Position numbers and translations under genes: made by a program
Source of the DNA: Actinomycetota bacterium
Lineage (GTDB): Bacteria; Actinomycetota; Actinomycetes; Actinomycetales; Microbacteriaceae
Reading direction: 5' to 3'
DNA length: 64,000 nt
Assembly: GCA_947449765.1 (NCBI GenBank)
Contig: CANFSP010000001.1
Span: forward strand, 124,001-188,000
Notes under the pieces: generated by a model
What the model was told of the DNA's origin: nothing
Seen by the model: the letters and a program-made list of their open reading frames with translations, nothing else
Databases searched by the model: none
Shown here: piece by piece, positions 1 to 64,000 of the stretch
How the letters are laid out: every line of letters begins with the position of its first letter
Numbering within the stretch: position 1 is the stretch's first letter

Positions 1-1277
1 TCATTGGGCATGACATGCGTGACTCATCCCCCGTTTTCGCCAAAGCCTTTGCGCGCGGTGCAAACGCACGTGGCGCGAACGTCATCAACCTAGGGCTGTG
101 TTCCACCGATGAGACGTACTTTGCCTCAGGTGCGTGGTCGATGCCGGCGGCCATGTTCACGGCCAGCCACAACCCCTCCGCCTACAACGGAATCAAGTTT
201 TCACGGGCTGGAGCAGCCGGTATCAGTCTCGACACCGGATTGGCGAGCATTCGCGATCGTGCGATGTCGTACCTCGACCACGGCATTGAAAATGTCGCAC
301 AACCCGGAACCTACTCGGAGCGCGATGTCCTCGCGGACTACGCGGGCTACTTGCGCACACTCGTTGATTTGAGCACCATTCGCCCGATCCGCATCGTCGT
401 GGATGCCGGCAACGGCATGGGCGGGATGACCGTCCCCGCGGTTTTGTCGACGGCTGTGGGGCTCCCGGCTCTGCCGATAGAGATCATCCCGCTCTACTTC
501 GAGCTTGACGGAACGTTCCCCAATCACGAGGCCAACCCCCTCGAACCGGCGAACCTCGTTGACCTGCAACGTGCCGTTCTCGAGCACAAGGCAGATCTGG
601 GTCTTGCCTTCGACGGCGACGCAGATCGCTGCTTCGTTGTGGACGAACGCGGTGAGGCGGTGACGCCGTCAGCCGTCGCAGCGATTGTTGCGGTTCGCGA
701 AATCGCCCGGGCTCGTGCCGCACATCCCGATCAGCCGATCACGGTGCTGCACAACCTCATCACCTCGAACATCGTTCCCGAGACAATCGAGGCCCACGGG
801 GCGCGTGCCGTTCGTACCCGGGTGGGACACTCGCTCATCAAAGATCAGATGGCGAGCACGGGTGCCGTGTTCGGTGGCGAACACTCAGCCCACTACTACT
901 TCAAAGATTTCTGGGGTGCAGATAACGGCATGCTCGCGGCCATGCACGTGCTCGCAGAGTTTGGCGCTCAGCCGGAGCCGCTCTCGGCGCTCACGCACAA
1001 GTACTCTCCATACGCGCTCAGCGGTGAGATCAATTCGACCGTGGCCGATGTCGCAGCAGCGACGACCCGGGTGCGTGACGCTTTTGAGACGCGCGGCACC
1101 GTGGACACGCTCGATGGTTTGACCATCACGGGACGAACTGAACCCGGCGAGGCGTTTTGGTGGTTCAGCGTTCGCCCGTCTAACACCGAACCGCTTCTTC
1201 GACTCAACGTCGAGGCAGCCGATCAAGACACCATGTCGCGAATTCGTGACGAAGTTCTCACTCTTATCAGAGCCTGA
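1..1277 (+). CDS. manB: Phosphomannomutase/phosphoglucomutase, 5' partial
   Basis: Interconverts hexose 6-phosphate and 1-phosphate, feeding GDP-mannose or UDP-glucose dependent glycan synthesis in the cytosol. The reading frame is open from the left edge (first full codon at base 3), so the N-terminus lies outside; the first residues visible, IGHDMRDSSP, belong to domain 1. The catalytic phosphoserine loop TASHNPSAYNG, the metal-binding loop DGDADRCF, the sugar-recognition loop GGEHSAHYYF and the C-terminal phosphate-binding RPSNTEPLLRLN are all present in the normal order. The stop is 12 bases before the start of ahcY, so the two are probably cotranscribed. The family is certain; preference for mannose or glucose is not decidable from sequence. 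Confidence 0.93.
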   Translation, partial: IGHDMRDSSPVFAKAFARGANARGANVINLGLCSTDETYFASGAWSMPAAMFTASHNPSAYNGIKFSRAGAAGISLDTGLASIRDRAMSYLDHGIENVAQPGTYSERDVLADYAGYLRTLVDLSTIRPIRIVVDAGNGMGGMTVPAVLSTAVGLPALPIEIIPLYFELDGTFPNHEANPLEPANLVDLQRAVLEHKADLGLAFDGDADRCFVVDERGEAVTPSAVAAIVAVREIARARAAHPDQPITVLHNLITSNIVPETIEAHGARAVRTRVGHSLIKDQMASTGAVFGGEHSAHYYFKDFWGADNGMLAAMHVLAEFGAQPEPLSALTHKYSPYALSGEINSTVADVAAATTRVRDAFETRGTVDTLDGLTITGRTEPGEAFWWFSVRPSNTEPLLRLNVEAADQDTMSRIRDEVLTLIRA

Positions 1278-1289
1278 AGGAAACCAATC

Positions 1290-2741
1290 GTGGAATATCG
1301 CGTTGCCGATGTGCAACTAGCCGAGTCAGGCCGTCATCAAATCCGCCTTGCCGAGCATGAAATGCCCGGCCTGATGGCTCTGCGGGCGGAGTTTGGAGCC
1401 TCGCAACCACTCGCCGGTGCGCGAATCGCCGGTTCGCTTCACATGACCGTGCAAACCGCTGTTCTCATTGAGACGCTCGTCGCCCTCGGTGCCTCGGTGC
1501 GCTGGGCGAGTTGCAACATCTTCTCCACACAGGATGACGCTGCCGCCGCTGTCGTGGTGGGTTCCGGTACTCCCGACGCCCCTTCCGGTGTGCCGGTTTT
1601 CGCCTGGAAGGGTGAAACACTCGACGAGTACTGGTGGTGTACCGAACGGATCTTTGACTGGTCGGCCGAGGCGCGTGCCGCGGGCGAGTCCTGGATTGGC
1701 CCGAACCTCATCCTCGACGACGGCGGTGATGCCACTCTCCTCGTGCACAAGGGTCGCGAGTATGAACAGAAGGGTGCCGTTCCCGCGCCGAACACTGCGG
1801 ATTCCGCAGAGTTTGCGATCGTCCTCGACCTGCTGGCGCGAATCCACCAGGCGACGCCCACGCGTTGGTCGACCATTGCCGATGAACTCATCGGGGTGAC
1901 CGAAGAGACCACGACCGGAGTGCACCGCCTGTACGAGTTTGCCAAGAACGGTGAGCTCCTCTTCCCGGCAATCAATGTCAACGATGCGGTCACCAAAAGC
2001 AAATTCGACAATAAATACGGGATTCGTCACTCGCTTCCTGACGGGCTCAATCGCGCGACTGACGTGCTCATCGGTGGCAAAGTGGCATTCGTGTGTGGCT
2101 ACGGCGATGTAGGCAAGGGCTCTGCGGAGGCCATGCGTGGCCAGGGCGCGCGCGTGATCGTGAGTGAAATCGACCCCATCTGTGCTCTGCAAGCCGCGAT
2201 GGACGGCTACCAGGTCGCCACACTCGATGAGGTCATCGGCGACGTTGACATCGTCATCACCGCAACCGGTAATAAGTCCGTCGTCACACTCGATCACCTG
2301 AAGGCGCTCAAGCACCTCGCGATTGTGGCCAACGTGGGTCATTTCGATAACGAGATTGACATGGCGGCTCTGGAGTCGCTCGCCGGAACCGAAAAGATTG
2401 AAATCAAGCCGCAGGTTCACGAGTGGCGCATGCCTTCGGGCAAGTCACTCATCGTGCTCAGCGAAGGTCGTCTGATGAACCTGGGCAATGCCACCGGGCA
2501 TCCATCGTTTGTGATGAGTAACTCATTTGCGAATCAGGTTCTCGCGCAGATTGAGTTGTTTACCCGTGCTAACGAGTATCCGACCGGTGTGTATGTCCTG
2601 CCGAAAACTCTCGATGAGAAGGTCGCCAGACTGCACCTGGATGCGCTGGGGGTGCGGCTCACCACACTGTCGCCCGAGCAGGCGAGTTATTTGGGCATGC
2701 CGGTCGAAGGGCCGTATAAGCCTGACCACTATCGGTACTAG
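1290..2741 (+). CDS. ahcY: Adenosylhomocysteinase (SAH hydrolase)
   Basis: Reversibly hydrolyses S-adenosylhomocysteine to adenosine and homocysteine, relieving product inhibition of methyltransferases; cytosolic and NAD-dependent. The 483-residue length fits actinobacterial forms. The substrate-domain motif [14 protein letters not shown], the catalytic Lys/Asp segment [14 protein letters not shown], the NAD-binding [26 protein letters not shown] and the C-terminal [10 protein letters not shown] (cofactor Lys and Tyr) are all intact. The start is GTG at 1290, with a GAAGGA Shine-Dalgarno about 9 bases upstream. It probably forms a transcription unit with the upstream phosphohexomutase; a 119-base gap separates it from mtrA. 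Confidence 0.97.
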
Positions 2742-2795
2742 TCACAGGGTGTTCTGATGTTTCAGACGAGGGACAGGGCTACAGTGTTTGAGCGT

Positions 2796-2811
2796 GGCGA
2801 AATATTTCGCC
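2796..2811. promoter_or_regulatory. Perfect 16-bp palindrome upstream of mtrA
   Basis: GGCGAAATATTTCGCC is a perfect dyad in the 119-base gap between ahcY and mtrA, centred about 57 bases before the mtrA start. Position and symmetry suggest an operator, perhaps for autoregulation, or part of the promoter; this role is inferred. It has no following T-run, which argues against a terminator. Confidence 0.5.
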
Positions 2812-2860
2812 GGGTGGCACAGAAAATCGTGTTTCCCCGCGACTTCGTGAGGAGGGCATC

Positions 2861-3559
2861 CTGAACGCCTCGATACTTGTCGTTGAAGACGACCCGAGCA
2901 TGGCAGCTATGCTCGCTCTTTTTCTCGAGCAGTCAGGTTACCGCGTTGAGATTTGTTCTGACGGAGCGAGTGCTCCAGAGCGGTTCGCGGAGGTCAAGCC
3001 CGATTTGGTGCTCCTCGACATCATGCTCCCTGGGCTCAATGGGATCGAGGTGTGCCGCGAGATTCGTCGCACGAGTGGCACTCCGATTGTCATGCTCACG
3101 GCGATTTCGGGTGACGAACAAGTCGTGGTCGGTCTCGAGGCCGGTGCGGACGACTACTTGCAAAAACCATACAATCCGGATGTTCTGCTCGCGCGGATTC
3201 GGGCACGACTTCGTCCCATTGTGGGGATCGACAACGCGGGCGCGGAACACTTGCGCATTGGTGACCTGACGGTCGACGTTGTCGCACACGAGGTGCGACG
3301 CGGCACGACAGCGATCAACCTCACCCCGCTGGAATTTAACTTGCTCGCCACCCTGGCCGCTAAGCCCGCCCAGGTTTTCACCCGAGACATGCTGCTCGAA
3401 GAGGTCTGGGGTTACCAGTACAAGGCGGACACTCGCCTGGTGAACGTGCACGTGCAACGCTTGCGGAGCAAAGTGGAGCACGATCCCGATGACCCGCAGA
3501 TTGTCGCCACCGTGCGCGGCGTTGGTTATCGGGCTGGAGCGGTGTCAAACCCCTCGTGA
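2861..3559 (+). CDS. mtrA: Two-component response regulator MtrA
   Basis: OmpR/PhoB-type DNA-binding response regulator controlling cell-wall and division genes in Actinobacteria; partner of MtrB. The first in-frame ATG (2900) would cut off the beta-1 strand and acidic pocket (ILVVEDDPSM), so I place the start at CTG 2861, which follows a perfect AGGAGGG at 2850-2856 with a 4-base spacer. This gives 232 residues, normal for MtrA. The phospho-acceptor is Asp53 in LVLLDIMLPG; TA and K of the receiver (MLTAIS, LQKPY) follow. The winged-helix domain begins near residue 135 and ends GVGYRAG. Its stop overlaps the mtrB start. Function is certain; the CTG start is inferred from sequence. Confidence 0.95.
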   Translation: MNASILVVEDDPSMAAMLALFLEQSGYRVEICSDGASAPERFAEVKPDLVLLDIMLPGLNGIEVCREIRRTSGTPIVMLTAISGDEQVVVGLEAGADDYLQKPYNPDVLLARIRARLRPIVGIDNAGAEHLRIGDLTVDVVAHEVRRGTTAINLTPLEFNLLATLAAKPAQVFTRDMLLEEVWGYQYKADTRLVNVHVQRLRSKVEHDPDDPQIVATVRGVGYRAGAVSNPS

Positions 3560-5277
3560 AGCCGGGTTATTCACGATTCGTCGCATGGTTTCTGGCCATC
3601 GACTGGATTGGTTTGCCGACCGCACCGCTGCGCCTGTGGCGCCGATCGCTTCAGTTTCGCGCGGTGACGCTGAGCGTAGTTTTTTCCGCTCTTGCCATCG
3701 TGATCGTGGGCGTGTACATGTCGGTGACGATTGGCAATGACCTGTTCTCATCGCGTCTCTCTCAAGTTCTCTCCTCATCGGCCCGAGCCGAGTACGCCGC
3801 GCAGCGCATCTATGATTCTTCTGTCGCTACCGATCGCACGGCGGTGCAGAGCGTGCTGAACTCGTCGCTCGTGTCGATTAGAGACGCATCCGCGTCATCC
3901 CTCCTCGCGTTCTATCGGGCGCCAGACACGCCGGCGTCGGCTCTCACGCCGCAGGATTTTGTGAGCCCCGAAATGAGTAACGGTGTCATCACCGCGGAAT
4001 TGCGGCGGCAGGTGGCGGCGGGAATGGGCACGCAATTCTGGCAGTCCACGCAGCTTGATACCAGCGCGGGAGCGCAACCCGGAGTGGTCGTGGGCTCGCT
4101 CGTGACCATCCCGAGCGTGGGTGAATACGAGCTGTACATCGGCTACAGCTTTAGCGAGTCTGAGCGTACCCTCGCCTTCGTCATTCAGGTGTTGTGGATT
4201 TCGGGTCTGGGACTCCTCATGCTCGTCGGGGCCATCTCGTTTGTCATTGCACGACTCGTCGTCCGGCCCATTCAACTCACCGCCGACACCAGTCAGCGCA
4301 TTGCCGCGGGAGACCTGAGCGCACGAGTTCCCGAACTGGGCGACGACGTGGTGACCATGCTCGCACGAAACTTCAACGCGATGGCACGCAGCATGGAGCG
4401 GCAAGTCACCAGTCTGGAAGAGCTGGCGAGCATCCAAAAACAGTTCGTGGCGGACGTCTCGCATGAGTTGAAAACCCCGCTGACCACGCTCAAACTTGCT
4501 GACGAAATTCTTTTCACCAACCGCGAGAGTTTTGAGCCCGCAGTGCGAACAGCGGTCGAGCACGTTCACGAGAATGTGGATCGGTTCCAGGTGCTCCTGA
4601 TTGATTTGCTGGAGATTTCTCGCTACGACGCCCAAAGCGTCACGCTGACCGTCGAGTCAACCGACATGGTGGCGCTCGTCAACGACGTGGTCAGTTCGGT
4701 CAGCAACATTGCGGCCGAATACGGCTCCGTCATCACCGTTCACGCTCCCGGTGGTCGCGGTGAGGTCATCGTTGACCCTCGCCGAATCCGCCGAATTCTC
4801 GTCAACATACTGGCGAATGCCATTGAACACGGCGAAGGTCGACCCATCGAGATCGAAATTGACTCCAACAACACCGCGGTCGCCGTCGCGGTAACGGACC
4901 ACGGGGTCGGCATGACCCAGGAGCAGCTCGATCACGTTTTTCTGCGTTTTTATCGTGCCGATCCCGCGCGTGCACGCACCCTCGGTGGATCTGGTTTGGG
5001 GCTCGCTATTGCGCGCGAGGACGCCGCAATTCACCGCGGCACATTGGATGCGTGGTCGGAGCTGGGCGAAGGATCACGGTTCCGACTCGTCCTACCGCGA
5101 AAGCCCTCTGTTGCGCTCACCGTCGCTCCCCTGCCACTGGAACCCGCAGGCCGTGCTGATTCAGCGGTGTCTCATTCGGCAGTGTCCGATTCAGCGACCA
5201 CGTCCGTCGTCACAGGTTCCGCCACTTCCGGTGCCAAAACCGCAAAGCGCGCGCGGAAAGGTGCGGGAACGTCATGA
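3556..5277 (+). CDS. mtrB: Two-component sensor histidine kinase MtrB
   Basis: Membrane sensor kinase that phosphorylates MtrA. GTG at 3556 overlaps the mtrA stop (GTGA), implying translational coupling. The 573 residues contain a first transmembrane segment near residues 35-60, an extracytoplasmic sensor region, a second membrane segment near 215-240, a HAMP linker, the H-box DVSHELKTPLTTLK with His303, the N-box NILANAIEHGEG, and the G-boxes GVGM and GSGLGLAIA. After the kinase domain there is a Ser/Thr/Ala-rich tail of about 50 residues ending in a basic stretch, likely disordered. lpqB follows with another 4-base overlap; mtrA-mtrB-lpqB is the standard actinobacterial operon. Confidence 0.97.
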   Translation: MKPGYSRFVAWFLAIDWIGLPTAPLRLWRRSLQFRAVTLSVVFSALAIVIVGVYMSVTIGNDLFSSRLSQVLSSSARAEYAAQRIYDSSVATDRTAVQSVLNSSLVSIRDASASSLLAFYRAPDTPASALTPQDFVSPEMSNGVITAELRRQVAAGMGTQFWQSTQLDTSAGAQPGVVVGSLVTIPSVGEYELYIGYSFSESERTLAFVIQVLWISGLGLLMLVGAISFVIARLVVRPIQLTADTSQRIAAGDLSARVPELGDDVVTMLARNFNAMARSMERQVTSLEELASIQKQFVADVSHELKTPLTTLKLADEILFTNRESFEPAVRTAVEHVHENVDRFQVLLIDLLEISRYDAQSVTLTVESTDMVALVNDVVSSVSNIAAEYGSVITVHAPGGRGEVIVDPRRIRRILVNILANAIEHGEGRPIEIEIDSNNTAVAVAVTDHGVGMTQEQLDHVFLRFYRADPARARTLGGSGLGLAIAREDAAIHRGTLDAWSELGEGSRFRLVLPRKPSVALTVAPLPLEPAGRADSAVSHSAVSDSATTSVVTGSATSGAKTAKRARKGAGTS

Positions 5278-7004
5278 GTCATTTCCCTCACCCCGGTGTG
5301 CGTCGGCGACTTGCACGTGCGCTGTCCATCGCCACGATCGCGTCGGTCGCGATCGCGTCGCTGACTGGCTGCGCCATGATTCCCCGATCCGGTGACGTGC
5401 ATGAGGGGGTTTCGGCACCGGCTAATGAGAGTGACCTCATCCAGTTTTTACCAAGCGGACCCGCTGATGGTGCGTCTCCTCAGGAAATTTTGCGTGGGTT
5501 CGTGGATGCCGCGACATCGCCGAGAGACGACTGGGGAATCGCGCGAGAGTTCCTGACGAAAACATTTAGTGCGGAGTGGAAACCCACTGCCGGCGTGCTC
5601 ATCGATCAGGGCAACCGAGACGTCACGCAGAAGGCGCTGTCAGGCGATGCGGCCGAATTTGTGCTCGACACCAGTGTGTACGCTCGGGTCGACGAGAGCG
5701 GTAATTACGCCGATACGCCCGCCACTCGAACCCAGCTTTCTTTTGGTTTTGCACTGCAGGGCGGGCAGTGGCGGATTTCGAGCGCGCCCGCGGGTGTGTT
5801 GTTAGATCAATCCACCTTTGGCCAGGTTTTTGCCGATCAGTCGCTCTATTTCTTTGATCCATCGTTTGAACGACTCGTGCCGGATGTGCGTTGGTTCCCG
5901 GCGCGGGTTTCTACGTCGACACGAGTGATCAAGGCTCTCTTGAGTGGGCCATCCTCATGGCTTGCTCAGTCAGACGCGGTGGTTTCGACAATTCCTCCGG
6001 AGGCGGTGCTGGTAGCGGATTCAGTGCCGGTGCAGGACGGAACCGCCACGGTAAACTTCGACATCAAATCGCTCCGAGTCGACTCACTGACGAGTTCGCG
6101 CATGTTGCGCCAGATCAGTGCGAGTTTGTCTCAGGTGTATGGCGTTGATCATGTCGACATGCAGTTCTCCGGTGCGTCAGAGGGCGGCACGGCCGTTCCC
6201 TCAAGCTCGTCGCTCCTCGCTCCTTCGGCGTACTCCTCAGCCGTTGTTGACACCGAGGAGCGGTTTGGAACGTACCAAGCCGGCTCGGTGGTGACTCTTC
6301 CACGCATTGGCGAGGCAATTCACGCGCTTCGCCCCCAGGCAGTCTCGGTGCGGATGAATCTCGGGGTGGCGGCCGCTCTCACGTCCTCGGGGCTGTTCAG
6401 CGTGTTCGGCGATGGTCAGAGCGTGAACGTGGATGCGCGCGAGCGTCTCATCGCGCCGGCCGTGGATACGCGTGGTTTCCTGTGGAGTGTCCCTCGTGAT
6501 GAGCCGGCTGCCGTGCGGGTGGCCTCGACGGACGGATCCTCCAGCGAGGTCGTGGTGAGCTGGGCCGCCGCTGACACCATCAGCGCGCTGTCTGTTTCTC
6601 CGGACGGAACGCGAGTAGCCGTGGCACTCGGTTATCGCGAGGCATCGCGCCTGTGCGTTGCCGGAATTACCCGGTCACCGGACGGGGTTCCGGTTTCTCT
6701 CGGCCCGTGCCTCGAACCCTATGTGCTCGTTGACAACATCCAGGCGCTTGGATGGGCGGATGGCGAGCGCATCGCCATGCTCGCCACGCCGCAGTCCTCA
6801 ACGAACCCGGTCACGTATCTGCTCACCGTCGGAGGGCGATTCACCTCTCTCTCGACCCTGAGCGATGGCACGGTGATCAACGGATCTGGTCCCACCGCAA
6901 CCCTTCGTTTAGGAACTGCTTCGGGAGCAGTGTACGAGCAGGCTTCCGTCTCTCGTTGGCTTCTCGTTGCCAGCGGCGTTCGCCTCTTAGCCACAGTCAA
7001 CTAG
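5274..7004 (+). CDS. lpqB: Lipoprotein LpqB
   Basis: Lipoprotein that in mycobacteria interacts with the extracellular sensor domain of MtrB and modulates MtrA activity (family knowledge). ATG at 5274 overlaps the mtrB stop (ATGA). The 576-residue product begins with a basic stretch, a hydrophobic signal segment and a lipobox ending LTGC, so Cys is predicted to be lipidated and the rest exported. A GerMN-type domain occupies roughly the N-terminal half (including the VVSTIPPEAVLVADSVPV region), followed by a WD40-like beta-propeller half (SVSPDGTRVAVAL). Length is normal. It is third in the mtrAB operon. Confidence 0.95.
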   Translation: MSHFPHPGVRRRLARALSIATIASVAIASLTGCAMIPRSGDVHEGVSAPANESDLIQFLPSGPADGASPQEILRGFVDAATSPRDDWGIAREFLTKTFSAEWKPTAGVLIDQGNRDVTQKALSGDAAEFVLDTSVYARVDESGNYADTPATRTQLSFGFALQGGQWRISSAPAGVLLDQSTFGQVFADQSLYFFDPSFERLVPDVRWFPARVSTSTRVIKALLSGPSSWLAQSDAVVSTIPPEAVLVADSVPVQDGTATVNFDIKSLRVDSLTSSRMLRQISASLSQVYGVDHVDMQFSGASEGGTAVPSSSSLLAPSAYSSAVVDTEERFGTYQAGSVVTLPRIGEAIHALRPQAVSVRMNLGVAAALTSSGLFSVFGDGQSVNVDARERLIAPAVDTRGFLWSVPRDEPAAVRVASTDGSSSEVVVSWAAADTISALSVSPDGTRVAVALGYREASRLCVAGITRSPDGVPVSLGPCLEPYVLVDNIQALGWADGERIAMLATPQSSTNPVTYLLTVGGRFTSLSTLSDGTVINGSGPTATLRLGTASGAVYEQASVSRWLLVASGVRLLATVN

Positions 7005-7014
7005 TTCGGAACAC

Positions 7015-7023
7015 TTATCCACG
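7015..7023 (+). promoter_or_regulatory. DnaA-box-like 9-mer
   Basis: TTATCCACG matches the DnaA box TTATCCACA at 8 of 9 positions, in the 68-base gap between lpqB and comFC. A chance match is possible; it is listed because two perfect boxes lie further right in other intergenic gaps. Confidence 0.25.
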
Positions 7024-7072
7024 ACGGGCGTCCGCAACGCGCGTAGGGTCATTGTGGCTCGTAGCGTGAAGT

Positions 7073-7780
7073 GTGCTCACTGCCCCACCCGATTCGCCGC
7101 CGCTGTGGCGAATCCTCGTGGATGAGCTCTTCCCGGTGGACTGTGTTCTCTGCGGAGCGCGTGCTTTCGCACTGTGCCCCACCTGTGAGCGAGAAATGGG
7201 GGATGCTGCGAGTGCGAGCGCATCCTTCGTGCCCGGCACCCGTGTTCCCCTCGTGTCGGCAACAGCCCAGCATCGTGAGGCCCGAACTGTTATGTCACGG
7301 TTTAAGGATCACCTGCAGACGGAGTTAGCAGGCCCGCTTGCCCGACTGATTCTGTCCGCTCTCGCTCGCGCCCTGCCGCTGGTTCCCCCGCGTTCGCCTC
7401 TCGTGGTCACGACAATTCCCGCGACGTGGGCCGCGCGGCGAAAACGTGGTTTCACCCCGATGCGCTTAGTTCTGCGACGTGCCGGCGTGGCACACGCTTC
7501 GACACTCACATCCCGAGGTGTGAGGCAGGATCAGCGGGCACTGGATGCCGTTGCCCGCGCGCGAAACGTTCACGGCACAATGCGTGCCCGCGCCGACGTC
7601 GCCGGGTGTTCAGTCATCCTCGTCGATGATGTGGTCACCACGGGCGCGACTGTTGCCGAAGCGATCCGCGCACTCACCGCCGCTGGCGCACACGTTGTTG
7701 CGGTCGTCTGCCTGTGTGTGGTGCCGAAAGTTTTCCCCGAAACTCGAGAATCTCGTGACAGGCGAACAATTCAGGCGTAG
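7073..7780 (+). CDS. comFC: ComF family phosphoribosyltransferase-like protein
   Basis: ComFC-type protein of 235 residues, related to competence protein ComFC/GntX; in competent bacteria it helps internalised single-stranded DNA processing, but here its job is unproven. Near the N-terminus are paired cysteines (CVLCGARAFALCPTC) typical of a zinc-binding module. The C-terminal half has the PRPP-binding loop VILVDDVVTTGATVAEA. GTG 7073 is the chosen start: an upstream in-frame TTG is followed by a stop. TAGCGT at 7062-7067, only 5 bases before the GTG, may be a -10 for a leaderless message. The position between lpqB and hpf is conserved in Micrococcales. Confidence 0.88.
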   Translation: MLTAPPDSPPLWRILVDELFPVDCVLCGARAFALCPTCEREMGDAASASASFVPGTRVPLVSATAQHREARTVMSRFKDHLQTELAGPLARLILSALARALPLVPPRSPLVVTTIPATWAARRKRGFTPMRLVLRRAGVAHASTLTSRGVRQDQRALDAVARARNVHGTMRARADVAGCSVILVDDVVTTGATVAEAIRALTAAGAHVVAVVCLCVVPKVFPETRESRDRRTIQA

Positions 7781-7854
7781 GTTGTCATCACACGGGCGTG
7801 CACTATTCGCTCTGACAGAACGGGCGACACCTCGTGAGATACCGGAGGGTTGCC

Positions 7855-8313
7855 ATGCAGGTCAATTTCGTTACTCGACACATCGAGATCACGGACCGGT
7901 TTCGACAGTATGTGTCAGAGAAAATCGCCAAGATTTCGCAACTCAACGGTGATCGCGCTCTTGAGCTTGATGTGACGGTGAGCCGTCACCACGGTGGCAA
8001 AGGTCTCGTCGGGGGCGATCGGGTTGAACTCACTCTCATTGGTCCGGGGCCAGTCATTCGCGCGGAAAGCGATGGCGAAGACAAGTACGCGGCTTTCGAC
8101 TTGGCATTTGGGCGTTTGCTCGAGCAGTTGCGCCGGGACCACGACAAGCACAAGGTGCACCGCGGTGGTGCACACCACCAAAAATCTCTGCATGAGGCGT
8201 CCGCTGACGGCTTCCGAGGTCTCGACATCGAGCCAGCGAGCATCGAAGTTCTTGACGAGGTGGAGCACCAACTCAAGCGCGATGAGTGGATTCGTGACGA
8301 GCAAGCCAGTTAG
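7855..8313 (+). CDS. hpf: Ribosome hibernation-promoting factor, lacks long-form C-terminal domain
   Basis: Binds the decoding centre of the 30S subunit in stationary phase and stabilises inactive ribosomes. ATG 7855 is preferred over the in-frame GTG 7834 because GGAGGG at 7844-7849 is well placed for 7855 and the protein then begins MQVNFVTRHIEITD, the usual HPF N-terminus. The beta-alpha-beta S30AE fold covers residues 1-100, with a His-rich basic segment near 100-112. The protein stops at 152 residues; the roughly 55-residue C-terminal dimerisation domain of long HPF is absent and does not fit into the 69 bases before secA. Its neighbour secA fits the conserved order. Confidence 0.93.
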   Translation: MQVNFVTRHIEITDRFRQYVSEKIAKISQLNGDRALELDVTVSRHHGGKGLVGGDRVELTLIGPGPVIRAESDGEDKYAAFDLAFGRLLEQLRRDHDKHKVHRGGAHHQKSLHEASADGFRGLDIEPASIEVLDEVEHQLKRDEWIRDEQAS

Positions 8314-8370
8314 CGCATCCTGAGTCATTTGGGCCCAGGGCTCTCAGGTGCCACGCATCAAGCCAACAGG

Positions 8371-8376
8371 TAGGCT
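8371..8376 (+). promoter_or_regulatory. Putative -10 element (TAGGCT) of leaderless secA
   Basis: TAGGCT ends 6 bases before the GTG start of secA and there is no Shine-Dalgarno sequence, so transcription is predicted to begin at or next to the start codon. The same spacing recurs at several other genes in the window. Confidence 0.55.
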
Positions 8377-8382
8377 AGGTGC

Positions 8383-11196
<2,814 letters not shown>

Positions 11197-11209
11197 CCCA
11201 CTCCGGGGT

Positions 11210-11665
11210 TTAGAGAACGTGGATGGCGGTTGCCCGCCATCTGCGGTCGATGCCTTCGAGCCGTATCGCCACTGATCGGCTGCGTCCTCGCCCGTGCACG
11301 ACCACCACACACTCTGCCGCGTACTCGGTGGGAAACCTGACCATGGCCTTGCCGAGAGAAATGTTCGGACGGTGCACGGCAATTTTTTTGAGCGCCCGTG
11401 CTCGCTGAGCAGCCTGGACTCGCACGAGCAGACTGCGGTAGACATCATCGGTCACCCAGCGCGAGATTTGTTCTAGTTCACGTGCCCCCGCAAGGATTTC
11501 GATGACGGATCGAGCCATGTTTTCGACGAGTGGTGCGGGGTCGGGGAGGTCTTCTTTGGTCGTCTGCTGATGCCCGAAGTAATCGTCGTCGTTGTAGCTG
11601 GCGAGTCGGGTATTTACAGGTGTTGCCTCGTTCGTTGATGGGGCGGTGCGCATGGGCAAGCTCAC
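11210..11665 (-). CDS. Rv3235/DUF6459 family protein
   Basis: Small actinobacterial protein of unknown function that usually sits beside secA. The best start is GTG at 11665 (VSLPMRTAP...), with GGAG 8 bases upstream, giving 151 residues; a longer open frame begins at 11782 but would run through promoter-like sequence. The N-terminal third is polar and low-complexity (NDDDYFGHQ), and the C-terminal two thirds carry an alpha/beta domain ending RRWRATAIHVL, the hallmark of the family. It converges on secA with a 13-base gap. No catalytic motif is visible and I assign no function. Confidence 0.8.
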   Translation of the reverse strand: MSLPMRTAPSTNEATPVNTRLASYNDDDYFGHQQTTKEDLPDPAPLVENMARSVIEILAGARELEQISRWVTDDVYRSLLVRVQAAQRARALKKIAVHRPNISLGKAMVRFPTEYAAECVVVVHGRGRSRSVAIRLEGIDRRWRATAIHVL

Positions 11666-11694
11666 GGTGATCACTCCAGAAGATGGATATTTAA

Positions 11695-11709
11695 TAGACC
11701 GGCGGTCTA
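11695..11709. promoter_or_regulatory. Palindromic operator-like site
   Basis: TAGACCGGCGGTCTA has 7-base arms around one central base. It lies between the DUF6459 gene (minus) and the conserved hypothetical gene (plus), 30 bases upstream of the GTG start of the former, where the promoter is expected. TetR-type regulators often bind sites of this shape; no such regulator is encoded next to it. Confidence 0.4.
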
Positions 11710-11764
11710 GCTGGAAACCATCAAACCAAAATCCCGGTGAGCCACGCCGCGATTTCAGCGAATT

Positions 11765-11773
11765 TGTGGATAA
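11765..11773 (-). promoter_or_regulatory. Perfect DnaA-box 9-mer
   Basis: TGTGGATAA on the plus strand is TTATCCACA on the minus strand, an exact match to the DnaA consensus box, in the 149-base intergenic gap 42 bases before the start at 11815. Confidence 0.4.
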
Positions 11774-11814
11774 CCCGCGCAAACTCTCAGGAAGAGCCGA
11801 TTACCGTATCTCGC

Positions 11815-12435
11815 ATGCGCTGGGAAAACCTCTTCGATGACCTTGAATTCCAACTCGATGCAGAAGCTGAAGCTGAACTTCGAGATCGAGAACGCGATGC
11901 CGAACGACAAGAATTCGCTCACATTACTCTCATCGAACGGCTTCGAGTCTGCGCAGAGACCGAGGCCATTCAGAGCATCACCCTTGGCGGTGTGGCGCTG
12001 TCCATGTGCGTGGAAATGTGCGGTCTCGATTGGTTCGCCGGGCACGCCATCGGTCCTGCTGCCTACGCGGGGTACCTGGTGGCTCCGGTAAGCGCCATCG
12101 AGAACATCGCTCTGGCGCAATCGGTCGCTCGATCGAATGCCACTGAAGCTATCTCGCGCAAGCGAGCGATGAGCGACGCGGTATCCGACGGGTCACGGCC
12201 TCACCTGAGAGACCGGATTCCATTCCGCATCGTGTTGCGTGACTTGTGTCGTCGACGGAAGGTCGTGATTGTGCACACGGGTACCGAAGACCGCCTCGGC
12301 ACTCTCGATCGTGTGGGCTCGGATCACTGCGACCTCGCTTGTCACCGATCGGATGAGTCGCGTCGAGATCGTGAGGTCGCTGGCGTAGACGTCATTGCCT
12401 TAGGCGCGATCTCCTGGGTCCAGGTCGTCGCGTAG
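11815..12435 (+). CDS. Conserved actinobacterial hypothetical protein
   Basis: Protein of 206 residues beginning MRWENLFDDLEFQLD, followed by a highly charged Glu/Arg helix to about residue 45, then a compact domain with several Gly and hydrophobic segments. I recognise it as a conserved Micrococcales protein of unknown function; no catalytic motif is seen. ATG 11815 is chosen over an in-frame ATG at 11737 because the conserved sequence starts there and TACCGT at 11802-11807 lies 7 bases upstream, the leaderless pattern seen elsewhere. It converges on the HTH gene at 12464-12757. Confidence 0.75.
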   Translation: MRWENLFDDLEFQLDAEAEAELRDRERDAERQEFAHITLIERLRVCAETEAIQSITLGGVALSMCVEMCGLDWFAGHAIGPAAYAGYLVAPVSAIENIALAQSVARSNATEAISRKRAMSDAVSDGSRPHLRDRIPFRIVLRDLCRRRKVVIVHTGTEDRLGTLDRVGSDHCDLACHRSDESRRDREVAGVDVIALGAISWVQVVA

Positions 12436-12463
12436 CCACACGGATGCGGGCAGCACCGAGGAG

Positions 12464-12757
12464 TTATGCCCATCGACCGTCTTCGAGGCCGACACCCTCG
12501 TACACCCTCGCTTCTGATCCCTTTTTCGCGTCAGGCGTCGTGGAGTGAATCTGCTCCGGAGCGTGTGCGACCTGGTACTGGTCACGGATGAACGCCTCGA
12601 GGTGTGCTGTATCAACGCGCCACGGGCCACGTGAGCCTAGTCGGATAGCGAGAAGCTCGCCGGAGCCGATGAGGTCGTGAACGGTGTCAAGCGGGGCATT
12701 GAGTACCGCAGCGACTTGCTCAGGACTGTAAAAACGCATCGCGTCATTCTCATGCAT
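12464..12757 (-). CDS. Helix-turn-helix (excisionase/MerR-like) DNA-binding protein
   Basis: Protein of 97 residues with an N-terminal winged-helix of the excisionase/BldC type: FYSPEQVAAVLNAPLDTVHDLIGSG is the helix-turn-helix, followed by the wing LLAIRLGSRGPWRVDTAHLEAFI. The C-terminal 35 residues are polar and probably disordered. ATG 12757 follows TAGCCT (12764-12769) by exactly 6 bases with no Shine-Dalgarno, so a leaderless transcript is likely. It is divergent from the CpaB-like gene; control of that gene or of itself is plausible but inferred. Confidence 0.82.
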   Translation of the reverse strand: MHENDAMRFYSPEQVAAVLNAPLDTVHDLIGSGELLAIRLGSRGPWRVDTAHLEAFIRDQYQVAHAPEQIHSTTPDAKKGSEARVYEGVGLEDGRWA

Positions 12758-12763
12758 GAATTA

Positions 12764-12769
12764 AGGCTA
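12764..12769 (-). promoter_or_regulatory. Putative -10 element (TAGCCT) of the HTH gene
   Basis: On the minus strand TAGCCT is followed by 6 bases (TAATTC) and then the ATG. This is the same arrangement as at secA, pdtaS and the K+ channel gene. Confidence 0.5.
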
Positions 12770-12807
12770 GGTCGCCTCGCGCGACCAACTATGCGTATTC
12801 CTCGAAC

Positions 12808-12816
12808 TGTGGATAA
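12808..12816 (-). promoter_or_regulatory. Perfect DnaA-box 9-mer
   Basis: TGTGGATAA (minus strand TTATCCACA) in the 137-base divergent gap between the HTH gene and the CpaB-like gene. It is the second perfect box within about 1.05 kb, both outside genes. Confidence 0.4.
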
Positions 12817-12894
12817 CTCCCGATGCTCCCAAGCCAGTCGGCCACTATGGTGCACGAAACATTCACACACTGGTTACCTCGGAGGAAAGCACGC

Positions 12895-13560
12895 ATGAGA
12901 AAGTTCAGTTCCACAACCAGGTTCAATCCGCGCCTTGTCATCGGACTCGTGCTCGTTATCGTCTCGATTGTCGGTGTTGTCGGCATCGTTCGGATGAGTG
13001 CCAGTGCCACGCCTGTGGTTGTGGCGTCCCGGTTGCTCGTTGAGGGGCAGCAAATAACTTCCACCGATGTCGAAACGCGAATGGCGCGACTCGAGTTCGT
13101 CAGTGGCGCGTATCCGCAAAACATTGAGTCGGTGGTGGGCAAAGTGGTCACTCGTTCAATCGGCCGCGGAGAGCTGGTGCCAAGCGCCAGTTTGGGTGAA
13201 GCCTCGGAGGTCATTGAGACGACCGTGGTGGTGGATGTGGATGCGCCGTTGGCGTCAAACATGATTGACGGCGGAATCGTGGATCTCTGGGCGGCAGCCG
13301 CAGGAACCGCTGGCGCCTCGAGTTATGCCTCCAGTGCTCAATCTTCATCAGTCGGCACCGGAGCAATCCCTGACGGCGCGCGACTCGTGCTAGCTCGAGC
13401 ACGCCTCGCCGGGCACAGTGATGATTCGGCGGCAATCGGGCAGGGCGCCACTCGAGCGGAGTTGGTCGTGAGTCGAAATGACGTGGCCACGGTTCTTGCC
13501 GCCTCGGCCAGCGACGATGCGCTGTTTGTGGTGGCATCGAGCGGAGGACTGAGTCGATGA
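12895..13560 (+). CDS. CpaB-like SAF-domain protein
   Basis: Protein of 221 residues with one N-terminal membrane segment (LVIGLVLVIVSIVGVVGI, about residues 15-33) and an exported SAF/CpaB-type domain (ASRLLVEGQQITSTDVETR, then GKVVTRSIGRGELV), as in Flp/Tad pilus assembly protein CpaB. ATG 12895 is preceded by GGAGGA at 12881-12886. The remaining region is Ala/Ser-rich. It overlaps the next gene by 4 bases (ATGA). No other tad/flp genes lie in the window, so a role in pilus assembly is not supported; the pair may act in another envelope process. Confidence 0.75.
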   Translation: MRKFSSTTRFNPRLVIGLVLVIVSIVGVVGIVRMSASATPVVVASRLLVEGQQITSTDVETRMARLEFVSGAYPQNIESVVGKVVTRSIGRGELVPSASLGEASEVIETTVVVDVDAPLASNMIDGGIVDLWAAAAGTAGASSYASSAQSSSVGTGAIPDGARLVLARARLAGHSDDSAAIGQGATRAELVVSRNDVATVLAASASDDALFVVASSGGLSR

Positions 13561-14519
13561 ATCGCTTGTTAGGTAACGAATCACGATGGCACGAGAATGT
13601 CGTCGGTCATCGCGCTGACGAGGGAGCAGAGAAGCCCGCATCCCGGGGCTCAGTGGTCAGTGTTTGGGGGCCAACAGGAGCACCGGGGCGCACGAGCGTG
13701 GCCATTGAACTCGCGACGGAATTGGCTTTGACCGGTGTGAGTGTCGTCTTAGTCGACGCCGACACGTACGGGGGCTCCGTGTCGGCCTACCTGGAGTTAT
13801 TCGATGAGACTCCCGGATTTCTCGCGCTGGCCCGACTGGCAGAATCCGGCGCGTGTGACGAGGTGCAACGAAAGCGCCTGATTCACACGTGTGCGCTTGG
13901 CGCCGTGAGACTGGATGTGCTGACCGGTTTGGTCAATCCGGCACGGTGGCCGGAGCTTTCGCATCGCCGAAGCACCGCGGCCCTGGAGTACTTGCGGGAG
14001 CACTACGACTTCACGATCGTGGATGTGGGTTTCAACCTCGAAGAGGATGAGGAAATCTCGAGTGATCTTTTGGCGCCGCGACGTAATCAAGCGACAATCG
14101 CGGCCCTTCGGTCCAGCGATCTCGTCGTCGCCGTCGGGGGGAGTGATGTTGTCGGGCTGGCGCGTTACATCCATGCCCTGACTCAGCTACAACAGGTCGT
14201 CCCCGACGCCCAGGTGCTCCACGTCATCAACCGCCTGCGACGCACTGGCGCATTGAGCTCGGCGGCAAGCACAGTCTCCAGCACGCTCCGACGATTCGCG
14301 GGACTCGATGAAGTCGTCCTCGTCGATGAGGATATCCGCGCGTTCGATGCAGCGGCTGTTGCCGGAGTACCGCTCTGTGTAGCCGCCCCCAACGTCTCTT
14401 CGCGCAAACAGCTTGCTCAGCTTGCGGGTAAGGTACTGAACCGAGTCGGGCATCACCACCGGGATGCGGGGGCTGCCCCGCGCCGTCGAGGATTTTCTAA
14501 GGAGCGAGCGGCAGGTTAA
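13557..14519 (+). CDS. CpaE/MinD-like P-loop ATPase
   Basis: Protein of 320 residues from the ParA/MinD superfamily. The P-loop is VWGPTGAPGRTSVAIELA: the deviant lysine is missing and the Walker A lysine is replaced by Arg, a variant I associate with actinobacterial CpaE-like proteins. Switch I VVLVDADTYGGSVS and Walker B-like TIVDVGFNLEEDEE follow. It is translationally coupled to the CpaB-like gene. The last 23 bases overlap the 3' end of the minus-strand SDR gene. It may position an envelope complex, but substrate and partner are unknown. Confidence 0.75.
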   Translation: MNRLLGNESRWHENVVGHRADEGAEKPASRGSVVSVWGPTGAPGRTSVAIELATELALTGVSVVLVDADTYGGSVSAYLELFDETPGFLALARLAESGACDEVQRKRLIHTCALGAVRLDVLTGLVNPARWPELSHRRSTAALEYLREHYDFTIVDVGFNLEEDEEISSDLLAPRRNQATIAALRSSDLVVAVGGSDVVGLARYIHALTQLQQVVPDAQVLHVINRLRRTGALSSAASTVSSTLRRFAGLDEVVLVDEDIRAFDAAAVAGVPLCVAAPNVSSRKQLAQLAGKVLNRVGHHHRDAGAAPRRRGFSKERAAG

Positions 14520-15282
14520 GTCCGCCAGCGATCCACAGCGGCTGACCGGTCATGTAGGGGAGTGCGCCCGAGGCGAGTGAGGCGATGGCCTCACCGACGT
14601 CGTTGGGCTCACCCCAGCGCGGGATGGGAACGCGCTTGTCATCGATCCAGTCATCAACCACGCTTCGCCCGGCGCTCGCCGTCATCGGCGTGCGCATGAA
14701 ACCGGGACGGATTTCGTGCACGTGGATTCCGTACTCGGCTAGGCGACGCGCGAAGAGTTTGGTGACCATGCTGAGCGCCGACTTGGTCACGCAGTATTGG
14801 GCGCGATCAGTGTTGACCATCTCTGCAGCGATAGAGCTCACGATCACGATCGAGCGGTAGGAGTCGAAGCCGGTCCAGCCTCGCGCGATGAGCAGGTTGG
14901 CAAACGCCTGCGTGAGAAAGAACGTGCCACGCAGGTTGATGTTGACCGAACGGTCAAATCCTTCGGTGCCGAGTTCGAGGATGTCGGTGAGTGGGCGGGC
15001 GGCGATCCCGGCATTGTTGACGAGGGCGTCGAGGCGACCGAACTCATCCGCAATGCTCGACAGCACGGCAGCGTGCGAGTCGAGGTCTGAGATGTCAAGC
15101 GTGCGATACGCAATCGTCGTTCCGAACTGTCTGAGGTCGTCAAGCGTGGCGGCGACATCTGATTCCGGGTGCAGGTCTGACACGACAACGTCGAATCCCT
15201 TCTGCGCGAGAGCGCGCGCAGAGCCCAACCCCAAACCTTGAGCTGAGCCGGTGACGAGCGCGACAGGGCGATGTAAAGCCAT
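14497..15282 (-). CDS. Short-chain dehydrogenase/reductase
   Basis: NAD(P)-dependent oxidoreductase of 261 residues, classical SDR fold. The cofactor motif is TGSAQGLGLG; Asp in VVVSDLH at the end of beta-2 favours NAD(H). NNAG, a Ser in VSSIAAEM, and the catalytic YCVTK follow. An AAAGGA sequence precedes ATG 15282. It lies downstream of iclR on the same strand, separated by 111 bases that contain a tandem repeat, so it may have its own promoter. With the neighbouring Baeyer-Villiger cluster it probably oxidises an alcohol or reduces a ketone; substrate not predictable. Confidence 0.85.
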   Translation of the reverse strand: MALHRPVALVTGSAQGLGLGSARALAQKGFDVVVSDLHPESDVAATLDDLRQFGTTIAYRTLDISDLDSHAAVLSSIADEFGRLDALVNNAGIAARPLTDILELGTEGFDRSVNINLRGTFFLTQAFANLLIARGWTGFDSYRSIVIVSSIAAEMVNTDRAQYCVTKSALSMVTKLFARRLAEYGIHVHEIRPGFMRTPMTASAGRSVVDDWIDDKRVPIPRWGEPNDVGEAIASLASGALPYMTGQPLWIAGGLNLPLAP

Positions 15283-15296
15283 GATGCATTCCTTTC

Positions 15297-15368
15297 GTGT
15301 GTGGGGTGGAAGACGTGTGTGGGGTGGAAGACGTGTGTGGGGTGGAAGACGTGTGTGGGGTGGAAAAC
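15297..15368. repeat. Four tandem copies of an 18-bp repeat
   Basis: GTGTGTGGGGTGGAAGAC repeats at 15297, 15315, 15333 and 15351; the first three copies are identical and the fourth has one change (GGAAAAC). The array fills most of the gap between iclR and the SDR gene and so lies in the likely promoter or leader of the latter. There are no spacers, so it is not a CRISPR array. Confidence 0.9.
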
Positions 15369-15393
15369 GTATCTGAATCGGTCACTGGGTAAC

Positions 15394-16158
15394 TTACGGG
15401 ATGTGCGCAGAAATCTCGTGTGCGTGAGCGACCAGTTGTGGTGCGAGATCAGCGATGCGGTCATCCGTCAGTCGGGTGTCAATCGCCGAGATGCTCAAGG
15501 CCATGTAGGGGCGTTGCGTGTGTGACGGCACGAGGGCCGCCATTCCGGCGACGCCTGGATACACGATGGATGCGCCACCGCACCAACCGGAAGTCTGCAC
15601 GTTCTCAATAGTGTTTCGGAGGAGTTGCTCGACATCGGTGTCACCAAGCCAGCCCTCGGGCACGTCGAAGCTGCGCTTACGTAGGGCGTTTTCCCGCTCG
15701 CGGGTGCTCAGCGTTGCCAGCAGTGCAAGCCCTGAGTAGCTCGAGGTGTACGGCTTGGTGTCGCCCACATCGACGACCTGAGCGCGAATCGGATAGGACC
15801 CTTCGGCGCGAAGCAGGTAGTGCACGCCATCGAATTGCCGCACAGAAAGGTACACAGTATCTCCGGTCTCATCGGCCAACCGTTGTGCGATGGGTCGAAT
15901 GGCGGTGAGGTCCCATCCCGGGTTCGGCGCGTTGAGTCCGAGCATGAACAGACCGGAACCCAGATGGTATTTGCGGTCGTCCCCCTGACTCACATAGCCG
16001 ACGGCGATGAGATCGTGCAGGAGCCGATGAACACTCGGTCGAGCGATCCCAGTAGCAGTGGCCAGGTCGAGCAGTCGTGCGCCTTCGGGTTCGCGTGCGA
16101 GTGCCGCCAAGATGGCGGCCGTTCGGGTGATGACGGTCACACTCGCATCGGTAGGCAT
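15394..16158 (-). CDS. IclR family transcriptional regulator
   Basis: DNA-binding regulator of 254 residues. The N-terminal winged helix-turn-helix (LLDLATATGIARPSVHRLLHDLIAVGYV) is followed by the IclR effector-binding domain (about residues 75-250; WCGGASIVYPGVAGMAALVPSH). ATG 16158 is chosen over an in-frame start at 16194: the protein then begins MPTDASVTVITRTAAIL, and TATAGT ends 7 bases upstream, consistent with a leaderless message. It is divergent from the SDR-cyclase-hydrolase-monooxygenase operon, which it most likely controls; a dyad overlaps its own -10. Confidence 0.9.
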   Translation of the reverse strand: MPTDASVTVITRTAAILAALAREPEGARLLDLATATGIARPSVHRLLHDLIAVGYVSQGDDRKYHLGSGLFMLGLNAPNPGWDLTAIRPIAQRLADETGDTVYLSVRQFDGVHYLLRAEGSYPIRAQVVDVGDTKPYTSSYSGLALLATLSTRERENALRKRSFDVPEGWLGDTDVEQLLRNTIENVQTSGWCGGASIVYPGVAGMAALVPSHTQRPYMALSISAIDTRLTDDRIADLAPQLVAHAHEISAHIP

Positions 16159-16160
16159 AA

Positions 16161-16177
16161 AGTCCACTATACGGACT
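16161..16177. promoter_or_regulatory. Inverted repeat overlapping the iclR -10
   Basis: AGTCC-N7-GGACT, with the TATAGT -10 element of iclR (16166-16171, minus strand) inside the spacer. A protein bound here would block the promoter, so autorepression by IclR is a reasonable inference. Confidence 0.5.
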
Positions 16178-16287
16178 GAGAAAAAATCCCACAAGGGGTT
16201 TTGCTCCTTCTGTGTTGCTTGATATTATTGCTCACAAGTGCTTGGGCCTGCTCGTCGCGTGCATGTCTGCTCGCTAAAAGTCTGTCT

Positions 16288-16328
16288 ATCAAACTTTTTA
16301 TCTCACACTTTTTTTATCACAAACTTTT
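16288..16328. repeat. Three AT-rich imperfect direct repeats
   Basis: Three adjacent segments of the form ATC-(N)CA-ACTTTT start at 16288, 16300 and 16316, inside the otherwise gene-free 230-base gap between iclR and the catabolic operon. The base composition is unlike the surrounding GC-rich DNA. They could be activator or silencer binding sites. Confidence 0.5.
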
Positions 16329-16388
16329 GCCGGGCGTGGAGACAAGGGCGCGGTCACCAGTACTTCAGAACGGGAAAGCAGAGGATTC

Positions 16389-17177
16389 ATGTCGACACAC
16401 GAAGTGAACCGCAATGGCCGACTCACCGACATTGCCGGGCACGTGGCTATCGTCACGGGTGCGGCAGGTGGCATCGGCCGCGCAACGTGCGCGCGACTTG
16501 CTGACGCGGGCGCTCACGTTGTGGCCGTCGATCTTCAACCTGAGCGTCTCGCGCAACTCGACGACGAGCTGCGCGCATCCGGTAGTTCGATTGTCACCGT
16601 GGCCGGCGATGTGACCGATGATGCGCTGGCACCCCAGACCGTGCAACGGGCGTTGAGCGAGTTCGGTCGGTTGGACATCCTCATCAACAATGCCGGGATG
16701 GGGAGCGCGCAGGTGCCGACCTGGGAGATTGATCCGGCCGTGTGGCGCCGCGACCTCGACGTGAACTTGACCAGCCAGTTCGTCATGGCGCGCGCGGCGA
16801 TCCCCGTGATGATTGAGGCCGGGTATGGGCGCATCGTTAACGTCGCTTCGGCCGCGGGCATGGAGGGCCACGCGATGGCAGGCGGATACGCCGCCGCGAA
16901 AGCGGGCGTTGTCGCCATGACCAAAACCATGGGCAAAGAGTTAGCCCAGCGGGGCGTGATCGTGAATGCGATAGCGCCTGCCCTCATCAACTCGGCGATG
17001 CTCAACGAGCCCTGGTTCACCGATGAGGTGCGCGATGCGCTTCTCTCGCGCATCCCGATGGGGCGCATGGGTGAGCCCGAGGAGGTGGCCGAGTTGCTGG
17101 CCTACCTCGCGTCACCCGCACTGACGTTCACCACCGGTCAGGTCTTTGACCTGTCGGGCGGACGAGCCACCTACTAG
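16389..17177 (+). CDS. SDR family oxidoreductase (FabG-like)
   Basis: Protein of 262 residues with TGAAGGIGRAT cofactor loop, Asp at the end of beta-2 (VVAVDLQP, suggesting NAD), NNAGMGSA, active-site Ser in NVASAAG, and YAAAKAG. ATG 16389 follows AGAGGA at a short spacing. It is the first gene of a plus-strand operon of four (next gaps 36, 9 and 29 bases). In this context I infer oxidation of a secondary alcohol to the ketone that the downstream Baeyer-Villiger enzyme would use; the family alone does not prove it. Confidence 0.87.
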   Translation: MSTHEVNRNGRLTDIAGHVAIVTGAAGGIGRATCARLADAGAHVVAVDLQPERLAQLDDELRASGSSIVTVAGDVTDDALAPQTVQRALSEFGRLDILINNAGMGSAQVPTWEIDPAVWRRDLDVNLTSQFVMARAAIPVMIEAGYGRIVNVASAAGMEGHAMAGGYAAAKAGVVAMTKTMGKELAQRGVIVNAIAPALINSAMLNEPWFTDEVRDALLSRIPMGRMGEPEEVAELLAYLASPALTFTTGQVFDLSGGRATY

Positions 17178-17213
17178 TTCCGAGAATTCATCCCAACCCA
17201 AAGGAAAAAGCTG

Positions 17214-18173
17214 ATGACTGATACGCCACACCTGAATGACTACCTCGCTAACAGCCCCAAGAACTGGGGAAAGTGGGGTGCCGACGATGAAGTCGGCTCG
17301 CTCAACTACCTCACCAACCCCGAGGTGCTCGCCGGTGTCGCCGAGATTCGCAGCGGAAAGACCTTCACGCTCGGTGTGCCGATGGGAAGCCCAGCGGGTG
17401 ACCCGGTTTGGCCCGGTCGTCGTCAAGCGCGTCGGGTCAACACGGTTGACGCGGGACTGTGGATGGCTGGAAAGGGCTTCCCCATTCCCGGGGGCGCGCA
17501 ATACTCCGATGACATGCTCGTCATCGACGTGCAGTCGTCAAGTCAATACGATGCCCTCGGACACGCCTGGTACGGCGATCAGCTCTACAACGGATACGAC
17601 GCCGCCACCACGGTGGGTGCGATGACCAAGGCAAACATTATGCCGATTGCCGAGAAGGGCGTGGTTGGCCGTGGTGTGCTCCTCGACATGGCGAAGTTCC
17701 GGGGCAAGAAGTGCCTCGACGCTGGCGAAACGTTCACGCATGAGGATCTGATCGCCGCGGCGGCAGCGCAGGGGGTGGAGCTTCGCAAACGCGACATCCT
17801 GCTCATCCACACCGGGTGGATCAATTCGTTCTATGAGGGTGACGTGGCGAAGTTTCAGGGAGCCGACTTCATGGAGCCCGGTCTCACCCACTCCAGCGAG
17901 CTCGTCGACTGGTTTGCCGACATGGAGATCCCCAATCTCGTGACCGACACAATTGCCAACGAGGTCACGCTCGACCCAGCGTCGGGCCTGAGTCTTCCGC
18001 TGCACCAAGCCCTCATGCGCAACCTCGGTGTGGTCTTCGCTGAGATCATGAACCTCACCCCGCTGGCCGACGACTGCGCTGCCGACGGGCAGTACGCGTT
18101 TTTGTACACGGCGGCACCGATCAAGCTCGTTGGCGGAACCGGTGCGCCGGTCAATCCCGTCGTCATCAAGTAA
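17214..18173 (+). CDS. Cyclase family (kynurenine formamidase-like) metal hydrolase
   Basis: Protein of 319 residues of the cyclase/arylformamidase superfamily (PF04199 type). The metal-site region is the variant SSQYDALGHAWYGDQLYNG rather than the HxGTHxD of classical formamidases. Other recognisable parts are NWGKWGADDEVGSLNYL at the N-terminus, GVLLDMAKF, and LLIHTGW in the middle. An AAAGGA site precedes ATG 17214. It is the second gene of the operon. Members hydrolyse amide or ring bonds of diverse substrates; here it may open a ring intermediate, but this is inference. Confidence 0.8.
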   Translation: MTDTPHLNDYLANSPKNWGKWGADDEVGSLNYLTNPEVLAGVAEIRSGKTFTLGVPMGSPAGDPVWPGRRQARRVNTVDAGLWMAGKGFPIPGGAQYSDDMLVIDVQSSSQYDALGHAWYGDQLYNGYDAATTVGAMTKANIMPIAEKGVVGRGVLLDMAKFRGKKCLDAGETFTHEDLIAAAAAQGVELRKRDILLIHTGWINSFYEGDVAKFQGADFMEPGLTHSSELVDWFADMEIPNLVTDTIANEVTLDPASGLSLPLHQALMRNLGVVFAEIMNLTPLADDCAADGQYAFLYTAAPIKLVGGTGAPVNPVVIK

Positions 18174-18182
18174 GGAACGCGA

Positions 18183-19037
18183 GTGGGCGTGGTACTGACA
18201 AAAGAACCGGTCGACGAAGGCGAGCTCGTCGTCGATGGCGCTTCCGTGCGCTTTTACGATTCGCGTGAGTCTCGAGGTTCGCGAAACCCGATTGTGCTGA
18301 TCCACGGCACGACAGGCAGCACCGCGGTGCACTTCGGTTTTCTCTTTCCCATGTTGGCCACACGTCAGCGAGTGGTGAGCATCGACCTCGGTCAGCCAAC
18401 AGGCGAGCTGACCATCGACTCGTTCCGTCGGCAGGTCGAAGCGGTCATTGACCGGGTGCTGCCCGACGAGTCGATCACCCTCCTGGGCTACTCGCTCGGA
18501 GCGGTCGTGGCCGCCACCGTCGCCGCAGCCAGGCCAGAGAAAATCGAGAACCTCATCCTCGTGGCGGGGTGGGCGAAGACCGACGCGCAACAGGTTTTGC
18601 GAAACAACGTGTGGAACGCGCTCTACGCCAGTGGCGACAAGGATGCGCTCGCGCAGTTCACCGTGTTCTGCGCCTTTGGGCATCCCTTCGTGGGGGCGCG
18701 CACCATGCTGGAGCTCGAGCCCGCCATCGCGGCCGTCAACGTGACCGAGTTCGGTGTCGCGCAGATGCGCGTGAATCGCGACATCGACATCGTCGACAGG
18801 CTCGGAGCTATCACGGCGAACACGCTGGTCATCGGGTGCCAATTCGATCAGATGGTTCCCAATCGGCACAGTCTCGATCTCTTTGGTGCGATTGAGAATG
18901 CTCGCTACACCGAGATTCCGTCAGGCCACGCCGTGGTTTTTGAGCGGCCTGCCGAACTCCACAAGCACGTGGACAACTTTGCCGCCGACCCGCGCCGGTA
19001 TCCGGCGGGTATCCGCATCCCCGCAGTAAAGCCGTAG
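18183..19037 (+). CDS. Alpha/beta hydrolase
   Basis: Protein of 284 residues with the alpha/beta hydrolase fold: oxyanion-region LIHGTTGST, nucleophile elbow LLGYSLGAVVAA (Ser), an acidic residue near GCQFDQMVP, and a catalytic His in SGHAVVFERP. It starts with GTG 18183, 9 bases after the cyclase stop. No signal peptide, so cytosolic. The neighbouring monooxygenase would produce an ester or lactone, which this enzyme could cleave. Confidence 0.85.
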   Translation: MGVVLTKEPVDEGELVVDGASVRFYDSRESRGSRNPIVLIHGTTGSTAVHFGFLFPMLATRQRVVSIDLGQPTGELTIDSFRRQVEAVIDRVLPDESITLLGYSLGAVVAATVAAARPEKIENLILVAGWAKTDAQQVLRNNVWNALYASGDKDALAQFTVFCAFGHPFVGARTMLELEPAIAAVNVTEFGVAQMRVNRDIDIVDRLGAITANTLVIGCQFDQMVPNRHSLDLFGAIENARYTEIPSGHAVVFERPAELHKHVDNFAADPRRYPAGIRIPAVKP

Positions 19038-19066
19038 GCGACGCCACTCACTCGCGAAAGACCACA

Positions 19067-20524
19067 ATGACCAATCACACTCCACTTCTCATCATCGGTA
19101 CCGGTTTTGCCGGCATCGGCTTGGCGACGAAACTTAAGCGCCGAGGCTACGACGACTTCATCATGATCGAGCGCGCCGACGACGTAGGCGGAACGTGGCG
19201 CGACAACCGATACCCCGGTGCCGCATGCGATGTGCCCTCACATCTGTACTCGTATTCGTTCGCGCTCAAGAGCGACTGGTCTCGGGTCTTCGCGCCCGCT
19301 CCTGAGATTTGGGAATACATTCGGCAGTGCGCGCGAGACGAGGGGCTCATGCCGCACATCCACTTCAACACCACCCTGCTCGAGGCGTCATGGGATGAGC
19401 CGAGCGCGCTGTGGCGGGTCGTCACGTCGAACGGCGAGTACACGGCAGATGTGGTGGTGACGGCGATGGGTCATCTTGCCGATGAGAAATATCCCGCAAT
19501 TGAGGGAATCGAGTCGTTCACCGGAGAGAAGTTCCACTCCGCCCGGTGGGACCACGACGCGCAGCTCGACGGCAAGCGCATCGCCGTTGTGGGATCGGGT
19601 GCCTCTGCGGTGCAGATCATCCCCGAGATGGCGAAGATCGCCGGGCAGCTGGTTGTCTTTCAGCGATCGGCGCCGTACGTCATCCCTCGGCCAGACCGTG
19701 CCTACACCGAAGCCGAGAAGCGTCGATTCGCACGCGACCCGGAGTCGATGGAGGCCCTGCGGTCGGAAATGTTCTGGGGTATGGAGAACAATTACGCTCA
19801 GCGACGCGCCATCCCCCGCTCTATTCACGAGGCATACAAGGTAGCCAACGGGCATCGCGAAGCTCAGGTGAGCGACCCGGAGATTCTCGCCAAGGTGACG
19901 CCCGACTACGAGATTGGCTGCAAGCGCGTGCTCATCTCAGACGTGTACTACCCAGCCTTGCAAGCGCCCAACGTGCATATCGAGGCGGCAGCGCTCGAGA
20001 AAGTGGACGGCAAGACACTCATCAGCACGGCCGGCAATGTTTACGAGGTGGATGCGGTGATTTTCGCCACCGGGTTCGAGGCGATTGAACCCCCGTTTGC
20101 GCCACTGATTCACGGTCGTGGTGGGCAGAGCCTCAGTGAGTACTGGTCGCAGGGGATGCAGGCGCTCGACTCAACCACCGTCACCGGGTTTCCCAACCTC
20201 TTCATCATGAACGGCCCAAACACGGGGCTTGGCCACAACTCGGTGATCTTCGTGATCGAATCACAGATTGACTACATTGACGGAGCCTTGCAGTACATGA
20301 GTGAGCGGGGGGCAACCGTTCTCGAAGCACGACCAGAGGCTGAGGCGGAATATGTTGACGCGGTCAGTGATCGCGCGGCAGGTACTGTCTGGTTGAACGG
20401 AGGCTGCAAGAACTGGTACGTCGACTATCGAACAAATCGCCTCACGGTTACCTGGCCGGACTTTGCCTATGCGTTTCGTGACTCAAACGGTGAGTTTGTG
20501 CCGGAGCACTATCTGACGGCTTAG
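19067..20524 (+). CDS. Flavin-containing Baeyer-Villiger type monooxygenase
   Basis: Protein of 485 residues. The FAD-binding loop is GTGFAGIGLATKL, the NADPH-binding loop VVGSGASAVQI, and the Baeyer-Villiger fingerprint FxGxxxHxxxW is present as FTGEKFHSARW. The DVGGTWRDNRYPGAACDVPSH segment is also typical of the class. It inserts oxygen next to a carbonyl, giving an ester or lactone, using NADPH and O2. It is the last gene of the operon; the tail-to-tail neighbour is an esterase. The substrate (cyclic ketone, aryl ketone or terpenoid) cannot be decided from sequence. Confidence 0.88.
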   Translation: MTNHTPLLIIGTGFAGIGLATKLKRRGYDDFIMIERADDVGGTWRDNRYPGAACDVPSHLYSYSFALKSDWSRVFAPAPEIWEYIRQCARDEGLMPHIHFNTTLLEASWDEPSALWRVVTSNGEYTADVVVTAMGHLADEKYPAIEGIESFTGEKFHSARWDHDAQLDGKRIAVVGSGASAVQIIPEMAKIAGQLVVFQRSAPYVIPRPDRAYTEAEKRRFARDPESMEALRSEMFWGMENNYAQRRAIPRSIHEAYKVANGHREAQVSDPEILAKVTPDYEIGCKRVLISDVYYPALQAPNVHIEAAALEKVDGKTLISTAGNVYEVDAVIFATGFEAIEPPFAPLIHGRGGQSLSEYWSQGMQALDSTTVTGFPNLFIMNGPNTGLGHNSVIFVIESQIDYIDGALQYMSERGATVLEARPEAEAEYVDAVSDRAAGTVWLNGGCKNWYVDYRTNRLTVTWPDFAYAFRDSNGEFVPEHYLTA

Positions 20525-20532
20525 CGGTGATT

Positions 20533-20543
20533 GAGCTTGTCGA
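20533..20543 (-). repeat. Intergenic repeat core TCGACAAGCTC
   Basis: GAGCTTGTCGA on the plus strand, in the 37-base gap between the convergent monooxygenase and esterase genes. The same 11-mer occurs at 21870, 21911 and in the four-copy array at 23561, all outside genes. Confidence 0.6.
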
Positions 20544-20561
20544 AGCCCGGTTTCGGCCTAC

Positions 20562-21644
20562 TCAGCCAGCGAGGTGAGCATCCAAGAACGCAAGCGTGCG
20601 GGTGAGCGCGGTTTGCGCAGCGGCCGTGTCGAGGTGGAACTGGTACTCGTGCGGGAGCGGAGGCGTGTAGTCCGCCGGCCACAGCAGGGAATCAACACTC
20701 GTGCCGAGCGCGGTCAGCCGGGCAATCATGGGTACGGTCTGTCCCGCGGTGAGCGGATCCGCGTTGCCACCCGTGATGTAAACCGGGGGATACGCCGCGG
20801 TGACGAAGTCGATTGATGACATGGCTTCGACGGCAGGCGAGGAGCCCAGGTTGCGGTCACCGGTGTAGGCCCACAGCGACGTGTTGTTGCCCCAGGTCAG
20901 CAGATCGACCAGCAGGGTTGAGGTCGCCGACGTCGCTCCGGACGTGTCGGACGAAGCTTCGCCAATCATCGGCCGCATGTCATAGACGCCACAGTTGAGC
21001 ACGAGTCCGCGAAGCTGACCGGGCTGCAGTGCCGGCGTGAATTTCTCGCGGGCCGCGTATTCGGGATTGGTCGTCAATGCCGCGATTTGCGAGGTGAGTT
21101 GGGCCCCCGCGGAATCACCTGCCATCACGATTCGATTAGTGTCCACGTGATAGGTGGCCGCATTTGCGAGGATGAATGCCAGCGCGCCGTTGATCTCGTT
21201 CACTGCAGTGGGGTAAACCGCCTCGGGACCATAGGTGTAGTTGAGCCCGATGACGGTGTAACCGTGTGAGGCGAGAATCTGAAAGTACGAACGGTCATTG
21301 GCTTTGTCGCCCGAGATCCACGCGCCACCGTGCGTCCAGACAACTGTGCCCAGTGGCGTGGTGGTACCGGTCGGGTAGTAGACATCCATCGTGGTGAATT
21401 CACTACCCGGCGCGTAGGCCACATCGAGTACCGAGTCGACGCCCGAGGTTGGGGCGAAGGGTTGCATGACCTCGACGAGTTTTTGGGCGTTTGAGGTGAA
21501 CACGCTCCGAATCAGCAGGGCTCCCGGCCACGGGCTCACCGAAAAGACGATCGGCGTGAGAATCACCAAGGTGAGGATGGTGCCAATCGGCCACCACAGC
21601 CAGGGGGAACGAAACCAACGACGATGCGGGTGTTTTGGCGCCAT
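20562..21644 (-). CDS. Membrane-anchored alpha/beta hydrolase (esterase/lipase, HSL type)
   Basis: Protein of 360 residues. A basic N-terminus is followed by a transmembrane segment (about residues 18-37) that should anchor it with the catalytic domain outside. The hormone-sensitive-lipase motif HGGAW forms the oxyanion hole, GDSAGAQL carries the nucleophile Ser, Asp is likely in GGNADPLT, and His in LPHEYQF. ATG 21644 follows TAGGCT (21651-21656) by 6 bases on the minus strand, without a Shine-Dalgarno. Convergent with the monooxygenase, it could hydrolyse related esters, but it is not in the operon. Confidence 0.85.
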   Translation of the reverse strand: MAPKHPHRRWFRSPWLWWPIGTILTLVILTPIVFSVSPWPGALLIRSVFTSNAQKLVEVMQPFAPTSGVDSVLDVAYAPGSEFTTMDVYYPTGTTTPLGTVVWTHGGAWISGDKANDRSYFQILASHGYTVIGLNYTYGPEAVYPTAVNEINGALAFILANAATYHVDTNRIVMAGDSAGAQLTSQIAALTTNPEYAAREKFTPALQPGQLRGLVLNCGVYDMRPMIGEASSDTSGATSATSTLLVDLLTWGNNTSLWAYTGDRNLGSSPAVEAMSSIDFVTAAYPPVYITGGNADPLTAGQTVPMIARLTALGTSVDSLLWPADYTPPLPHEYQFHLDTAAAQTALTRTLAFLDAHLAG

Positions 21645-21701
21645 GCTGACAGCCTAGGCTAGCGCGCGCACTGCGGGGGAGCATGCGGAACGCGACCTGA
21701 G

Positions 21702-21718
21702 CACGCCAGTCTGGCGTG
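21702..21718. promoter_or_regulatory. 17-bp palindrome CACGCCAG-T-CTGGCGTG
   Basis: Perfect 8-base arms around one base, 58 bases upstream of the esterase start. The right half plus two bases (CTGGCGTGAG) recurs at 21731-21740, 20 bases on, about two helical turns away. This looks like a cooperative regulator site. Confidence 0.45.
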
Positions 21719-21867
21719 AGCCTGCGCAGCCTGGCGTGAGTCCGGGTGAGCACGCATGAAGCGGGGCTCCGCTTCTCGCCTGGGGTGTGGCCGGGCGTCG
21801 GGGTGGTGGCGAAGCCGCCGGGGCCCCGCGGGCGCAGGGGAGAAGGGGGGTCAGCGTGCGTGCGTGA

Positions 21868-21949
21868 TTTCGACAAGCTCAATCAACGAATGCAGGCTCA
21901 ATCAACGATTTCGACAAGCTCAAGCGACGAATGCAGGCTCAATCAACGA
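21868..21949. repeat. Two tandem copies of a 41-bp repeat containing TCGACAAGCTC
   Basis: Copies at 21868-21908 and 21909-21949 differ at two bases. Each contains the TCGACAAGCTC core and an internal CTCAATCAACGA. They end about 34 bases before the pdtaS start. Confidence 0.85.
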
Positions 21950-21971
21950 ATTCGGGGGCACGCACAAACCG

Positions 21972-21977
21972 TAGGCT
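21972..21977 (+). promoter_or_regulatory. Putative -10 element (TAGGCT) of leaderless pdtaS
   Basis: TAGGCT, then 6 bases, then ATG 21984, with no Shine-Dalgarno. Identical hexamer and spacing to secA. Confidence 0.55.
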
Positions 21978-21983
21978 AGAGAC

Positions 21984-23522
21984 ATGTCGACGTTCAGCAA
22001 CATCATCCAAAAGGTGGGAATCGGAACCGAATCCGACATCGAGTGGATGCACATGCTCGTCGGCGACGCGCAGCTCATCGCGGACCTTGCTTTTGCCGAC
22101 ACGGTGTTTTGGATTCCCACGAAAGAGCGCACGTTCGTCGCCCTCGCCCACGCGCGTCCGTCGAGTTCGGCCACGTTGTTTTATCGCGACTTTGTCGGTC
22201 AGGTCATCAAGTCGGAGTGGCGTGCGCAGGTAACCGAAGCGTACGAGACGGGTCAGATCATCGAATCGTCGGCGCCGGCCTGGTACGAGGAGACGCCCAC
22301 GCGCGTGAAAGCGATTCCGGTGGTTCGTCGCCCGCGACCGAATAGTGCCGACCCGCAGGAGGGACCCATTGCGGTCATCACCCTGCACACGAACCTGTCG
22401 GAGAACCGTTCCCCGTCGCGCCAGGAAAAGACCTTCAACGTGTGCGCGGATGATCTGCTGAGCATGATTGCTTCGGGTGACTTTCCCGACCTGGATGCGG
22501 CACCCGCACCAACGCAGGGAGCGCCGCGCGCATCCGATGGTTTGATTCGTCTGAACGGCGAGGGCATCACCACTTTTGCGAGTCCGAACGCGCTCTCGGC
22601 GTTCAACCGGATTGGCTTCCGCGACGAGTTGGAGGGTGAGTCGCTCGCCGAGGTCACGACGAGGGTGCTGACTGGAAAAATCAACGTGGATGAGTCACTC
22701 CCGGTGGTAGTGACCGGCCGGGCGCCGTGGCGCGCCGACGTGGAGAACGGCGGTGTGACTATTTCGCTGCGGGCCATCCCACTCAAGCGGATGGGTGAGC
22801 CGGCAGGTGCCATCATTTTGTGTCGTGACGTCACCGAGTTGCGCCGTCAGGAGCGCGCCCTCATCACGAAAGACGCGACGATTCGCGAGATTCACCACCG
22901 GGTGAAAAACAACTTGCAGACGGTGGCGTCGCTGTTGCGCATCCAAGCTCGTCGAACGAAGAGTGACGAAGCACGGGATGCGCTCGCCAACGCCATGCGC
23001 CGGGTGGCGAGTATCGCCGTCGTCCACGATGCGTTGAGTTCTGGTTTGACTCAGACGGTCAACTTCGACGAGGTGTTCCAGCGGGTGTTCATGCTCAGCG
23101 CCGAGGTCGCGACGCTGCAGGGGACGACGGTGTCGCCGAAGGCGTCGGGGGCCTTTGGGGTGTTACCGAGTGAGTACGCGACGCCGCTGGCGGTTGCCAT
23201 CACGGAGCTGGTGACGAACGCCGTGGAGCACGGACTCGCTGGTCGCACTGGCACCGTCGAGGTCGATGCCAAGCGCACTCCCGGCTTACTGGTCGTCACG
23301 ATCAGTGATGACGGGTCCGGTTTGGGAGAGTCGGGAGAAATCGGTGACGGTCTCGGCACGCAGATTGTTCGCACGCTCATCGAGGGTGAGCTGGGTGGGG
23401 CAATCGAGTGGGGCACTCGGGACGGTGGCGGTACGCGCGTGCGGGTGGAGATTCCGCTGCGCTTCAGCGAGTTGACCGACACGCAGACACGGCCGATTAC
23501 CTATGTGAGTGGTCCGGTCTAG
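21984..23522 (+). CDS. pdtaS: PdtaS-type sensor histidine kinase
   Basis: Cytosolic two-component kinase of 512 residues. It has an N-terminal GAF-like domain (residues 1-150), a PAS domain (about 175-285, ending AIILCRDVTELRRQ), and a HisKA_2 phosphotransfer helix with IREIHHRVKNNLQTVASLL, where the first His of the pair is the expected phosphorylation site. A HATPase domain follows with ELVTNAVEHGL, DDGSGLGES and GTQIVRTLI. This architecture matches mycobacterial PdtaS, whose partner PdtaR is an RNA-binding antiterminator; no PdtaR gene is in the window. It converges on whiB1. Confidence 0.9.
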   Translation: MSTFSNIIQKVGIGTESDIEWMHMLVGDAQLIADLAFADTVFWIPTKERTFVALAHARPSSSATLFYRDFVGQVIKSEWRAQVTEAYETGQIIESSAPAWYEETPTRVKAIPVVRRPRPNSADPQEGPIAVITLHTNLSENRSPSRQEKTFNVCADDLLSMIASGDFPDLDAAPAPTQGAPRASDGLIRLNGEGITTFASPNALSAFNRIGFRDELEGESLAEVTTRVLTGKINVDESLPVVVTGRAPWRADVENGGVTISLRAIPLKRMGEPAGAIILCRDVTELRRQERALITKDATIREIHHRVKNNLQTVASLLRIQARRTKSDEARDALANAMRRVASIAVVHDALSSGLTQTVNFDEVFQRVFMLSAEVATLQGTTVSPKASGAFGVLPSEYATPLAVAITELVTNAVEHGLAGRTGTVEVDAKRTPGLLVVTISDDGSGLGESGEIGDGLGTQIVRTLIEGELGGAIEWGTRDGGGTRVRVEIPLRFSELTDTQTRPITYVSGPV

Positions 23523-23533
23523 CCCGAAAAAGT

Positions 23534-23566
23534 TCGAGACCCCCTGCCTGATGCAGAGGGTCTCGA
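23534..23566. terminator. Strong hairpin between pdtaS and whiB1
   Basis: 14-base arms TCGAGACCCCCTGC and GCAGAGGGTCTCGA with one mismatch and a 5-base loop, 11 bases after the pdtaS stop. There is no T-tract, but position between convergent genes suggests a two-way terminator. Confidence 0.55.
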
Positions 23567-23680
23567 CAAGCTCGACCGGCGAGAGTGAGGTCTCGACAAG
23601 CTCGACCGGCGAGAGTGAGGTCTCGACAAGCTCGACCGGCGAGAGTGTGGTCTCGACAAGCTCGACCGGCGAGGCTGAGT
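23561..23680. repeat. Four tandem copies of a 30-bp repeat with the TCGACAAGCTC core
   Basis: Copies start at 23561, 23591, 23621 and 23651; each begins TCTCGACAAGCTCGACCGGC, and the last diverges at its end. The first copy shares bases with the right arm of the preceding hairpin. The array ends at the 3' end of whiB1. The repeats are contiguous, with no spacers. Confidence 0.9.
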
Positions 23681-23928
23681 TAGGAAGCGCGGCGGGCGCG
23701 AGCTGCGCGGCGCTTGAGGGCGCGACGCTCGTCTTCGCTGAGGCCACCCCATACGCCCGAGTCCTGGTTGGTCTCGAGTGCGTACTGGAGGCACTGCTCG
23801 CTCACGGTGCAACGGGCACAAACGGCCTTTGCTTTTTCAATCTGGTCTACAGCCGGGCCGGTGTTGCCGACCGGGAAGAAGAGCTCCGGGTCAACGGTGA
23901 GGCAGGCTGCGCTGTCACGCCAATCCAT
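23680..23928 (-). CDS. whiB1: WhiB1-type iron-sulfur transcription factor
   Basis: Small redox- and NO-sensitive [4Fe-4S] protein that works with the primary sigma factor. The product is 82 residues from ATG 23928, preceded by AGGAG. It begins MDWRDSAACLTVDPELFFPVG, has four cluster cysteines (Cys9 and the CARC...QC group), the GVWGG turn, and the basic C-terminal KRRAARARR DNA-binding tail. Near-identity in layout to mycobacterial WhiB1 (Streptomyces WblE) supports the symbol. An upstream in-frame start at 23991 is rejected because the family begins at MDW. Confidence 0.95.
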   Translation of the reverse strand: MDWRDSAACLTVDPELFFPVGNTGPAVDQIEKAKAVCARCTVSEQCLQYALETNQDSGVWGGLSEDERRALKRRAARARRAS

Positions 23929-24164
23929 AATCACTCCTAGTTTCTTTTTTCGACACATCACACGATCGCTGGCGGGTGCCAGCGCGCGCAAAATTGTCTG
24001 TTCGTTCAGACGGTCGGACCATAAAAAAATGTCGAGTGCTGGTCCGTAGCTGACTCAAAAACTGAAAGTCTGCTTGCCCACACCCACGTGAGCGCCAACT
24101 CGACTTCGTTAAGAGTGACATAGTGAGTGTAGGTTTGTAAAGACTTTTTTTGAAATGAGTTCAG

Positions 24165-24572
24165 ATGAGTTCCACGACTCGCTCGCCACTTCTGCTGGTG
24201 CTCGCCGTTGTGCTAGGCATTGAAGCCCTCGGGGTGAGTGGCTACACCGTCTGGTTTGGTGCGCAATTATTCGTGGCAGAAACCGGCACGCTGAGCGGGG
24301 CGCTCTTTCTATTGGGACTCTTCATCCTCTGCTCGGCCTGGCTGTGGGTCATGCTGGTTGGGCTCATTCGCGTGCGCCCGGGAGTGCGCGCCCCCGCGGT
24401 CGTGTGGCAAACCACGCAGGCGGTCGTGGGAATCAGCATGATCAACGCCGAGGGTGATTGGTGGATCGTCGCCGTCGTTATGATTGTGCTCGCGCTCGGT
24501 GGAGGGGTGCTGTTGTTCACGCCTTCGGTGAGCCGTGCCATCGCTCGCCATCCGAAGAGTGACGCGCAGTAG
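24165..24572 (+). CDS. Small four-helix membrane protein, unknown function
   Basis: Protein of 135 residues with four predicted membrane segments (about residues 8-30, 42-68, 78-95 and 100-120), short loops, and a polar C-terminus (ARHPKSDAQ). No conserved functional motif is visible. Divergent from whiB1 across a 236-base gap and convergent with bcp. I do not recognise the family. Confidence 0.7.
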   Translation: MSSTTRSPLLLVLAVVLGIEALGVSGYTVWFGAQLFVAETGTLSGALFLLGLFILCSAWLWVMLVGLIRVRPGVRAPAVVWQTTQAVVGISMINAEGDWWIVAVVMIVLALGGGVLLFTPSVSRAIARHPKSDAQ

Positions 24573-24575
24573 CTT

Positions 24576-24589
24576 CCCGCTCGCGCGGG
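24576..24589. terminator. Short GC hairpin between convergent genes
   Basis: CCCGC-TCGC-GCGGG directly after the membrane-protein stop and before the bcp stop. The stem is only 5 bases and there is no T-run, so confidence is low. Confidence 0.3.
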
Positions 24590-24607
24590 TGACCGTGAGC
24601 TTCGGGG

Positions 24608-25078
24608 CTAGGCGAGACCGAGTTTTGTGCGAAGGCTCGCCACGTGGCCGGTTGCCTTGACGTTGTAGAGCGGCAACTCGACCTGCCCTTTTTCGTCAAT
24701 GACGAACGTCGAGCGAATCACGCCCTGCACGATCTTGCCGTACATCGACTTTTCGCCGAAGGTGGCGTAGGCGTTGTGCACGGCGAGGTCGGGGTCCGAC
24801 AGCAGCGGGAACGTCAATGCGTCGTGCTCTTGGAACTTCTTGAGCTTGGCGGGTGTGTCTTTGCTCACACCCAGAACGACGAATCCCGCGGCTTGCAGCG
24901 ACGCGAGGTTATCCCGAAAGTCACACGCCTGAGTCGTGCAACCCGGGGTCATGGCAGCCGGGTAGAAGTAGAGGATGACCTTTTTGCCGGCAAAGTCCGA
25001 GAGCGAGACGGGCTTGTCATCCTGATCGTGAAGAGTGAATGCGGGGGCGGTGTCGCCAGCTTCGAGTCGCGTTGTCAT
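24608..25078 (-). CDS. bcp: Thioredoxin-dependent peroxiredoxin (Bcp/PrxQ)
   Basis: Reduces hydrogen peroxide and organic peroxides using thioredoxin. The protein is 156 residues from ATG 25078. The peroxidatic Cys is in TPGCT and the resolving Cys five residues later in QACDF, the E. coli Bcp arrangement; YFYPAAMTPG and FVIDEKGQV are family motifs. The frame is open much further upstream, but the fold begins here, and TAATCT (25086-25091) lies 7 bases before this ATG, fitting a leaderless start. An alternative ATG is 6 bases upstream. It follows rsgA on the same strand. Confidence 0.93.
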   Translation of the reverse strand: MTTRLEAGDTAPAFTLHDQDDKPVSLSDFAGKKVILYFYPAAMTPGCTTQACDFRDNLASLQAAGFVVLGVSKDTPAKLKKFQEHDALTFPLLSDPDLAVHNAYATFGEKSMYGKIVQGVIRSTFVIDEKGQVELPLYNVKATGHVASLRTKLGLA

Positions 25079-25106
25079 GTGCATTAGATTACGCCAGTCG
25101 CAACGA

Positions 25107-26150
25107 CTACGGTGCTGTCGAAAATGTGACCAGCAGTCGGTGTAGCGAATCAAGTCGTGCTGCGCCGGATGCGCCGAGGGCTCCGGCTGCCACGGCCTCG
25201 GCAATCGCGCAGTCGGGTGCATCGGGGAGGTGCGTACACCCGCGGGGGCAGGTCTGACCAATGCGGTCAAGATCGGTGAATGCGCGCAAAATGTTGTTCG
25301 GATTGACGTGACCGAGGCCAAACGAACGCACTCCAGGTGTATCAATGAGCCAACCGGATGTGCCGCCGGTGTCGACGCGTGCGCAGAGCGTTGAGCTCGA
25401 GGTGTGGCGTCCTCGACCGGTGGTTTCGTTGACGTGCCCGATTGCGCGCTGCGCCTCGGGGACAAGGGCGTTGACGAGTGTGGATTTGCCGACACCCGAG
25501 TGACCAACCGCCACCGTCGTGTGACCGGCGAGCATGGCACGGAGTTCGTCGAGGGGCGGGTCGTCGGATCGGCTCGTGACCACGGCAAATTCGAGTCCGG
25601 TGAAGTTGGCGAGGAACGTGCTCGGATCGGCGAGATCGGTCTTGGTGATACACAGGATTGGCGTGAGTCCGGCATCCAACGCCGCGACCAGGTAGCGATC
25701 GACGAGGCGAACACGCGGCTCCGGGTTGGCCGCCGCGACCACGATGAGCATTTGGTCGGCGTTTGCCACGATGACGCGCTCGACGGCATCGGTGTCGTCG
25801 GCGCTTCGGCGCAGAATTGTGGTGCGTGGCTCGACGCGTACCACGCGCGCCAGCGTGCCATCGTCAGCACTCACGTCACCCACGAGAGCCACGCGGTCAC
25901 CAGTGACGATGGCTTCTTTGCCGAGCTCGCGAGCACGAGAGGCGGACACGATGCGCGCGGTTGGCAGTCCATCGTCGACGAGAACCGTGAAGCGTCCGCG
26001 ATCGACTGCGAGGATCATGCCGATGACGGCATCGGCGTGACCGGGTCGAGTCTTGGTGCGGGGACGATTGCCTTTCGGGTTGGGTCGCACCCGCACATCC
26101 GACTCATCGAGCTCGTATGGCTCGTCGCGGTCGTCACTCCACCAGCTCAC
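25107..26150 (-). CDS. rsgA: Ribosome small-subunit GTPase RsgA
   Basis: Circularly permuted GTPase for late 30S maturation. The GTG start at 26150 (VSWWSDDRDEPYELDES) gives 347 residues; a longer frame to 26282 would overlap aroA and lacks family similarity. An OB domain is followed by the permuted GTPase motifs in the order TKTD (G4), GHSGVGKSTLVNAL (G1), and DTPGVRSFGL (G3). The C-terminal zinc motif is CPRGCTHLPDAPDC. It lies 49 bases after aroA, likely the same transcript. Confidence 0.94.
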   Translation of the reverse strand: MSWWSDDRDEPYELDESDVRVRPNPKGNRPRTKTRPGHADAVIGMILAVDRGRFTVLVDDGLPTARIVSASRARELGKEAIVTGDRVALVGDVSADDGTLARVVRVEPRTTILRRSADDTDAVERVIVANADQMLIVVAAANPEPRVRLVDRYLVAALDAGLTPILCITKTDLADPSTFLANFTGLEFAVVTSRSDDPPLDELRAMLAGHTTVAVGHSGVGKSTLVNALVPEAQRAIGHVNETTGRGRHTSSSTLCARVDTGGTSGWLIDTPGVRSFGLGHVNPNNILRAFTDLDRIGQTCPRGCTHLPDAPDCAIAEAVAAGALGASGAARLDSLHRLLVTFSTAP

Positions 26151-26199
26151 GCGCGCGACCCGTTCACAGCGGTCGCGCCGGTTGCGGTTGAGGCTTTCG

Positions 26200-27561
26200 T
26201 CATGAGGCCTCGGGCTCCAACATGGTATGCCAGAGGGTTGTGAATTCGGGCAGCGTTTTGGATGTGCATCCGACGTTTTCAATGTCGACGCCAGAAACGG
26301 CCAACCCGATGATGGCTCCCGAGGTAGCCATGCGGTGGTCTTGATAGGAGAGCCACTGTCCCCCGTGCAGCGTGGCCGGTTCGATGTGCAACCCGTCGGG
26401 AAGTTCGGTCACGTTGCCGCCGAGCTTGTTTATCTCCGCGGCCAACGCGGCGAGACGGTCGGTTTCGTGGTGACGGATGTGCCCGATACCGGTGATGGTG
26501 CTCGGCGAATCTGCCAGAGCGGCCAGCGCGACGAGGTTGGGTGCGAGCTCACCGCCAGTGGTGAGATCGAGGGTGACGCCATGGATGCGCTCGCCGCCAC
26601 TCACCGTGACCCGTGAGCCCTCGCGCTCAACCCGAGCGCCGAACTGGGGCAACAGCTCGAGGAGGTCGTTACCCACCTGGGTGGTGTGCGCTGGCCAGCC
26701 CGTAATCGTTACGCTGCCGCCGGCCACGATGGCGGCGATGAGGAACGGAGCCGCGTTAGAGAGGTCCGGTTCGATGTCGACTGTTCCGCCAGCGATGGGG
26801 CCGGGTTCGACGCGCCACCGACCGACCTCGGGATTGGTCACGGCGACACCTCGGGCGCGCAGCACCTCAAGCGTCATGTCGATGTGGGGCAAGCTCGGCA
26901 GTCGCTCTCCGCTGTGTCGAAGGTCGAGTCCGCGTTCGAATCTCGCGGCGGCGAGAAGCAGGCCGGAGACGAATTGACTCGAGGATGACGCGTCGATCGT
27001 CAGCTCTCCACCGGAGACTGTGCCGGTCCCGTGCACGGTGAAGGGAAGGGCGCCTCGACCTTCATCCGCCACGTCAACGCCGAGGGCGCGAAGAGAACTC
27101 ACCGTCGTCGACATGGGGCGGCGGCGAGCAGCTGCATCCCCGTCAAACGTGGTTGGACCGAGTGCGAGTGCGGCAACCGGGGGCATGAACCGCATCACGG
27201 TTCCGGCCAGGCCGCAGTCGATCGTGGTGCTGCCAGTCAACTCGCCGGGAGTCACCAACCAGTCGGGACCGAATTGGCCGTCGCCCTCCTGCTCGGTGAT
27301 GCTCACGCCGAGGTTGGTCAGCGCTTCGACCATGAGGTGGGAGTCACGAGAGTGCAGGGGAGCGTGCAAGAGAGTGGGTGCGTCGGCGAGGGCCGAGAGC
27401 ACGAGTTCGCGGTTGGTTAGCGACTTCGATCCGGGCAAACTCAGTGTCGCGTCGAGCGGTGAACGAGCAATGGGTGCTGGCCAGTCACCGGCATTATCGG
27501 GCATACCCGACGAATCGCCATACGGATCAAACTCCGGTCGGGAATAGGGTGACGTCAACAT
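26200..27561 (-). CDS. aroA: 3-phosphoshikimate 1-carboxyvinyltransferase (EPSP synthase)
   Basis: Sixth shikimate-pathway step: transfers enolpyruvyl from PEP to shikimate 3-phosphate. The protein is 453 residues. [20 protein letters not shown] binds shikimate 3-phosphate; [28 protein letters not shown] and [14 protein letters not shown] (PEP and catalytic residues) are in place. ATG 27561 follows TAACCT (27569-27574) by 7 bases without a Shine-Dalgarno. It is divergent from sigH, and the sigH promoter overlaps its first codons. The aroA-rsgA pairing is typical of Actinobacteria. Confidence 0.96.
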
Positions 27562-27566
27562 TTGTT
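27541..27566 (+). promoter_or_regulatory. SigH/SigR-type promoter upstream of sigH
   Basis: GGAAT (27541-27545), exactly 18 bases, then GTT (27564-27566) matches the SigR/SigH consensus GGAAT-N18-GTT. It lies about 48 bases before the sigH start and overlaps the 5' end of aroA on the other strand, so SigH probably drives its own transcription. Confidence 0.65.
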
Positions 27567-27613
27567 CTAGGTTACCGGCGAACCCGAAGGTTCGTCAGAA
27601 GGGAGGCGTAGGC

Positions 27614-28273
27614 TTGATTACGATGACTCACGATTCCGCACAGAGAGCCGAAGCTCAGGGTGACCCTCAGGCTGAGGTCGCCGAAGCGCTCGCCGAGGCA
27701 AAGCGAACGCTTTTTGTGGAGCAGGCAATGCCGCTGATTGACCAGTTGTACGGTCACGCGATGCGCAAGACCGGCAATCCGGCGGACGCCAATGACCTGG
27801 TGCAAGAGACCTATCTCAAAGCCTTTGCGGCGTTTGACTCGTTCGAACAGGGCACCAACATCAAAGCGTGGCTCCACCGCATTCTCGAGAACACCTTCAT
27901 CAACAACTACCGAAAGTCCTCGCGTGAGCCCTTTCAGCGCTCTGTCGAGGAGCTCGAGGATTGGCAACTCGGCGAGGCCGAGTCGCGCACGGCAATGTCG
28001 ACCAGGTCCGCTGAGGCCGAGGCTATTGACAACATGCCGGCTGGGGTCGTGACGGATGCACTGCACGCGCTACCAGAGGAATTTCGCGTCGCCGTTTTTC
28101 TTGCCGACGTTCAAGGCTTTTCGTACCAAGAAATCGCCGAGATCATGGGCACCCCGACCGGTACCGTGATGAGCCGCTTGCACCGCGGTCGTCGCCTGCT
28201 GCGGGAACAATTGACCGATTACGCACGCGAACAGGGAATCGCGGTCAGCACCACCGGAGGAAAAAATGGCTGA
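27614..28273 (+). CDS. sigH: ECF sigma factor SigH/SigR (thiol-oxidative stress)
   Basis: Group IV sigma factor controlling thioredoxin, proteolysis and thiol-stress genes; held inactive by RsrA. Region 2 ([31 protein letters not shown]) and region 4 ([44 protein letters not shown]) are intact. The start is either TTG 27614, with GGGAGG at 27601-27606 well spaced, or ATG 27623; I give the TTG (219 residues) because the transcript from the SigH-type promoter would carry that Shine-Dalgarno. It overlaps rsrA by 8 bases. Confidence 0.93.
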
Positions 28274-28505
28274 TTGTGGCTGCGAGAAAGCTAAAAAGGA
28301 CCTCGAAGAGTACCTGCACAACGAGCTGTGCAGTGAAGAGGCGACCGACATTCGCGAACACATCGAGACGTGCGCCGACTGTCAAACCGACCAGCGACTG
28401 CAAGTTGTGTTGCGTGAAGCGGTGCAGCGTGCCTGCGATGAGACCGCACCCGAAGAGCTTCGCTTTCAAGTGATGGCCAAACTTCGGGACATGCAGGCGC
28501 ACTAA
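28266..28505 (+). CDS. rsrA: Zinc-containing redox anti-sigma factor RsrA
   Basis: Binds and inhibits SigH; oxidation of its thiols releases the sigma factor. The protein is 79 residues. The ZAS motif H-x3-C-x2-C is His32-Cys36-Cys39, and Cys6 lies 26 residues before the His, the same spacing as Cys11 in Streptomyces RsrA. Additional Cys4 and Cys22 are present. ATG 28266 overlaps the sigH stop, implying coupled translation and fixed stoichiometry. Confidence 0.93.
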
Positions 28506-28546
28506 CGCCAGTTGTGTAGCGCGCGAGCGCCAGTTGTGTAGCGCGC
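28506..28546. repeat. Two copies of a 19-bp repeat after rsrA
   Basis: CGCCAGTTGTGTAGCGCGC at 28506-28524 and 28528-28546. The second copy provides the left arm of the terminator hairpin. Confidence 0.8.
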
Positions 28547-28559
28547 TAGCGCGCCACAC
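28536..28559. terminator. Bidirectional terminator hairpin between rsrA and kgd
   Basis: GTGTAGCGCGC-TA-GCGCGCCACAC forms an 11-base stem with one A/C mismatch, containing the perfect palindrome GCGCGCTAGCGCGC (28541-28554). It lies between convergent rsrA and kgd. Confidence 0.65.
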
Positions 28560-28574
28560 TGAGGTGACCCTGGG

Positions 28575-31500
28575 TTAGAAGCTCAGCGCCTCACCCAGGA
28601 TGGCCGTTGCTTCGACCGCGTGGCGCTTGGCACTACCGGCTGCCGGTGACGCGGCGGCTGGGCGAGACACATTACGCACGGTGCGTGATCCCAGGAACGG
28701 TGCCACCTCCATGGCGATGAACTGCCACGCGCCCTGGTTTGCCGGCTCATCCTGGAACCAGACGAGTTCGGCGTTCGGGTAGGTGTCCAGAACAGCTTTG
28801 AGTTCGTCAATCGGTGCCGGGTAGAACTGCTCCATGCGCACGACCGCAACCTGAGTGTCTCCGGTTTTCGCGATTTCAGCCATGAGGTCGTGGTAGGGCT
28901 TGCCTGCGGTGATGATGACGCGTTTCACCTTGGCCCGATCAAGCGCCCTCGCGTCGTCAATCACCGTTTCAAACCCACCGCTGATGAATTCCTCAACCGG
29001 CGAAGCGGCGTCGCGAAGTCGAAGCATCGCTTTCGGAGTGAAGACAATCAGTGGTCGGCGTGGACGAGCGTAAGCCTGACGACGCAGCAGGTGGAAGTAG
29101 GAAGCCGGCGTTGACGGGCGTGCCACAATCATGTTGTTTTCGGCACACATTTGGAGGTAGCGCTCCATGCGGGCGGATGAGTGGTCCGGACCTTGGCCCT
29201 CGTAGCCGTGCGGCAGGAGCAGAACCACGGATGAGCGCTGACCCCACTTTTGCTCGGAGGATGAGATGTACTCGTCGATGACGGATTGTGCGCCGTCGGC
29301 GAAGTCACCGAACTGCGCTTCCCACAGCACGAGAGCATCCTCACGCTGAACCGAGTAGCCGTACTCGAAGCCCATCACCGCGTATTCGCTGAGCAAGGAG
29401 TCATAGATCCAGAAGCGTCCCTGGTCTTCGGCGAGGTTCACCAGCGGGAGCCATTCCTGACCGTTCTCGCGGTCGTGGAAGATCGCGTGGCGCTGAACAA
29501 ATGTGCCACGCCTGACATCCTGACCGGTGATTCGAACGGGCTTGCCCTCGAGCAGAATCGAACCGAAGGCGAGGAGTTCGCCGAATCCCCAGTCGATGCC
29601 GCCGAGGCGACTCATCTCGACGCGCTTTTCGATGAGCTGCTGAAGCTTCGGGTGAACCGTGAATCCCGGGGGAACGTTGTTGAACGCGTCGCCAATGCGG
29701 TGGATGACGGAAACATCAACCGCGGTGTTTTGTGGAACGACAACCTCGCTCGACGGTGGCGTGCTCGACGTGACACCCGTGGTGGCTCCGTGTCCAGATT
29801 GCGCGGCATGAGTTTCGGCAAACGCGGTTTCGAGCTGGGACTGGAAGTCAGCCTGCGCCTTGTCGAACTCTTCTTGAGTGATGTCGCCGCGACCCACGAG
29901 TGCCTCGGTGTACAGACGACGCACCGAGCGCTTGGCTTCGATGAGGTTGTACATCAGTGGCTGCGTCATCGAGGGATCGTCACCCTCGTTGTGTCCGCGA
30001 CGGCGGTAGCACACGATGTCGATGACCACGTCTTTTTTGAACTTCTGACGGTACTCGAAGGCAAGTTGGGCCACGCGAACGACGGCTTCAGGGTCATCGC
30101 CATTGACGTGCCACACCGGAGCCTGAATCACCTTGGCAACATCTGTGGAGTACACCGAGGTGCGCGACTCCCAGGGAAGTGTCGTGAATCCGACCTGGTT
30201 GTTGACGACCACGTGGATGGTGCCTCCGATGCGGTAGCCACGCAGCTGTGACATCTGAAGACCCTCGTAGACCACACCCTGTCCAGCCATCGCTGCGTCA
30301 CCGTGGACGAGAATAGGCAGGGTTGTGAAGGTACCGATTGGTTTGAGGTCCTGTTTGGCACGCGTGATGCCCTGAAGAACGGTGTTGACCGTCTCGAGGT
30401 GCGAAGGGTTAGCCGCCAACGAGACCGGAATTTGCTTACCGTTTGGTGCGGTGAACATTCCTTCGGTGCCGAGGTGGTACTTGACGTCACCGGATCCCTG
30501 AACCGTACTGGTGTCAGTCGTACCCTCAAACTCACGGAAGATTTGTCCGTACGTCTTGCCTGCGATGTTGGTCAACACATTGAGACGACCGCGGTGAGCC
30601 ATACCGATGTCGACGCCGTCGAGCTCTGCTTCAGCGGCCTCCAGGATGATGGCGTCGATAAACGGGATGAGCGACTCGCCACCTTCGAGACTGAAGCGCT
30701 TCTGACCGACGTACTTGGTTTGCAGGAAGGTTTCGAAGGCCTCAGCCTCGTTGAGTTTGCCGAGGATGCGCAGCTGCTCGTCGTGGCCGGGCTTCTCGTA
30801 GGGGCGCTCAACTTTCGCCTGGATCCAGCGACGTTCTTCCGGATCTTGGATGTACATGTACTCCAGACCGACTGTGCGGCAGTAGGAGTCGCGCAGTACG
30901 CCGAGGATCTTGCGCAGCGGAGCCGTCTTTTCGCCGGTTACCCCACCGGTGACGAATTCGCGGTCGAGGTCCCACAGCGTCAGGCCGTGGCTCTCGATTT
31001 CGAGGTCGGGGTGCGAGCGCTGTTGGTACTCAAGCGGGTCGATGTCGGCCATGAGGTGTCCGCGCTCGCGGAAGGCCTGAATGAGTTCTTGAACGCGTGC
31101 CGTCTTGTTGACGCCTGACCCTTTGTCGACGGAAACGTCATTAGCCCACTGGATGGGCTTGTAGGGAATTCGCAGGGCCGCGAAGATTTCTTCGTAGAAA
31201 TTCCGCTGACCGATAAGGAGTTCGTGCACCTTCTTGAGGAACTCGCCGGAACCAGCCCCCTGAATGACGCGGTGGTCATAGGTCGACGTGAGGGTGAGGA
31301 TTTTTCCGATTGCCAGATCCGTCAGCGTCTTTTCACTCGCGCCCTGGAACTCTGCGGGGTAGTCCAGCGCTCCCGCCCCGATGATGCAGCCCTGACCTTT
31401 CATGAGCCGCGGTACGGAGTGGTTTGTTCCGATGCCACCCGGGTTGGTGAGGGAAACGGTGATGCCCTTAAAGTCATCGGCAACGAGCTTGTTGTTTCGC

Positions 31501-32270
31501 GCGCGGGCAACCAAGTCCTCATACGCGGCGAGGTACTGATCGAATGTCATCGTGTCGGCACGTGAAATGCCGGGCACCATCAGGGCACGGGAGCCATCTG
31601 GCTTGGGGACATCCACGGCGAGACCGAGGGTGACGTGGGCGCACTGCACCACGGACGGCTTGCCATCGATTTCGTCGTAGTAGACGTTTTGGCTGGGGAA
31701 CTCTTTGAGCGCGCGGACAATCGCCCAGCCGAGAATGTGCGTGAACGACACCTTGCCGCCTCGGCGGCGTGAGAGGTGATTGTTGATGACAATGCGGTTG
31801 TCGATGAGTAATTTGGCGGGGACGGCGCGCACGCTCGTCGCGGTGGGTACCGTGATCGAGGCGTCCATGTTGGCCGCGAGCGTCTTAGGCATTCCTTTGA
31901 GGACGGTGACCACGTCTTGCTCGTTGGATTCGGCGGCGCCGAGCCCATCGATCAGTGGGGCGTCCGCCGGGATGGGATTGGCCTTCGCGGGAACGGACGT
32001 GGTTCGAGCAACGGGCTGCGAGCCGGTAGTGGTCGGAACAGTCGCGGTTGTTTCCGTAGGTGAAGCATTCGTTGCGGCAACGGGGGCTGACTTGTTCACC
32101 GCAACGGCGGGGGTCTGGGCTCCGGTGCTGGCGCCGTACTTATCGAGAGTCGGCCACCATGACGCGTCTACTGAGTTTTTGTCGACGACATATTTTTCGT
32201 ACAGCTCCTCGACGAGCCAAATGTTTTCGCCGAACTCGTCGGCTTTGCCAGTTTCAGTAGTGCTGGACAC
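28575..32270 (-). CDS. kgd: Multifunctional 2-oxoglutarate dehydrogenase E1/E2 (Kgd/OdhA)
   Basis: Actinobacterial TCA-cycle enzyme that decarboxylates 2-oxoglutarate and feeds the dehydrogenase complex. The single chain of 1231 residues has a short N-terminal helix (ENIWLVEELYEKY), an Ala/Thr/Pro linker to about residue 110, and an E2-type acyltransferase domain with DHRVIQGAGSG near residue 332. The ThDP-dependent E1 follows, with GMAHRGRLNVL near 556 and CYRRRGHNEGDDPS near 755. No lipoyl domain is present, as expected for this class. It starts with GTG 32270 and no clear Shine-Dalgarno; divergent from the CNNM gene pair over 136 bases. Confidence 0.97.
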   Translation of the reverse strand: MSSTTETGKADEFGENIWLVEELYEKYVVDKNSVDASWWPTLDKYGASTGAQTPAVAVNKSAPVAATNASPTETTATVPTTTGSQPVARTTSVPAKANPIPADAPLIDGLGAAESNEQDVVTVLKGMPKTLAANMDASITVPTATSVRAVPAKLLIDNRIVINNHLSRRRGGKVSFTHILGWAIVRALKEFPSQNVYYDEIDGKPSVVQCAHVTLGLAVDVPKPDGSRALMVPGISRADTMTFDQYLAAYEDLVARARNNKLVADDFKGITVSLTNPGGIGTNHSVPRLMKGQGCIIGAGALDYPAEFQGASEKTLTDLAIGKILTLTSTYDHRVIQGAGSGEFLKKVHELLIGQRNFYEEIFAALRIPYKPIQWANDVSVDKGSGVNKTARVQELIQAFRERGHLMADIDPLEYQQRSHPDLEIESHGLTLWDLDREFVTGGVTGEKTAPLRKILGVLRDSYCRTVGLEYMYIQDPEERRWIQAKVERPYEKPGHDEQLRILGKLNEAEAFETFLQTKYVGQKRFSLEGGESLIPFIDAIILEAAEAELDGVDIGMAHRGRLNVLTNIAGKTYGQIFREFEGTTDTSTVQGSGDVKYHLGTEGMFTAPNGKQIPVSLAANPSHLETVNTVLQGITRAKQDLKPIGTFTTLPILVHGDAAMAGQGVVYEGLQMSQLRGYRIGGTIHVVVNNQVGFTTLPWESRTSVYSTDVAKVIQAPVWHVNGDDPEAVVRVAQLAFEYRQKFKKDVVIDIVCYRRRGHNEGDDPSMTQPLMYNLIEAKRSVRRLYTEALVGRGDITQEEFDKAQADFQSQLETAFAETHAAQSGHGATTGVTSSTPPSSEVVVPQNTAVDVSVIHRIGDAFNNVPPGFTVHPKLQQLIEKRVEMSRLGGIDWGFGELLAFGSILLEGKPVRITGQDVRRGTFVQRHAIFHDRENGQEWLPLVNLAEDQGRFWIYDSLLSEYAVMGFEYGYSVQREDALVLWEAQFGDFADGAQSVIDEYISSSEQKWGQRSSVVLLLPHGYEGQGPDHSSARMERYLQMCAENNMIVARPSTPASYFHLLRRQAYARPRRPLIVFTPKAMLRLRDAASPVEEFISGGFETVIDDARALDRAKVKRVIITAGKPYHDLMAEIAKTGDTQVAVVRMEQFYPAPIDELKAVLDTYPNAELVWFQDEPANQGAWQFIAMEVAPFLGSRTVRNVSRPAAASPAAGSAKRHAVEATAILGEALSF

Positions 32271-32394
32271 GGCTTTGTCGCCCTATCTTTCGTTGGATTT
32301 TCCGCAAACAACCAGCTGACAGGCGCTGGTAAAAATGACCTCTAATAGACTAGTCCTCCCCTCACGACGTCACGACCCGCGAGAGTCTCCTCGG

Positions 32395-32400
32395 TAAAGT
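32395..32400 (+). promoter_or_regulatory. Putative -10 element (TAAAGT) of the first CNNM gene
   Basis: TAAAGT, 6 bases, then ATG 32407; no Shine-Dalgarno. Same leaderless geometry as secA. Confidence 0.45.
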
Positions 32401-32406
32401 AAAAAC

Positions 32407-33723
32407 ATGTGGGAGCCGTGGCTGATGTTCGCGGCCGGTGTCGTGCTCACGGGCGCGACCGGAATGTTTGTTGCCGCTGAGTTTTCGCTGGTGACCCTGA
32501 ACCGCCCCGAGCTCGAGAGCATGCGTGACAATGGGACGAAGGGCCTGGGGCTCATCATCCGAGCCCTGCGCAAGACGCTCACCCACATCTCGGCGGCCCA
32601 ACTCGGCATCACCCTGACCACCTTGCTCACGGGTTTCCTGATGGAACCCGCACTGAGCAGTCTGCTCGACCCACTTTTCACGGGGTGGGGGATGACGGTG
32701 GCTGCGGCACACATCGTCGCGGGCATCCTCGCCGTCGTCGTTGCCACGATTTTGTCGATGGTCATCGGCGAACTCATCCCCAAGGCATTCGCGCTCACGG
32801 TTCCTCTCAAGACGGCCCGGTTTGTCATCGCGTTCCAAACGGCCTTTACGTTCGTGTTTTTGCCGGTGGTCCGCGTGTTCAACCGGGCGTCAAATGGTGT
32901 CGTGCGCGCATTCGGGATTGAGCCGAAAGAAGAACTCTCCGAGGCGAGGTCGTCGGATGAACTCGCATCCATCGTGGCTCGATCAGCAGAAGCTGGCCTG
33001 CTCGAACGTGACACCGCAACACTGTTGGGTCGAACCCTCGCGTTTAGTGAGTTGACGGCGGGCGATGTGATGACGCCCCGCCTGCAGGTGACGAGTGTCG
33101 GCCCGCAGGAGTCGGTCGTCGCGGTTCTCGAGCGTGCGCGCGCCACGGGGTACTCGCGCTTTCCTGTGGTTGACGAGGGATTAGACGACGTGATTGGCGT
33201 CGTGCACGTGAAATATGCCGTTGCGGTGCCGCGCGATCGTCGTGCTGACGTTCCCATTTCGGCAATCATGACCGAGCAGACACTGCGTGTTCCCGACACG
33301 ATGAACCTGGATGTCTTACTCACTGAACTTCGAGCAAAGGGCTACCAGCTTGCGGTCGTGGTCGATGAATACGGTGGCACCGCCGGTATCACCACGCTCG
33401 AAGACCTAGTTGAGGAGCTCGTTGGTGAGGTGCGTGACGAACACGATCGCACCCGCGCCGGTGTCGTTGCCCGAGATGACAGCATCAGTTTTCCTGGAGG
33501 TTTGCGGCCGGACGAGTTGGCGCAGCAAACCGGCGTGGTGATTCCTGAAGACGGTCCCTACGAGACGGTTGCCGGCTACGTGCTCAGCCTGCTCGGTCGA
33601 ATCCCCGCCGTCGGCGATGAAGCCAGCGACGAGCACGGCACCTACCGTGTCATACACATGGATGGGCGACGCATCGATCGCCTGCGGTTCATCCCACTCG
33701 TGAGGGATGGTGACGACGAGTGA
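32407..33723 (+). CDS. CNNM/CorC-HlyC family membrane protein
   Basis: Protein of 438 residues: an N-terminal CNNM (DUF21) membrane domain with three to four helices (about 1-190, including [16 protein letters not shown]), a paired CBS domain (about 210-335, [10 protein letters not shown] and [26 protein letters not shown]), and a C-terminal CorC/HlyC domain. Bacterial members are linked to magnesium and cobalt efflux or homeostasis. The old name hemolysin is misleading. The stop overlaps the next gene (GTGA). Confidence 0.92.
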
Positions 33724-34760
33724 ACGACTGGATAGGCATCGTGTGGCTGGTCGTGTTGCTGCTCGTGAACGCGTTTTTTGTTGCGGCCGAGTTCGCCGTG
33801 GTCTCGGCTCGTCGATCGCAGATTGAACCCCGCGCTGCCGACGGGAAGCGCTCCGCGATTGTCGCGCTCTGGGCGCTTGAGCACGCCGGACTCATGCTGG
33901 CCACCTGTCAGTTGGGAATCACGGTGGCTTCGCTGCTCATTCTCAACGTTGCCGAGCCGTCAATCCACCACCTCATTGAGACCGGTTTTGCATTCACCGG
34001 TCTTCCCGCGGATGTCCTGGGCGGGATCGGGTTTGCCGTGGCACTCATCGTGGTGACTTTTCTGCACGTCACCTTCGGTGAAATGGTGCCTAAGAATGCC
34101 TCGTTCTCGGTGCCCGATCGCGCACTCCTCATCCTCGCGACGCCGCTCGTATTTCTTGGTCGCGTTGTTCGTCCGATTATCTGGTTGCTCAATCTGACGG
34201 CCAATTCGGCGGTGCGGTTGTTCGGCCTCACGCCCCGTCAGGAGGCGAACAGCACGTTTACGCTCGAGCAGGTGGCGACCATCGTGTCTCATTCGCAGGC
34301 GGAGGGCACCCTCACGGATTCTTCGGCCACGCTCACAGCAGCCTTCGAATTCACCACCAAAAAGGCGAAGGATTCACTCGTGCCACTCGCGCACCTCGTG
34401 GCGCTCACCGCACCCGTGAGCGCCGCTGACGTGGAGCTCGCGGTGACCAAACACGGGTTCTCGCGCTACGTCGTGGTCGGGCCGACCGGCGAGCTCACCG
34501 GCTACATCCACCTCAAGGACATCTTGGACGACGATGTGACGGGAACTCGCACGGGTGTGGTGCCTGAGAAGCGCATCCGCCGACTCGAAGCGGTGCACGC
34601 CGACATGGACCTTGAGGATGCCCTCGCTCTGCTACAGCGCACCGGCGCGCACCTCGCCCGCGTCTTTGATGAACACGGTGAGACACTTGGCGTGCTCTTC
34701 TTGGAAGACATCATCGAAGAGCTCGTTGGTGAGGTCAACGACGCCACCCGCCGCAGCTAG
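33720..34760 (+). CDS. CNNM family membrane protein, short paralogue
   Basis: Protein of 346 residues, paralogous to the preceding gene and coupled to it by a 4-base overlap (GTG 33720). CNNM membrane domain at residues 1-180 (FFVAAEFAVVSARR, FGEMVPKNASFS) and a CBS pair to the end (GETLGVLFLEDIIEELVGEVND). It stops after the CBS pair and lacks the CorC/HlyC domain of its partner. Such long-plus-short tandem pairs are usual in Actinobacteria and may form a hetero-oligomer; that is inference. Confidence 0.9.
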   Translation: MNDWIGIVWLVVLLLVNAFFVAAEFAVVSARRSQIEPRAADGKRSAIVALWALEHAGLMLATCQLGITVASLLILNVAEPSIHHLIETGFAFTGLPADVLGGIGFAVALIVVTFLHVTFGEMVPKNASFSVPDRALLILATPLVFLGRVVRPIIWLLNLTANSAVRLFGLTPRQEANSTFTLEQVATIVSHSQAEGTLTDSSATLTAAFEFTTKKAKDSLVPLAHLVALTAPVSAADVELAVTKHGFSRYVVVGPTGELTGYIHLKDILDDDVTGTRTGVVPEKRIRRLEAVHADMDLEDALALLQRTGAHLARVFDEHGETLGVLFLEDIIEELVGEVNDATRRS

Positions 34761-34790
34761 GCCAGCGCCCTCGACCGGGACGAAAAGACG

Positions 34791-35885
34791 TTAGCTCGTA
34801 GGGCGCGGACGTGCCCGCTTGTACTGCGGTGGCCAGTAGTCGATCTCGGCATTGAGCGCAACGGCCGCGCGCAGAGGCCAGTGCGGGTCACGCAAGCTTT
34901 CGCGCCCGATGAGCACCGCATCCGCTCGCTGCTCGTCGATGATGCTGTTCGCCAGTTCGAATTCCGTGATGAGACCCACTGCCGCAGTTGGCACCTGGGC
35001 GTGGTCTTTAATGAAGTGAGCCAGGGGCACTTGATATCCCGGGGAGACCGGAATCGTGACGCCGACAACGTTGCCACCACTCGAGATATCGAACATGTCG
35101 GCGCCCGCTTCGCGGCACCACGAGGCAACGCTCGCACACTCCTGCTCGTTCCAGCCTTCGGTGAGCCAGTCGGTTGCGGAAAAGCGGACGCCGATGACGA
35201 TGTCATCACCCACCGCGCGGCGCATATCGCGAACCGTGTCGACGAGTAATCGTGCACGATTTTCCAGGGGACCGCCGTATTGGTCATCGCGGAGGTTGCT
35301 CGCCGGGGAGAGAAACTCGTGCATCAGGTAACCGTGCGCCGCGTGGATTTCCAGAACTTGGAATCCGGCGTCAACAGCGCGCGTGGCCGCGGCGACAAAG
35401 TCTGACTGAACCCAAGTGATTTCTTCACTCGACATGGCTCGCGGAGCCCGGTAGGAGGGAAACTCGACCGCGCTCGGAGCGAGAGTTTCCCAGCCACCCT
35501 CGTCGAGCGGCATCGATCCGCTGTGTTCGAAGCCCCAGTCTGGCCAGATCGATGCTTTGCGACCAGCGTGCGCGAGTTGGACGCCGACGACAGCACCCTG
35601 GGACTTCACGAATGCGGTGATGGGTTTCCACGCTGCGACCTGCTCCTCGTTCCACAATCCGGTGTCGTGTGGCGAGATGCGTCCTTCGGGTGACACCGCA
35701 GTCGCTTCCGCGATGATCAGGCCGGCACCACCGACCGCCATAGCTCCGTAGTGCACCTGGTGCCACGCGCCGGGAACTCCGTCACGGTTGGTGCACGAGT
35801 ATTGGCACATTGGGGGAACCCACGCACGGTTTCGCATCGTGAGGTGGCGGATGGTGAACGGCGTGAACAGGGCGGGCTGGCTCAT
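34791..35885 (-). CDS. Old Yellow Enzyme-type NADH:flavin oxidoreductase (YqjM/NamA class)
   Basis: FMN-dependent ene-reductase of 364 residues, a TIM barrel reducing activated C=C bonds. PPMCQYS carries the redox-tuning Cys typical of YqjM-like enzymes; HAGRKAS and HAAHGYLMHEFLSP are flavin and substrate motifs; VIGRESLRDPHWPL closes the barrel. ATG 35885 is only 23 bases from the divergent nnrD start, and GATAGT or TAGTTT in that gap are the only candidate -10 elements. The physiological substrate is unknown; detoxification of electrophiles is usual. Confidence 0.92.
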   Translation of the reverse strand: MSQPALFTPFTIRHLTMRNRAWVPPMCQYSCTNRDGVPGAWHQVHYGAMAVGGAGLIIAEATAVSPEGRISPHDTGLWNEEQVAAWKPITAFVKSQGAVVGVQLAHAGRKASIWPDWGFEHSGSMPLDEGGWETLAPSAVEFPSYRAPRAMSSEEITWVQSDFVAAATRAVDAGFQVLEIHAAHGYLMHEFLSPASNLRDDQYGGPLENRARLLVDTVRDMRRAVGDDIVIGVRFSATDWLTEGWNEQECASVASWCREAGADMFDISSGGNVVGVTIPVSPGYQVPLAHFIKDHAQVPTAAVGLITEFELANSIIDEQRADAVLIGRESLRDPHWPLRAAVALNAEIDYWPPQYKRARPRPTS

Positions 35886-35895
35886 CCTTACAAAC

Positions 35896-35901
35896 TATCG
35901 T
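35896..35901 (+). promoter_or_regulatory. Putative -10 (TATCGT) of nnrD overlapping the divergent -10
   Basis: TATCGT, 7 bases, then ATG 35909. On the minus strand GATAGT (35894-35899) would serve the oxidoreductase gene, so the two promoters overlap within a 23-base gap. Confidence 0.4.
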
Positions 35902-35908
35902 TGTAATC

Positions 35909-36781
35909 ATGTCTGCGTCTGCCGAGCCGAAAGCATGGGATGCGCGCGAAACTCGCGCGTTCGTCGCGGTTCCCGGCGAACACGACGACAAGTATTCGCG
36001 CGGAGTGCTGACTCTCGCCACGGGTTCACTCGAGTATCCGGGCGCTGCGGTTCTCTCGGTTGAAGCCGCCTGTCGCACCGGTGTGGGAATGGCGCGCTAT
36101 GTGGGCCCGCCCGAACCGACCCGACTCGTCGTGGCGCGCCGTCCCGAGGTCGTCGTGCGGCCGGGGGCCACGAATGCGGTCGTTGCCGGGTCAGGGGTGG
36201 TGCGGGAGACAATCGACCCGAGCCAGCTGCTCGTCATCACCGAGGCCATCGCATCGCGTACGCCTCTCGTGTGCGATGCCGGTCTCCTCGAGGCAGAGTT
36301 TCTGGAACGGGTTCGCGATGCGGGCACGGCGTGCGTCATCACACCTCACGCAGCTGAGCTCGCGCGCGTGCTGAGTTCGCTCGGCGAATCCGTGAGCCCG
36401 CTCGACGTCAGCCGCGACCCCGAAGGAAGTAGCGCCCTCATCGCCGACCGGTTTGGCGTGGTCGTGTTGCTCAAGGGGTCACACACGCACATCGTTGGTC
36501 CCGACCTCGGACACGGCGCGCGCTTTCGCGCCCAAGTGTCCACCACAAATCATTGGATGGCGACCGCCGGAACGGGCGACGTGCTCGCCGGAATTCTCGG
36601 TGCGCTGATTGCCACTCAACACTCGCGTGTGCGTGAGGACCTGGCCGCTCTCGGCGGCGTCGCTGCCTCAGCCGCCTGGCTGCACGCGCGGGCAGGTGAG
36701 CTGGCTAGTGCCGGCGGGCCTCTCGTCGCGCTTGAGGTGGCGCAGTCGGTTTCCCGGGTTGTGACTGAGGTGCTCGCATGA
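35909..36781 (+). CDS. nnrD: ADP/ATP-dependent NAD(P)H-hydrate dehydratase
   Basis: Repairs hydrated NAD(P)H using a nucleotide. The protein is 290 residues with the ribokinase-like CARKD fold: TLATGSLEYPGAAVLSVEAA at the N-terminus, VITPHAAELARVL in the middle, and the signature GTGDVLAGILGALIA. The NnrE epimerase domain often fused to it is absent, so epimerisation must be encoded elsewhere or occur spontaneously. It is coupled to the next membrane gene by an ATGA overlap. Confidence 0.9.
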   Translation: MSASAEPKAWDARETRAFVAVPGEHDDKYSRGVLTLATGSLEYPGAAVLSVEAACRTGVGMARYVGPPEPTRLVVARRPEVVVRPGATNAVVAGSGVVRETIDPSQLLVITEAIASRTPLVCDAGLLEAEFLERVRDAGTACVITPHAAELARVLSSLGESVSPLDVSRDPEGSSALIADRFGVVVLLKGSHTHIVGPDLGHGARFRAQVSTTNHWMATAGTGDVLAGILGALIATQHSRVREDLAALGGVAASAAWLHARAGELASAGGPLVALEVAQSVSRVVTEVLA

Positions 36782-38022
36782 GTGCTGCGCCACGCTGGAT
36801 CTTCCGCCCTGCAGTCCTGTGGCTCGCCTTTGTGCTCGTGCATGCGTGGCTTCTGTGGCTCAGCGGAATCGTCGTGCCCGAGGCGCTCGGCGATGTGACC
36901 GGCATCTATCACTTCTGGGTGTTAGGCGGCCTGTCGGGACGCTATCTCGTGGGAGTGACCACCCCGTGGGTCTACCCCGTTCTCGCGCTTATCCCCCTGT
37001 TCGCGCCGGTTCTCGCCGGAGCGAACAACTACCTGTGGGGGTGGTTGGGCATGGTGACGATACTTGACGCGATTGGGTTCGGTGTGCTCATCCACTGGTG
37101 GAGACCGCGCGCTCCCCGAGCCCGCGCGGCATGGTGGTGGATGGGGGCACTCGTCGCACTCGGCCCCATCGCTGTTGGCCGGCTCGATACACCGGTCACC
37201 CCGCTGGCGATCTGTGCTCTGCTCTTCGTCTTGACGCGCCCGATGCTGGCCGGTGCGCTCATGGCAGTCGGGGCGTGGATCAAGGTCTGGCCGGCGGCTA
37301 TTCTGCTTGCCGCGATTGCGCTCGTTCGTCGACGTCTCGCCCTCCTGTTCGGCGCAGTGGCCGTGACGCTCGTGGTGGTCATCGTCGACCTTGCCCTTGG
37401 CGGCGGGGCGAACATCCTCTCATTCATTGGTTTTCAATCGAATCGAGGACTCCAAATTGAGTCCCCCGCGGCGACGCCATTTTTGTGGCTGGCGACGAAC
37501 CCGACATCGGGGCTTGAGGTCTTCTTCGACGACGACATTCTCACCTTTGAGGTCCGTGGTCCCGGCGTCGCGGCTGCCGCTACCGTGGTGAGCGTTCTCA
37601 TGATTCTCGGCGTCCTTGCCGTGTGTGTTCTGCTGTGGCTGCGCCTGAGGGACGCACAGCGCGATGGTCTGCGCGTCGTGCAGTATCTCCCGGCGGCAAC
37701 GCTGGCCTTCGTGATGGTGCTCATCGCGTTCAACAAGGTGGGTTCGCCCCAGTACTTCACGTGGCTCATCGCGCCGATTGTCGCGGGATTGGTCATCGAC
37801 CGATCACGCTTTGCCGCGATCTCCGCTCTCGGCTTGGTGGGTTGCGTGCTGACCCAGATGATTTACCCGTGGGTGTACAACGACATCCTCACACTCAATC
37901 CGATAGCGCTGGTGGCACTCAGCGCCCGCAACGTGCTCGAGCTGGTTCTGCTCGGAATGAGCCTGTGGCTACTGGGCAGGCGTCGCGAGCAGTCGCGCGA
38001 GTTGCGCCCCGACCACGTCTGA
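36778..38022 (+). CDS. GT87-like polytopic mannosyltransferase (DUF2029 type)
   Basis: Integral membrane protein of 414 residues with about ten hydrophobic segments, resembling the polyprenyl-phosphomannose-dependent GT-C mannosyltransferases of Actinobacteria that work on the outer face of the membrane. Basic and Pro-rich loops such as WWRPRAPRARAAW separate helices. ATG 36778 overlaps the nnrD stop. The last 54 bases overlap metX on the opposite strand. A glycosyltransferase role is likely by family resemblance; the acceptor is unknown. Confidence 0.75.
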   Translation: MSAAPRWIFRPAVLWLAFVLVHAWLLWLSGIVVPEALGDVTGIYHFWVLGGLSGRYLVGVTTPWVYPVLALIPLFAPVLAGANNYLWGWLGMVTILDAIGFGVLIHWWRPRAPRARAAWWWMGALVALGPIAVGRLDTPVTPLAICALLFVLTRPMLAGALMAVGAWIKVWPAAILLAAIALVRRRLALLFGAVAVTLVVVIVDLALGGGANILSFIGFQSNRGLQIESPAATPFLWLATNPTSGLEVFFDDDILTFEVRGPGVAAAATVVSVLMILGVLAVCVLLWLRLRDAQRDGLRVVQYLPAATLAFVMVLIAFNKVGSPQYFTWLIAPIVAGLVIDRSRFAAISALGLVGCVLTQMIYPWVYNDILTLNPIALVALSARNVLELVLLGMSLWLLGRRREQSRELRPDHV

Positions 38023-39183
38023 CTCGATGAGAAACGCGTCGTGTCCAAAATCTGAGTGCAGGATGAAGGGCACGTCCCCATCGAGGTTTCCCGGAACCTT
38101 GGCGGCAATACGCTGCTGACCCGCGAGCGGGAAGAACCGGTCGTTCTCGATGCCGAGCACAAGTGTCGGGACGGTGATGCGCGCAAGAACCTCGTCGACG
38201 CTGCCACGACCGCGTCCGACGTCGTGGGAGTTCATCGCTTCAACCAGCACGAGGTAGCTGTTGGCGTCAAAGCGACGGGTGAACTTGTTGCCGTGAAAGT
38301 CGAGGTAGCTCGCCACGGCAAAACGGCCGCCGTCACCGAGGGGCGAGATCTCACTCTGCGCGGAACGATCGAACCGGTCGTTGAGCTCTGCGGGGGTGCG
38401 GAAGTTCTGGAACGAGATGCGGCGGGCAAGCGCGAGACCGTTGTGCGGGCCATCCCCGTCGTGTGCTTCGTAGTAGTGTCCGGCTCGCCAGTTCGGATCG
38501 AGCTTGATGGCTTCGATCTGCACCGTGTTGAGAGCAATTTCGTCTGCACTTGTAGCAGCCGGTGCGGCAATCACCGCGAGCCGCTTGGCCCGCTCGGGGA
38601 ACATGATGCCCCACTCGAGTGAGTGCATCGCTCCCATCGAACCGCCAATGATGGCGGCCCAGCAGTCGATGCCAAGAAAGTCACTGAGTTTGGCTTGGGC
38701 GACGACCTGGTCGCGAATCGTCGTATAGGGAAAGCGTGAGCCCCACTCGTAGCCGTCCGGGGCGAGGGATGCCGGTCCCGTCGTGCCCTGACACCCGCCG
38801 AGAACATTGGGCGCAACCACGAACCAGGTATCGGTATCGATGGCTTTGCCGGGGCCGATAACGTCGCCCCACCAACCCGCGGTGACGTGTCCTTTGCCGG
38901 ACTCGCCAACCACGTGAGAGTCACCAGTGAGGGCGTGGAGAACCAACACGGCATTGTCTTTGGCGGCGTTGAGCTCGCCCCATGTTTCGTAGGCCACCCG
39001 AACGTGCGGCAACGAACCGCCGCACTCAAACTCCATCGGACCTAAATTGGCAAACTGACGGTTTCCCGCGGGGTCACCGTCGCGCCACGCACCCGTGGCG
39101 GGTGGTCGCCCGGCGAGAGCGCGCACCTGCTCGTCGGTGATGAACGCCGACGGCTCGGTATCTCCTGATCGTTGCCATTCCAT
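37969..39183 (-). CDS. metX: Homoserine O-acetyltransferase
   Basis: Acetylates homoserine with acetyl-CoA, the first committed methionine step in Actinobacteria. The protein is 404 residues, alpha/beta-hydrolase fold: LVLHALTGDSHV near the oxyanion hole, nucleophile Ser in GGSMGAMHSLEW (about residue 180), and an Asp/His pair near the C-terminus (HSDFGHDAFLIE). Its product feeds MetY, encoded 2.3 kb away on the same strand. The 3' end overlaps the convergent membrane transferase by 54 bases. Confidence 0.95.
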   Translation of the reverse strand: MEWQRSGDTEPSAFITDEQVRALAGRPPATGAWRDGDPAGNRQFANLGPMEFECGGSLPHVRVAYETWGELNAAKDNAVLVLHALTGDSHVVGESGKGHVTAGWWGDVIGPGKAIDTDTWFVVAPNVLGGCQGTTGPASLAPDGYEWGSRFPYTTIRDQVVAQAKLSDFLGIDCWAAIIGGSMGAMHSLEWGIMFPERAKRLAVIAAPAATSADEIALNTVQIEAIKLDPNWRAGHYYEAHDGDGPHNGLALARRISFQNFRTPAELNDRFDRSAQSEISPLGDGGRFAVASYLDFHGNKFTRRFDANSYLVLVEAMNSHDVGRGRGSVDEVLARITVPTLVLGIENDRFFPLAGQQRIAAKVPGNLDGDVPFILHSDFGHDAFLIESDVVGAQLARLLATPAQ

Positions 39184-39284
39184 GGTGTCTTCTATTCTGG
39201 TCTACGGGCGCATCGCCCCGGCACATTCCCATCGTCATGCGGTGTAATGGAGCGTTGCCCATCACCAACCATCGGAGTCTCACC

Positions 39285-41354
39285 GTGAGCGCTGTTGCCG
39301 AACGAACCGTCCTGCGGGTAGACATTCAACTTCTGCGTGCAGTCGCGGTGTTGTTCGTCGTTGGTTTTCACCTGTGGCCACACACCGTGGTGGGTGGTTT
39401 CGTCGGTGTGGACATCTTCTTTGTCATCTCCGGTTTTCTCATCACGACGCACCTCGTCACTGAAGCTCAGGCGCGAAACACCATCGGGCTGCGCCAGTTT
39501 TGGGCTCGTCGTGCACGGCGTTTGTTACCGTCGGCCTACCTGGTGGTGCTGGTGACGTCCGTGCTCGTGTTTCTCTATCAACCCTCGGCAATGTGGCTGA
39601 GCTTCATTCGCCAAGCCGTTGCCTCGACGTTCTATGTCGAGAACTGGGCGCTCGCCGCCGACGCGACAAACTACCTAGCTGCGGATAAACCACCAACGGC
39701 GGTTCAGCAGTACTGGTCACTGTCGGCTGAGGAGCAGTTCTACATCGTCTGGCCACTGCTCATCCTGCTGGCAATTCTCCTCGTGCGTAGGTGGCGAGGG
39801 CGCGGCAGTTTTGCCGCCACCGCATCGGTTTTGGGCGTCGTGAGTGCAGCATCCCTCGTCTACTCGGTTGTTGCCGTCTGGCAGGGTCAATCCGTCGCGT
39901 ACTTTTCGACCTGGTCGAGGGCTTGGGAATTCGGTGCGGGCGGCCTACTTGCAGTGTGGATGGCGTGGCGCGCCCGCGCTGGTTCGGCAGCGACACTGAG
40001 ACCTCAGCGCACCCCGGTCATGCGCATTGTGCTCGCTCTGCTGGGCTGGATCGGTCTGGCCGTCTCACTCGCGATTATTCGGGACACCACGCCATTTCCG
40101 GGACTGTGGGCTCTGCTTCCCGTTGTCGCGACGGCCATGATTATCGGCGCCAATGTCACGGTGCCAGCGAGGCTGGCGCGACTACTGACTCCCGCGGTGT
40201 GGATCGGCGGAATTTCGTACGCCCTCTACTTGTGGCACTGGCCACTGATCGTGATTTACCCCTTCGCACTGCACCACGAGCCCTCGCTGGGCGAAAAAAT
40301 CGGCATCCTTGCGCTCACCGTGTTGCTGGCCTGGGTGACTACGCGATGGGTCGAGGCACCGATTCGACGATGGAATTTTCTTGCCTCGCCCAAAACGTGG
40401 CGAACGGCCGTTCTCGGTCTTGGTGTTGCCGGCATTGTGCTGGCTCCCGCGATTGGTGTTGGCGTGGCACAGGATGCGCAGGCGCAACGTAGTGCCGAGG
40501 TCGCCCAGGTTCTGGCCACGGACTCCTGCTTTGGTGCTCGGGCCATTGACGCGCCCGAGACCTGCGCGTCGCGGTCGTGGTCCCTGTTGCAACCCGATCC
40601 GAGTGTCGCTGAAAACGATCGCGCCGAGCTCTATGACCACAACTGCATTAGCGAGACCAGCTCACTGCTCACCTGCTCGTTTGGCAACCCGCAGGGGGCG
40701 TACCGCGTCGCCCTCATTGGCGACTCACACGCGGCATCCTGGTTTCCGGCTGTCGAGTCGGCTTTTGCCGAGAGCGGCGCGAGCATCACGACGTTCACCA
40801 AGTTCAGCTGCGTCTTTTCATCCGCCCCGCGCAGTGCCGACTACGGTCCGTGCACCGCGTGGGGGAATGATCTCAGTGCCCGATTGAGTGAGCTGCCCCC
40901 GTTCGACCTCGTGGTGGTCACCGGGTATGCCACCAATCTGAGAGAGGACATTCAGCGCGGCGTCCTCAGCCCGGATCAGGCCACGGCAGGTTTTGCGGAT
41001 AAGTGGCGCCCGCTCATCGCACGGGGTTCACGCGTTGTTGTACTTCACGACAATCCGGAATGGCCCGAAACGCCGTCGCTGTGTCTCACGCAGGTGCCGG
41101 ATCCTGCCCAGTGCGACGCACCCCGAGCTCAGTTCGAGGCGCAGACCGACTACCAGTTTGAGGCGGCGAAACAGATTGCCGGGGTGTATCCGCTTGATCT
41201 GAGTCGCTACTTCTGCACGGCAGCGAGCTGTTTCACCACAGCTGGTGGGGTCACGGTCTATCTGGACCGCTCCCACATCAGCAAGACGTATGCCGGCACA
41301 CTCGGCCCAATTCTGGCTCGTGAATTGGATGCGCTCGGACTCACCAGTCGGTAG
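39285..41354 (+). CDS. Acyltransferase-3 / SGNH-domain membrane protein (OafA-like)
   Basis: O-acyltransferase of about 689 residues that modifies cell-surface glycans. The N-terminal part (about 1-360) has ten membrane helices with LRAVAVLFVVGFH and FFVISGFLIT. The C-terminal extracytoplasmic SGNH domain has ALIGDSHAASW (catalytic Ser) and DRSHIS (Asp/His pair). I prefer GTG 39285, with CGGAG upstream and a TGTAAT -10 further up, over ATG 39237, which would sit before that -10. Placed between metX and metY but on the other strand. Confidence 0.88.
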   Translation: MSAVAERTVLRVDIQLLRAVAVLFVVGFHLWPHTVVGGFVGVDIFFVISGFLITTHLVTEAQARNTIGLRQFWARRARRLLPSAYLVVLVTSVLVFLYQPSAMWLSFIRQAVASTFYVENWALAADATNYLAADKPPTAVQQYWSLSAEEQFYIVWPLLILLAILLVRRWRGRGSFAATASVLGVVSAASLVYSVVAVWQGQSVAYFSTWSRAWEFGAGGLLAVWMAWRARAGSAATLRPQRTPVMRIVLALLGWIGLAVSLAIIRDTTPFPGLWALLPVVATAMIIGANVTVPARLARLLTPAVWIGGISYALYLWHWPLIVIYPFALHHEPSLGEKIGILALTVLLAWVTTRWVEAPIRRWNFLASPKTWRTAVLGLGVAGIVLAPAIGVGVAQDAQAQRSAEVAQVLATDSCFGARAIDAPETCASRSWSLLQPDPSVAENDRAELYDHNCISETSSLLTCSFGNPQGAYRVALIGDSHAASWFPAVESAFAESGASITTFTKFSCVFSSAPRSADYGPCTAWGNDLSARLSELPPFDLVVVTGYATNLREDIQRGVLSPDQATAGFADKWRPLIARGSRVVVLHDNPEWPETPSLCLTQVPDPAQCDAPRAQFEAQTDYQFEAAKQIAGVYPLDLSRYFCTAASCFTTAGGVTVYLDRSHISKTYAGTLGPILARELDALGLTSR

Positions 41355-41404
41355 CTGGTTCGCACGCGTCCCTCCCGTGCTCGCGAAGCGAGGGGGCAGC
41401 AACA

Positions 41405-41440
41405 CGCGAGAGGGACCCACCGAAGTGAGTCCCTCTCGCG
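41405..41440. terminator. Bidirectional terminator between acyltransferase and metY
   Basis: Perfect 12-base stem CGCGAGAGGGAC / GTCCCTCTCGCG with a 12-base loop that can itself pair 3 bases (CAC/GTG), flanked by AA and TT. It lies between convergent genes. Confidence 0.8.
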
Positions 41441-41463
41441 TTGATGTGAGCAGCGCGCGCGAA

Positions 41464-42765
41464 TTACTTCGCTGCGGCGAATCCGGTCTCGAGGTCGGCG
41501 AGCAGGTCGTCGACGTTTTCGATACCCACCGAGAGGCGGATGAGTCCGGGGGTCACACCCGTGGTGAGCTGCTGCTCCGGGGTGAGCTGCGAGTGCGTGG
41601 TCGATGCGGGGTGGATAACCAGCGACCGCACGTCACCGATGTTGGCGAGGTGGCTGAACAGCGACAGGTTGTCGACGAACTTCTTGCCGGCCTCGACGCC
41701 GCCCTTGATCTCGAACGACACGATTGCGCCGACGCCCTTCGGTGCGTACTTGTTGGCGTTGGTGTACCACGGGCTTGACTTCAAGCTGGCGTAGTTGACG
41801 GACTCGACCTGTGGGTGAGCCTCGAGCCAATCCGCAATCTTCTTGGCGTTCTCCACGTGGCGCTCGATGCGAAGGCTGAGTGTTTCGATGCCCTGGATGA
41901 TCTGCCACGCGCTCGCAGGAGCGATGGACGAACCGAGGTCACGGAGCAACTGCACGCGTGCCTTGATGACGTACGCAATCGCGTCGCCGAGCACGGTGGT
42001 GTACGAAGCTCCGTGGTACGAGGGGTCGGGCTCGGTGAGGCCGGGGAACTTGTCCGCGTTCTTCGACCACTCGAACTTGCCACCGTCGACGATGATTCCA
42101 CCGATGACGGTTCCGTGACCGCCGAGGAACTTGGTAGCCGAGTGGATGACGATGTCGGCTCCGTGCTCGAGCGGACGGATCAGGTAAGGCGTGGCAATGG
42201 TGTTGTCCACGATGAGTGGCAAACGGTTCTCGTGTGCAACACCGGCCACGAGCTCGATGTCGAGCACGTTGACCCGCGGGTTACCGATGGTCTCGGCAAA
42301 GAAGAGCTTGGTGTTCGGACGAACAGCACGACGCCACTCGTCAGCGTCATCCTGATTCTCGACGAAGGTAACTTCGATGCCGAGCTTGGCCAGCGTGTAC
42401 TTGAACAGGTTGTACGTTCCACCGTAGATCGAGCTGGACGACACAATGTGGTCTCCGGCGCCTGCGATGTTCAGCACGGCAAAGGTTTCAGCGGCCTGAC
42501 CAGATGCGACCATGAGCGCAGCGGTTCCACCCTCGAGAGCGGCGACGCGCTGCTCGACGACTTCCTGAGTCGGGTTCATGATGCGGGTGTAGATGTTGCC
42601 GAACTCAGCGAGGGCGAACAGGTTCTTAGCGTGCTCGGCACTGTTGAACACGTACGACGTGGTCTGGTAGATCGGCGTCGCGCGGGCGTTGGTCACCGGG
42701 TCGGGCTGGGCACCGGAGTGCACCTGCTTGGTTTCAAATTTCCACTCTGCGGGGTTGTTGCTCAT
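41464..42765 (-). CDS. metY: O-acetylhomoserine sulfhydrylase
   Basis: PLP enzyme that combines O-acetylhomoserine with sulfide to give homocysteine. The protein is 433 residues of the Cys/Met-metabolism family: [22 protein letters not shown] at the N-terminus and [15 protein letters not shown], whose Lys binds PLP. ATG 42765 has AAGGA 6 bases upstream. Works after MetX. Its leader contains a small hairpin at 42820-42837. Confidence 0.95.
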
Positions 42766-42819
42766 GGTGTGTCCTTAGGTTGGTAAAGAAGATGTGCTCT
42801 GAGCGTAAGTTGCCTCCCT

Positions 42820-42837
42820 GTGTCGCCTCAACGACAC
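42820..42837 (-). promoter_or_regulatory. Small hairpin in the metY leader
   Basis: GTGTCG / CGACAC arms of 6 bases around a 6-base loop, 55 bases upstream of metY. It is too small to be called a known methionine riboswitch. Confidence 0.25.
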
Positions 42838-42886
42838 CCGTCACATCGCGTAACAAAGACGCGGATGCGCGAGCCGCCGCATTGGC

Positions 42887-42892
42887 TAGCCT
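42887..42892 (+). promoter_or_regulatory. Putative -10 element (TAGCCT) of the K+ channel gene
   Basis: TAGCCT, 6 bases, then ATG 42899, no Shine-Dalgarno. Confidence 0.5.
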
Positions 42893-42898
42893 TGGTTC

Positions 42899-43717
42899 AT
42901 GGCACAGCAACACATGCGCAAACCTGTACCCACAGAAACGCAGACTCAGCTTTTTTGGCGTGGGGAACGAAGCGTTCGCGAGATTCGCTACGAGAACATC
43001 ACCACGATCCCGATGATCATCGCCTCGTTTGTCTTTTTGCTCAGCATGTCGATTCTCATCCTCGATGACCTCAACTATTTTCAGGGCATCGACGCAGTTC
43101 TCATCGCGGTCTTGTTCATCGTGTGGATTGCGTTCTGGGTTGATTTCATCGTGAGGTTTGCCCTAAGTGCCAATCGGCGGTCGTTTTTGCGACACAACAT
43201 CATCGATTTCGTCTCACTGATTGTGCCGGTGGCCAGACCGTTCCTGCTTCTCGTGTATCTCTCGCGATTGCCATACTTTTCCGGTCGTGAAGGCAAAAAC
43301 GTGCGTGCCCGCGTGATTGTCTATCTGCTTTCGTTTTCGGTGCTTTATACCTACGTCATTTCTCTACTCGTCTATTCAGCTGAGCGTGATGCACCCGGTG
43401 CTTCCATCAACTCCTACGGTAATTCCGTCTGGTGGGCTCTCACCACACTCTCCACCGTGGGCTACGGCGACGTCGTGCCGGTCACTATCGTCGGTCGTAT
43501 TTATGCCGGTTTTCTCATGCTTGGGGGCATGCTTCTGGTGGGGGCGACCACCGGTCTCGTGGTGTCCTGGTTTGGGCAGATGATTACCGTGGCGCACCAG
43601 CGCGAGAAGGACAAGGTCGCCAATGGCTCACGCGTAGAGGCGGCGTCGGCGCAGAAGACCACGCAGGTCGCCACCGAAGCTCGCACGAAGAATGCCGGGA
43701 AATCCTCGTCCCGCTGA
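42899..43717 (+). CDS. Voltage-gated-like potassium channel
   Basis: Protein of 272 residues. Several hydrophobic segments in the first 150 residues form a sensor-like domain, followed by the pore helix and selectivity filter [13 protein letters not shown] and the last helix. A polar, Ala/Lys-rich cytoplasmic tail follows. The sensor region has few regularly spaced arginines ([14 protein letters not shown]), so true voltage gating is uncertain. No RCK domain. The last 26 bases overlap ung in another frame. Confidence 0.88.
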
Positions 43718-44483
43718 GCCTGAGGAGGCGCCAAGCGCTCAGGCCGTTCGGGAACTCGTCACGCGCTGGCTTGCGCCGGTAGATACCTCGTGGATGCCCG
43801 TGCTCGACTCGGTGCACTCTGAACTTGAGCAGGCCGCAGTGCACGTCTTGCGGGTGCGGGCACGAGGTGCACGCACGTTCCCGGCTGACGAGCAGGTGTT
43901 GCGCGCTCTTGAGGTGCCGTTGCCGCTCGTGCGGGTGCTCATCGTTGGTCAGGACCCTTACCCCACCGCCGGAAACGCCGTGGGCCTGGCGTTCTCGGTT
44001 GCGCCGAGCATGGGCTCTCTGCCGGCTAGTTTGCGCAACATATTTCGTGAGCTCGTTGATGACCTCGGCGTAGCGTCGCCGACAACCGGTGATCTCACCG
44101 CCTGGACCGAACAGGGCGTGCTGCTGCTCAACCGAGTGCTCGCGGTGACTGAGGGCGAACCCGGCTCGCTGCGCGGCACCGGCTGGGAAGGGGTCACACT
44201 CGCCGTAGTGCGCGCGCTCAATGCGGCGCGCGGTGAATCCGCGGCGCCAGCTTTACCGCTGGTGGCGATCTTGTGGGGTGCGGATGCGGGCACACTCGAG
44301 CCTGAGCTTGACCGCGCGACGCGCATCCTCTCGGCGCATCCCAGCCCACTTTCGGCGCGTCGCGGTTTTTTCGGCTCACGGCCCTTCAGCCGCGCGAACG
44401 AGGTGCTTGTCGCCGCAGGTGCCACGCCCATCGATTGGAATCTGTCACAGAATGGTCATCGCGCCGACACAGAGCGTCTCTAG
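43692..44483 (+). CDS. ung: Uracil-DNA glycosylase, family 1
   Basis: Removes uracil from DNA to start base excision repair. The protein is 263 residues. The catalytic water-activating motif is [18 protein letters not shown] (Asp present; Pro in place of the usual His, as in other actinobacterial Ung), the uracil-binding [10 protein letters not shown], and the DNA-intercalation loop [21 protein letters not shown] 43692 lies inside the end of the channel gene; no better start is seen. The next gene follows after 9 bases but has its own -10-like sequence. Confidence 0.93.
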
Positions 44484-44486
44484 GAT
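44481..44486 (+). promoter_or_regulatory. Putative -10 element (TAGGAT) of the GNAT gene
   Basis: TAGGAT, 6 bases, then GTG 44493. It overlaps the ung stop codon. Confidence 0.45.
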
Positions 44487-44492
44487 GTAAGC

Positions 44493-45089
44493 GTGGTTCT
44501 CGAAGAGTACATGAGCGGACGGCGGGTCTTGCCACCGCACCTGCGCAAACAGCCTGACCCCGAGCCAGAGTTCGAGTACGTGCTTCGGGATGCGACCACC
44601 GCAGACCTGCCAGACATTCGCGAGATCTATAACTACTACGTGCTCAACACGGTCGTGACCTTTGATGAGAAGGCGATGAGCCTGCGCGAGTGGCGTTCGA
44701 AGTTTGCCCATCTCACCAAACACGGCTTTCCGATTATCGTGGCTCAATCTCCGTCGGGGCAGATTCACGGGTATGCCTTGGTGGCACCCTGGCGACAAAA
44801 GAGTGCGTTTCGCTTCACGGTGGAAAACTCGATCTACATTCGCCCGGTATCACGCGGCAAGGGGCTGGGGCGCGTGCTGCTCACCGCCCTTGTTGAGCGT
44901 TGCCGCGAGAACGGCTATCGCGAAATGATTGCGGTCATTGCCGATTCCGGTGCCGAAGCGTCACTGAAATTGCACGCCGACTTGGGATTCACCGAGGTGG
45001 GTCGCATGGGTCGGGTTGGCTTCAAGTTCGGCCACGACGTGGGCACCATAACTTTGCAGAAGTCGCTGAAGAAGAAGTCGACACACTAA
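44493..45089 (+). CDS. GNAT acetyltransferase, phosphinothricin-acetyltransferase-like
   Basis: Protein of 198 residues. After a polar leader of about 28 residues, the GNAT fold begins at LRDATTADLPDIREIYNYYV. YIRPVSRGKGLGRVLLTALVERC is the acetyl-CoA binding loop. The TVVTFDEKAMS segment and overall layout match the phosphinothricin/methionine-sulfone N-acetyltransferase family. The natural substrate may be methionine sulfoximine-like compounds or an amino acid; not decidable. Confidence 0.82.
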   Translation: MVLEEYMSGRRVLPPHLRKQPDPEPEFEYVLRDATTADLPDIREIYNYYVLNTVVTFDEKAMSLREWRSKFAHLTKHGFPIIVAQSPSGQIHGYALVAPWRQKSAFRFTVENSIYIRPVSRGKGLGRVLLTALVERCRENGYREMIAVIADSGAEASLKLHADLGFTEVGRMGRVGFKFGHDVGTITLQKSLKKKSTH

Positions 45090-45090
45090 C

Positions 45091-45106
45091 TGCTCCACGT
45101 GAAACG
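45091..45106. promoter_or_regulatory. parS-like sequence
   Basis: TGCTCCACGTGAAACG matches the ParB-binding consensus TGTTTCACGTGAAACA at 13 of 16 positions; the right arm core GTGAAAC is exact, and the left arm has two mismatches. It lies between convergent genes. May be chance. Confidence 0.25.
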
Positions 45107-45148
45107 TCATCCCGCACGCTCTGCCGAATCGGGCGCACTACCGATGCT

Positions 45149-45164
45149 CGCGAGAAATTTCGCG
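45149..45164. terminator. Weak hairpin between GNAT and enoyl-CoA hydratase genes
   Basis: CGCGA-GAAATT-TCGCG, a 5-base stem between convergent genes. Confidence 0.3.
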
Positions 45165-45169
45165 GGCGG

Positions 45170-45961
45170 TTAGTCGCCCTGAAATTCGGCGGTCTGGCGC
45201 GTCATGAACGCCTCAAAACCGCGCGTGGCGTCTTTGCTCGCAAGGAGCCGCATCAGCTCGGGTTGCAGGGCTGCGGCAGCGGTGTCGTGCCCGGCGCTCC
45301 GAGCCAGACGAGAGTTTGCCAGCGTTGCCTGAACCGCCAACGGTGCCTGCGCGGCGATGGTTTCGGCAATCTGCAACGCACGTGAGACATGCTCGCCGGC
45401 TGGCGTGACTTCTTGCACGAGTCCGATCCGCAGCGCCTCGGTCGCGTCGAAGCGGTCACCGGTGAGGATGTAGCGCATCGCGTTGCCCCATCCGCTGCGC
45501 TCGGCGAAGCGCAGTGTCGCCCCGCCGAAGGGCAGGATTCCTCGACTGACCTCAAGCTGCGCAAACGCGGTGTCGTCGGCGGCTACCGCAACGTCGGCGG
45601 CGAGGATGAGTTCGATACCCAAGGTGAGGCACGTCCCGTTGACCGCCATGACGACCGGCTTGCGCACAGGGGTCGATTGCACGCCCCACGGATCGAGACC
45701 ACCCTCGGGAACGTAGCGCAGCCCATCGGCCCCGAGGTGAGCGCCGACGTCGGCAAGGTCGAGTCCTCCGGTGAAGTGTTCGCCCACCGCGCTGACCAGT
45801 CCGACCCGCAGAGTCGGGTCGCGGTCAAGCTCGCCGAAAGCTAGGGCTAGCTGCTGAAGCATCGCCACGTTCGCCGCGTTTCGCTTATCGGGCCGGTTGA
45901 GCTGCATGTGGAGCACGTGACCCACGCGCTCCACGAGAACCAGATTCGTCTGCTCCGTCAT
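45170..45961 (-). CDS. Enoyl-CoA hydratase/isomerase family protein
   Basis: Crotonase-fold protein of 263 residues: NRPDKRNAAN near the N-terminus, the first oxyanion-hole region GEHFTGGLDLAD, and the second region NGTCLTLGIELILAADVAVAADDTAF. In the canonical hydratase one catalytic Glu lies in each half; here LEVSRGILPFGGA carries the second, while the first position is less clear. It starts 20 bases after the class III aminotransferase on the same strand and could be the last gene of the sugar operon, though its chemistry does not fit. A housekeeping fatty-acid role is equally possible. Confidence 0.85.
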   Translation of the reverse strand: MTEQTNLVLVERVGHVLHMQLNRPDKRNAANVAMLQQLALAFGELDRDPTLRVGLVSAVGEHFTGGLDLADVGAHLGADGLRYVPEGGLDPWGVQSTPVRKPVVMAVNGTCLTLGIELILAADVAVAADDTAFAQLEVSRGILPFGGATLRFAERSGWGNAMRYILTGDRFDATEALRIGLVQEVTPAGEHVSRALQIAETIAAQAPLAVQATLANSRLARSAGHDTAAAALQPELMRLLASKDATRGFEAFMTRQTAEFQGD

Positions 45962-45981
45962 GTCAGCGACCTGCGATTCCG

Positions 45982-47277
45982 CTAGCGAACCCGCGGACCG
46001 AGTTCGGGAACCTCGGCGTCGAGACGATCGCGCGCATCGCCGGCGGCAATGGCTTCGAGGATGATGGGCAGCGTACCGGCGTAGGCGTCCGCGATGGTTT
46101 TCATCGCGAGTTCATCGTGCGCATCCATCACGTTGTGGGTGGCGATCATGAGCACCCCGCGACGGCACATCTCCTGCATGAAGAGAATCTTGAGGTCGGC
46201 CAGTTGGTCACCGAGTTCAGGGTTCCAGACCAGGAACATCCACGAGGGGTGACCCTGCAGTGACACAACATGCTCTGCCCCGGCGTCACGAATGACCTGG
46301 TTGACCAGGTTGGCCAGTTTCTCGCCCTTGGCCGAAATGCGGCTGATCACGTCGGTTGACTTAATCCGCTCGAGAACGACCTTGGCAGCGGTGAGCGAAA
46401 GCAGCTCGCCACCGAAGGTTCCGGTAAAGAAGGCTTTCTCGAGCACCATCATGTACTCGCGCTTGCCGACGATAGCCGAGAGCGGGTAGCCGTTGGCCAT
46501 CCCCTTGCCAAACGTGGACAAGTCGGGTGTGACCCCGAAGTACTCTTGAGCGCCACCGTTCGAGAAGCGGAATCCGGTCACCATTTCGTCGAAGACCAGG
46601 AGAGCGCCGTACTTTGTGGCGAGATCGCGAACTCCCTGCAGGTAGCCCTCGGCTGGCCACTCGACCGTCATGATCTCCATGATGATGGCGGCGGTGGGGT
46701 GTGCCATGAGTGCGGCTTCCATCGCGGCCAGATCGTTGAACGGGACGGAGTGTGCGAGCGCGGCAACGTCATCGGGAACGCCGAGGTTTCGTGTGGGCGA
46801 GGTGCCGATGTACCAGTCGTGCCAACCGTGATAGCCGCAGACCACAACGTGGTCACGACCGGTGTAGCCGCGGGCGACGCGGATGGCGGCTGACGTGGCG
46901 TCGGAGCCGTTCTTACCGAAACGCACCATCTCGGCCGAGGGCACCAGATCAACGATGAGCTGAGCAACTTCGGTCTCAATCGGGTGGGTCAATGAAATAG
47001 TGACGCCAAGCGGAACCTGATTGACGACCGCTGCAGTGATGTCGGGGTCACCGTAGCCGATGTTGATGGCCGCGAGCCCGCTAATCAGGTCGACGTATTC
47101 GTGCCCGTCGAGGTCCGTGATTCGGCACCCTTCAGCTCGACTTCCGTACAGCGGCGCGATGCCGGCTGGGAGGGTGAGACGTGACTTGCTGACCGTTTGT
47201 GCACCGAGTGGGATGACGGCTTCCGCGCGCTTGAGCTGTGCGAGTGATGCGTCGTAGCGATTGGCTCCGGTCGGCAT
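45982..47277 (-). CDS. Class III aminotransferase (glutamate-1-semialdehyde aminomutase-like)
   Basis: PLP-dependent class III aminotransferase of 431 residues. DEMVTGFRFSNGG binds the cofactor, the Lys lies in the FGKGMANGYPLSAIVG segment, and the G-N-D-A region is NGSDATSAAIRVARGYT. AGGAGG precedes ATG 47277. It resembles HemL but is embedded in a nonulosonate-type operon between the cytidylyltransferase and the end of the operon. I infer a sugar or sugar-acid aminotransferase rather than tetrapyrrole synthesis; the substrate is unknown. Confidence 0.85.
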   Translation of the reverse strand: MPTGANRYDASLAQLKRAEAVIPLGAQTVSKSRLTLPAGIAPLYGSRAEGCRITDLDGHEYVDLISGLAAINIGYGDPDITAAVVNQVPLGVTISLTHPIETEVAQLIVDLVPSAEMVRFGKNGSDATSAAIRVARGYTGRDHVVVCGYHGWHDWYIGTSPTRNLGVPDDVAALAHSVPFNDLAAMEAALMAHPTAAIIMEIMTVEWPAEGYLQGVRDLATKYGALLVFDEMVTGFRFSNGGAQEYFGVTPDLSTFGKGMANGYPLSAIVGKREYMMVLEKAFFTGTFGGELLSLTAAKVVLERIKSTDVISRISAKGEKLANLVNQVIRDAGAEHVVSLQGHPSWMFLVWNPELGDQLADLKILFMQEMCRRGVLMIATHNVMDAHDELAMKTIADAYAGTLPIILEAIAAGDARDRLDAEVPELGPRVR

Positions 47278-47295
47278 AACCCCTCCTGGGTGTCG

Positions 47296-48027
47296 TTACT
47301 TGGTAAGTCCGGAATTGCGGGCGACGTCGTCATCTGTTCGAGACAGGGGAGGCTCGGCAGTCGCCAGCGCGAGAATCTCGGCCTGACCAAAACGTGGATT
47401 GTGGTCGTAGAGACGAGAATATACGAGTCTCACGAAGGCGAGGTCGTCTGCCACGTCCACGGTCCAGCGCAGATTGCTGATGTCGGGCTCTTGTTCCACC
47501 GAACGCAGGGTGAACTCGTCGGGGCGCGAGTACAGCCCCATCGTCACGTGCTCACGTTCCATTTCGCTGAGCGGGAGCGCGCACATGCGTGCAAACGCTG
47601 CGCCACTGATGCACTCCACATCGAGCCCATCCGGGTAGGTGGGCTTGAGAACATTGGATGTGTAGTCGGCGCCACTGGCGATGTGCTCCGCGATGACCCG
47701 GTCGATGGTCGCCGGATCGGCCAGCGGGCAGTCTGCGGTCAGTCGCACAATCGTGTCGGGCTGGAATTCGTCGACAATGATGCGAAACCGCTCCACCACG
47801 TCGTCGAGTGGTCCACGGCGCACCGTGACGCCGGCCGATTCGAGCACGGCGACCAAGGGATCATCGCTGGGGTCAACCGATGTCGCCACGACGAGGGCGT
47901 CAAGGTTGTGGCATTGTCGCAAACGCTCAATCTGACGCAGAATCATGGGCTCACCGTGCAGGTCCATGAGGACCTTGCCGGGCAGTCGCGTTGAGCTCAA
48001 ACGTCCCTGAAGAATTCCGAGTCTCAT
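47296..48027 (-). CDS. SpsF/PseF-like cytidylyltransferase
   Basis: Nucleotidyltransferase of 243 residues from the acylneuraminate cytidylyltransferase family. LGILQGRLSSTRLPGKVL is the CTP-binding signature, and TADCPLADPATID the metal-binding loop. It probably activates pseudaminic acid or a related nonulosonate as the CMP-sugar (the PseF step missing from the plus-strand genes). ATG 48027 overlaps the aldo/keto reductase stop (ATGA); the longer frame to 48051 is rejected. Confidence 0.85.
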   Translation of the reverse strand: MRLGILQGRLSSTRLPGKVLMDLHGEPMILRQIERLRQCHNLDALVVATSVDPSDDPLVAVLESAGVTVRRGPLDDVVERFRIIVDEFQPDTIVRLTADCPLADPATIDRVIAEHIASGADYTSNVLKPTYPDGLDVECISGAAFARMCALPLSEMEREHVTMGLYSRPDEFTLRSVEQEPDISNLRWTVDVADDLAFVRLVYSRLYDHNPRFGQAEILALATAEPPLSRTDDDVARNSGLTK

Positions 48028-48905
48028 GTCGTCACCTTTGTCGCGGGCCACACTCGGGGGTCGAGTACCTCGCGCGGCAGAGGGTCAATCGCCAGTTGCG
48101 GTGCTCGGTCTGCCGCTTGCCAGGCGGCGAGAATCTCGCCGAGTTCGTCGGACGAATTTGCTCCGGCGAGCACCACGTCGACATTCGGATGGAACTTCAG
48201 TGCGCCTAGGGCAACGGACTGCACCGATGTGGCGCTTCGTGCGGCCTCGGCACGGAGCGATCGCAGTGCGGGCGCGAGGGGCGCGAAGAACTCGGGGAGG
48301 GCATCCGGGTTGGCGAAAACGAGTCCCTGCAAAAACGCGCTGCGCACGTGAATTTGCACGCCGCGCTCGTGAAGTTCGCTCACCAGCGAACTAGACAACA
48401 GTTCGGTGTCACACGCATTAGCCGGAAGCTGAACGATGTCGAGATCCTCAAAAACGCTCAGTGCGCGCGAAAGATCATCCTCGTGGTAGACGCTCACCCC
48501 GGCGCGTTCGATGACACCCTCGGAGCGCGCCTCACGCAATATAGCCACGGCATCCCGGCAGCGGACGTCATCAAGATCAGCCAGCTTGTGAAACAGAACC
48601 CCTGCCACGCGTGAAACGCCCAGCTGGGCCATTGAGTTGCCGAACAGGTTGTCCCTGGTTGACAGAGCTCCATCGGTGGGAAGAGAAAACTTGGTGATGT
48701 ACCGCGCGGAGTATTCGGGCGGCATGAGTTCGCCGAGTCGTTGCTGCGATCGACCGTAGTCGGCGGCGGTGTCGAAGAGCGTCACTCCGCCGTCGTGCGC
48801 CTGCACGAGCATCCGCGTCATCTCGGCGTCACTAGGTGCGCCATCGGCGTTGGTGATTCCGTAGTCGATGCCGAAGGCGACGGTGCCCAGAGCCAGTTCA
48901 GCCAC
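48024..48905 (-). CDS. Aldo/keto reductase
   Basis: NADPH-dependent TIM-barrel reductase of about 293 residues. The catalytic Asp-Tyr pair is in FDTAADYGRSQQRLG; the Lys is in TKFSLP and the His in GVLFHKLADLDD. The start is probably GTG 48905, overlapping the GNAT stop; GTG 48941 is an alternative. It sits between the GNAT and the cytidylyltransferase with overlapping ends at both sides, so tight co-expression is likely. I infer reduction of a keto-sugar intermediate. Confidence 0.85.
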   Translation of the reverse strand: MAELALGTVAFGIDYGITNADGAPSDAEMTRMLVQAHDGGVTLFDTAADYGRSQQRLGELMPPEYSARYITKFSLPTDGALSTRDNLFGNSMAQLGVSRVAGVLFHKLADLDDVRCRDAVAILREARSEGVIERAGVSVYHEDDLSRALSVFEDLDIVQLPANACDTELLSSSLVSELHERGVQIHVRSAFLQGLVFANPDALPEFFAPLAPALRSLRAEAARSATSVQSVALGALKFHPNVDVVLAGANSSDELGEILAAWQAADRAPQLAIDPLPREVLDPRVWPATKVTT

Positions 48906-49440
48906 GGGGGTTGACCTTGCCAAGGAGGACCACGTCGTCACGATCGCCGGTGGTGAGTTTCACCTGTGAGCGCAAGAGACCCTCGCGCTCAAAACCGCAC
49001 GACTCAAACGCGCGAATCGATCCGACATTGCTCGCGTAGGCACCCGCGGTGACTTTGGCGAGCCCGAGAGCCTCAAAAGCCCATGCGGTGAGGGCGGCGA
49101 TGACTTCGGTCGCCACGCCTTTGCCCCACCAGTCGCTCTCACCAATAAACAAACCGATGGACGCGTTGTGGTGATGCGGATTGATTGGTCCCAATTTGAT
49201 GTTGCCGATATGGGCATCGGTTTCGGCAACCACGATGGCGAACAGGTATGAGTCCGTCGATGCCATTTGGGCGGCGACGAACGCACGCAGGCTTTCTGGG
49301 GTGCTCGTCGAAAAACGAGTTTCGAGAAATGCTGTGGTCTCGGGGTCGGAGAGCCAGCGGAGATAGTCAGCGCTGGCAAATGACTCGTCGAGTGTGACTA
49401 ACCGAAATCGCTCGGACCGGATGGGCTCGGAAACAATCAT
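48898..49440 (-). CDS. GNAT sugar N-acetyltransferase
   Basis: Protein of 180 residues. Typical of RimJ/PseH-like GNATs in O-antigen clusters: YLRWLSDPETTAFLETR near the N-terminus and IGESDWWGKGVATEVIAALTAWAF as the acetyl-CoA loop. ATG 49440 overlaps the FdtA-like gene stop (ATGA). In this operon it probably acetylates the 3-amino group of the sugar made by the FdtA/FdtB-like enzymes, or a nonulosonate precursor; inference from context. Confidence 0.82.
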   Translation of the reverse strand: MIVSEPIRSERFRLVTLDESFASADYLRWLSDPETTAFLETRFSTSTPESLRAFVAAQMASTDSYLFAIVVAETDAHIGNIKLGPINPHHHNASIGLFIGESDWWGKGVATEVIAALTAWAFEALGLAKVTAGAYASNVGSIRAFESCGFEREGLLRSQVKLTTGDRDDVVLLGKVNPRG

Positions 49441-49865
49441 GACGATTCACCTGCCGCCTCACGCGCCGAGACGACCTCGAGGAACTCGTCGTAGTCGTGG
49501 ATGTAATCTTTCGGGTCGTAGCCCATCGAGTTCAGCACGAGCAGCACCGCGTCGGCCGAGTAGTCCCACTGTGTCCCCCACGTCAGTGGCGGCATGTGCA
49601 AGCCGAGGGTTGGACGATCGAGCCGGACGGTCTGTGTCTCGTGTCCGTTGTCGACGCGAGCCGTGACACTGCCGTGCACGCAGACCAAAATCTGATGGCA
49701 GGCGTGGTGCGCGTGCATGCCGCGCGTGTCGTTGGGTCCCACCCCTGACACGAAGAAGACGCGCTCGATCGCGAATGGCAACTGCAGACCATGTTCAGCC
49801 ACGATGAGCGAGCCGCGGGCATCGGCAAATTCGGGCAGCTCGATCAGCTGCGCTATTCCGGTCAT
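49437..49865 (-). CDS. FdtA/WxcM-like sugar 3,4-ketoisomerase
   Basis: Cupin protein of 142 residues of the FdtA family, which converts TDP-4-keto-6-deoxyglucose to the 3-keto sugar. The His-rich active site is RGMHAHHACHQILVCVHG, with the family segments FADARGSLIVAEHG and GLHMPPLTWGTQWDYSADAVLLVLNS. Overlaps both neighbours by 4 bases. Followed in the pathway by the DegT aminotransferase encoded immediately upstream. Confidence 0.88.
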   Translation of the reverse strand: MTGIAQLIELPEFADARGSLIVAEHGLQLPFAIERVFFVSGVGPNDTRGMHAHHACHQILVCVHGSVTARVDNGHETQTVRLDRPTLGLHMPPLTWGTQWDYSADAVLLVLNSMGYDPKDYIHDYDEFLEVVSAREAAGESS

Positions 49866-50971
49866 GACAGCGCCTCGAGTGCGCGCACGACCTGTTCCAC
49901 CTCAGCGTCGGTCAGTTCGGGGAACATAGGTAGTGAGAGGATGTGCTCACTCGCCCACAGCGTGGCTTCCACCGGCATGGCCCGGGGACTGAAGTCGGGG
50001 AATTTCTGCAAAAAATCGGGGATGGGGTAGTGCACGTCAGTGGTCACTCCCGCGGCAGTCAACTGGGCGCGCACCTCGTCGCGGTTCTCCGCCGTGACAA
50101 CCGCGAGGTGGCCGATGAACGACTCGTTGGCGGTGTTGACGAATGTCACGCGCGACTGCGCCGCGGATTCGTACGCGGTGTGAATGTCCCGACGCCGCTG
50201 GTTTCCCGCGTCGAGCAAGGGGAGTTTGACGCGCAAGATGGCCGCCTGTAACTCATCCATGCGTGAGTTTCGTCCGTGCGCGTACTCAATGTTGTATTTT
50301 GACGCCCAGCCGTACTGGCGCATCCGACGAACGGAGTCGGCGAGGTCATCCCGGTTGGTGAGCACCGCGCCGCCGTCGCCGAGCCCGCCAAGGTTTTTGG
50401 TCGGGTAAAAACTCGTGGTGGCGATGTCGGCAAGTGATCCGCCCTTGACGCCATCGACAGTTGCACCGAGTGACTGCGCGCAGTCTTCGAGAACCGGGAT
50501 GCCGGCTTCTCGGGCAACCGCGCAAATCTCCGCCATGGGGGCAAGTGCTCCGTAGAGATGAGTCACGACGATTGCCGTGGGTGGCTCAGCACAGGCCGCC
50601 AGAGCGGCGTGCAGAGTTTCGGCCGACATCAGCATGGTGCTCGGGTCGATATCGACAAACACCGGCTCGGCACCGAGCAAACGCGTGGCCGTTGAGGTGT
50701 AGGCGCCCGCATTGGCCACGGTAAGCACGATGCTGCCGTTCGTGACCCCGAGAGCTGCGAGTGCGAGTTCCAGCGCATCCGTGCCATTGCCCACATTGAC
50801 CGCGTGGCGCACGCCAACGTACTGGGCAAGTTCCGCTTCGAAGGCGTTGTGCTCCGGGCCGAGAACGAACCAGCCACTCGAAACGACCCGAGCGATGGCC
50901 GCGTCGATGTCGGCGCGAATATCGGCTACCGAGCGCGACAGGTCATTGAAAGGTACGGTTGAAATCGACAC
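49862..50971 (-). CDS. DegT/DnrJ/EryC1 sugar aminotransferase (FdtB-like)
   Basis: PLP-dependent aminotransferase of 369 residues. It has NVGNGTDALELALAALGV, EDCAQSLGAT, and the PLP-Lys motif SFYPTKNLGGLGDGGAV. Coupled with the FdtA-like isomerase it should transaminate a 3-keto-6-deoxyhexose to a 3-amino-3,6-dideoxyhexose (Fuc3N or Qui3N type). It starts the minus-strand operon with GTG 50971; 38 bases separate it from the divergent transferase at 51010. Confidence 0.88.
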   Translation of the reverse strand: MSISTVPFNDLSRSVADIRADIDAAIARVVSSGWFVLGPEHNAFEAELAQYVGVRHAVNVGNGTDALELALAALGVTNGSIVLTVANAGAYTSTATRLLGAEPVFVDIDPSTMLMSAETLHAALAACAEPPTAIVVTHLYGALAPMAEICAVAREAGIPVLEDCAQSLGATVDGVKGGSLADIATTSFYPTKNLGGLGDGGAVLTNRDDLADSVRRMRQYGWASKYNIEYAHGRNSRMDELQAAILRVKLPLLDAGNQRRRDIHTAYESAAQSRVTFVNTANESFIGHLAVVTAENRDEVRAQLTAAGVTTDVHYPIPDFLQKFPDFSPRAMPVEATLWASEHILSLPMFPELTDAEVEQVVRALEALS

Positions 50972-51009
50972 GCTTCCAATTATCCCGACCTGACGAAAAC
51001 TTTGCCGAC

Positions 51010-52512
51010 ATGACGCTTGCCCTGACCATCGTCGCCAGTTACGACCCCGCGTATCTGCGCATCACCGATCATCTGGTTCGCGGTGACATTGCCGCGGGAC
51101 ACCAGGCCGTCGTTCTCGACACTTCAGCTCTGTCACCGGTTCCGGCCGAGTCGTATCACCGTCGCACGCTCCACGCGTTTGGCCTGCGTCACCCCGGCCA
51201 CGATGTGGCAGAGCGGATGCGCGCCATCGGCGCCGAGTACCTTGACGCGGGTGAGGTGTTGGCACACACGCCGGATATGCCACTCACCGACGATCAGCGT
51301 GCGCAACTCGCGATTGCCGTGGAGTCGGCGCTCATCACGTACTACCGAACCGATCGCCCGAACCGCAAGATTCGCAGAGTCGGGCGCATCGCGCGCGCAC
51401 TCGAAGCTGAAGGGCACGCTGTCTTCCGGGCCGTGAGCCGTCTGCTGAGCGAACGAAAGTTCGCCCATGTGAATTTGGCGAATGGTCGTTTCCCCGCCCA
51501 AAAGATGGCGTTCCTGGCGGCGACCGCGCACGGTGTGTCAACGGTGCACTTTGAGAAGGGGGAAACCCCGGCAGGCGCCTACGTGCAGCCTTATGCGCCG
51601 CAAAACCGACTCGTATCCCAAGCGGCCGTGAAAACGGTTCTGGCGGGAATGTCGAAAAAAGACATCGCCAACGACGCACACATCTGGCTTGCGCGCCGAG
51701 CACCGGCATCCTCACCGACGGGGACCTCGTCGAATGAGTTCTCGGCGAACTGGGTCAATCAGCTCCCGTCAGAACTCGCGGACAATCTTGCCTCAGGTGT
51801 GGCTAAACGTCCAGTTGTCGGCTTCTTCACCTCGTCACAGGACGAGTTCATGTTCTTGGGTCCCGAATGGCAACTCCACTCCTGGGAGTCGCAGTTTGAG
51901 GCCTTCGACACGCTACTGAACTTTTTTGAGGAGCAGGGCGCGCTGTGCTACCTCCGCATCCACCCGAACTTGGCCACCAAAGCACACGAGTGTTTTCTGC
52001 GGGAGCGAGCCGACATGAAGCGTCTCGCCGACCGGCATCCCAACCTGCTCGTCATCGCGCACGACACACCGGTCAGCTCCTATGCACTGCTTGAAGTCAG
52101 TGACTCGGTCGTCGTGTGGGATTCCACGATTGGGCTCGAGGCCAGCGCTCGCGGAATTCCAGTCTGGACCTGCGCGGCCTCGCGCTACGGCGAAGTCGCC
52201 GACGTGCGTGAGGTGTTTGGCCCGGATCAGGTGACACCCAAAATGATGGCCCCCTACACGGTCGACGCGCACGGTGCCGAAAAGTACATCGCCTACCTGG
52301 TCAACCGCGATCAACAGATGGATATGAGTATTCCTGGCTGGGAACCCTGGGACATCTCGCGTCGCCCGCGCGCGGTTGGCGTTGCCGCGCTCCTCGTGGC
52401 CGGTGGTAACCCCTCCATTCGTGACTCGATTGCCTCGACACTGGACGTGTGGCGGCACCGCAGTGCGGCGTTCAACTCCTCGAGCCTCAAGGCCAAGACG
52501 CGTCAATCGTAA
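51010..52512 (+). CDS. Capsule-type GT-B glycosyltransferase
   Basis: Protein of 500 residues resembling capsule polysaccharide/surface-carbohydrate transferases. The C-terminal Rossmann half carries LRIHPNLATKAHE and VVVWDSTIGLEASARGIPVWT, the pattern shared with the second large transferase at 57350. The N-terminal half is less conserved. ATG 51010 is chosen because the longer frame (from 50959) overlaps the divergent aminotransferase. No signal peptide. It may transfer a nonulosonate or amino sugar. Confidence 0.75.
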   Translation: MTLALTIVASYDPAYLRITDHLVRGDIAAGHQAVVLDTSALSPVPAESYHRRTLHAFGLRHPGHDVAERMRAIGAEYLDAGEVLAHTPDMPLTDDQRAQLAIAVESALITYYRTDRPNRKIRRVGRIARALEAEGHAVFRAVSRLLSERKFAHVNLANGRFPAQKMAFLAATAHGVSTVHFEKGETPAGAYVQPYAPQNRLVSQAAVKTVLAGMSKKDIANDAHIWLARRAPASSPTGTSSNEFSANWVNQLPSELADNLASGVAKRPVVGFFTSSQDEFMFLGPEWQLHSWESQFEAFDTLLNFFEEQGALCYLRIHPNLATKAHECFLRERADMKRLADRHPNLLVIAHDTPVSSYALLEVSDSVVVWDSTIGLEASARGIPVWTCAASRYGEVADVREVFGPDQVTPKMMAPYTVDAHGAEKYIAYLVNRDQQMDMSIPGWEPWDISRRPRAVGVAALLVAGGNPSIRDSIASTLDVWRHRSAAFNSSSLKAKTRQS

Positions 52513-52531
52513 GGAGCGGGCGTGGCTCAGC

Positions 52532-53557
52532 TCAGCTCTGAGCAGTGTCGGATGTGGCGCGCTCCATTGCCGTGACGACGCGTTCCGCGCCTCGTCCGTC
52601 GAACTCGTCGAGGCAACGCTGAGAAAGTTCGCGGCGCTTACCCGCATCCGTGCACAGGCTGTCGAGTGATTCGCGAAGGCTGACTTCGAGCTCGGTTGAG
52701 GTCATGAGCCGCGGGCTGATGCCGATGACGAGACCTTGGGCGGTCATGGCTCGAAGACCCTCGGTTTGATTGTCGACCACTTCGACGAGAACCGAGGGGA
52801 TGCCCAACGTGCACAACTCCCACGACGACGTACCCGCTGCCGAAACGGCGATGTCTGCGGTGCCGAGGAGTGCCGGCAGGTCGTTGGTCGGCGGGACGAC
52901 GTGTAGCCCGGTGTGGCCGGCCACGATGGCATCCACCCGGGTTCGCCACGCGGGCGCACACACAATCGTGGCGCTCAGGGAAGTGGATGCTCGCGCCAAC
53001 GCTGAGGCGACGGGAACGATCATCCCGGTTGGGTCGCTTCCGCCCATCACGGCGACGACATGGGGCACGTCGGTCGCTAGTTCCCACGGAGCATTTCGGC
53101 GCACGTCGAGCACCGCCTGTCGGATGAGTGCGTAGCGCGACCCGGCGAGCAAGCGCGGGCGAACTGAATCGGGCCAGGCCAGCTTTTCGGCACCGATGTT
53201 GTGGTCGACATACACATCGGCGTCGATGCTGCGGTCGTCGCCGTCGACGATTGCGAGAACCTTCGTGCTCGCCCGTGCCTGAGAAATGAGGGCGGCGTCA
53301 ATTTCATAGGAGTCAACGACCAGCCAGTCAGGTCGAAAGGCCGCGATGAGATCGCTACTCAGGCTGTGCTGTGGCACTCGCTCAACGCTGACGTCCTGGC
53401 GTGAAATGAGATTTTCGAGCCAGTCCACGCCCGAGTGGTTTGTGGCCACGCGAACCTCGTGGCCTGCACGCCGCAAGGCTTCAGCAAGGGTCAGGCACCG
53501 CATGACGTGCCCCGTGCCCTGTGTGGGAGAGGCGTCGGCACGCAGGAGGACCTTCAC
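52532..53557 (-). CDS. pseG: UDP-2,4-diacetamido-2,4,6-trideoxy-beta-L-altropyranose hydrolase (PseG)
   Basis: Fourth step of pseudaminic acid synthesis: removes UDP from the diacetamido-trideoxyaltrose intermediate. The protein is 341 residues from GTG 53557, which has AAAGGA upstream; a longer frame starts at 53602. The N-terminus VLLRADASPTQGTGHVMRCLTLAEAL is the MurG-like PseG signature, and the C-terminal half has AAGTSSWELCTLGIPSVL for UDP binding. It is divergent from pseB and convergent with the transferase at 51010-52512. Confidence 0.9.
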   Translation of the reverse strand: MKVLLRADASPTQGTGHVMRCLTLAEALRRAGHEVRVATNHSGVDWLENLISRQDVSVERVPQHSLSSDLIAAFRPDWLVVDSYEIDAALISQARASTKVLAIVDGDDRSIDADVYVDHNIGAEKLAWPDSVRPRLLAGSRYALIRQAVLDVRRNAPWELATDVPHVVAVMGGSDPTGMIVPVASALARASTSLSATIVCAPAWRTRVDAIVAGHTGLHVVPPTNDLPALLGTADIAVSAAGTSSWELCTLGIPSVLVEVVDNQTEGLRAMTAQGLVIGISPRLMTSTELEVSLRESLDSLCTDAGKRRELSQRCLDEFDGRGAERVVTAMERATSDTAQS

Positions 53558-53647
53558 AGTGTCGTCCTTTCGCAGTGCCTGCACAGAGTTTGGTAGGCTC
53601 ACTAAGGCTTTAAAAGCGTTGCGCCCATCAATTTCGGAGGTTTGGCT

Positions 53648-54628
53648 GTGTCCATTCTAGAAGGCTCGTCGATCCTCATCACGGGCGGCACCGGTTCCTT
53701 CGGCAAGGCATTCATTGAGTATGCCTTGGCTCACCTCAACCCGAAGAAGATCGTCATCTTCTCGCGCGATGAGCTCAAGCAGTACGAGGTGCGTCTCAAG
53801 TTCGAAAACGACCCGCGCCTGCGCTTCTTCGTCGGTGACATCCGCGACCAGCACCGCCTCATGCGCGCGATGCACGGCATCGACTATGTGGTTCACGCTG
53901 CCGCTCTCAAGCAGGTCGACACCGCCGAGTACAACCCCTTCGAGTATGTGCAGACCAACATCATCGGTTCGCAGAACGTCATCGAGGCGTCGATTGATAC
54001 GGGCGTCAAGAAGATTGTCGCCCTGTCGACCGACAAGGCATCCAGCCCGCTCAACCTCTACGGCGCCACGAAACTCGCGGCCGACAAGCTGTTCCAATCG
54101 GCAAACCACTACGCCGCCGGATACGAGACCCGCTTCTCCGTTGTGCGTTACGGCAACGTCATGGGTAGCCGCGGATCGGTCATCCCCTTCTTCAAAGAGC
54201 TTGCCGCACGTGGCGAGTCGCTCCCGATCACCGATGAGCGCATGACTCGCTTCTGGATCACGCTGCCTCAGGCGGTGCAGTTCGTGGTCGACTCGTTCGA
54301 CTCCATGGTTGGTGGCGAGCTGTACGTTCCGCGTATCCCGAGCATGCGCATCCTCGATCTCGTAGAGGCGGTCGCACCCGGTTCGAAGACGCACACCGTG
54401 GGTATTCGTCCCGGCGAAAAACTGCACGAAGAGATGATTTCGCAGGATGACAGCCGTCGCACCCTGCGTCTTGACGACCGCTACGTGATTCTTCCCACCA
54501 TCGCGGAGTGGGGCTTCGTGGCTCCCACCGGTGAAGAAGTTGAGGATGGCTTCGCGTACCGCTCCGACTCGAACGACGAGTGGTTGAGCGTGGAGCAGCT
54601 TCGCGACCTTATCGAGAAATTCGCGTAA
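53648..54628 (+). CDS. pseB: UDP-N-acetylglucosamine 4,6-dehydratase (inverting) PseB
   Basis: First step: converts UDP-GlcNAc to the 4-keto-6-deoxy-L-arabino sugar. The protein is 326 residues. ITGGTGSFGKAF binds NADP, IFSRDELKQ and SPLNLYGATKLAADKL contain the family and catalytic residues, and YGNVMGSRGSVIPFF the substrate loop. GTG 53648 is preferred to TTG 53642 because GGAGG at 53636-53640 is 7 bases upstream of the GTG but only one base from the TTG. pseC follows after 2 bases. Confidence 0.94.
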   Translation: MSILEGSSILITGGTGSFGKAFIEYALAHLNPKKIVIFSRDELKQYEVRLKFENDPRLRFFVGDIRDQHRLMRAMHGIDYVVHAAALKQVDTAEYNPFEYVQTNIIGSQNVIEASIDTGVKKIVALSTDKASSPLNLYGATKLAADKLFQSANHYAAGYETRFSVVRYGNVMGSRGSVIPFFKELAARGESLPITDERMTRFWITLPQAVQFVVDSFDSMVGGELYVPRIPSMRILDLVEAVAPGSKTHTVGIRPGEKLHEEMISQDDSRRTLRLDDRYVILPTIAEWGFVAPTGEEVEDGFAYRSDSNDEWLSVEQLRDLIEKFA

Positions 54629-54630
54629 TC

Positions 54631-55761
54631 GTGTCGATTCCCTACGGTCGCCAATCAATCAGTGAGGCGGACATCGCAGCCGTTGCCGCTGTGATGACCA
54701 CCGATTGGCTCACCATGGGGCCGGTTCTCGCCGAGTTTGAGCAGGCTGTTGCCCAGCTGGCTCACACGCCCGCGGCCACCGCGGTGTCGTCGGGCACCTC
54801 GGCCCTGCACTGTGCCTACGCTGCCCTGGGTGTTGGTGAAGGTGACGAGGTCATCACCTCACCGATGACTTTTGTGGCCACCGCGGCAACGGCAATTGCC
54901 GAGGGCGCGAAGGTGCTTTTTGCTGACGTGCAACTCGACACCGGAAACATTGATGTCGACTCTGCCGCCGCGCTCGTGACGAGCAAAACCAAGGTCATTG
55001 CCGGCGTGGACTACGCCGGACACCCCGTCGACGCCGATGAGCTGAGCGCGCTTGCACACGGTGCCGGTGCGTTTTTCCTCGAAGACGCCGCGCACTCGAT
55101 TGCCTCCACTTATCGCGGCCGCCCGGTCGGCAGTCTCGCCGACATCACCGCGTTTTCGTTCTTTCCCACCAAGAACATGACCACCGGCGAGGGTGGTGCT
55201 GTGGTCGCACCCGACGCGGCACTGGTGGAGCGCGCGCGTCGCTTTCGCTCGCACGGTCTCGTGCGCGACAAGGCGGAGCAGCGGTACCCCGACGAGGGTC
55301 CGTGGCACCAAGAAGTGCACGAGTTCGGTCTCAACTACCGTTTGCCCGATGTGCTCGCCGCGATGGGTCTCAGCCAGATTGCGCGCATCGAGGAGTTCAA
55401 GGCGCGTCGCACCGCCATTTTTGATCGTTACACGGCAGAGCTGGCAGATGTCGACGGGCTGATTCTCCCGGCGAAGCGTGACTACGTCGACCCGATGTGG
55501 CACCTCTACCCCATTCGGGTTCAGGGTGGTCGTCGACGCGAGGTCTTCGAATTCATGCGCGCGCAAGGGGTTCTGGTTCAGGTCAACTACATCCCGGCGT
55601 ACTGGCATCCCGCCTTCGAAGATTTGGGTTACCAGCGCGGCATGTGCCCGAACGCGGAGCTCTACTACGAGCAGGAGATTTCGTTGCCGATGTATGCCGA
55701 TCTCACTCACGACCAGGTTTCCCGGGTCATTGAGGTGCTGCGCGCGGCTCTCGCCGCCTAA
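54631..55761 (+). CDS. pseC: UDP-4-amino-4,6-dideoxy-N-acetyl-beta-L-altrosamine transaminase PseC
   Basis: Second step: transaminates the PseB product at C4. The protein is 376 residues from GTG 54631 (VSIPYGRQSISEADI, the usual PseC start). SSGTSALHCAYAALGVGEGDEV, EDAAHSIASTYRGRPVG, and the PLP-Lys segment FSFFPTKNMTTGEGGAV are present. Two bases after pseB, so translationally linked. Confidence 0.93.
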   Translation: MSIPYGRQSISEADIAAVAAVMTTDWLTMGPVLAEFEQAVAQLAHTPAATAVSSGTSALHCAYAALGVGEGDEVITSPMTFVATAATAIAEGAKVLFADVQLDTGNIDVDSAAALVTSKTKVIAGVDYAGHPVDADELSALAHGAGAFFLEDAAHSIASTYRGRPVGSLADITAFSFFPTKNMTTGEGGAVVAPDAALVERARRFRSHGLVRDKAEQRYPDEGPWHQEVHEFGLNYRLPDVLAAMGLSQIARIEEFKARRTAIFDRYTAELADVDGLILPAKRDYVDPMWHLYPIRVQGGRRREVFEFMRAQGVLVQVNYIPAYWHPAFEDLGYQRGMCPNAELYYEQEISLPMYADLTHDQVSRVIEVLRAALAA

Positions 55762-55785
55762 AAGTTTTCGAACCCAGGAGAGACG

Positions 55786-56820
55786 ATGTCTAAGGTCAAC
55801 ACTTTTCCCGCGCGCGGGCCACTCATCGTTGCGGAGATCTCGGGTAACCACAACGGTTCGCTTCCTCGCGCACTCGACATCGTGCGCGCCATTGCTGACA
55901 CGGGCGCGCACGCGGTCAAGATTCAGACCTACACGGCTGACACCATCACCCTCGATGTGGATGCCCCGGCGTTCCGCATCTCCGGTGGCCACGAGCTGTG
56001 GTCGGAGCGTCGCCTCTACGAGCTCTACCAAGAAGCCCACACCCCGTGGGAGTGGCACGAACCGATCTTCTCGCTCGCAAACGACTTAGGGATGATGGCC
56101 TTCAGTACGCCATTCGACGAGACGGCCGTTGACTTTCTCGAAACCTTTGACGTGCCACTCTACAAAATCGCCTCGCTCGAAATCGTGGATTTGCCGCTGA
56201 TCAAGCAGGTTGCCGAGACGGGCAAGCCGGTCATCATTTCGGTGGGCACCGGGTCGATCGCCGAAGTTGCCGAGGCTGTGGCCGCTGCGCGAGCCGGTGG
56301 ATGCACGGACCTCACGCTCCTCGCCTGCACCAGCTCATACCCGGCACAACCCGACGATGCCAACCTGCTCCGCATGCCCGTCATGGCGGACATGTTCGGG
56401 GTCAAGGTCGGCCTCTCCGACCACACGATGGGCACGGGTGTTTCGGTGGCCGCCGCCGCACTCGGCGCGACCGTCATTGAAAAGCACGTTACTCTTCGCC
56501 GCTCCGATGGCGGCGTCGACAGCGCCTTCTCGCTCGAACCGGCCGAACTCGCGCAGTTGGTCGAGGCCTGCGACGCAGCCGTTCGTGCGCTCGGTTCGGC
56601 CAGTGCGTGGGCAACCTCCGCCGAGAACGAGTCCCTGCGCCTGCGACCCTCGCTCTACGTTGCTGAGGATGTCAAAGCCGGCGATGTCGCGGATGCGCGT
56701 AATGTGCGCTCCGTTCGCCCCGGTGGCGGCCTCCCGCCCAAAGAGATTGAGCGTGTGCACGGTCGCGTGTTCACCGCGGATGCGCCCAAAGGAACGCCCG
56801 TCAGCTGGGACCTTTTTTAG
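55786..56820 (+). CDS. pseI: Pseudaminic acid synthase PseI
   Basis: Condenses the hydrolysed 6-deoxy-diacetamido-altrose with PEP to give pseudaminic acid. The protein is 344 residues. NeuB-type barrel: IVAEISGNHNGSLPRALDI, AVKIQTYTADTITL, STPFDETAVDFLE, and metal- or PEP-binding SDHTMG. The C-terminal SAF antifreeze-like domain starts near residue 285 (LRPSLYVAEDVKAGD). CAGGAGAGA precedes ATG 55786, 24 bases after pseC. Confidence 0.93.
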   Translation: MSKVNTFPARGPLIVAEISGNHNGSLPRALDIVRAIADTGAHAVKIQTYTADTITLDVDAPAFRISGGHELWSERRLYELYQEAHTPWEWHEPIFSLANDLGMMAFSTPFDETAVDFLETFDVPLYKIASLEIVDLPLIKQVAETGKPVIISVGTGSIAEVAEAVAAARAGGCTDLTLLACTSSYPAQPDDANLLRMPVMADMFGVKVGLSDHTMGTGVSVAAAALGATVIEKHVTLRRSDGGVDSAFSLEPAELAQLVEACDAAVRALGSASAWATSAENESLRLRPSLYVAEDVKAGDVADARNVRSVRPGGGLPPKEIERVHGRVFTADAPKGTPVSWDLF

Positions 56821-56844
56821 TCCGCAGCGCTCAACCGTGTCGGC

Positions 56845-57306
56845 TCAGCGATCGAGCACGTACTGACCGACGCCGTCAATAGTGTCGGTTAGTTCGTAGC
56901 CAGCCTTCGTAAAAATCGCGATACTCGGCGCGTTCGTGGACCGAATCTGTGCGGTCGTCCCGCGCAGGTCGGGTCGGTCAACGGCGAACTGCTCGAGCCC
57001 GGCAATCAGGGTTCTGGTTCCGAAGCCCTTGCCGCGGGCATTTGGATTGAGATTGATACTCACCTCAGCGCGTTCGCCCGCCTCGTCAATGTCGAAGCGA
57101 ATCATGCCGATCGCGTTCGCTCCATCCCGAACGAGGTAAATGACTCGGCGGGGATTCTCCAGCGAGGCAGCGAACCACCGCTCATGGTCGGCCCACGCAA
57201 CCTCATCGGTGTTGAGTGATACGGCACGGGTTTGTGGGTCGTTACGCCACGCAAACAGGTCAGCCGAATCGGCCTGGGTCGCGCGGGCAACGGTGAGCTG
57301 AGACAT
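56845..57306 (-). CDS. GNAT N-acetyltransferase, PseH-like
   Basis: Likely third step: acetylates the 4-amino group of the PseC product. The protein is 153 residues. The N-terminus LFAWRNDPQTRAVSLNTDEVAWADHERWF follows the PseH pattern, and LNPNARGKGFGTRTL is the acetyl-CoA loop. Encoded opposite to pseBCI but directly behind pseI, which supports the assignment. ATG 57306 follows TAAGTT (57313-57318) by 6 bases, a leaderless layout. Confidence 0.82.
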   Translation of the reverse strand: MSQLTVARATQADSADLFAWRNDPQTRAVSLNTDEVAWADHERWFAASLENPRRVIYLVRDGANAIGMIRFDIDEAGERAEVSINLNPNARGKGFGTRTLIAGLEQFAVDRPDLRGTTAQIRSTNAPSIAIFTKAGYELTDTIDGVGQYVLDR

Positions 57307-57349
57307 GCTTCGAACTTATTGCATGAGCCCATCTGTTAGCGTGAAACGC

Positions 57350-59134
57350 GTGAAACTCCTGTTCTTCAGCCCGTTCGCCAACATCTGGGAACACGCCTTT
57401 CCCGAGGGGCTCGTGGCCGAAGGACTGCGCGACCGCGATGCCGAAATTGTGACCGTGCGCTGTGACGGACTGATGCAATCTTTTTGTGTCGCGATGAGCG
57501 CATCCGGTCTCACCGCAGCGGATACCCTGCGCAAGAAAAAGCAGGTGTGCGCCGCGTGCCGAAAACGACGTAACCTTCTCGATTCGTCGTTTGGTTTTCC
57601 GTCCGTGCTCATCGAGCGATACATTACGGCGGATGATCGCGCCGAAGCCGAGCGCATCTCAGCTGGCGCCACCCTCGAATCCTGGCCGGCCATTGCACTC
57701 GATGGTGTAGCAATCGGTCGGTATGCCGCGTATGAGTTTCTGCTCAACTACAAGGTGCTGGGTACGGAGATTTCAGCTGAGCTGTTTCCCATTTATCAGG
57801 AGCAGCTGCGGGTGAGCATCCTCGTCTTGCGTGCCAGCGCACGCATATTGGACGAGCAGCAACCCGATGCGGTCATTACCTACAACCGCCTCTACGGCGT
57901 CAACCACGCCTTTCTGGCCATCGCCGAGGCGCGTGGACTGCCGACGTACACCCTCCAGGGCGGCGGTCACGTGACCCTGCGCGGCGAAACCATGACGATG
58001 TTCTTAGACAGCAACACCCTCTTTCAAGAGCTCGACTCGGTGAACTGGCAGAGTTTTGCGTCGACGCCAGTCAACGAGTTCGAAGCCAACTTGGTGAACT
58101 CCCACCTCGACGGACTCATGGAAGCCAGCAGCGCGTTCGCCTACTCAAGTGCGTTTGAGGCCGCCGAGCCAGACGACATTCGTGCCCGCTTCAACATTGC
58201 TGAGGATGCGCCAGTTCTCCTCATCCCGATGTCGAGTGAGGACGAGCTGAATGCCGCCCAGCTTGCCGACCTGCTGCCCGACACGTCACACAAGCCCAAC
58301 CTGTTTGCCGACCAGTTCGCCTGGATTCGCTACCTGTTTGAGTTTGCACGGCAGCGCCCGGGCTACCGTTTCATCTTGCGACTGCATCCGCGCATGTTCC
58401 CCAATAAGCGCGAGAGCGTGGTGGCGCCGGTGGTGGCACGCGTGATGGCACTCATCGACGAGGCGCCAGCGAACGTCGTGATCAACCTGCCCAGTGATGA
58501 TGTGAGCATCTACGACCTACTCCAGATTGTGGATGTCGTGCTGGGCTACCGCTCGAGTGTTGGCGCGGAGTTCGCCGCCTACGGCTTACCCGTGGTGGCA
58601 CCTGCCAACAAGGATTTCTTCTCGTACCCCAGTGAGGTCAACAAGACCGCGTTCACCGAGGACGAGTTCGCTACGTTGATCGACGAGGCCGTTACCACCG
58701 GTTGGTCGCTCGAGAACATGCGCATTGTCTATCGCTGGTTCGCGTTCTTGTTCACTCGCATTGCCGTCGACTTCTCCGATTCGGTGAACGCCAAACCGAT
58801 TGCCATTCGCCCCAAGAAGCCCGGCTTGCGCCTGTGGCTCTGGCGCAAGATGGTCTACCTCATCATTCAGTTCGGTCCGCTCATTCGTGAGCGTCTCGCC
58901 CTGCGCGGGCGTAGCTCATCTGAGACGACGAAAGACATTTTCGCCGACACCATCGTGAACCGCCGGGCCAGCCTGACCGCGTCATCGAAGTGGCCCGCGC
59001 GCTCGTCGAGCCTCGAGGATGAAACGCGCCTGTTGCGCGAGCGCCTCGCTTGGCTTGAAGCCAACGCGTGGTCGGGCTATCGCTCGCGCGCCTCGCTCGC
59101 CGCAACGGTCAGTGCAGTTCTCCGCAAAAAGTGA
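57350..59134 (+). CDS. Large capsule-type GT-B glycosyltransferase
   Basis: Protein of 594 residues from GTG 57350; TAGCGT (57337-57342) lies 7 bases upstream, and the product then begins MKLLFFSPFANIWEHAF. A CAAC pair (Cys67, Cys70) in a basic stretch may bind metal. The central and C-terminal part has LQGGGHVTLRG, FILRLHPRMFPNKRES and VVLGYRSSVGAEFAAYGLPVVAP, shared with the transferase at 51010. A tail from about residue 480 has an amphipathic basic helix region (LRLWLWRKMVYLIIQFG), which may bind the membrane. Donor unknown; a nonulosonate is plausible from context. Confidence 0.72.
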   Translation: MKLLFFSPFANIWEHAFPEGLVAEGLRDRDAEIVTVRCDGLMQSFCVAMSASGLTAADTLRKKKQVCAACRKRRNLLDSSFGFPSVLIERYITADDRAEAERISAGATLESWPAIALDGVAIGRYAAYEFLLNYKVLGTEISAELFPIYQEQLRVSILVLRASARILDEQQPDAVITYNRLYGVNHAFLAIAEARGLPTYTLQGGGHVTLRGETMTMFLDSNTLFQELDSVNWQSFASTPVNEFEANLVNSHLDGLMEASSAFAYSSAFEAAEPDDIRARFNIAEDAPVLLIPMSSEDELNAAQLADLLPDTSHKPNLFADQFAWIRYLFEFARQRPGYRFILRLHPRMFPNKRESVVAPVVARVMALIDEAPANVVINLPSDDVSIYDLLQIVDVVLGYRSSVGAEFAAYGLPVVAPANKDFFSYPSEVNKTAFTEDEFATLIDEAVTTGWSLENMRIVYRWFAFLFTRIAVDFSDSVNAKPIAIRPKKPGLRLWLWRKMVYLIIQFGPLIRERLALRGRSSSETTKDIFADTIVNRRASLTASSKWPARSSSLEDETRLLRERLAWLEANAWSGYRSRASLAATVSAVLRKK

Positions 59135-59179
59135 GCCGTGGGGTGAGCCGTGACCTGAGCCAAGGGATTGGCCGCAGGC

Positions 59180-60037
59180 CTAGCCGTGGTGCATGCTCAG
59201 CGGGCCACCCGCGTAGCGCATGAGCACGTAGGGCTTGCCGTTGTCCGAGAGGATGGGGTCCAGCGCCACGCGAACCGTCTCGTACACGCCATCCTTTTTC
59301 CACTGAGCAATCATCTCGGCGGGCACAATGACCCGACGGGACTGGCGGGTGGTGAGGTGCACATCCTGACGCCACAGTTCGTCACCCTTTTCGGAGATCA
59401 CCTTGACGACGGTGTCGCCGGGGGCGGCGGCGTGGTTCATCACGACGACCATGAGTTCATCGAGCAGGTTCACATCCAGAAGGCGCCACGATTCCCATGG
59501 AGCCCGGGCCTGCGGAGCGTGGGCCAGCATCTGGTTGATCGGCCACATGGCGCCGAAAATCTTGCCGCGGTACGACTCGATGGAGTGCACGTACATGTAG
59601 TTGTCGGCGCTGTCGCGATACGACACCCAGAATGGAGTCTGAATGTTGAGAGCGCTCAAGTTCGGAATCGTCTTTAGTTTTGACTTGACCGCCTTGGGCG
59701 GGAGTACGTCGACCATCACCATGCCTTCGACGTCCATGTCGTAGCCGGCGATGTCCTCAATCTCGAGGTAGAGCTGGCCGAATGCAGGCATCTCGAAGCT
59801 CTTGTGTGCCACGATTTTGCCGTCCGAATTGCACAACCACACGCGAGCTGTGACCGGGGTGAGCTCATCCGGAAAGAACATCGAGTAGTAGTTCTGCAGG
59901 TGGACGCGCGAGCGCAGACCGGCCGTGTTCATGAAATAGTGCGCGAACGCGCGACGCGGGATGAACCCGGACTCGAGAATGCCGTTGTACCCGCGCTGCG
60001 CGAGGGGGTTTTTGGCGAGTGAACTAAGCAGAGACAT
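59180..60037 (-). CDS. Glycan-cluster protein of unknown function, two-module (b)
   Basis: Protein of 285 residues from ATG 60037, which overlaps the end of the next gene by 14 bases and has GGAG upstream. No signal peptide, membrane helix or catalytic motif. Two segments of similar pattern, near residues 62-95 (VWLCNSDGKIVAHKSFEMP) and 208-240 (VISEKGDELWRQDVHL), look like copies of a small beta-rich module; the same pattern occurs twice in the neighbouring protein. In between are HSIESYRGKIFGAMWPI and LLDVNLLDELMVVVMNHAA. I do not recognise the family. Confidence 0.65.
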   Translation of the reverse strand: MSLLSSLAKNPLAQRGYNGILESGFIPRRAFAHYFMNTAGLRSRVHLQNYYSMFFPDELTPVTARVWLCNSDGKIVAHKSFEMPAFGQLYLEIEDIAGYDMDVEGMVMVDVLPPKAVKSKLKTIPNLSALNIQTPFWVSYRDSADNYMYVHSIESYRGKIFGAMWPINQMLAHAPQARAPWESWRLLDVNLLDELMVVVMNHAAAPGDTVVKVISEKGDELWRQDVHLTTRQSRRVIVPAEMIAQWKKDGVYETVRVALDPILSDNGKPYVLMRYAGGPLSMHHG

Positions 60038-61001
60038 CGGCAAGCTCCTTTGCGCCAGCTGGCGTGAGGCTGTCGGCAATGACGTCTTCGCCAAAGACGA
60101 TTTCGTGCAGCAGCGTATTGGCCTCGAGGCGACGCTGACCGCCCCAGGTGGAGAAGTAGTAGATCGGGGGCAGCGTGTGGTCGCACGCGATGGCGCCGGT
60201 TTCCAGGTTGCGCGTCATCGAGACCGGTACGAGGCCGGCGTCGCGACAGAGCCCGAGGATCATCCCCAGACCACCGTCGGCAATGAACGAGTCGAGAAGA
60301 TTGTTCTTTTCGAGCAGCTCGCGCACGCTGATGAATCGGCAGGTCCACGCGGGCACGGTGGCCTCTCCGCGGGCGACTTTCTTGCCCGCGGGGTCGATGA
60401 GCCAGTACTCCATGTGCGCTTCGTCGGTGTAGTCGAGGCTGGTCGACGGGTTGATCACCGCAAAGAGCGTGTCGACAGTCGGCGTGACGATCGCCTTGGG
60501 AGCTTGAAGCAGAGTGGTGCGCGTCTTGTTGAAGCGGAAATCGTTTTGTGGCCCCATTTGGTAGGCCACACCGGTAATGACTCCCTTGGGCTCTTGACGG
60601 AACTCGATGAAGTCGTCAGCGGCACCAACGTGAGCCTTAAGTTCGTTCGGATCAACCGTGACGAGCTTCTGACCCACAAAGCGCGTGGGAACCATGTGTG
60701 CCACACCGAGCATGTTGCCCTTGGTCTTCACCTTGAGGTCTTTGAGCACGTCGCGCGTGTCGAGCTTGATGATGTCGCCGGGCTTCAAGTGAGCCAGCAC
60801 GGGGCTGGTGACGATGTGCTTGCCCTTGTCGTCGAAGAACGAAATCGACATCTCGAAATCGGTGGTGTACGGACCGCTCTTCAACCCGTTATTGACCGTG
60901 ATGGATGTGCCATACGACAGCTCGCCCAGAATCGGGAAAATGCAGGGGCGATAAAACAGCGGATCGAAATTCTCGACGGTCTCAGGGGCGGTTTTAGCCA
61001 C
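60024..61001 (-). CDS. Glycan-cluster protein of unknown function, two-module (a)
   Basis: Protein of 325 residues, first gene of a two-gene unit. No signal peptide or membrane segment. Module-like segments near residue 48-85 (FFDDKGKHIVTSPVLAHLKP) and 195-228 (YWLIDPAGKKVARGEATVP) resemble each other and those of the following protein. Other notable stretches are FYRPCIFPILGELSYGTS, MGPQNDFRFNKTRTTLL, and HTLPPIYYFSTWGGQRRLEAN near the end. A beta-sandwich accessory or glycan-binding role is possible; I assign no function. Confidence 0.65.
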   Translation of the reverse strand: MAKTAPETVENFDPLFYRPCIFPILGELSYGTSITVNNGLKSGPYTTDFEMSISFFDDKGKHIVTSPVLAHLKPGDIIKLDTRDVLKDLKVKTKGNMLGVAHMVPTRFVGQKLVTVDPNELKAHVGAADDFIEFRQEPKGVITGVAYQMGPQNDFRFNKTRTTLLQAPKAIVTPTVDTLFAVINPSTSLDYTDEAHMEYWLIDPAGKKVARGEATVPAWTCRFISVRELLEKNNLLDSFIADGGLGMILGLCRDAGLVPVSMTRNLETGAIACDHTLPPIYYFSTWGGQRRLEANTLLHEIVFGEDVIADSLTPAGAKELADVSA

Positions 61002-61044
61002 AAGGGTCTCCTCACCAGTTCACAGCTGTGCCAGTGAGACAAGT

Positions 61045-62004
61045 CTACCGCGCGGCGAGGGCTTGCTTACGGGCGCGCTGACGCTTGCGCGCTTCCAGCA
61101 CGGCGGTGATGGCGACACCACGCGCCACTCCGTAGGCGCTCTCTGCAAAGACGGTTTTGGCAAGCCAGGCATCACACCGTTCATCGAATTGGGGTTCACC
61201 CGAGGTCAGTTCGTCACGCGCGCCATCAAACAGCGGGAGCTCATCCCACGGCGCCTTCATCACGGTGTGTGTACCCTCGTCATAGCCCGCGTATGTCACC
61301 AGATTCGCGTTGGGCGAGAGCACAAAGCGATCGTGCGCCCACATGCTGGCAATCCAGCGATACGCCCACGTGGAGATGCGACCGGCTGCGGCATCGGCGA
61401 AGTTCTGCTTCCAGCGGAGCGCACCCATCCGAGACCCGGTGATGCGCGCTAAGTCGGATACCGAAACATTGCGCGCCCACTCGAGAGTGGGGTCGTACTG
61501 AGCCCACGCCCGATCCCAGGTCGCCCAGGCGATCGATTCGGGGTAGCGACTCAAGCGACTACCCCGAGCGCCCTGAGTCAGATGAGTTGGCGGCACGACG
61601 TTGTAACCAGAAATGTGAGCAATGCGTTCCTCGTCACGGTACCGCTCGAGCATCTCGTTGGCATACGGCAACCAGTCGTGCCCGGGAAGGGTGTCCTCCT
61701 CGAGAACGACAACCTGGCCAAAAGTGTTGACCGCGTGAGTGACCGCATCCGTGACCGCGATTTGGAGTCCGGCGTTGACCTCGCGGAAGCGCGTTTCGAC
61801 ATGGGGTGTCCACGTGATGCGTTCCACCAACGCGCGAACCGCATCCACTTTTTCGGCGTCACCGGCGATGTGCGGCTTGGGTCCGTCGACCGAAAAAATC
61901 ACGTTGCGCGGCTTGATTTCGGCGAGCCGTTCGATCAGGCGTTCCACCTTGCCGGCGCGGTTGTAGCCCAAGATGACGACGGGGGTCTCACGCACGGTAA
62001 TCAC
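61045..62004 (-). CDS. GT-A glycosyltransferase (GT2/GnT-I-like)
   Basis: About 319 residues. The nucleotide-binding start is TPVVILGYNRAGKVERLIERLAE; FSVDGPKP and VVLEEDTLPGHDWL (acidic metal-binding motif EED) follow, then HISGYNVVP and IAWATWDRAW, a pattern seen in HlpA-like/GnT-I-like transferases. The start is uncertain: GTG 62004 avoids overlap with the divergent dehydrogenase, while an ATG at 62082 would extend into it. Forms the upstream neighbour of the two-module pair on the same strand, 43 bases away. Confidence 0.8.
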   Translation of the reverse strand: MITVRETPVVILGYNRAGKVERLIERLAEIKPRNVIFSVDGPKPHIAGDAEKVDAVRALVERITWTPHVETRFREVNAGLQIAVTDAVTHAVNTFGQVVVLEEDTLPGHDWLPYANEMLERYRDEERIAHISGYNVVPPTHLTQGARGSRLSRYPESIAWATWDRAWAQYDPTLEWARNVSVSDLARITGSRMGALRWKQNFADAAAGRISTWAYRWIASMWAHDRFVLSPNANLVTYAGYDEGTHTVMKAPWDELPLFDGARDELTSGEPQFDERCDAWLAKTVFAESAYGVARGVAITAVLEARKRQRARKQALAAR

Positions 62005-62068
62005 GACACTTTCGGTAGGCTTAGGGAGGCTTTGAGTCAATTCTCCCAATACCGGAAGGCCTTCGCGC

Positions 62069-63328
62069 GTGAAAGCAGTCATTGTCGGTCTCGGCTATGT
62101 CGGGCTGCCGTTGGCCATCGCCGCCGCCGAAGCGGGAGTCCAGGTCACCGGCCTCGACAAAAACGAGGAGATTGTCAGCGGATTAACCGTGGGACGCAGT
62201 CACATTGACGACTTTACGGATGCTGACATTGCGTCGTTGGTCGCAACCGGATTCACTGCGACGACCGATTCGGCGGTGATCGCAGAAGCCGACATCGTGG
62301 TGATCTGCGTTCCCACGCCACTCAACCGAGCGGGCGAACCAGACCTCGCCGCGGTCATGGCGGCCTCGCGTGACATCGCCGCCAATGCGAGTGCCGGTCT
62401 CACCGTCGTGCTGGAGTCCACCACGTACCCGGGTACCACGGAAGAGGTTCTGCAGCCCATCCTGGAAGAGCGCGGTTTCACCATTGGATCCGACCTGTTC
62501 CTCGCCTTCTCACCTGAGCGCATCGACCCGGGCAACCCCACCTTCGGAATCACGAATACGCCGAAGATTGTTGGCGGGGTAACTAAAGCTTGCGGCGACA
62601 AGGCAGCCGCGTTTTACGAGCGCTTCATCGATACCGTGGTTCGCGCCAAGGGCACACGCGAGGCGGAGACCGCGAAGCTTCTCGAAAACACCTATCGCCA
62701 CATCAACATCGCACTCGTCAACGAGATGGCGCAACTGTGCCACGCAATGGGCATCGACATCTGGGATGTGGTTGACCTCGCCAAGACCAAGCCCTTCGGT
62801 TTCCAGTCATTCCGGCCAAGCGCGGGTGTTGGCGGGCACTGCATCCCGATTGATCCGAACTATCTCGCCTTCAAGGTTCGTGCTGAGCTCTCGCGCCCCT
62901 TCCAGTTCATTGAGCTCGCCGAAGAGGTCAACTCAGGAATGCCGGGTTACGTGGCACAGCGCATGGCCGCGCTGCTTCAGGCTCATCACAGCAACATCTC
63001 AGGTTCGACAGTTACGTTGCTCGGCGTGACGTACAAGCCGAACATTTCCGACAAACGCGAATCACCGGCTGTACCACTAGCCGAAAAGCTCATCGAACTC
63101 GGCGCAACCGTGAAATATGTTGACCCGTTTGTTGACGACTGGTCAATCAATGGTTCGCCTATTGAGCGTTTTGCCTCCGTTCAGGATGCCCTTGCCGAGT
63201 CCCACGCGGCCATCATTGTTCAGGCACACAGCGACTTCGTTGCCGCGGCTGATGTCCTCGCTTCAAGCCGCACACCGCTACTCGATGCCACGGGTCGCTT
63301 CACAGGCGAGCACCTCGAGCGGCTGTAG
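62069..63328 (+). CDS. UDP-HexNAc 6-dehydrogenase (WecC/WbpA family)
   Basis: NAD-dependent four-electron oxidation of UDP-ManNAc or UDP-GlcNAc to the uronic acid. The protein is 419 residues. VGLGYVGLPLAIAAAEAG binds NAD, CVPTPLNRAGEPDL is the class marker, catalytic Cys258 lies in GVGGHCIPIDP, and GVTYKPNISDKRESP starts the C-terminal UDP-binding domain. GTG 62069 has GGAAGG 9 bases upstream. UDP-ManNAcA or UDP-GlcNAcA is expected; the epimer cannot be read from sequence. Confidence 0.9.
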   Translation: MKAVIVGLGYVGLPLAIAAAEAGVQVTGLDKNEEIVSGLTVGRSHIDDFTDADIASLVATGFTATTDSAVIAEADIVVICVPTPLNRAGEPDLAAVMAASRDIAANASAGLTVVLESTTYPGTTEEVLQPILEERGFTIGSDLFLAFSPERIDPGNPTFGITNTPKIVGGVTKACGDKAAAFYERFIDTVVRAKGTREAETAKLLENTYRHINIALVNEMAQLCHAMGIDIWDVVDLAKTKPFGFQSFRPSAGVGGHCIPIDPNYLAFKVRAELSRPFQFIELAEEVNSGMPGYVAQRMAALLQAHHSNISGSTVTLLGVTYKPNISDKRESPAVPLAEKLIELGATVKYVDPFVDDWSINGSPIERFASVQDALAESHAAIIVQAHSDFVAAADVLASSRTPLLDATGRFTGEHLERL

Positions 63329-63333
63329 CAGTC

Positions 63334-64000
63334 ATGGCGACCACTCGACGCACAGACGGTCTGCGCGGCTACTGCTCCTACTTTGACAGTGGATATCTCT
63401 CGCGAGGAATCACGCTCATTGAGTCCCTGCGAGCTAACGGTGACAATTCGCCCATCTATGTGCTCGCCCTCGATGACGGAGTTGCCGACTATTTCGCGCG
63501 CTTCCCGCGCGAGGGGGTTCACGTCATTCGTGTCGGCGCACTCGAAGCGGTGGAACCGGGTCTTCTTGCGGTCAAAAAAAAGCGCACCCGGATGGAGTAC
63601 TACTTCACCTGCACACCGCTCCTCATTCGTTACGTGCTCAACCAGCTGAACACCCCCGGTTCGGTCGCGATTTACCTCGACGCGGACATGTACTTTTTCG
63701 ATGACCCCTCACTGGTCGTGCAGGCGCTCGGTGACGACTCCGTTGGCATCATTGAGCACCGATACCCGGATCGAGCTGCTCGTAAGCTCGCCAAGTACGG
63801 CCGGTTCAATGTGGGTTGGGTCGGTTTTCGGGATGACGTCCATGGTCGTGCGGTGCTCGACTGGTACGCCACGCAGTGTCTCGACTGGTGTTCTGACACC
63901 CCCTCGGATGGCCGTTACGCAGATCAGGGCTACCTCAACTGGTTCCCCGATTTTGACGGAGTGCGGGTGCTTCCTGAAGCGGGATTTAACCTCGCTCCCT
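63334..64000 (+). CDS. Glycosyltransferase, 3' partial
   Basis: Open frame from ATG 63334 to the right edge without a stop (222 codons visible), 5 bases after the dehydrogenase. The N-terminus GYCSYFDSGYLSRGITLIESLRANG and the DxD-like metal motif IYLDADMYFFDDP indicate a GT-A fold, GT8-like. Further on, GWVGFRDDVHGRAVLDWY and DQGYLNWFPD are typical. It shows that the surface-glycan locus continues to the right. The C-terminus is outside the window. Confidence 0.85.
   Translation, partial: MATTRRTDGLRGYCSYFDSGYLSRGITLIESLRANGDNSPIYVLALDDGVADYFARFPREGVHVIRVGALEAVEPGLLAVKKKRTRMEYYFTCTPLLIRYVLNQLNTPGSVAIYLDADMYFFDDPSLVVQALGDDSVGIIEHRYPDRAARKLAKYGRFNVGWVGFRDDVHGRAVLDWYATQCLDWCSDTPSDGRYADQGYLNWFPDFDGVRVLPEAGFNLAP

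Follow-up and report, generated by a model that had tools for sequence, protein, structure and literature searches.

Overlapping genes for four ASRAH-like modules, probable helpers of the pseudaminic acid pathway in Microbacteriaceae

Two overlapping minus-strand genes, A and B, in a 64,000-nucleotide stretch of Microbacteriaceae DNA (the window, meaning the whole stretch analysed) encode proteins that are ASRAH-like and have no assignment to a described family. The pair probably acts as a previously undescribed helper of the pseudaminic acid (Pse) pathway. Their features are the following:

60024..61001, minus strand: gene A, 325 aa, GTG start, two ASRAH-like modules and a highly conserved linker
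60627..60953, minus strand: module A-N, A residues 17–125 (to 152 in the VIA-align range), TM1070/ASRT-like beta-sandwich, invariant Asn37/38
60489..60617, minus strand: linker of A, residues 129–171, with 129–144 identical in five complete sequences and no confident fold prediction
60144..60497, minus strand: module A-C, A residues 169–286, holding YWLIDPAGKKVARGEATVP, invariant Asn184
60024..60037, minus strand: A/B overlap of 14 bases, end of A and start of B
59180..60037, minus strand: gene B, 285 aa, ATG start, two ASRAH-like modules
59564..59953, minus strand: module B-N, B residues 29–158, holding VWLCNSDGKIVAHKSFEMP, invariant Asn49
59183..59500, minus strand: module B-C, B residues 180–285, beta-sandwich, invariant Asn201

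The gene pair and its products

A sequence-only reading had placed two adjacent minus-strand genes at 59180–61001, and both are present there. The listed start of gene B, a TTG at 60094, lies too far upstream and was replaced by the ATG at 60037, because AGGAG stands 7 bases before it and A and B then overlap by 14 bases. In the other complete loci the overlap measures 14 (L013), 14 (L014), 14 (L015) and 4 (L016) bases, lengths that depend on the starts chosen in this analysis, and A and B may well be translationally coupled. No signal peptide or membrane stretch was detected in either protein (highest 19-residue hydropathy mean in ten sequences, 1.43), nor a lipoprotein-type signal peptide with a lipobox Cys (N-terminal 15-residue means ≤1.41); both proteins are probably soluble and cytosolic. 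Across five complete sequences, 142 of 325 positions are invariant in A and 124 of 285 in B. In A, the longest stretch of consecutive invariant positions covers 16 residues starting at 129 and goes beyond random placement (P 0.0002); in B it covers 9 residues starting at 134 and does not clearly do so (P 0.08). Asp, Glu, Arg, Gln and Lys are abundant in the A block 129–171.

The same reading had found no recognisable family, and as far as curated families go this stands, since neither protein matched Pfam, NCBIfam or PHROGs at E≤1; the fold, however, points to the ASRAH (ASRT/TM1070) superfamily, as detailed below. No amidase domain was found in A or B (Pfam, NCBIfam), and membership of a known enzyme family was rejected because no curated enzyme model exceeded its cut-off. 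PF07100, the ASRT family, was unlisted for all 13 alignment rows at E≤10, a search in which HMMER filters discard weak matches. At the same threshold Mannosidase_ig appeared in two of six B rows (best E 6e-4), which fits a beta-sandwich; three further Pfam families in one B row each (E 0.03–0.18) and Peptidase_M41 in two of seven A rows (E 0.02) were taken as chance. So were seven PDB sequence matches of B (E 0.09–1.8; none for A) and one PDB profile match each for A and B (E 1 and 1.3). Carriage as phage or plasmid cargo was also rejected, gene B having no match in phage and plasmid collections or PHROGs; an IMG/VR scan with gene B alone returned nine pattern stretches and no relative.

Four modules and their kinship with the ASRAH superfamily

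Very probably the four modules share a fold and arose by duplication. In the predicted structures, which are of moderate quality (mean pLDDT 63 for A and 72 for B, with A 126–170 lacking a resolved fold), the beta-sandwich modules of both proteins have the same strand order. Moreover, in the five complete sequences all four modules carry an invariant Asn at the end of the strand before the G-K/G-D hairpin; only 5 of 36 predicted strands end in such an Asn, and the four pre-hairpin strands are all among them (hypergeometric 8.5e-5).

Profile comparisons with hhalign were judged against decoys that are mostly alpha/beta proteins and thus a lenient control. On this scale A-C and B-N, whose segments YWLIDPAGKKVARGEATVP and VWLCNSDGKIVAHKSFEMP had been offered as examples of one pattern, do share it, with P 2.8e-4 one way and 5e-4 the other and a score above 107 of 107 decoy comparisons both times. 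A-C with A-N exceeded all 107 decoys in one direction and was outscored by 4 of 107 in the other, A-N with B-N was outscored by 7 and 4 of 107, and pairs involving B-C by 3 to 36 of 107; the reversed control for B-C with B-N scored higher than the forward comparison (P 0.033). Plain BLASTP of A against B was weak (E 0.052 across 30 residues). Among 2,956 ORFs, the matches of the gene B HMM other than B were all copies of gene A, from three genomes (E 0.096, 0.23 and 0.44), and the gene A HMM found no gene B at E≤0.5. The proposed duplication of a beta-sandwich unit is therefore borne out by profile comparison of some pairs, by strand order and by the Asn, while its extension to four copies has decoy-tested profile support for some pairs only, A-N and B-C being counted in the repeat mainly for their predicted strand order and the common invariant Asn. 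Neither an enzyme family nor clearly unrelated folds among the modules, outcomes that would have spoken against the repeat, emerged.

In raw Foldseek output glycoside-hydrolase-2 chains ranked first, and they were rejected as a whole-chain fold match because their rmsd is about 13 Å or more over long alignments. VIA-align placed TM1070 (1nc7) first for both proteins, with Z 8.8 over 100 residues at 3.1 Å for A 17–152 and Z 8.1 for B 29–158, although the tool itself warns that a Z near 8 may reflect only a common arrangement. The same range of A matched ASRT (Z 8.0 to 2iia, 2ii7 and 2ii8; 7.8 to 2ii9; next row 5.5); no ASRT entry was among the 50 matches listed for B. For A 169–286 and B 180–285, no TM1070 or ASRT row was among the matches listed, even though both are beta-sandwiches with the same strand order.

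The ASRAH superfamily, predicted to bind sugars and described by De Souza, Iyer and Aravind in 2009 (PMC2739507), has TM1070 and ASRT as its founding members. Its hallmarks are an almost strictly conserved Asn closing strand 2 and a well-conserved Trp opening strand 1, usually after a polar residue (PMC2739507). The Asn is present in every module (Asn37/38 and 184 of A, 49 and 201 of B); the Trp has a candidate only in B-C (Ser183-Trp184), none preceding strand 2 in A-N, A-C or B-N. The ASRT ligand signature SHEshChhN is absent, the corresponding stretches reading SYGTSITVN (A-N), VDTLFAVIN (A-C), RSRVHLQN (B-N) and ELMVVVMN (B-C).

Profiles of other ASRAH branches gave closer matches. B-N outscored all 108 decoys in two comparisons, at P 1e-3 with the tandem-repeat ASRAH domains and at P 6.6e-4 with the first DUF5719 domain, and A-N and B-C likewise outscored all 108 with the latter. 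With the second DUF5719 domain, 3 to 52 of 108 decoys scored above the segments. No segment of A or B stood out against the ASRT profile (12 to 96 of 108 decoys above), and A-C did not do so against any ASRAH profile (15 to 96 above), its reversed control with ASRT outscoring the forward comparison (P 0.021). The module Asn was aligned with the family Asn for B-N and B-C with DUF5719, for A-C with the tandem repeat and, in a weak alignment, for B-C (Asn201) with ASRT. Over the 2,956 ORFs, the tandem-repeat HMM listed three at E≤0.5, the third being gene B of L014 (E 0.09) and the other two being strongly matched by the DUF5719 HMM; the ASRT HMM listed none, A and B included. The branches connect among themselves in hhalign, with links of 97.7% between the ASRT profile and the tandem repeats, 93.6% between ASRT and the second DUF5719 domain, 24.3% between ASRT and the first, and 95.2% between the first DUF5719 domain and the tandem repeats. 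As read from these profiles, the sequence link of A and B to the ASRAH superfamily runs via tandem-repeat domains and DUF5719, not directly to ASRT, and we regard kinship with the superfamily as fairly likely.

Like the solo ASRAH proteins (PF07100; Anabaena ASRT, Thermotoga TM1070), A and B are intracellular beta-sandwiches with an Asn ending strand 2 and ties to sugar genes, and in VIA-align both N-terminal modules match TM1070 best. The solo proteins, in contrast, are single domains of about 105–145 aa that form tetramers and carry SHEshChhN and the strand-1 Trp, whereas here there are two genes with two modules each; a TM1070 tetramer and A plus B thus both comprise four modules. The actinobacterial cell-surface ASRAH dyad lipoprotein, which from its gene neighbourhood would be DUF5719 (PF18986), likewise has two ASRAH domains in tandem, and in L016 a single gene separates a DUF5719 gene from A–B. 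Unlike A and B, that lipoprotein is secreted, and it occurs in 57 of 59 relatives searched as against six genomes for A–B. ASRAH proteins with at least four tandem domains also have several domains per unit, but in one long polypeptide instead of two proteins; the profile used for them comes from large proteins in L032–L047, at least two of which have NHL-like repeats by eye. Amidase-linked ASRAH tetrads are secreted and fused to the amidase (PMC2739507).

Association with pseudaminic acid genes

In the window, A–B lies within a cluster of pse genes:

45982..48941, minus strand: trio of aldo/keto reductase, cytidylyltransferase and class-III aminotransferase (Pfam)
52532..53602, minus strand: PseG (TIGR03590, over cut-off)
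53642..54628, plus strand: PseB (TIGR03589, over cut-off)
54580..55761, plus strand: PseC-like aminotransferase (TIGR03588, 414 bits against a cut-off of 423.5); the listed start, overlapping PseB, is probably too far upstream
55786..56820, plus strand: PseI, pseudaminic acid synthase (TIGR03586, 449 bits, over cut-off)
56845..57306, minus strand: PseH-like GNAT acetyltransferase (TIGR03585, E 5e-15, below cut-off; Pfam Acetyltransf_3)
57305..59134, plus strand: 609-aa protein, candidate nonulosonate transferase, matching the BFO_1060 glycosyltransferase model below its cut-off
61045..62082, minus strand: 345-aa glycosyltransferase-2-like protein (Pfam, below cut-off)
62069..63328, plus strand: nucleotide-sugar dehydrogenase (TIGR03026, over cut-off)

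Six genomes carrying A–B were found, one of them Aurantimicrobium minutum strain MWH-Tana7, all from Microbacteriaceae as far as placed. The 609-aa protein has a counterpart in all six (in G063 only a part of it, where the contig ends), and the aldo/keto reductase trio directly adjoins A–B in L013 and L017. No pse genes lie within up to 10 kb on each side of A–B in L014 and L016; this seemed to speak against a Pse link until a genome-wide search recovered PseI, along with most of the cluster, from both genomes, with no PseG seen in region L146 of the L014 genome. ABC-transporter-like genes flank A–B on both sides in L014, and in L008 a 606-aa ABC-exporter-like protein directly precedes A (both by eye).

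Co-occurrence with pse genes across Microbacteriaceae had been set beforehand as a test of the glycan link, and PseI was over cut-off in 6 of 6 carriers, the only carrier genomes on which this comparison rests, against 7 of 73 hand-picked non-carriers (p 6e-6). Within the four genera with a placed carrier, PseI was over cut-off in all 5 carriers and in none of the 12 genus mates searched (p 1.6e-4). In an even draw, about 7 of 245 non-carriers have PseI. The NeuB-family count, 93 of 249, overstates this background: of 89 NeuB-positive non-carriers, 36 were typed from 38 regions and 27 by the curated PseI model, yielding the 7, and the remaining 26 were taken as non-PseI (hence "about") because 10 of 10 fetched regions with match range 1–241 were non-PseI. 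For 11 of the 36 region-typed genomes the curated model was also run, with the same result; two further partial NeuB matches were left out of typing. A functional link of A–B to the Pse glycan is, in our judgement, likely. The accessory role suggested from sequence thus gains support from PseI co-occurrence, its sole basis, and is qualified by the non-carrier G107, whose nearly identical pse cluster lacks the pair, which makes A–B an accessory.

This genome also bears on a different view, in which A–B would be an accessory pair of surface-glycan islands that shares a transfer history with pse genes and does not act on Pse. The patchy spread agrees with it, A–B being present in 5 of 398 Microbacteriaceae genomes and missing from the two congeners listed for the window genome, as well as from 7 of 8 genomes of the genus of carrier G950. 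However, A–B occupies three different places within the pse cluster and lies apart from it in two genomes (on different contigs in G950; in G1011 the pse region, without A–B, is on a contig of differing size), a pure passenger should not track PseI in every carrier, and the strong conservation of both proteins argues for a kept function. We consider such passive carriage improbable.

A Pse O-glycosylation cluster of Tannerella forsythia similarly combines pse genes, GT-B and GT-A transferases and a WecC dehydrogenase (PMC6120980, in the passages cited). It belongs to a different phylum, and those passages describe no counterpart of A–B, mentioning hypothetical proteins without detail.

Proposed role of A–B

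We give even chances to A–B being a two-subunit, four-module ASRAH-like accessory of Pse glycan assembly that binds sugar and acts in sensing or scaffolding. Fold class, duplication, overlap, the lack of a signal peptide or membrane helix, and PseI co-occurrence were computed. Beyond these, one A and one B would form a complex of four modules, which may bind a sugar ligand of the pathway, whether CMP-Pse, a precursor, or the Pse-containing glycan as it grows. Conserved surfaces that lie between the modules (A 129–171, B 134–158) might contact the cluster's glycosyltransferases, with A–B either sensing the ligand on their behalf or holding them together. Such a role would agree with the superfamily, whose members are predicted sugar binders, the intracellular ones being sensors that act on neighbouring sugar enzymes (PMC2739507). 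That the ligand contains Pse is a tentative suggestion.

The same conserved blocks could instead form the active site of a catalytic heterodimer, for instance a Pse-modifying or -transferring enzyme of a new fold. The invariant run of A and the composition of its block lend this some weight; on the other hand, no enzyme family came over its cut-off, the cluster already has candidates for the Pse steps as well as several transferases, and no catalytic ASRAH members are described (PMC2739507). This reading is just as improbable as passive carriage. Slightly less probable again is that A and B are structural proteins decorated with Pse and exported by another route. Bacterial Pse is often found on surface proteins, such as the T. 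forsythia S-layer (PMC6120980, in the passages cited), and the ABC-type genes beside A–B would suit export, but neither protein shows a signal peptide or membrane stretch and an ABC exporter could equally carry the glycan. Finally, A–B might be the soluble partner of a rhodopsin, like Anabaena ASRT, with an indirect Pse link, a view favoured by the ASRT fold match of A and by the actinorhodopsins of many freshwater Microbacteriaceae. It is very improbable, as inspection of the loci by eye brought up no gene for a rhodopsin. Most ASRT-like genes, moreover, lack a rhodopsin link, which has been seen only in Nostoc (PMC2739507).

In its boldest form, which we hold to be unlikely, the accessory proposal makes A–B the first dedicated cytosolic nonulosonic-acid receptor, a pseudo-tetrameric ASRAH-type sensor of CMP-Pse or a Pse-ended glycan that gates the cluster's glycosyltransferases. 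If true, it would be a feedback device for bacterial sialic-acid-like sugars that works without a transcription factor. No test of the 2009 prediction of intracellular ASRAH sugar sensors surfaced among literature search results, and A–B offers a narrow test case for it, having just two genes and a pathway that is the evident source of candidate ligands. The pair would also add an accessory to pseudaminic acid glycan assembly.

Two overlapping genes and their carriers

In the window, the uncharacterised pair A-B lies between a 609-aa gene and a GT2 gene, arranged as follows.

57305-59134, plus strand: 609-aa glycosyltransferase-like gene, one flank of the pair
59180-60037, minus strand: gene B, ATG start, 285 aa
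60024-61001, minus strand: gene A, GTG start, 325 aa
61045-62082, minus strand: 345-aa GT2-like gene, the other flank

As the start of gene B, ATG 60037, located 7 bases after AGGAG, was preferred to the TTG 60094 of the ORF list, and it produces a 14-base overlap with the end of A. The overlap is 14 bases at L013, L014 and L015 and 4 bases at L016, the four other complete loci (starts chosen in this analysis). Because the genes overlap in all complete loci, A and B are likely two subunits with coupled translation.

All searches pooled, six genomes carry the pair: that of the window and the following five.

G192: locus L013
G063, a MAG: loci L009 and L017
G090: locus L015
G950, Aurantimicrobium minutum MWH-Tana7: locus L016
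G1011, a Rhodoglobus MAG: locus L014

A adjoins B in each carrier (in G063 this is visible from the L009 end only), with 57-74% identity to the window proteins. A frameshift near base 500 breaks gene B of G063 (L009:331-1181), and gene A of this MAG seems divided over contig ends, between loci L017 and L009. G1012, reached via L017, was taken as the same assembly as G063, given a PseI (pseudaminic acid synthase) match at identical contig number and coordinates. Gene B was found in 4/299 genomes drawn from the family, by profile in 5/398 (4 of 85 genera), and in 1/346 of a phylum draw, this being the window genome itself. For gene A, neither 59 relatives nor 297 genomes of the order yielded a further strong match; a scan of an 84,980-species collection returned five loci, using two strict peptide patterns that may miss distant relatives.

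No strongly hydrophobic N-terminus or membrane-like stretch was detected in ten A and B sequences (maximum 19-residue hydropathy mean, 1.43). No model for either protein was found in Pfam or NCBIfam at E<=1 or in PHROGs, and a PDB sequence search gave no match beyond chance. The strongest conservation of A lies between its modules, at 129-171, which includes 16 consecutive identical residues (P 0.0002 vs random placement); the best-conserved stretch of B, 134-142, is less marked (P 0.08).

A repeated ASRAH-like module

The sequence-only reading had proposed four copies of one small module in the two proteins. AlphaFold models (mean pLDDT 63 for A, from 7 alignment rows, and 72 for B, from 6) placed the core strands mostly at about 70-90 and left A 126-170 without a confident fold. 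They exhibited the order strand, strand, G-K/G-D turn, strand, strand, short helix, strand in four stretches: A 33-105, A 176-265, B 41-112 and B 192-275.

The N- and C-terminal modules (A-N, A-C, B-N, B-C) were compared by hhalign against 52 decoy segments of neighbouring proteins, their reversals and reversed segments, 108 comparisons in all (107 where the target was one of the four segments), a lenient control because the decoys are mostly alpha/beta proteins. A-C/B-N scored above all controls in both directions, and A-C/A-N in one, with 4/107 controls exceeding it in the other. A-N/B-N was exceeded by 7 and 4 controls and the pairs involving B-C by 3 to 36; in an earlier run, reversed B-C outscored forward B-C against B-N. 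When 2,956 ORFs from the fetched regions were scanned with a gene B HMM, all that it listed below gene B itself was gene A, from three genomes (E 0.096-0.44); a gene A HMM did not list gene B. Thus the repeat is real and non-random, with two or three of the proposed copies backed by sequence alone and the fourth resting on structure and a conserved Asn.

In structural alignments of the models with the top Foldseek chains (VIA-align), TM1070 (1nc7) was best for both A (residues 17-152, Z 8.8, 3.1 Å, 100 residues) and B (29-158, Z 8.1, 3.2 Å, 102 residues), where a Z near 8 may reflect merely a common arrangement. For A, rows 2-5 were ASRT entries (Z 7.8-8.0) and the next fell to 5.5; the rows for B held no ASRT entry, and the second, 6nob (Z 7.6), covers the C-terminal module. 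TM1070 and ASRT are the founding members of the ASRAH superfamily (De Souza, Iyer and Aravind 2009, PMC2739507), eight-stranded sandwiches predicted to bind sugars, with a nearly absolute Asn ending strand 2. They occur as solo intracellular tetramers, as amidase-linked tetrads and as secreted actinobacterial dyads associated with a WhiB regulator, a glycosyltransferase and an inactive zincin (PMC2739507).

Profiles were built from 14 solo ASRT sequences, 23 domains of large tandem-repeat proteins, which resemble the published tetrads by their repeats, and 29 DUF5719 proteins. At L016 a DUF5719 protein has a GT2 gene and a weak Zincin_1 match as neighbours, the gene setting described in PMC2739507, from which we infer that DUF5719 is the third ASRAH family of that study. 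The profiles interlink with probabilities of 93-97.7%; the exception is the pairing of ASRT with the first DUF5719 domain (24.3%). B-N outscored every one of its 108 controls with the tandem-repeat profile (P 1e-3) and with that of the first DUF5719 domain (P 6.6e-4), and A-N and B-C each did so with the latter. No segment did so against the ASRT profile or the second DUF5719 domain, nor did A-C against any ASRAH-type profile.

An Asn invariant in five complete sequences ends 5/36 predicted strands of A and B, including all four hairpin-preceding ones (hypergeometric 8.5e-5, with some strands in low-confidence parts and the four chosen with the hairpins known). Asn was aligned with Asn in 5/10 printed hhalign alignments (B-N/DUF5719, B-C/DUF5719, B-C/ASRT, A-C/tandem repeat, A-C/A-N), was not in B-N/tandem repeat, and fell outside the span of the other four. 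Since the strand-1 Trp of ASRAH is absent in 3/4 modules and the His-Cys signature of the ASRT family in all four, A and B are termed only ASRAH-like and are not placed in any described family.

Several genomes of the phylum (L032-L047) encode large proteins with repeated ASRAH domains, each with at most four weak-to-moderate matches; in two, NHL-like repeats, by eye, precede these domains, an arrangement absent from the main text of PMC2739507. In A. minutum (L016:5078-11772), A-B adjoins a GT2/DUF5719/zincin-like locus resembling that of the known secreted dyads, and the DUF5719 gene of the window genome itself is located shortly before the window begins (G000:C1:121862-122572).

Association with the pseudaminic acid pathway

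In the window cluster, PseB, PseG and PseI score above their curated cut-offs and PseC just below (414 vs 423.5 bits); the cluster also includes a PseH-like GNAT, a cytidylyltransferase and a nucleotide-sugar dehydrogenase. NeuB-family proteins occur in 93/249 family genomes; they were of PseI type in all five carriers then known and of NeuB type in a non-carrier congener (G136). Typing covered 63/89 NeuB-positive non-carriers (36 by fetched regions, 27 more by curated model) and revealed PseI in 7, at 47-84% identity and with PseB and PseC adjoining. PseI was thus present in 4/4 carriers vs 7/245 non-carriers of the draw (p 2e-6), the remaining 26 being counted as lacking it, though untyped.

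The co-occurrence with pse genes that the sequence-only reading named as a check was borne out: the curated PseI model was passed by 6/6 carriers vs 7/73 non-carriers (p 6e-6), in a hand-picked sample of 80 handles (G1012 repeating G063) whose background is raised by inclusion of all 7 known PseI-positive non-carriers. Moreover, within the four genera with a placed carrier, PseI was found in 5/5 carriers and 0/12 searched genus mates (p 1.6e-4, kinship ignored; 7 of the 12 from one genus).

All six carriers have the 609-aa gene, cut off by a contig end in G063, and the position of A-B shifts. In G090 the pair lies beside the counterpart of the window gene at 63334, followed by dehydrogenase, GT2, 609-aa and GNAT genes; in G192 and G063 it follows a class-III aminotransferase. 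In G950 it is on contig 1, flanked by DUF5719/zincin-like genes on one side and by the counterpart of the first window gene on the other, with the pse cluster on contig 2 in largely the window's order. In G1011 it lies among transporter-like genes, and in the pse cluster, on contig 30, GT2 adjoins the 609-aa gene without A-B. The pair therefore accompanies the pathway without a fixed position, which argues against mere linkage. The non-carrier G107, absent from the gene B matches of both family draws, has PseB, PseC, PseG, PseI, GNAT, 609-aa, GT2 and dehydrogenase genes and a trio of class-III aminotransferase, cytidylyltransferase and aldo/keto reductase, but lacks A-B, and speaks against a strict need for the pair in the cluster.

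Between its 609-aa gene and PseI, G107 has three genes (428, 281 and 334 aa; L123:4370-8265) with no window counterpart by BLAST, possibly alternative glycan decorations. The trio (45982-48941 in the window) stays together in carrier loci as well as in G107 (L013, L090, L123, L146), which suggests an extra step in the nonulosonate pathway of these genomes. ABC-exporter-like proteins of 606 aa (L008:7768-9588) and 615 aa (L090:1860-3707), alike by eye, lie at the pse cluster edge in G090 and G950 and are perhaps a glycan exporter.

A candidate role for the pair

The fold class, duplication, gene overlap and co-occurrence are established by computation. Together, A and B would form a four-module body resembling the TM1070 tetramer, whose pocket has been placed at the sheet face and partly at the dimer interface (PMC2739507). 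Conserved A 129-171 would sit where the pocket wall or a partner surface is expected; the ligand would probably be a sugar of the pseudaminic acid pathway, and the effect probably on the cluster's transferases. In a less likely reading, A and B would be acceptors, themselves decorated with pseudaminic acid and exported, for which speak the ABC-transporter-like genes that adjoin A-B in two loci. Other less likely readings make the pair a passenger, an enzyme or, least likely, a rhodopsin partner.

We found no published description of the pair among the papers listed for ASRAH, ASRT and DUF5719, nor any work joining pseudaminic acid with Microbacteriaceae (most subscription journals were outside the scope of both searches). 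A-B is, by likely kinship, a new and small lineage within a superfamily of predicted sugar sensors, and it is tied to one defined sugar pathway; its candidate function is testable.
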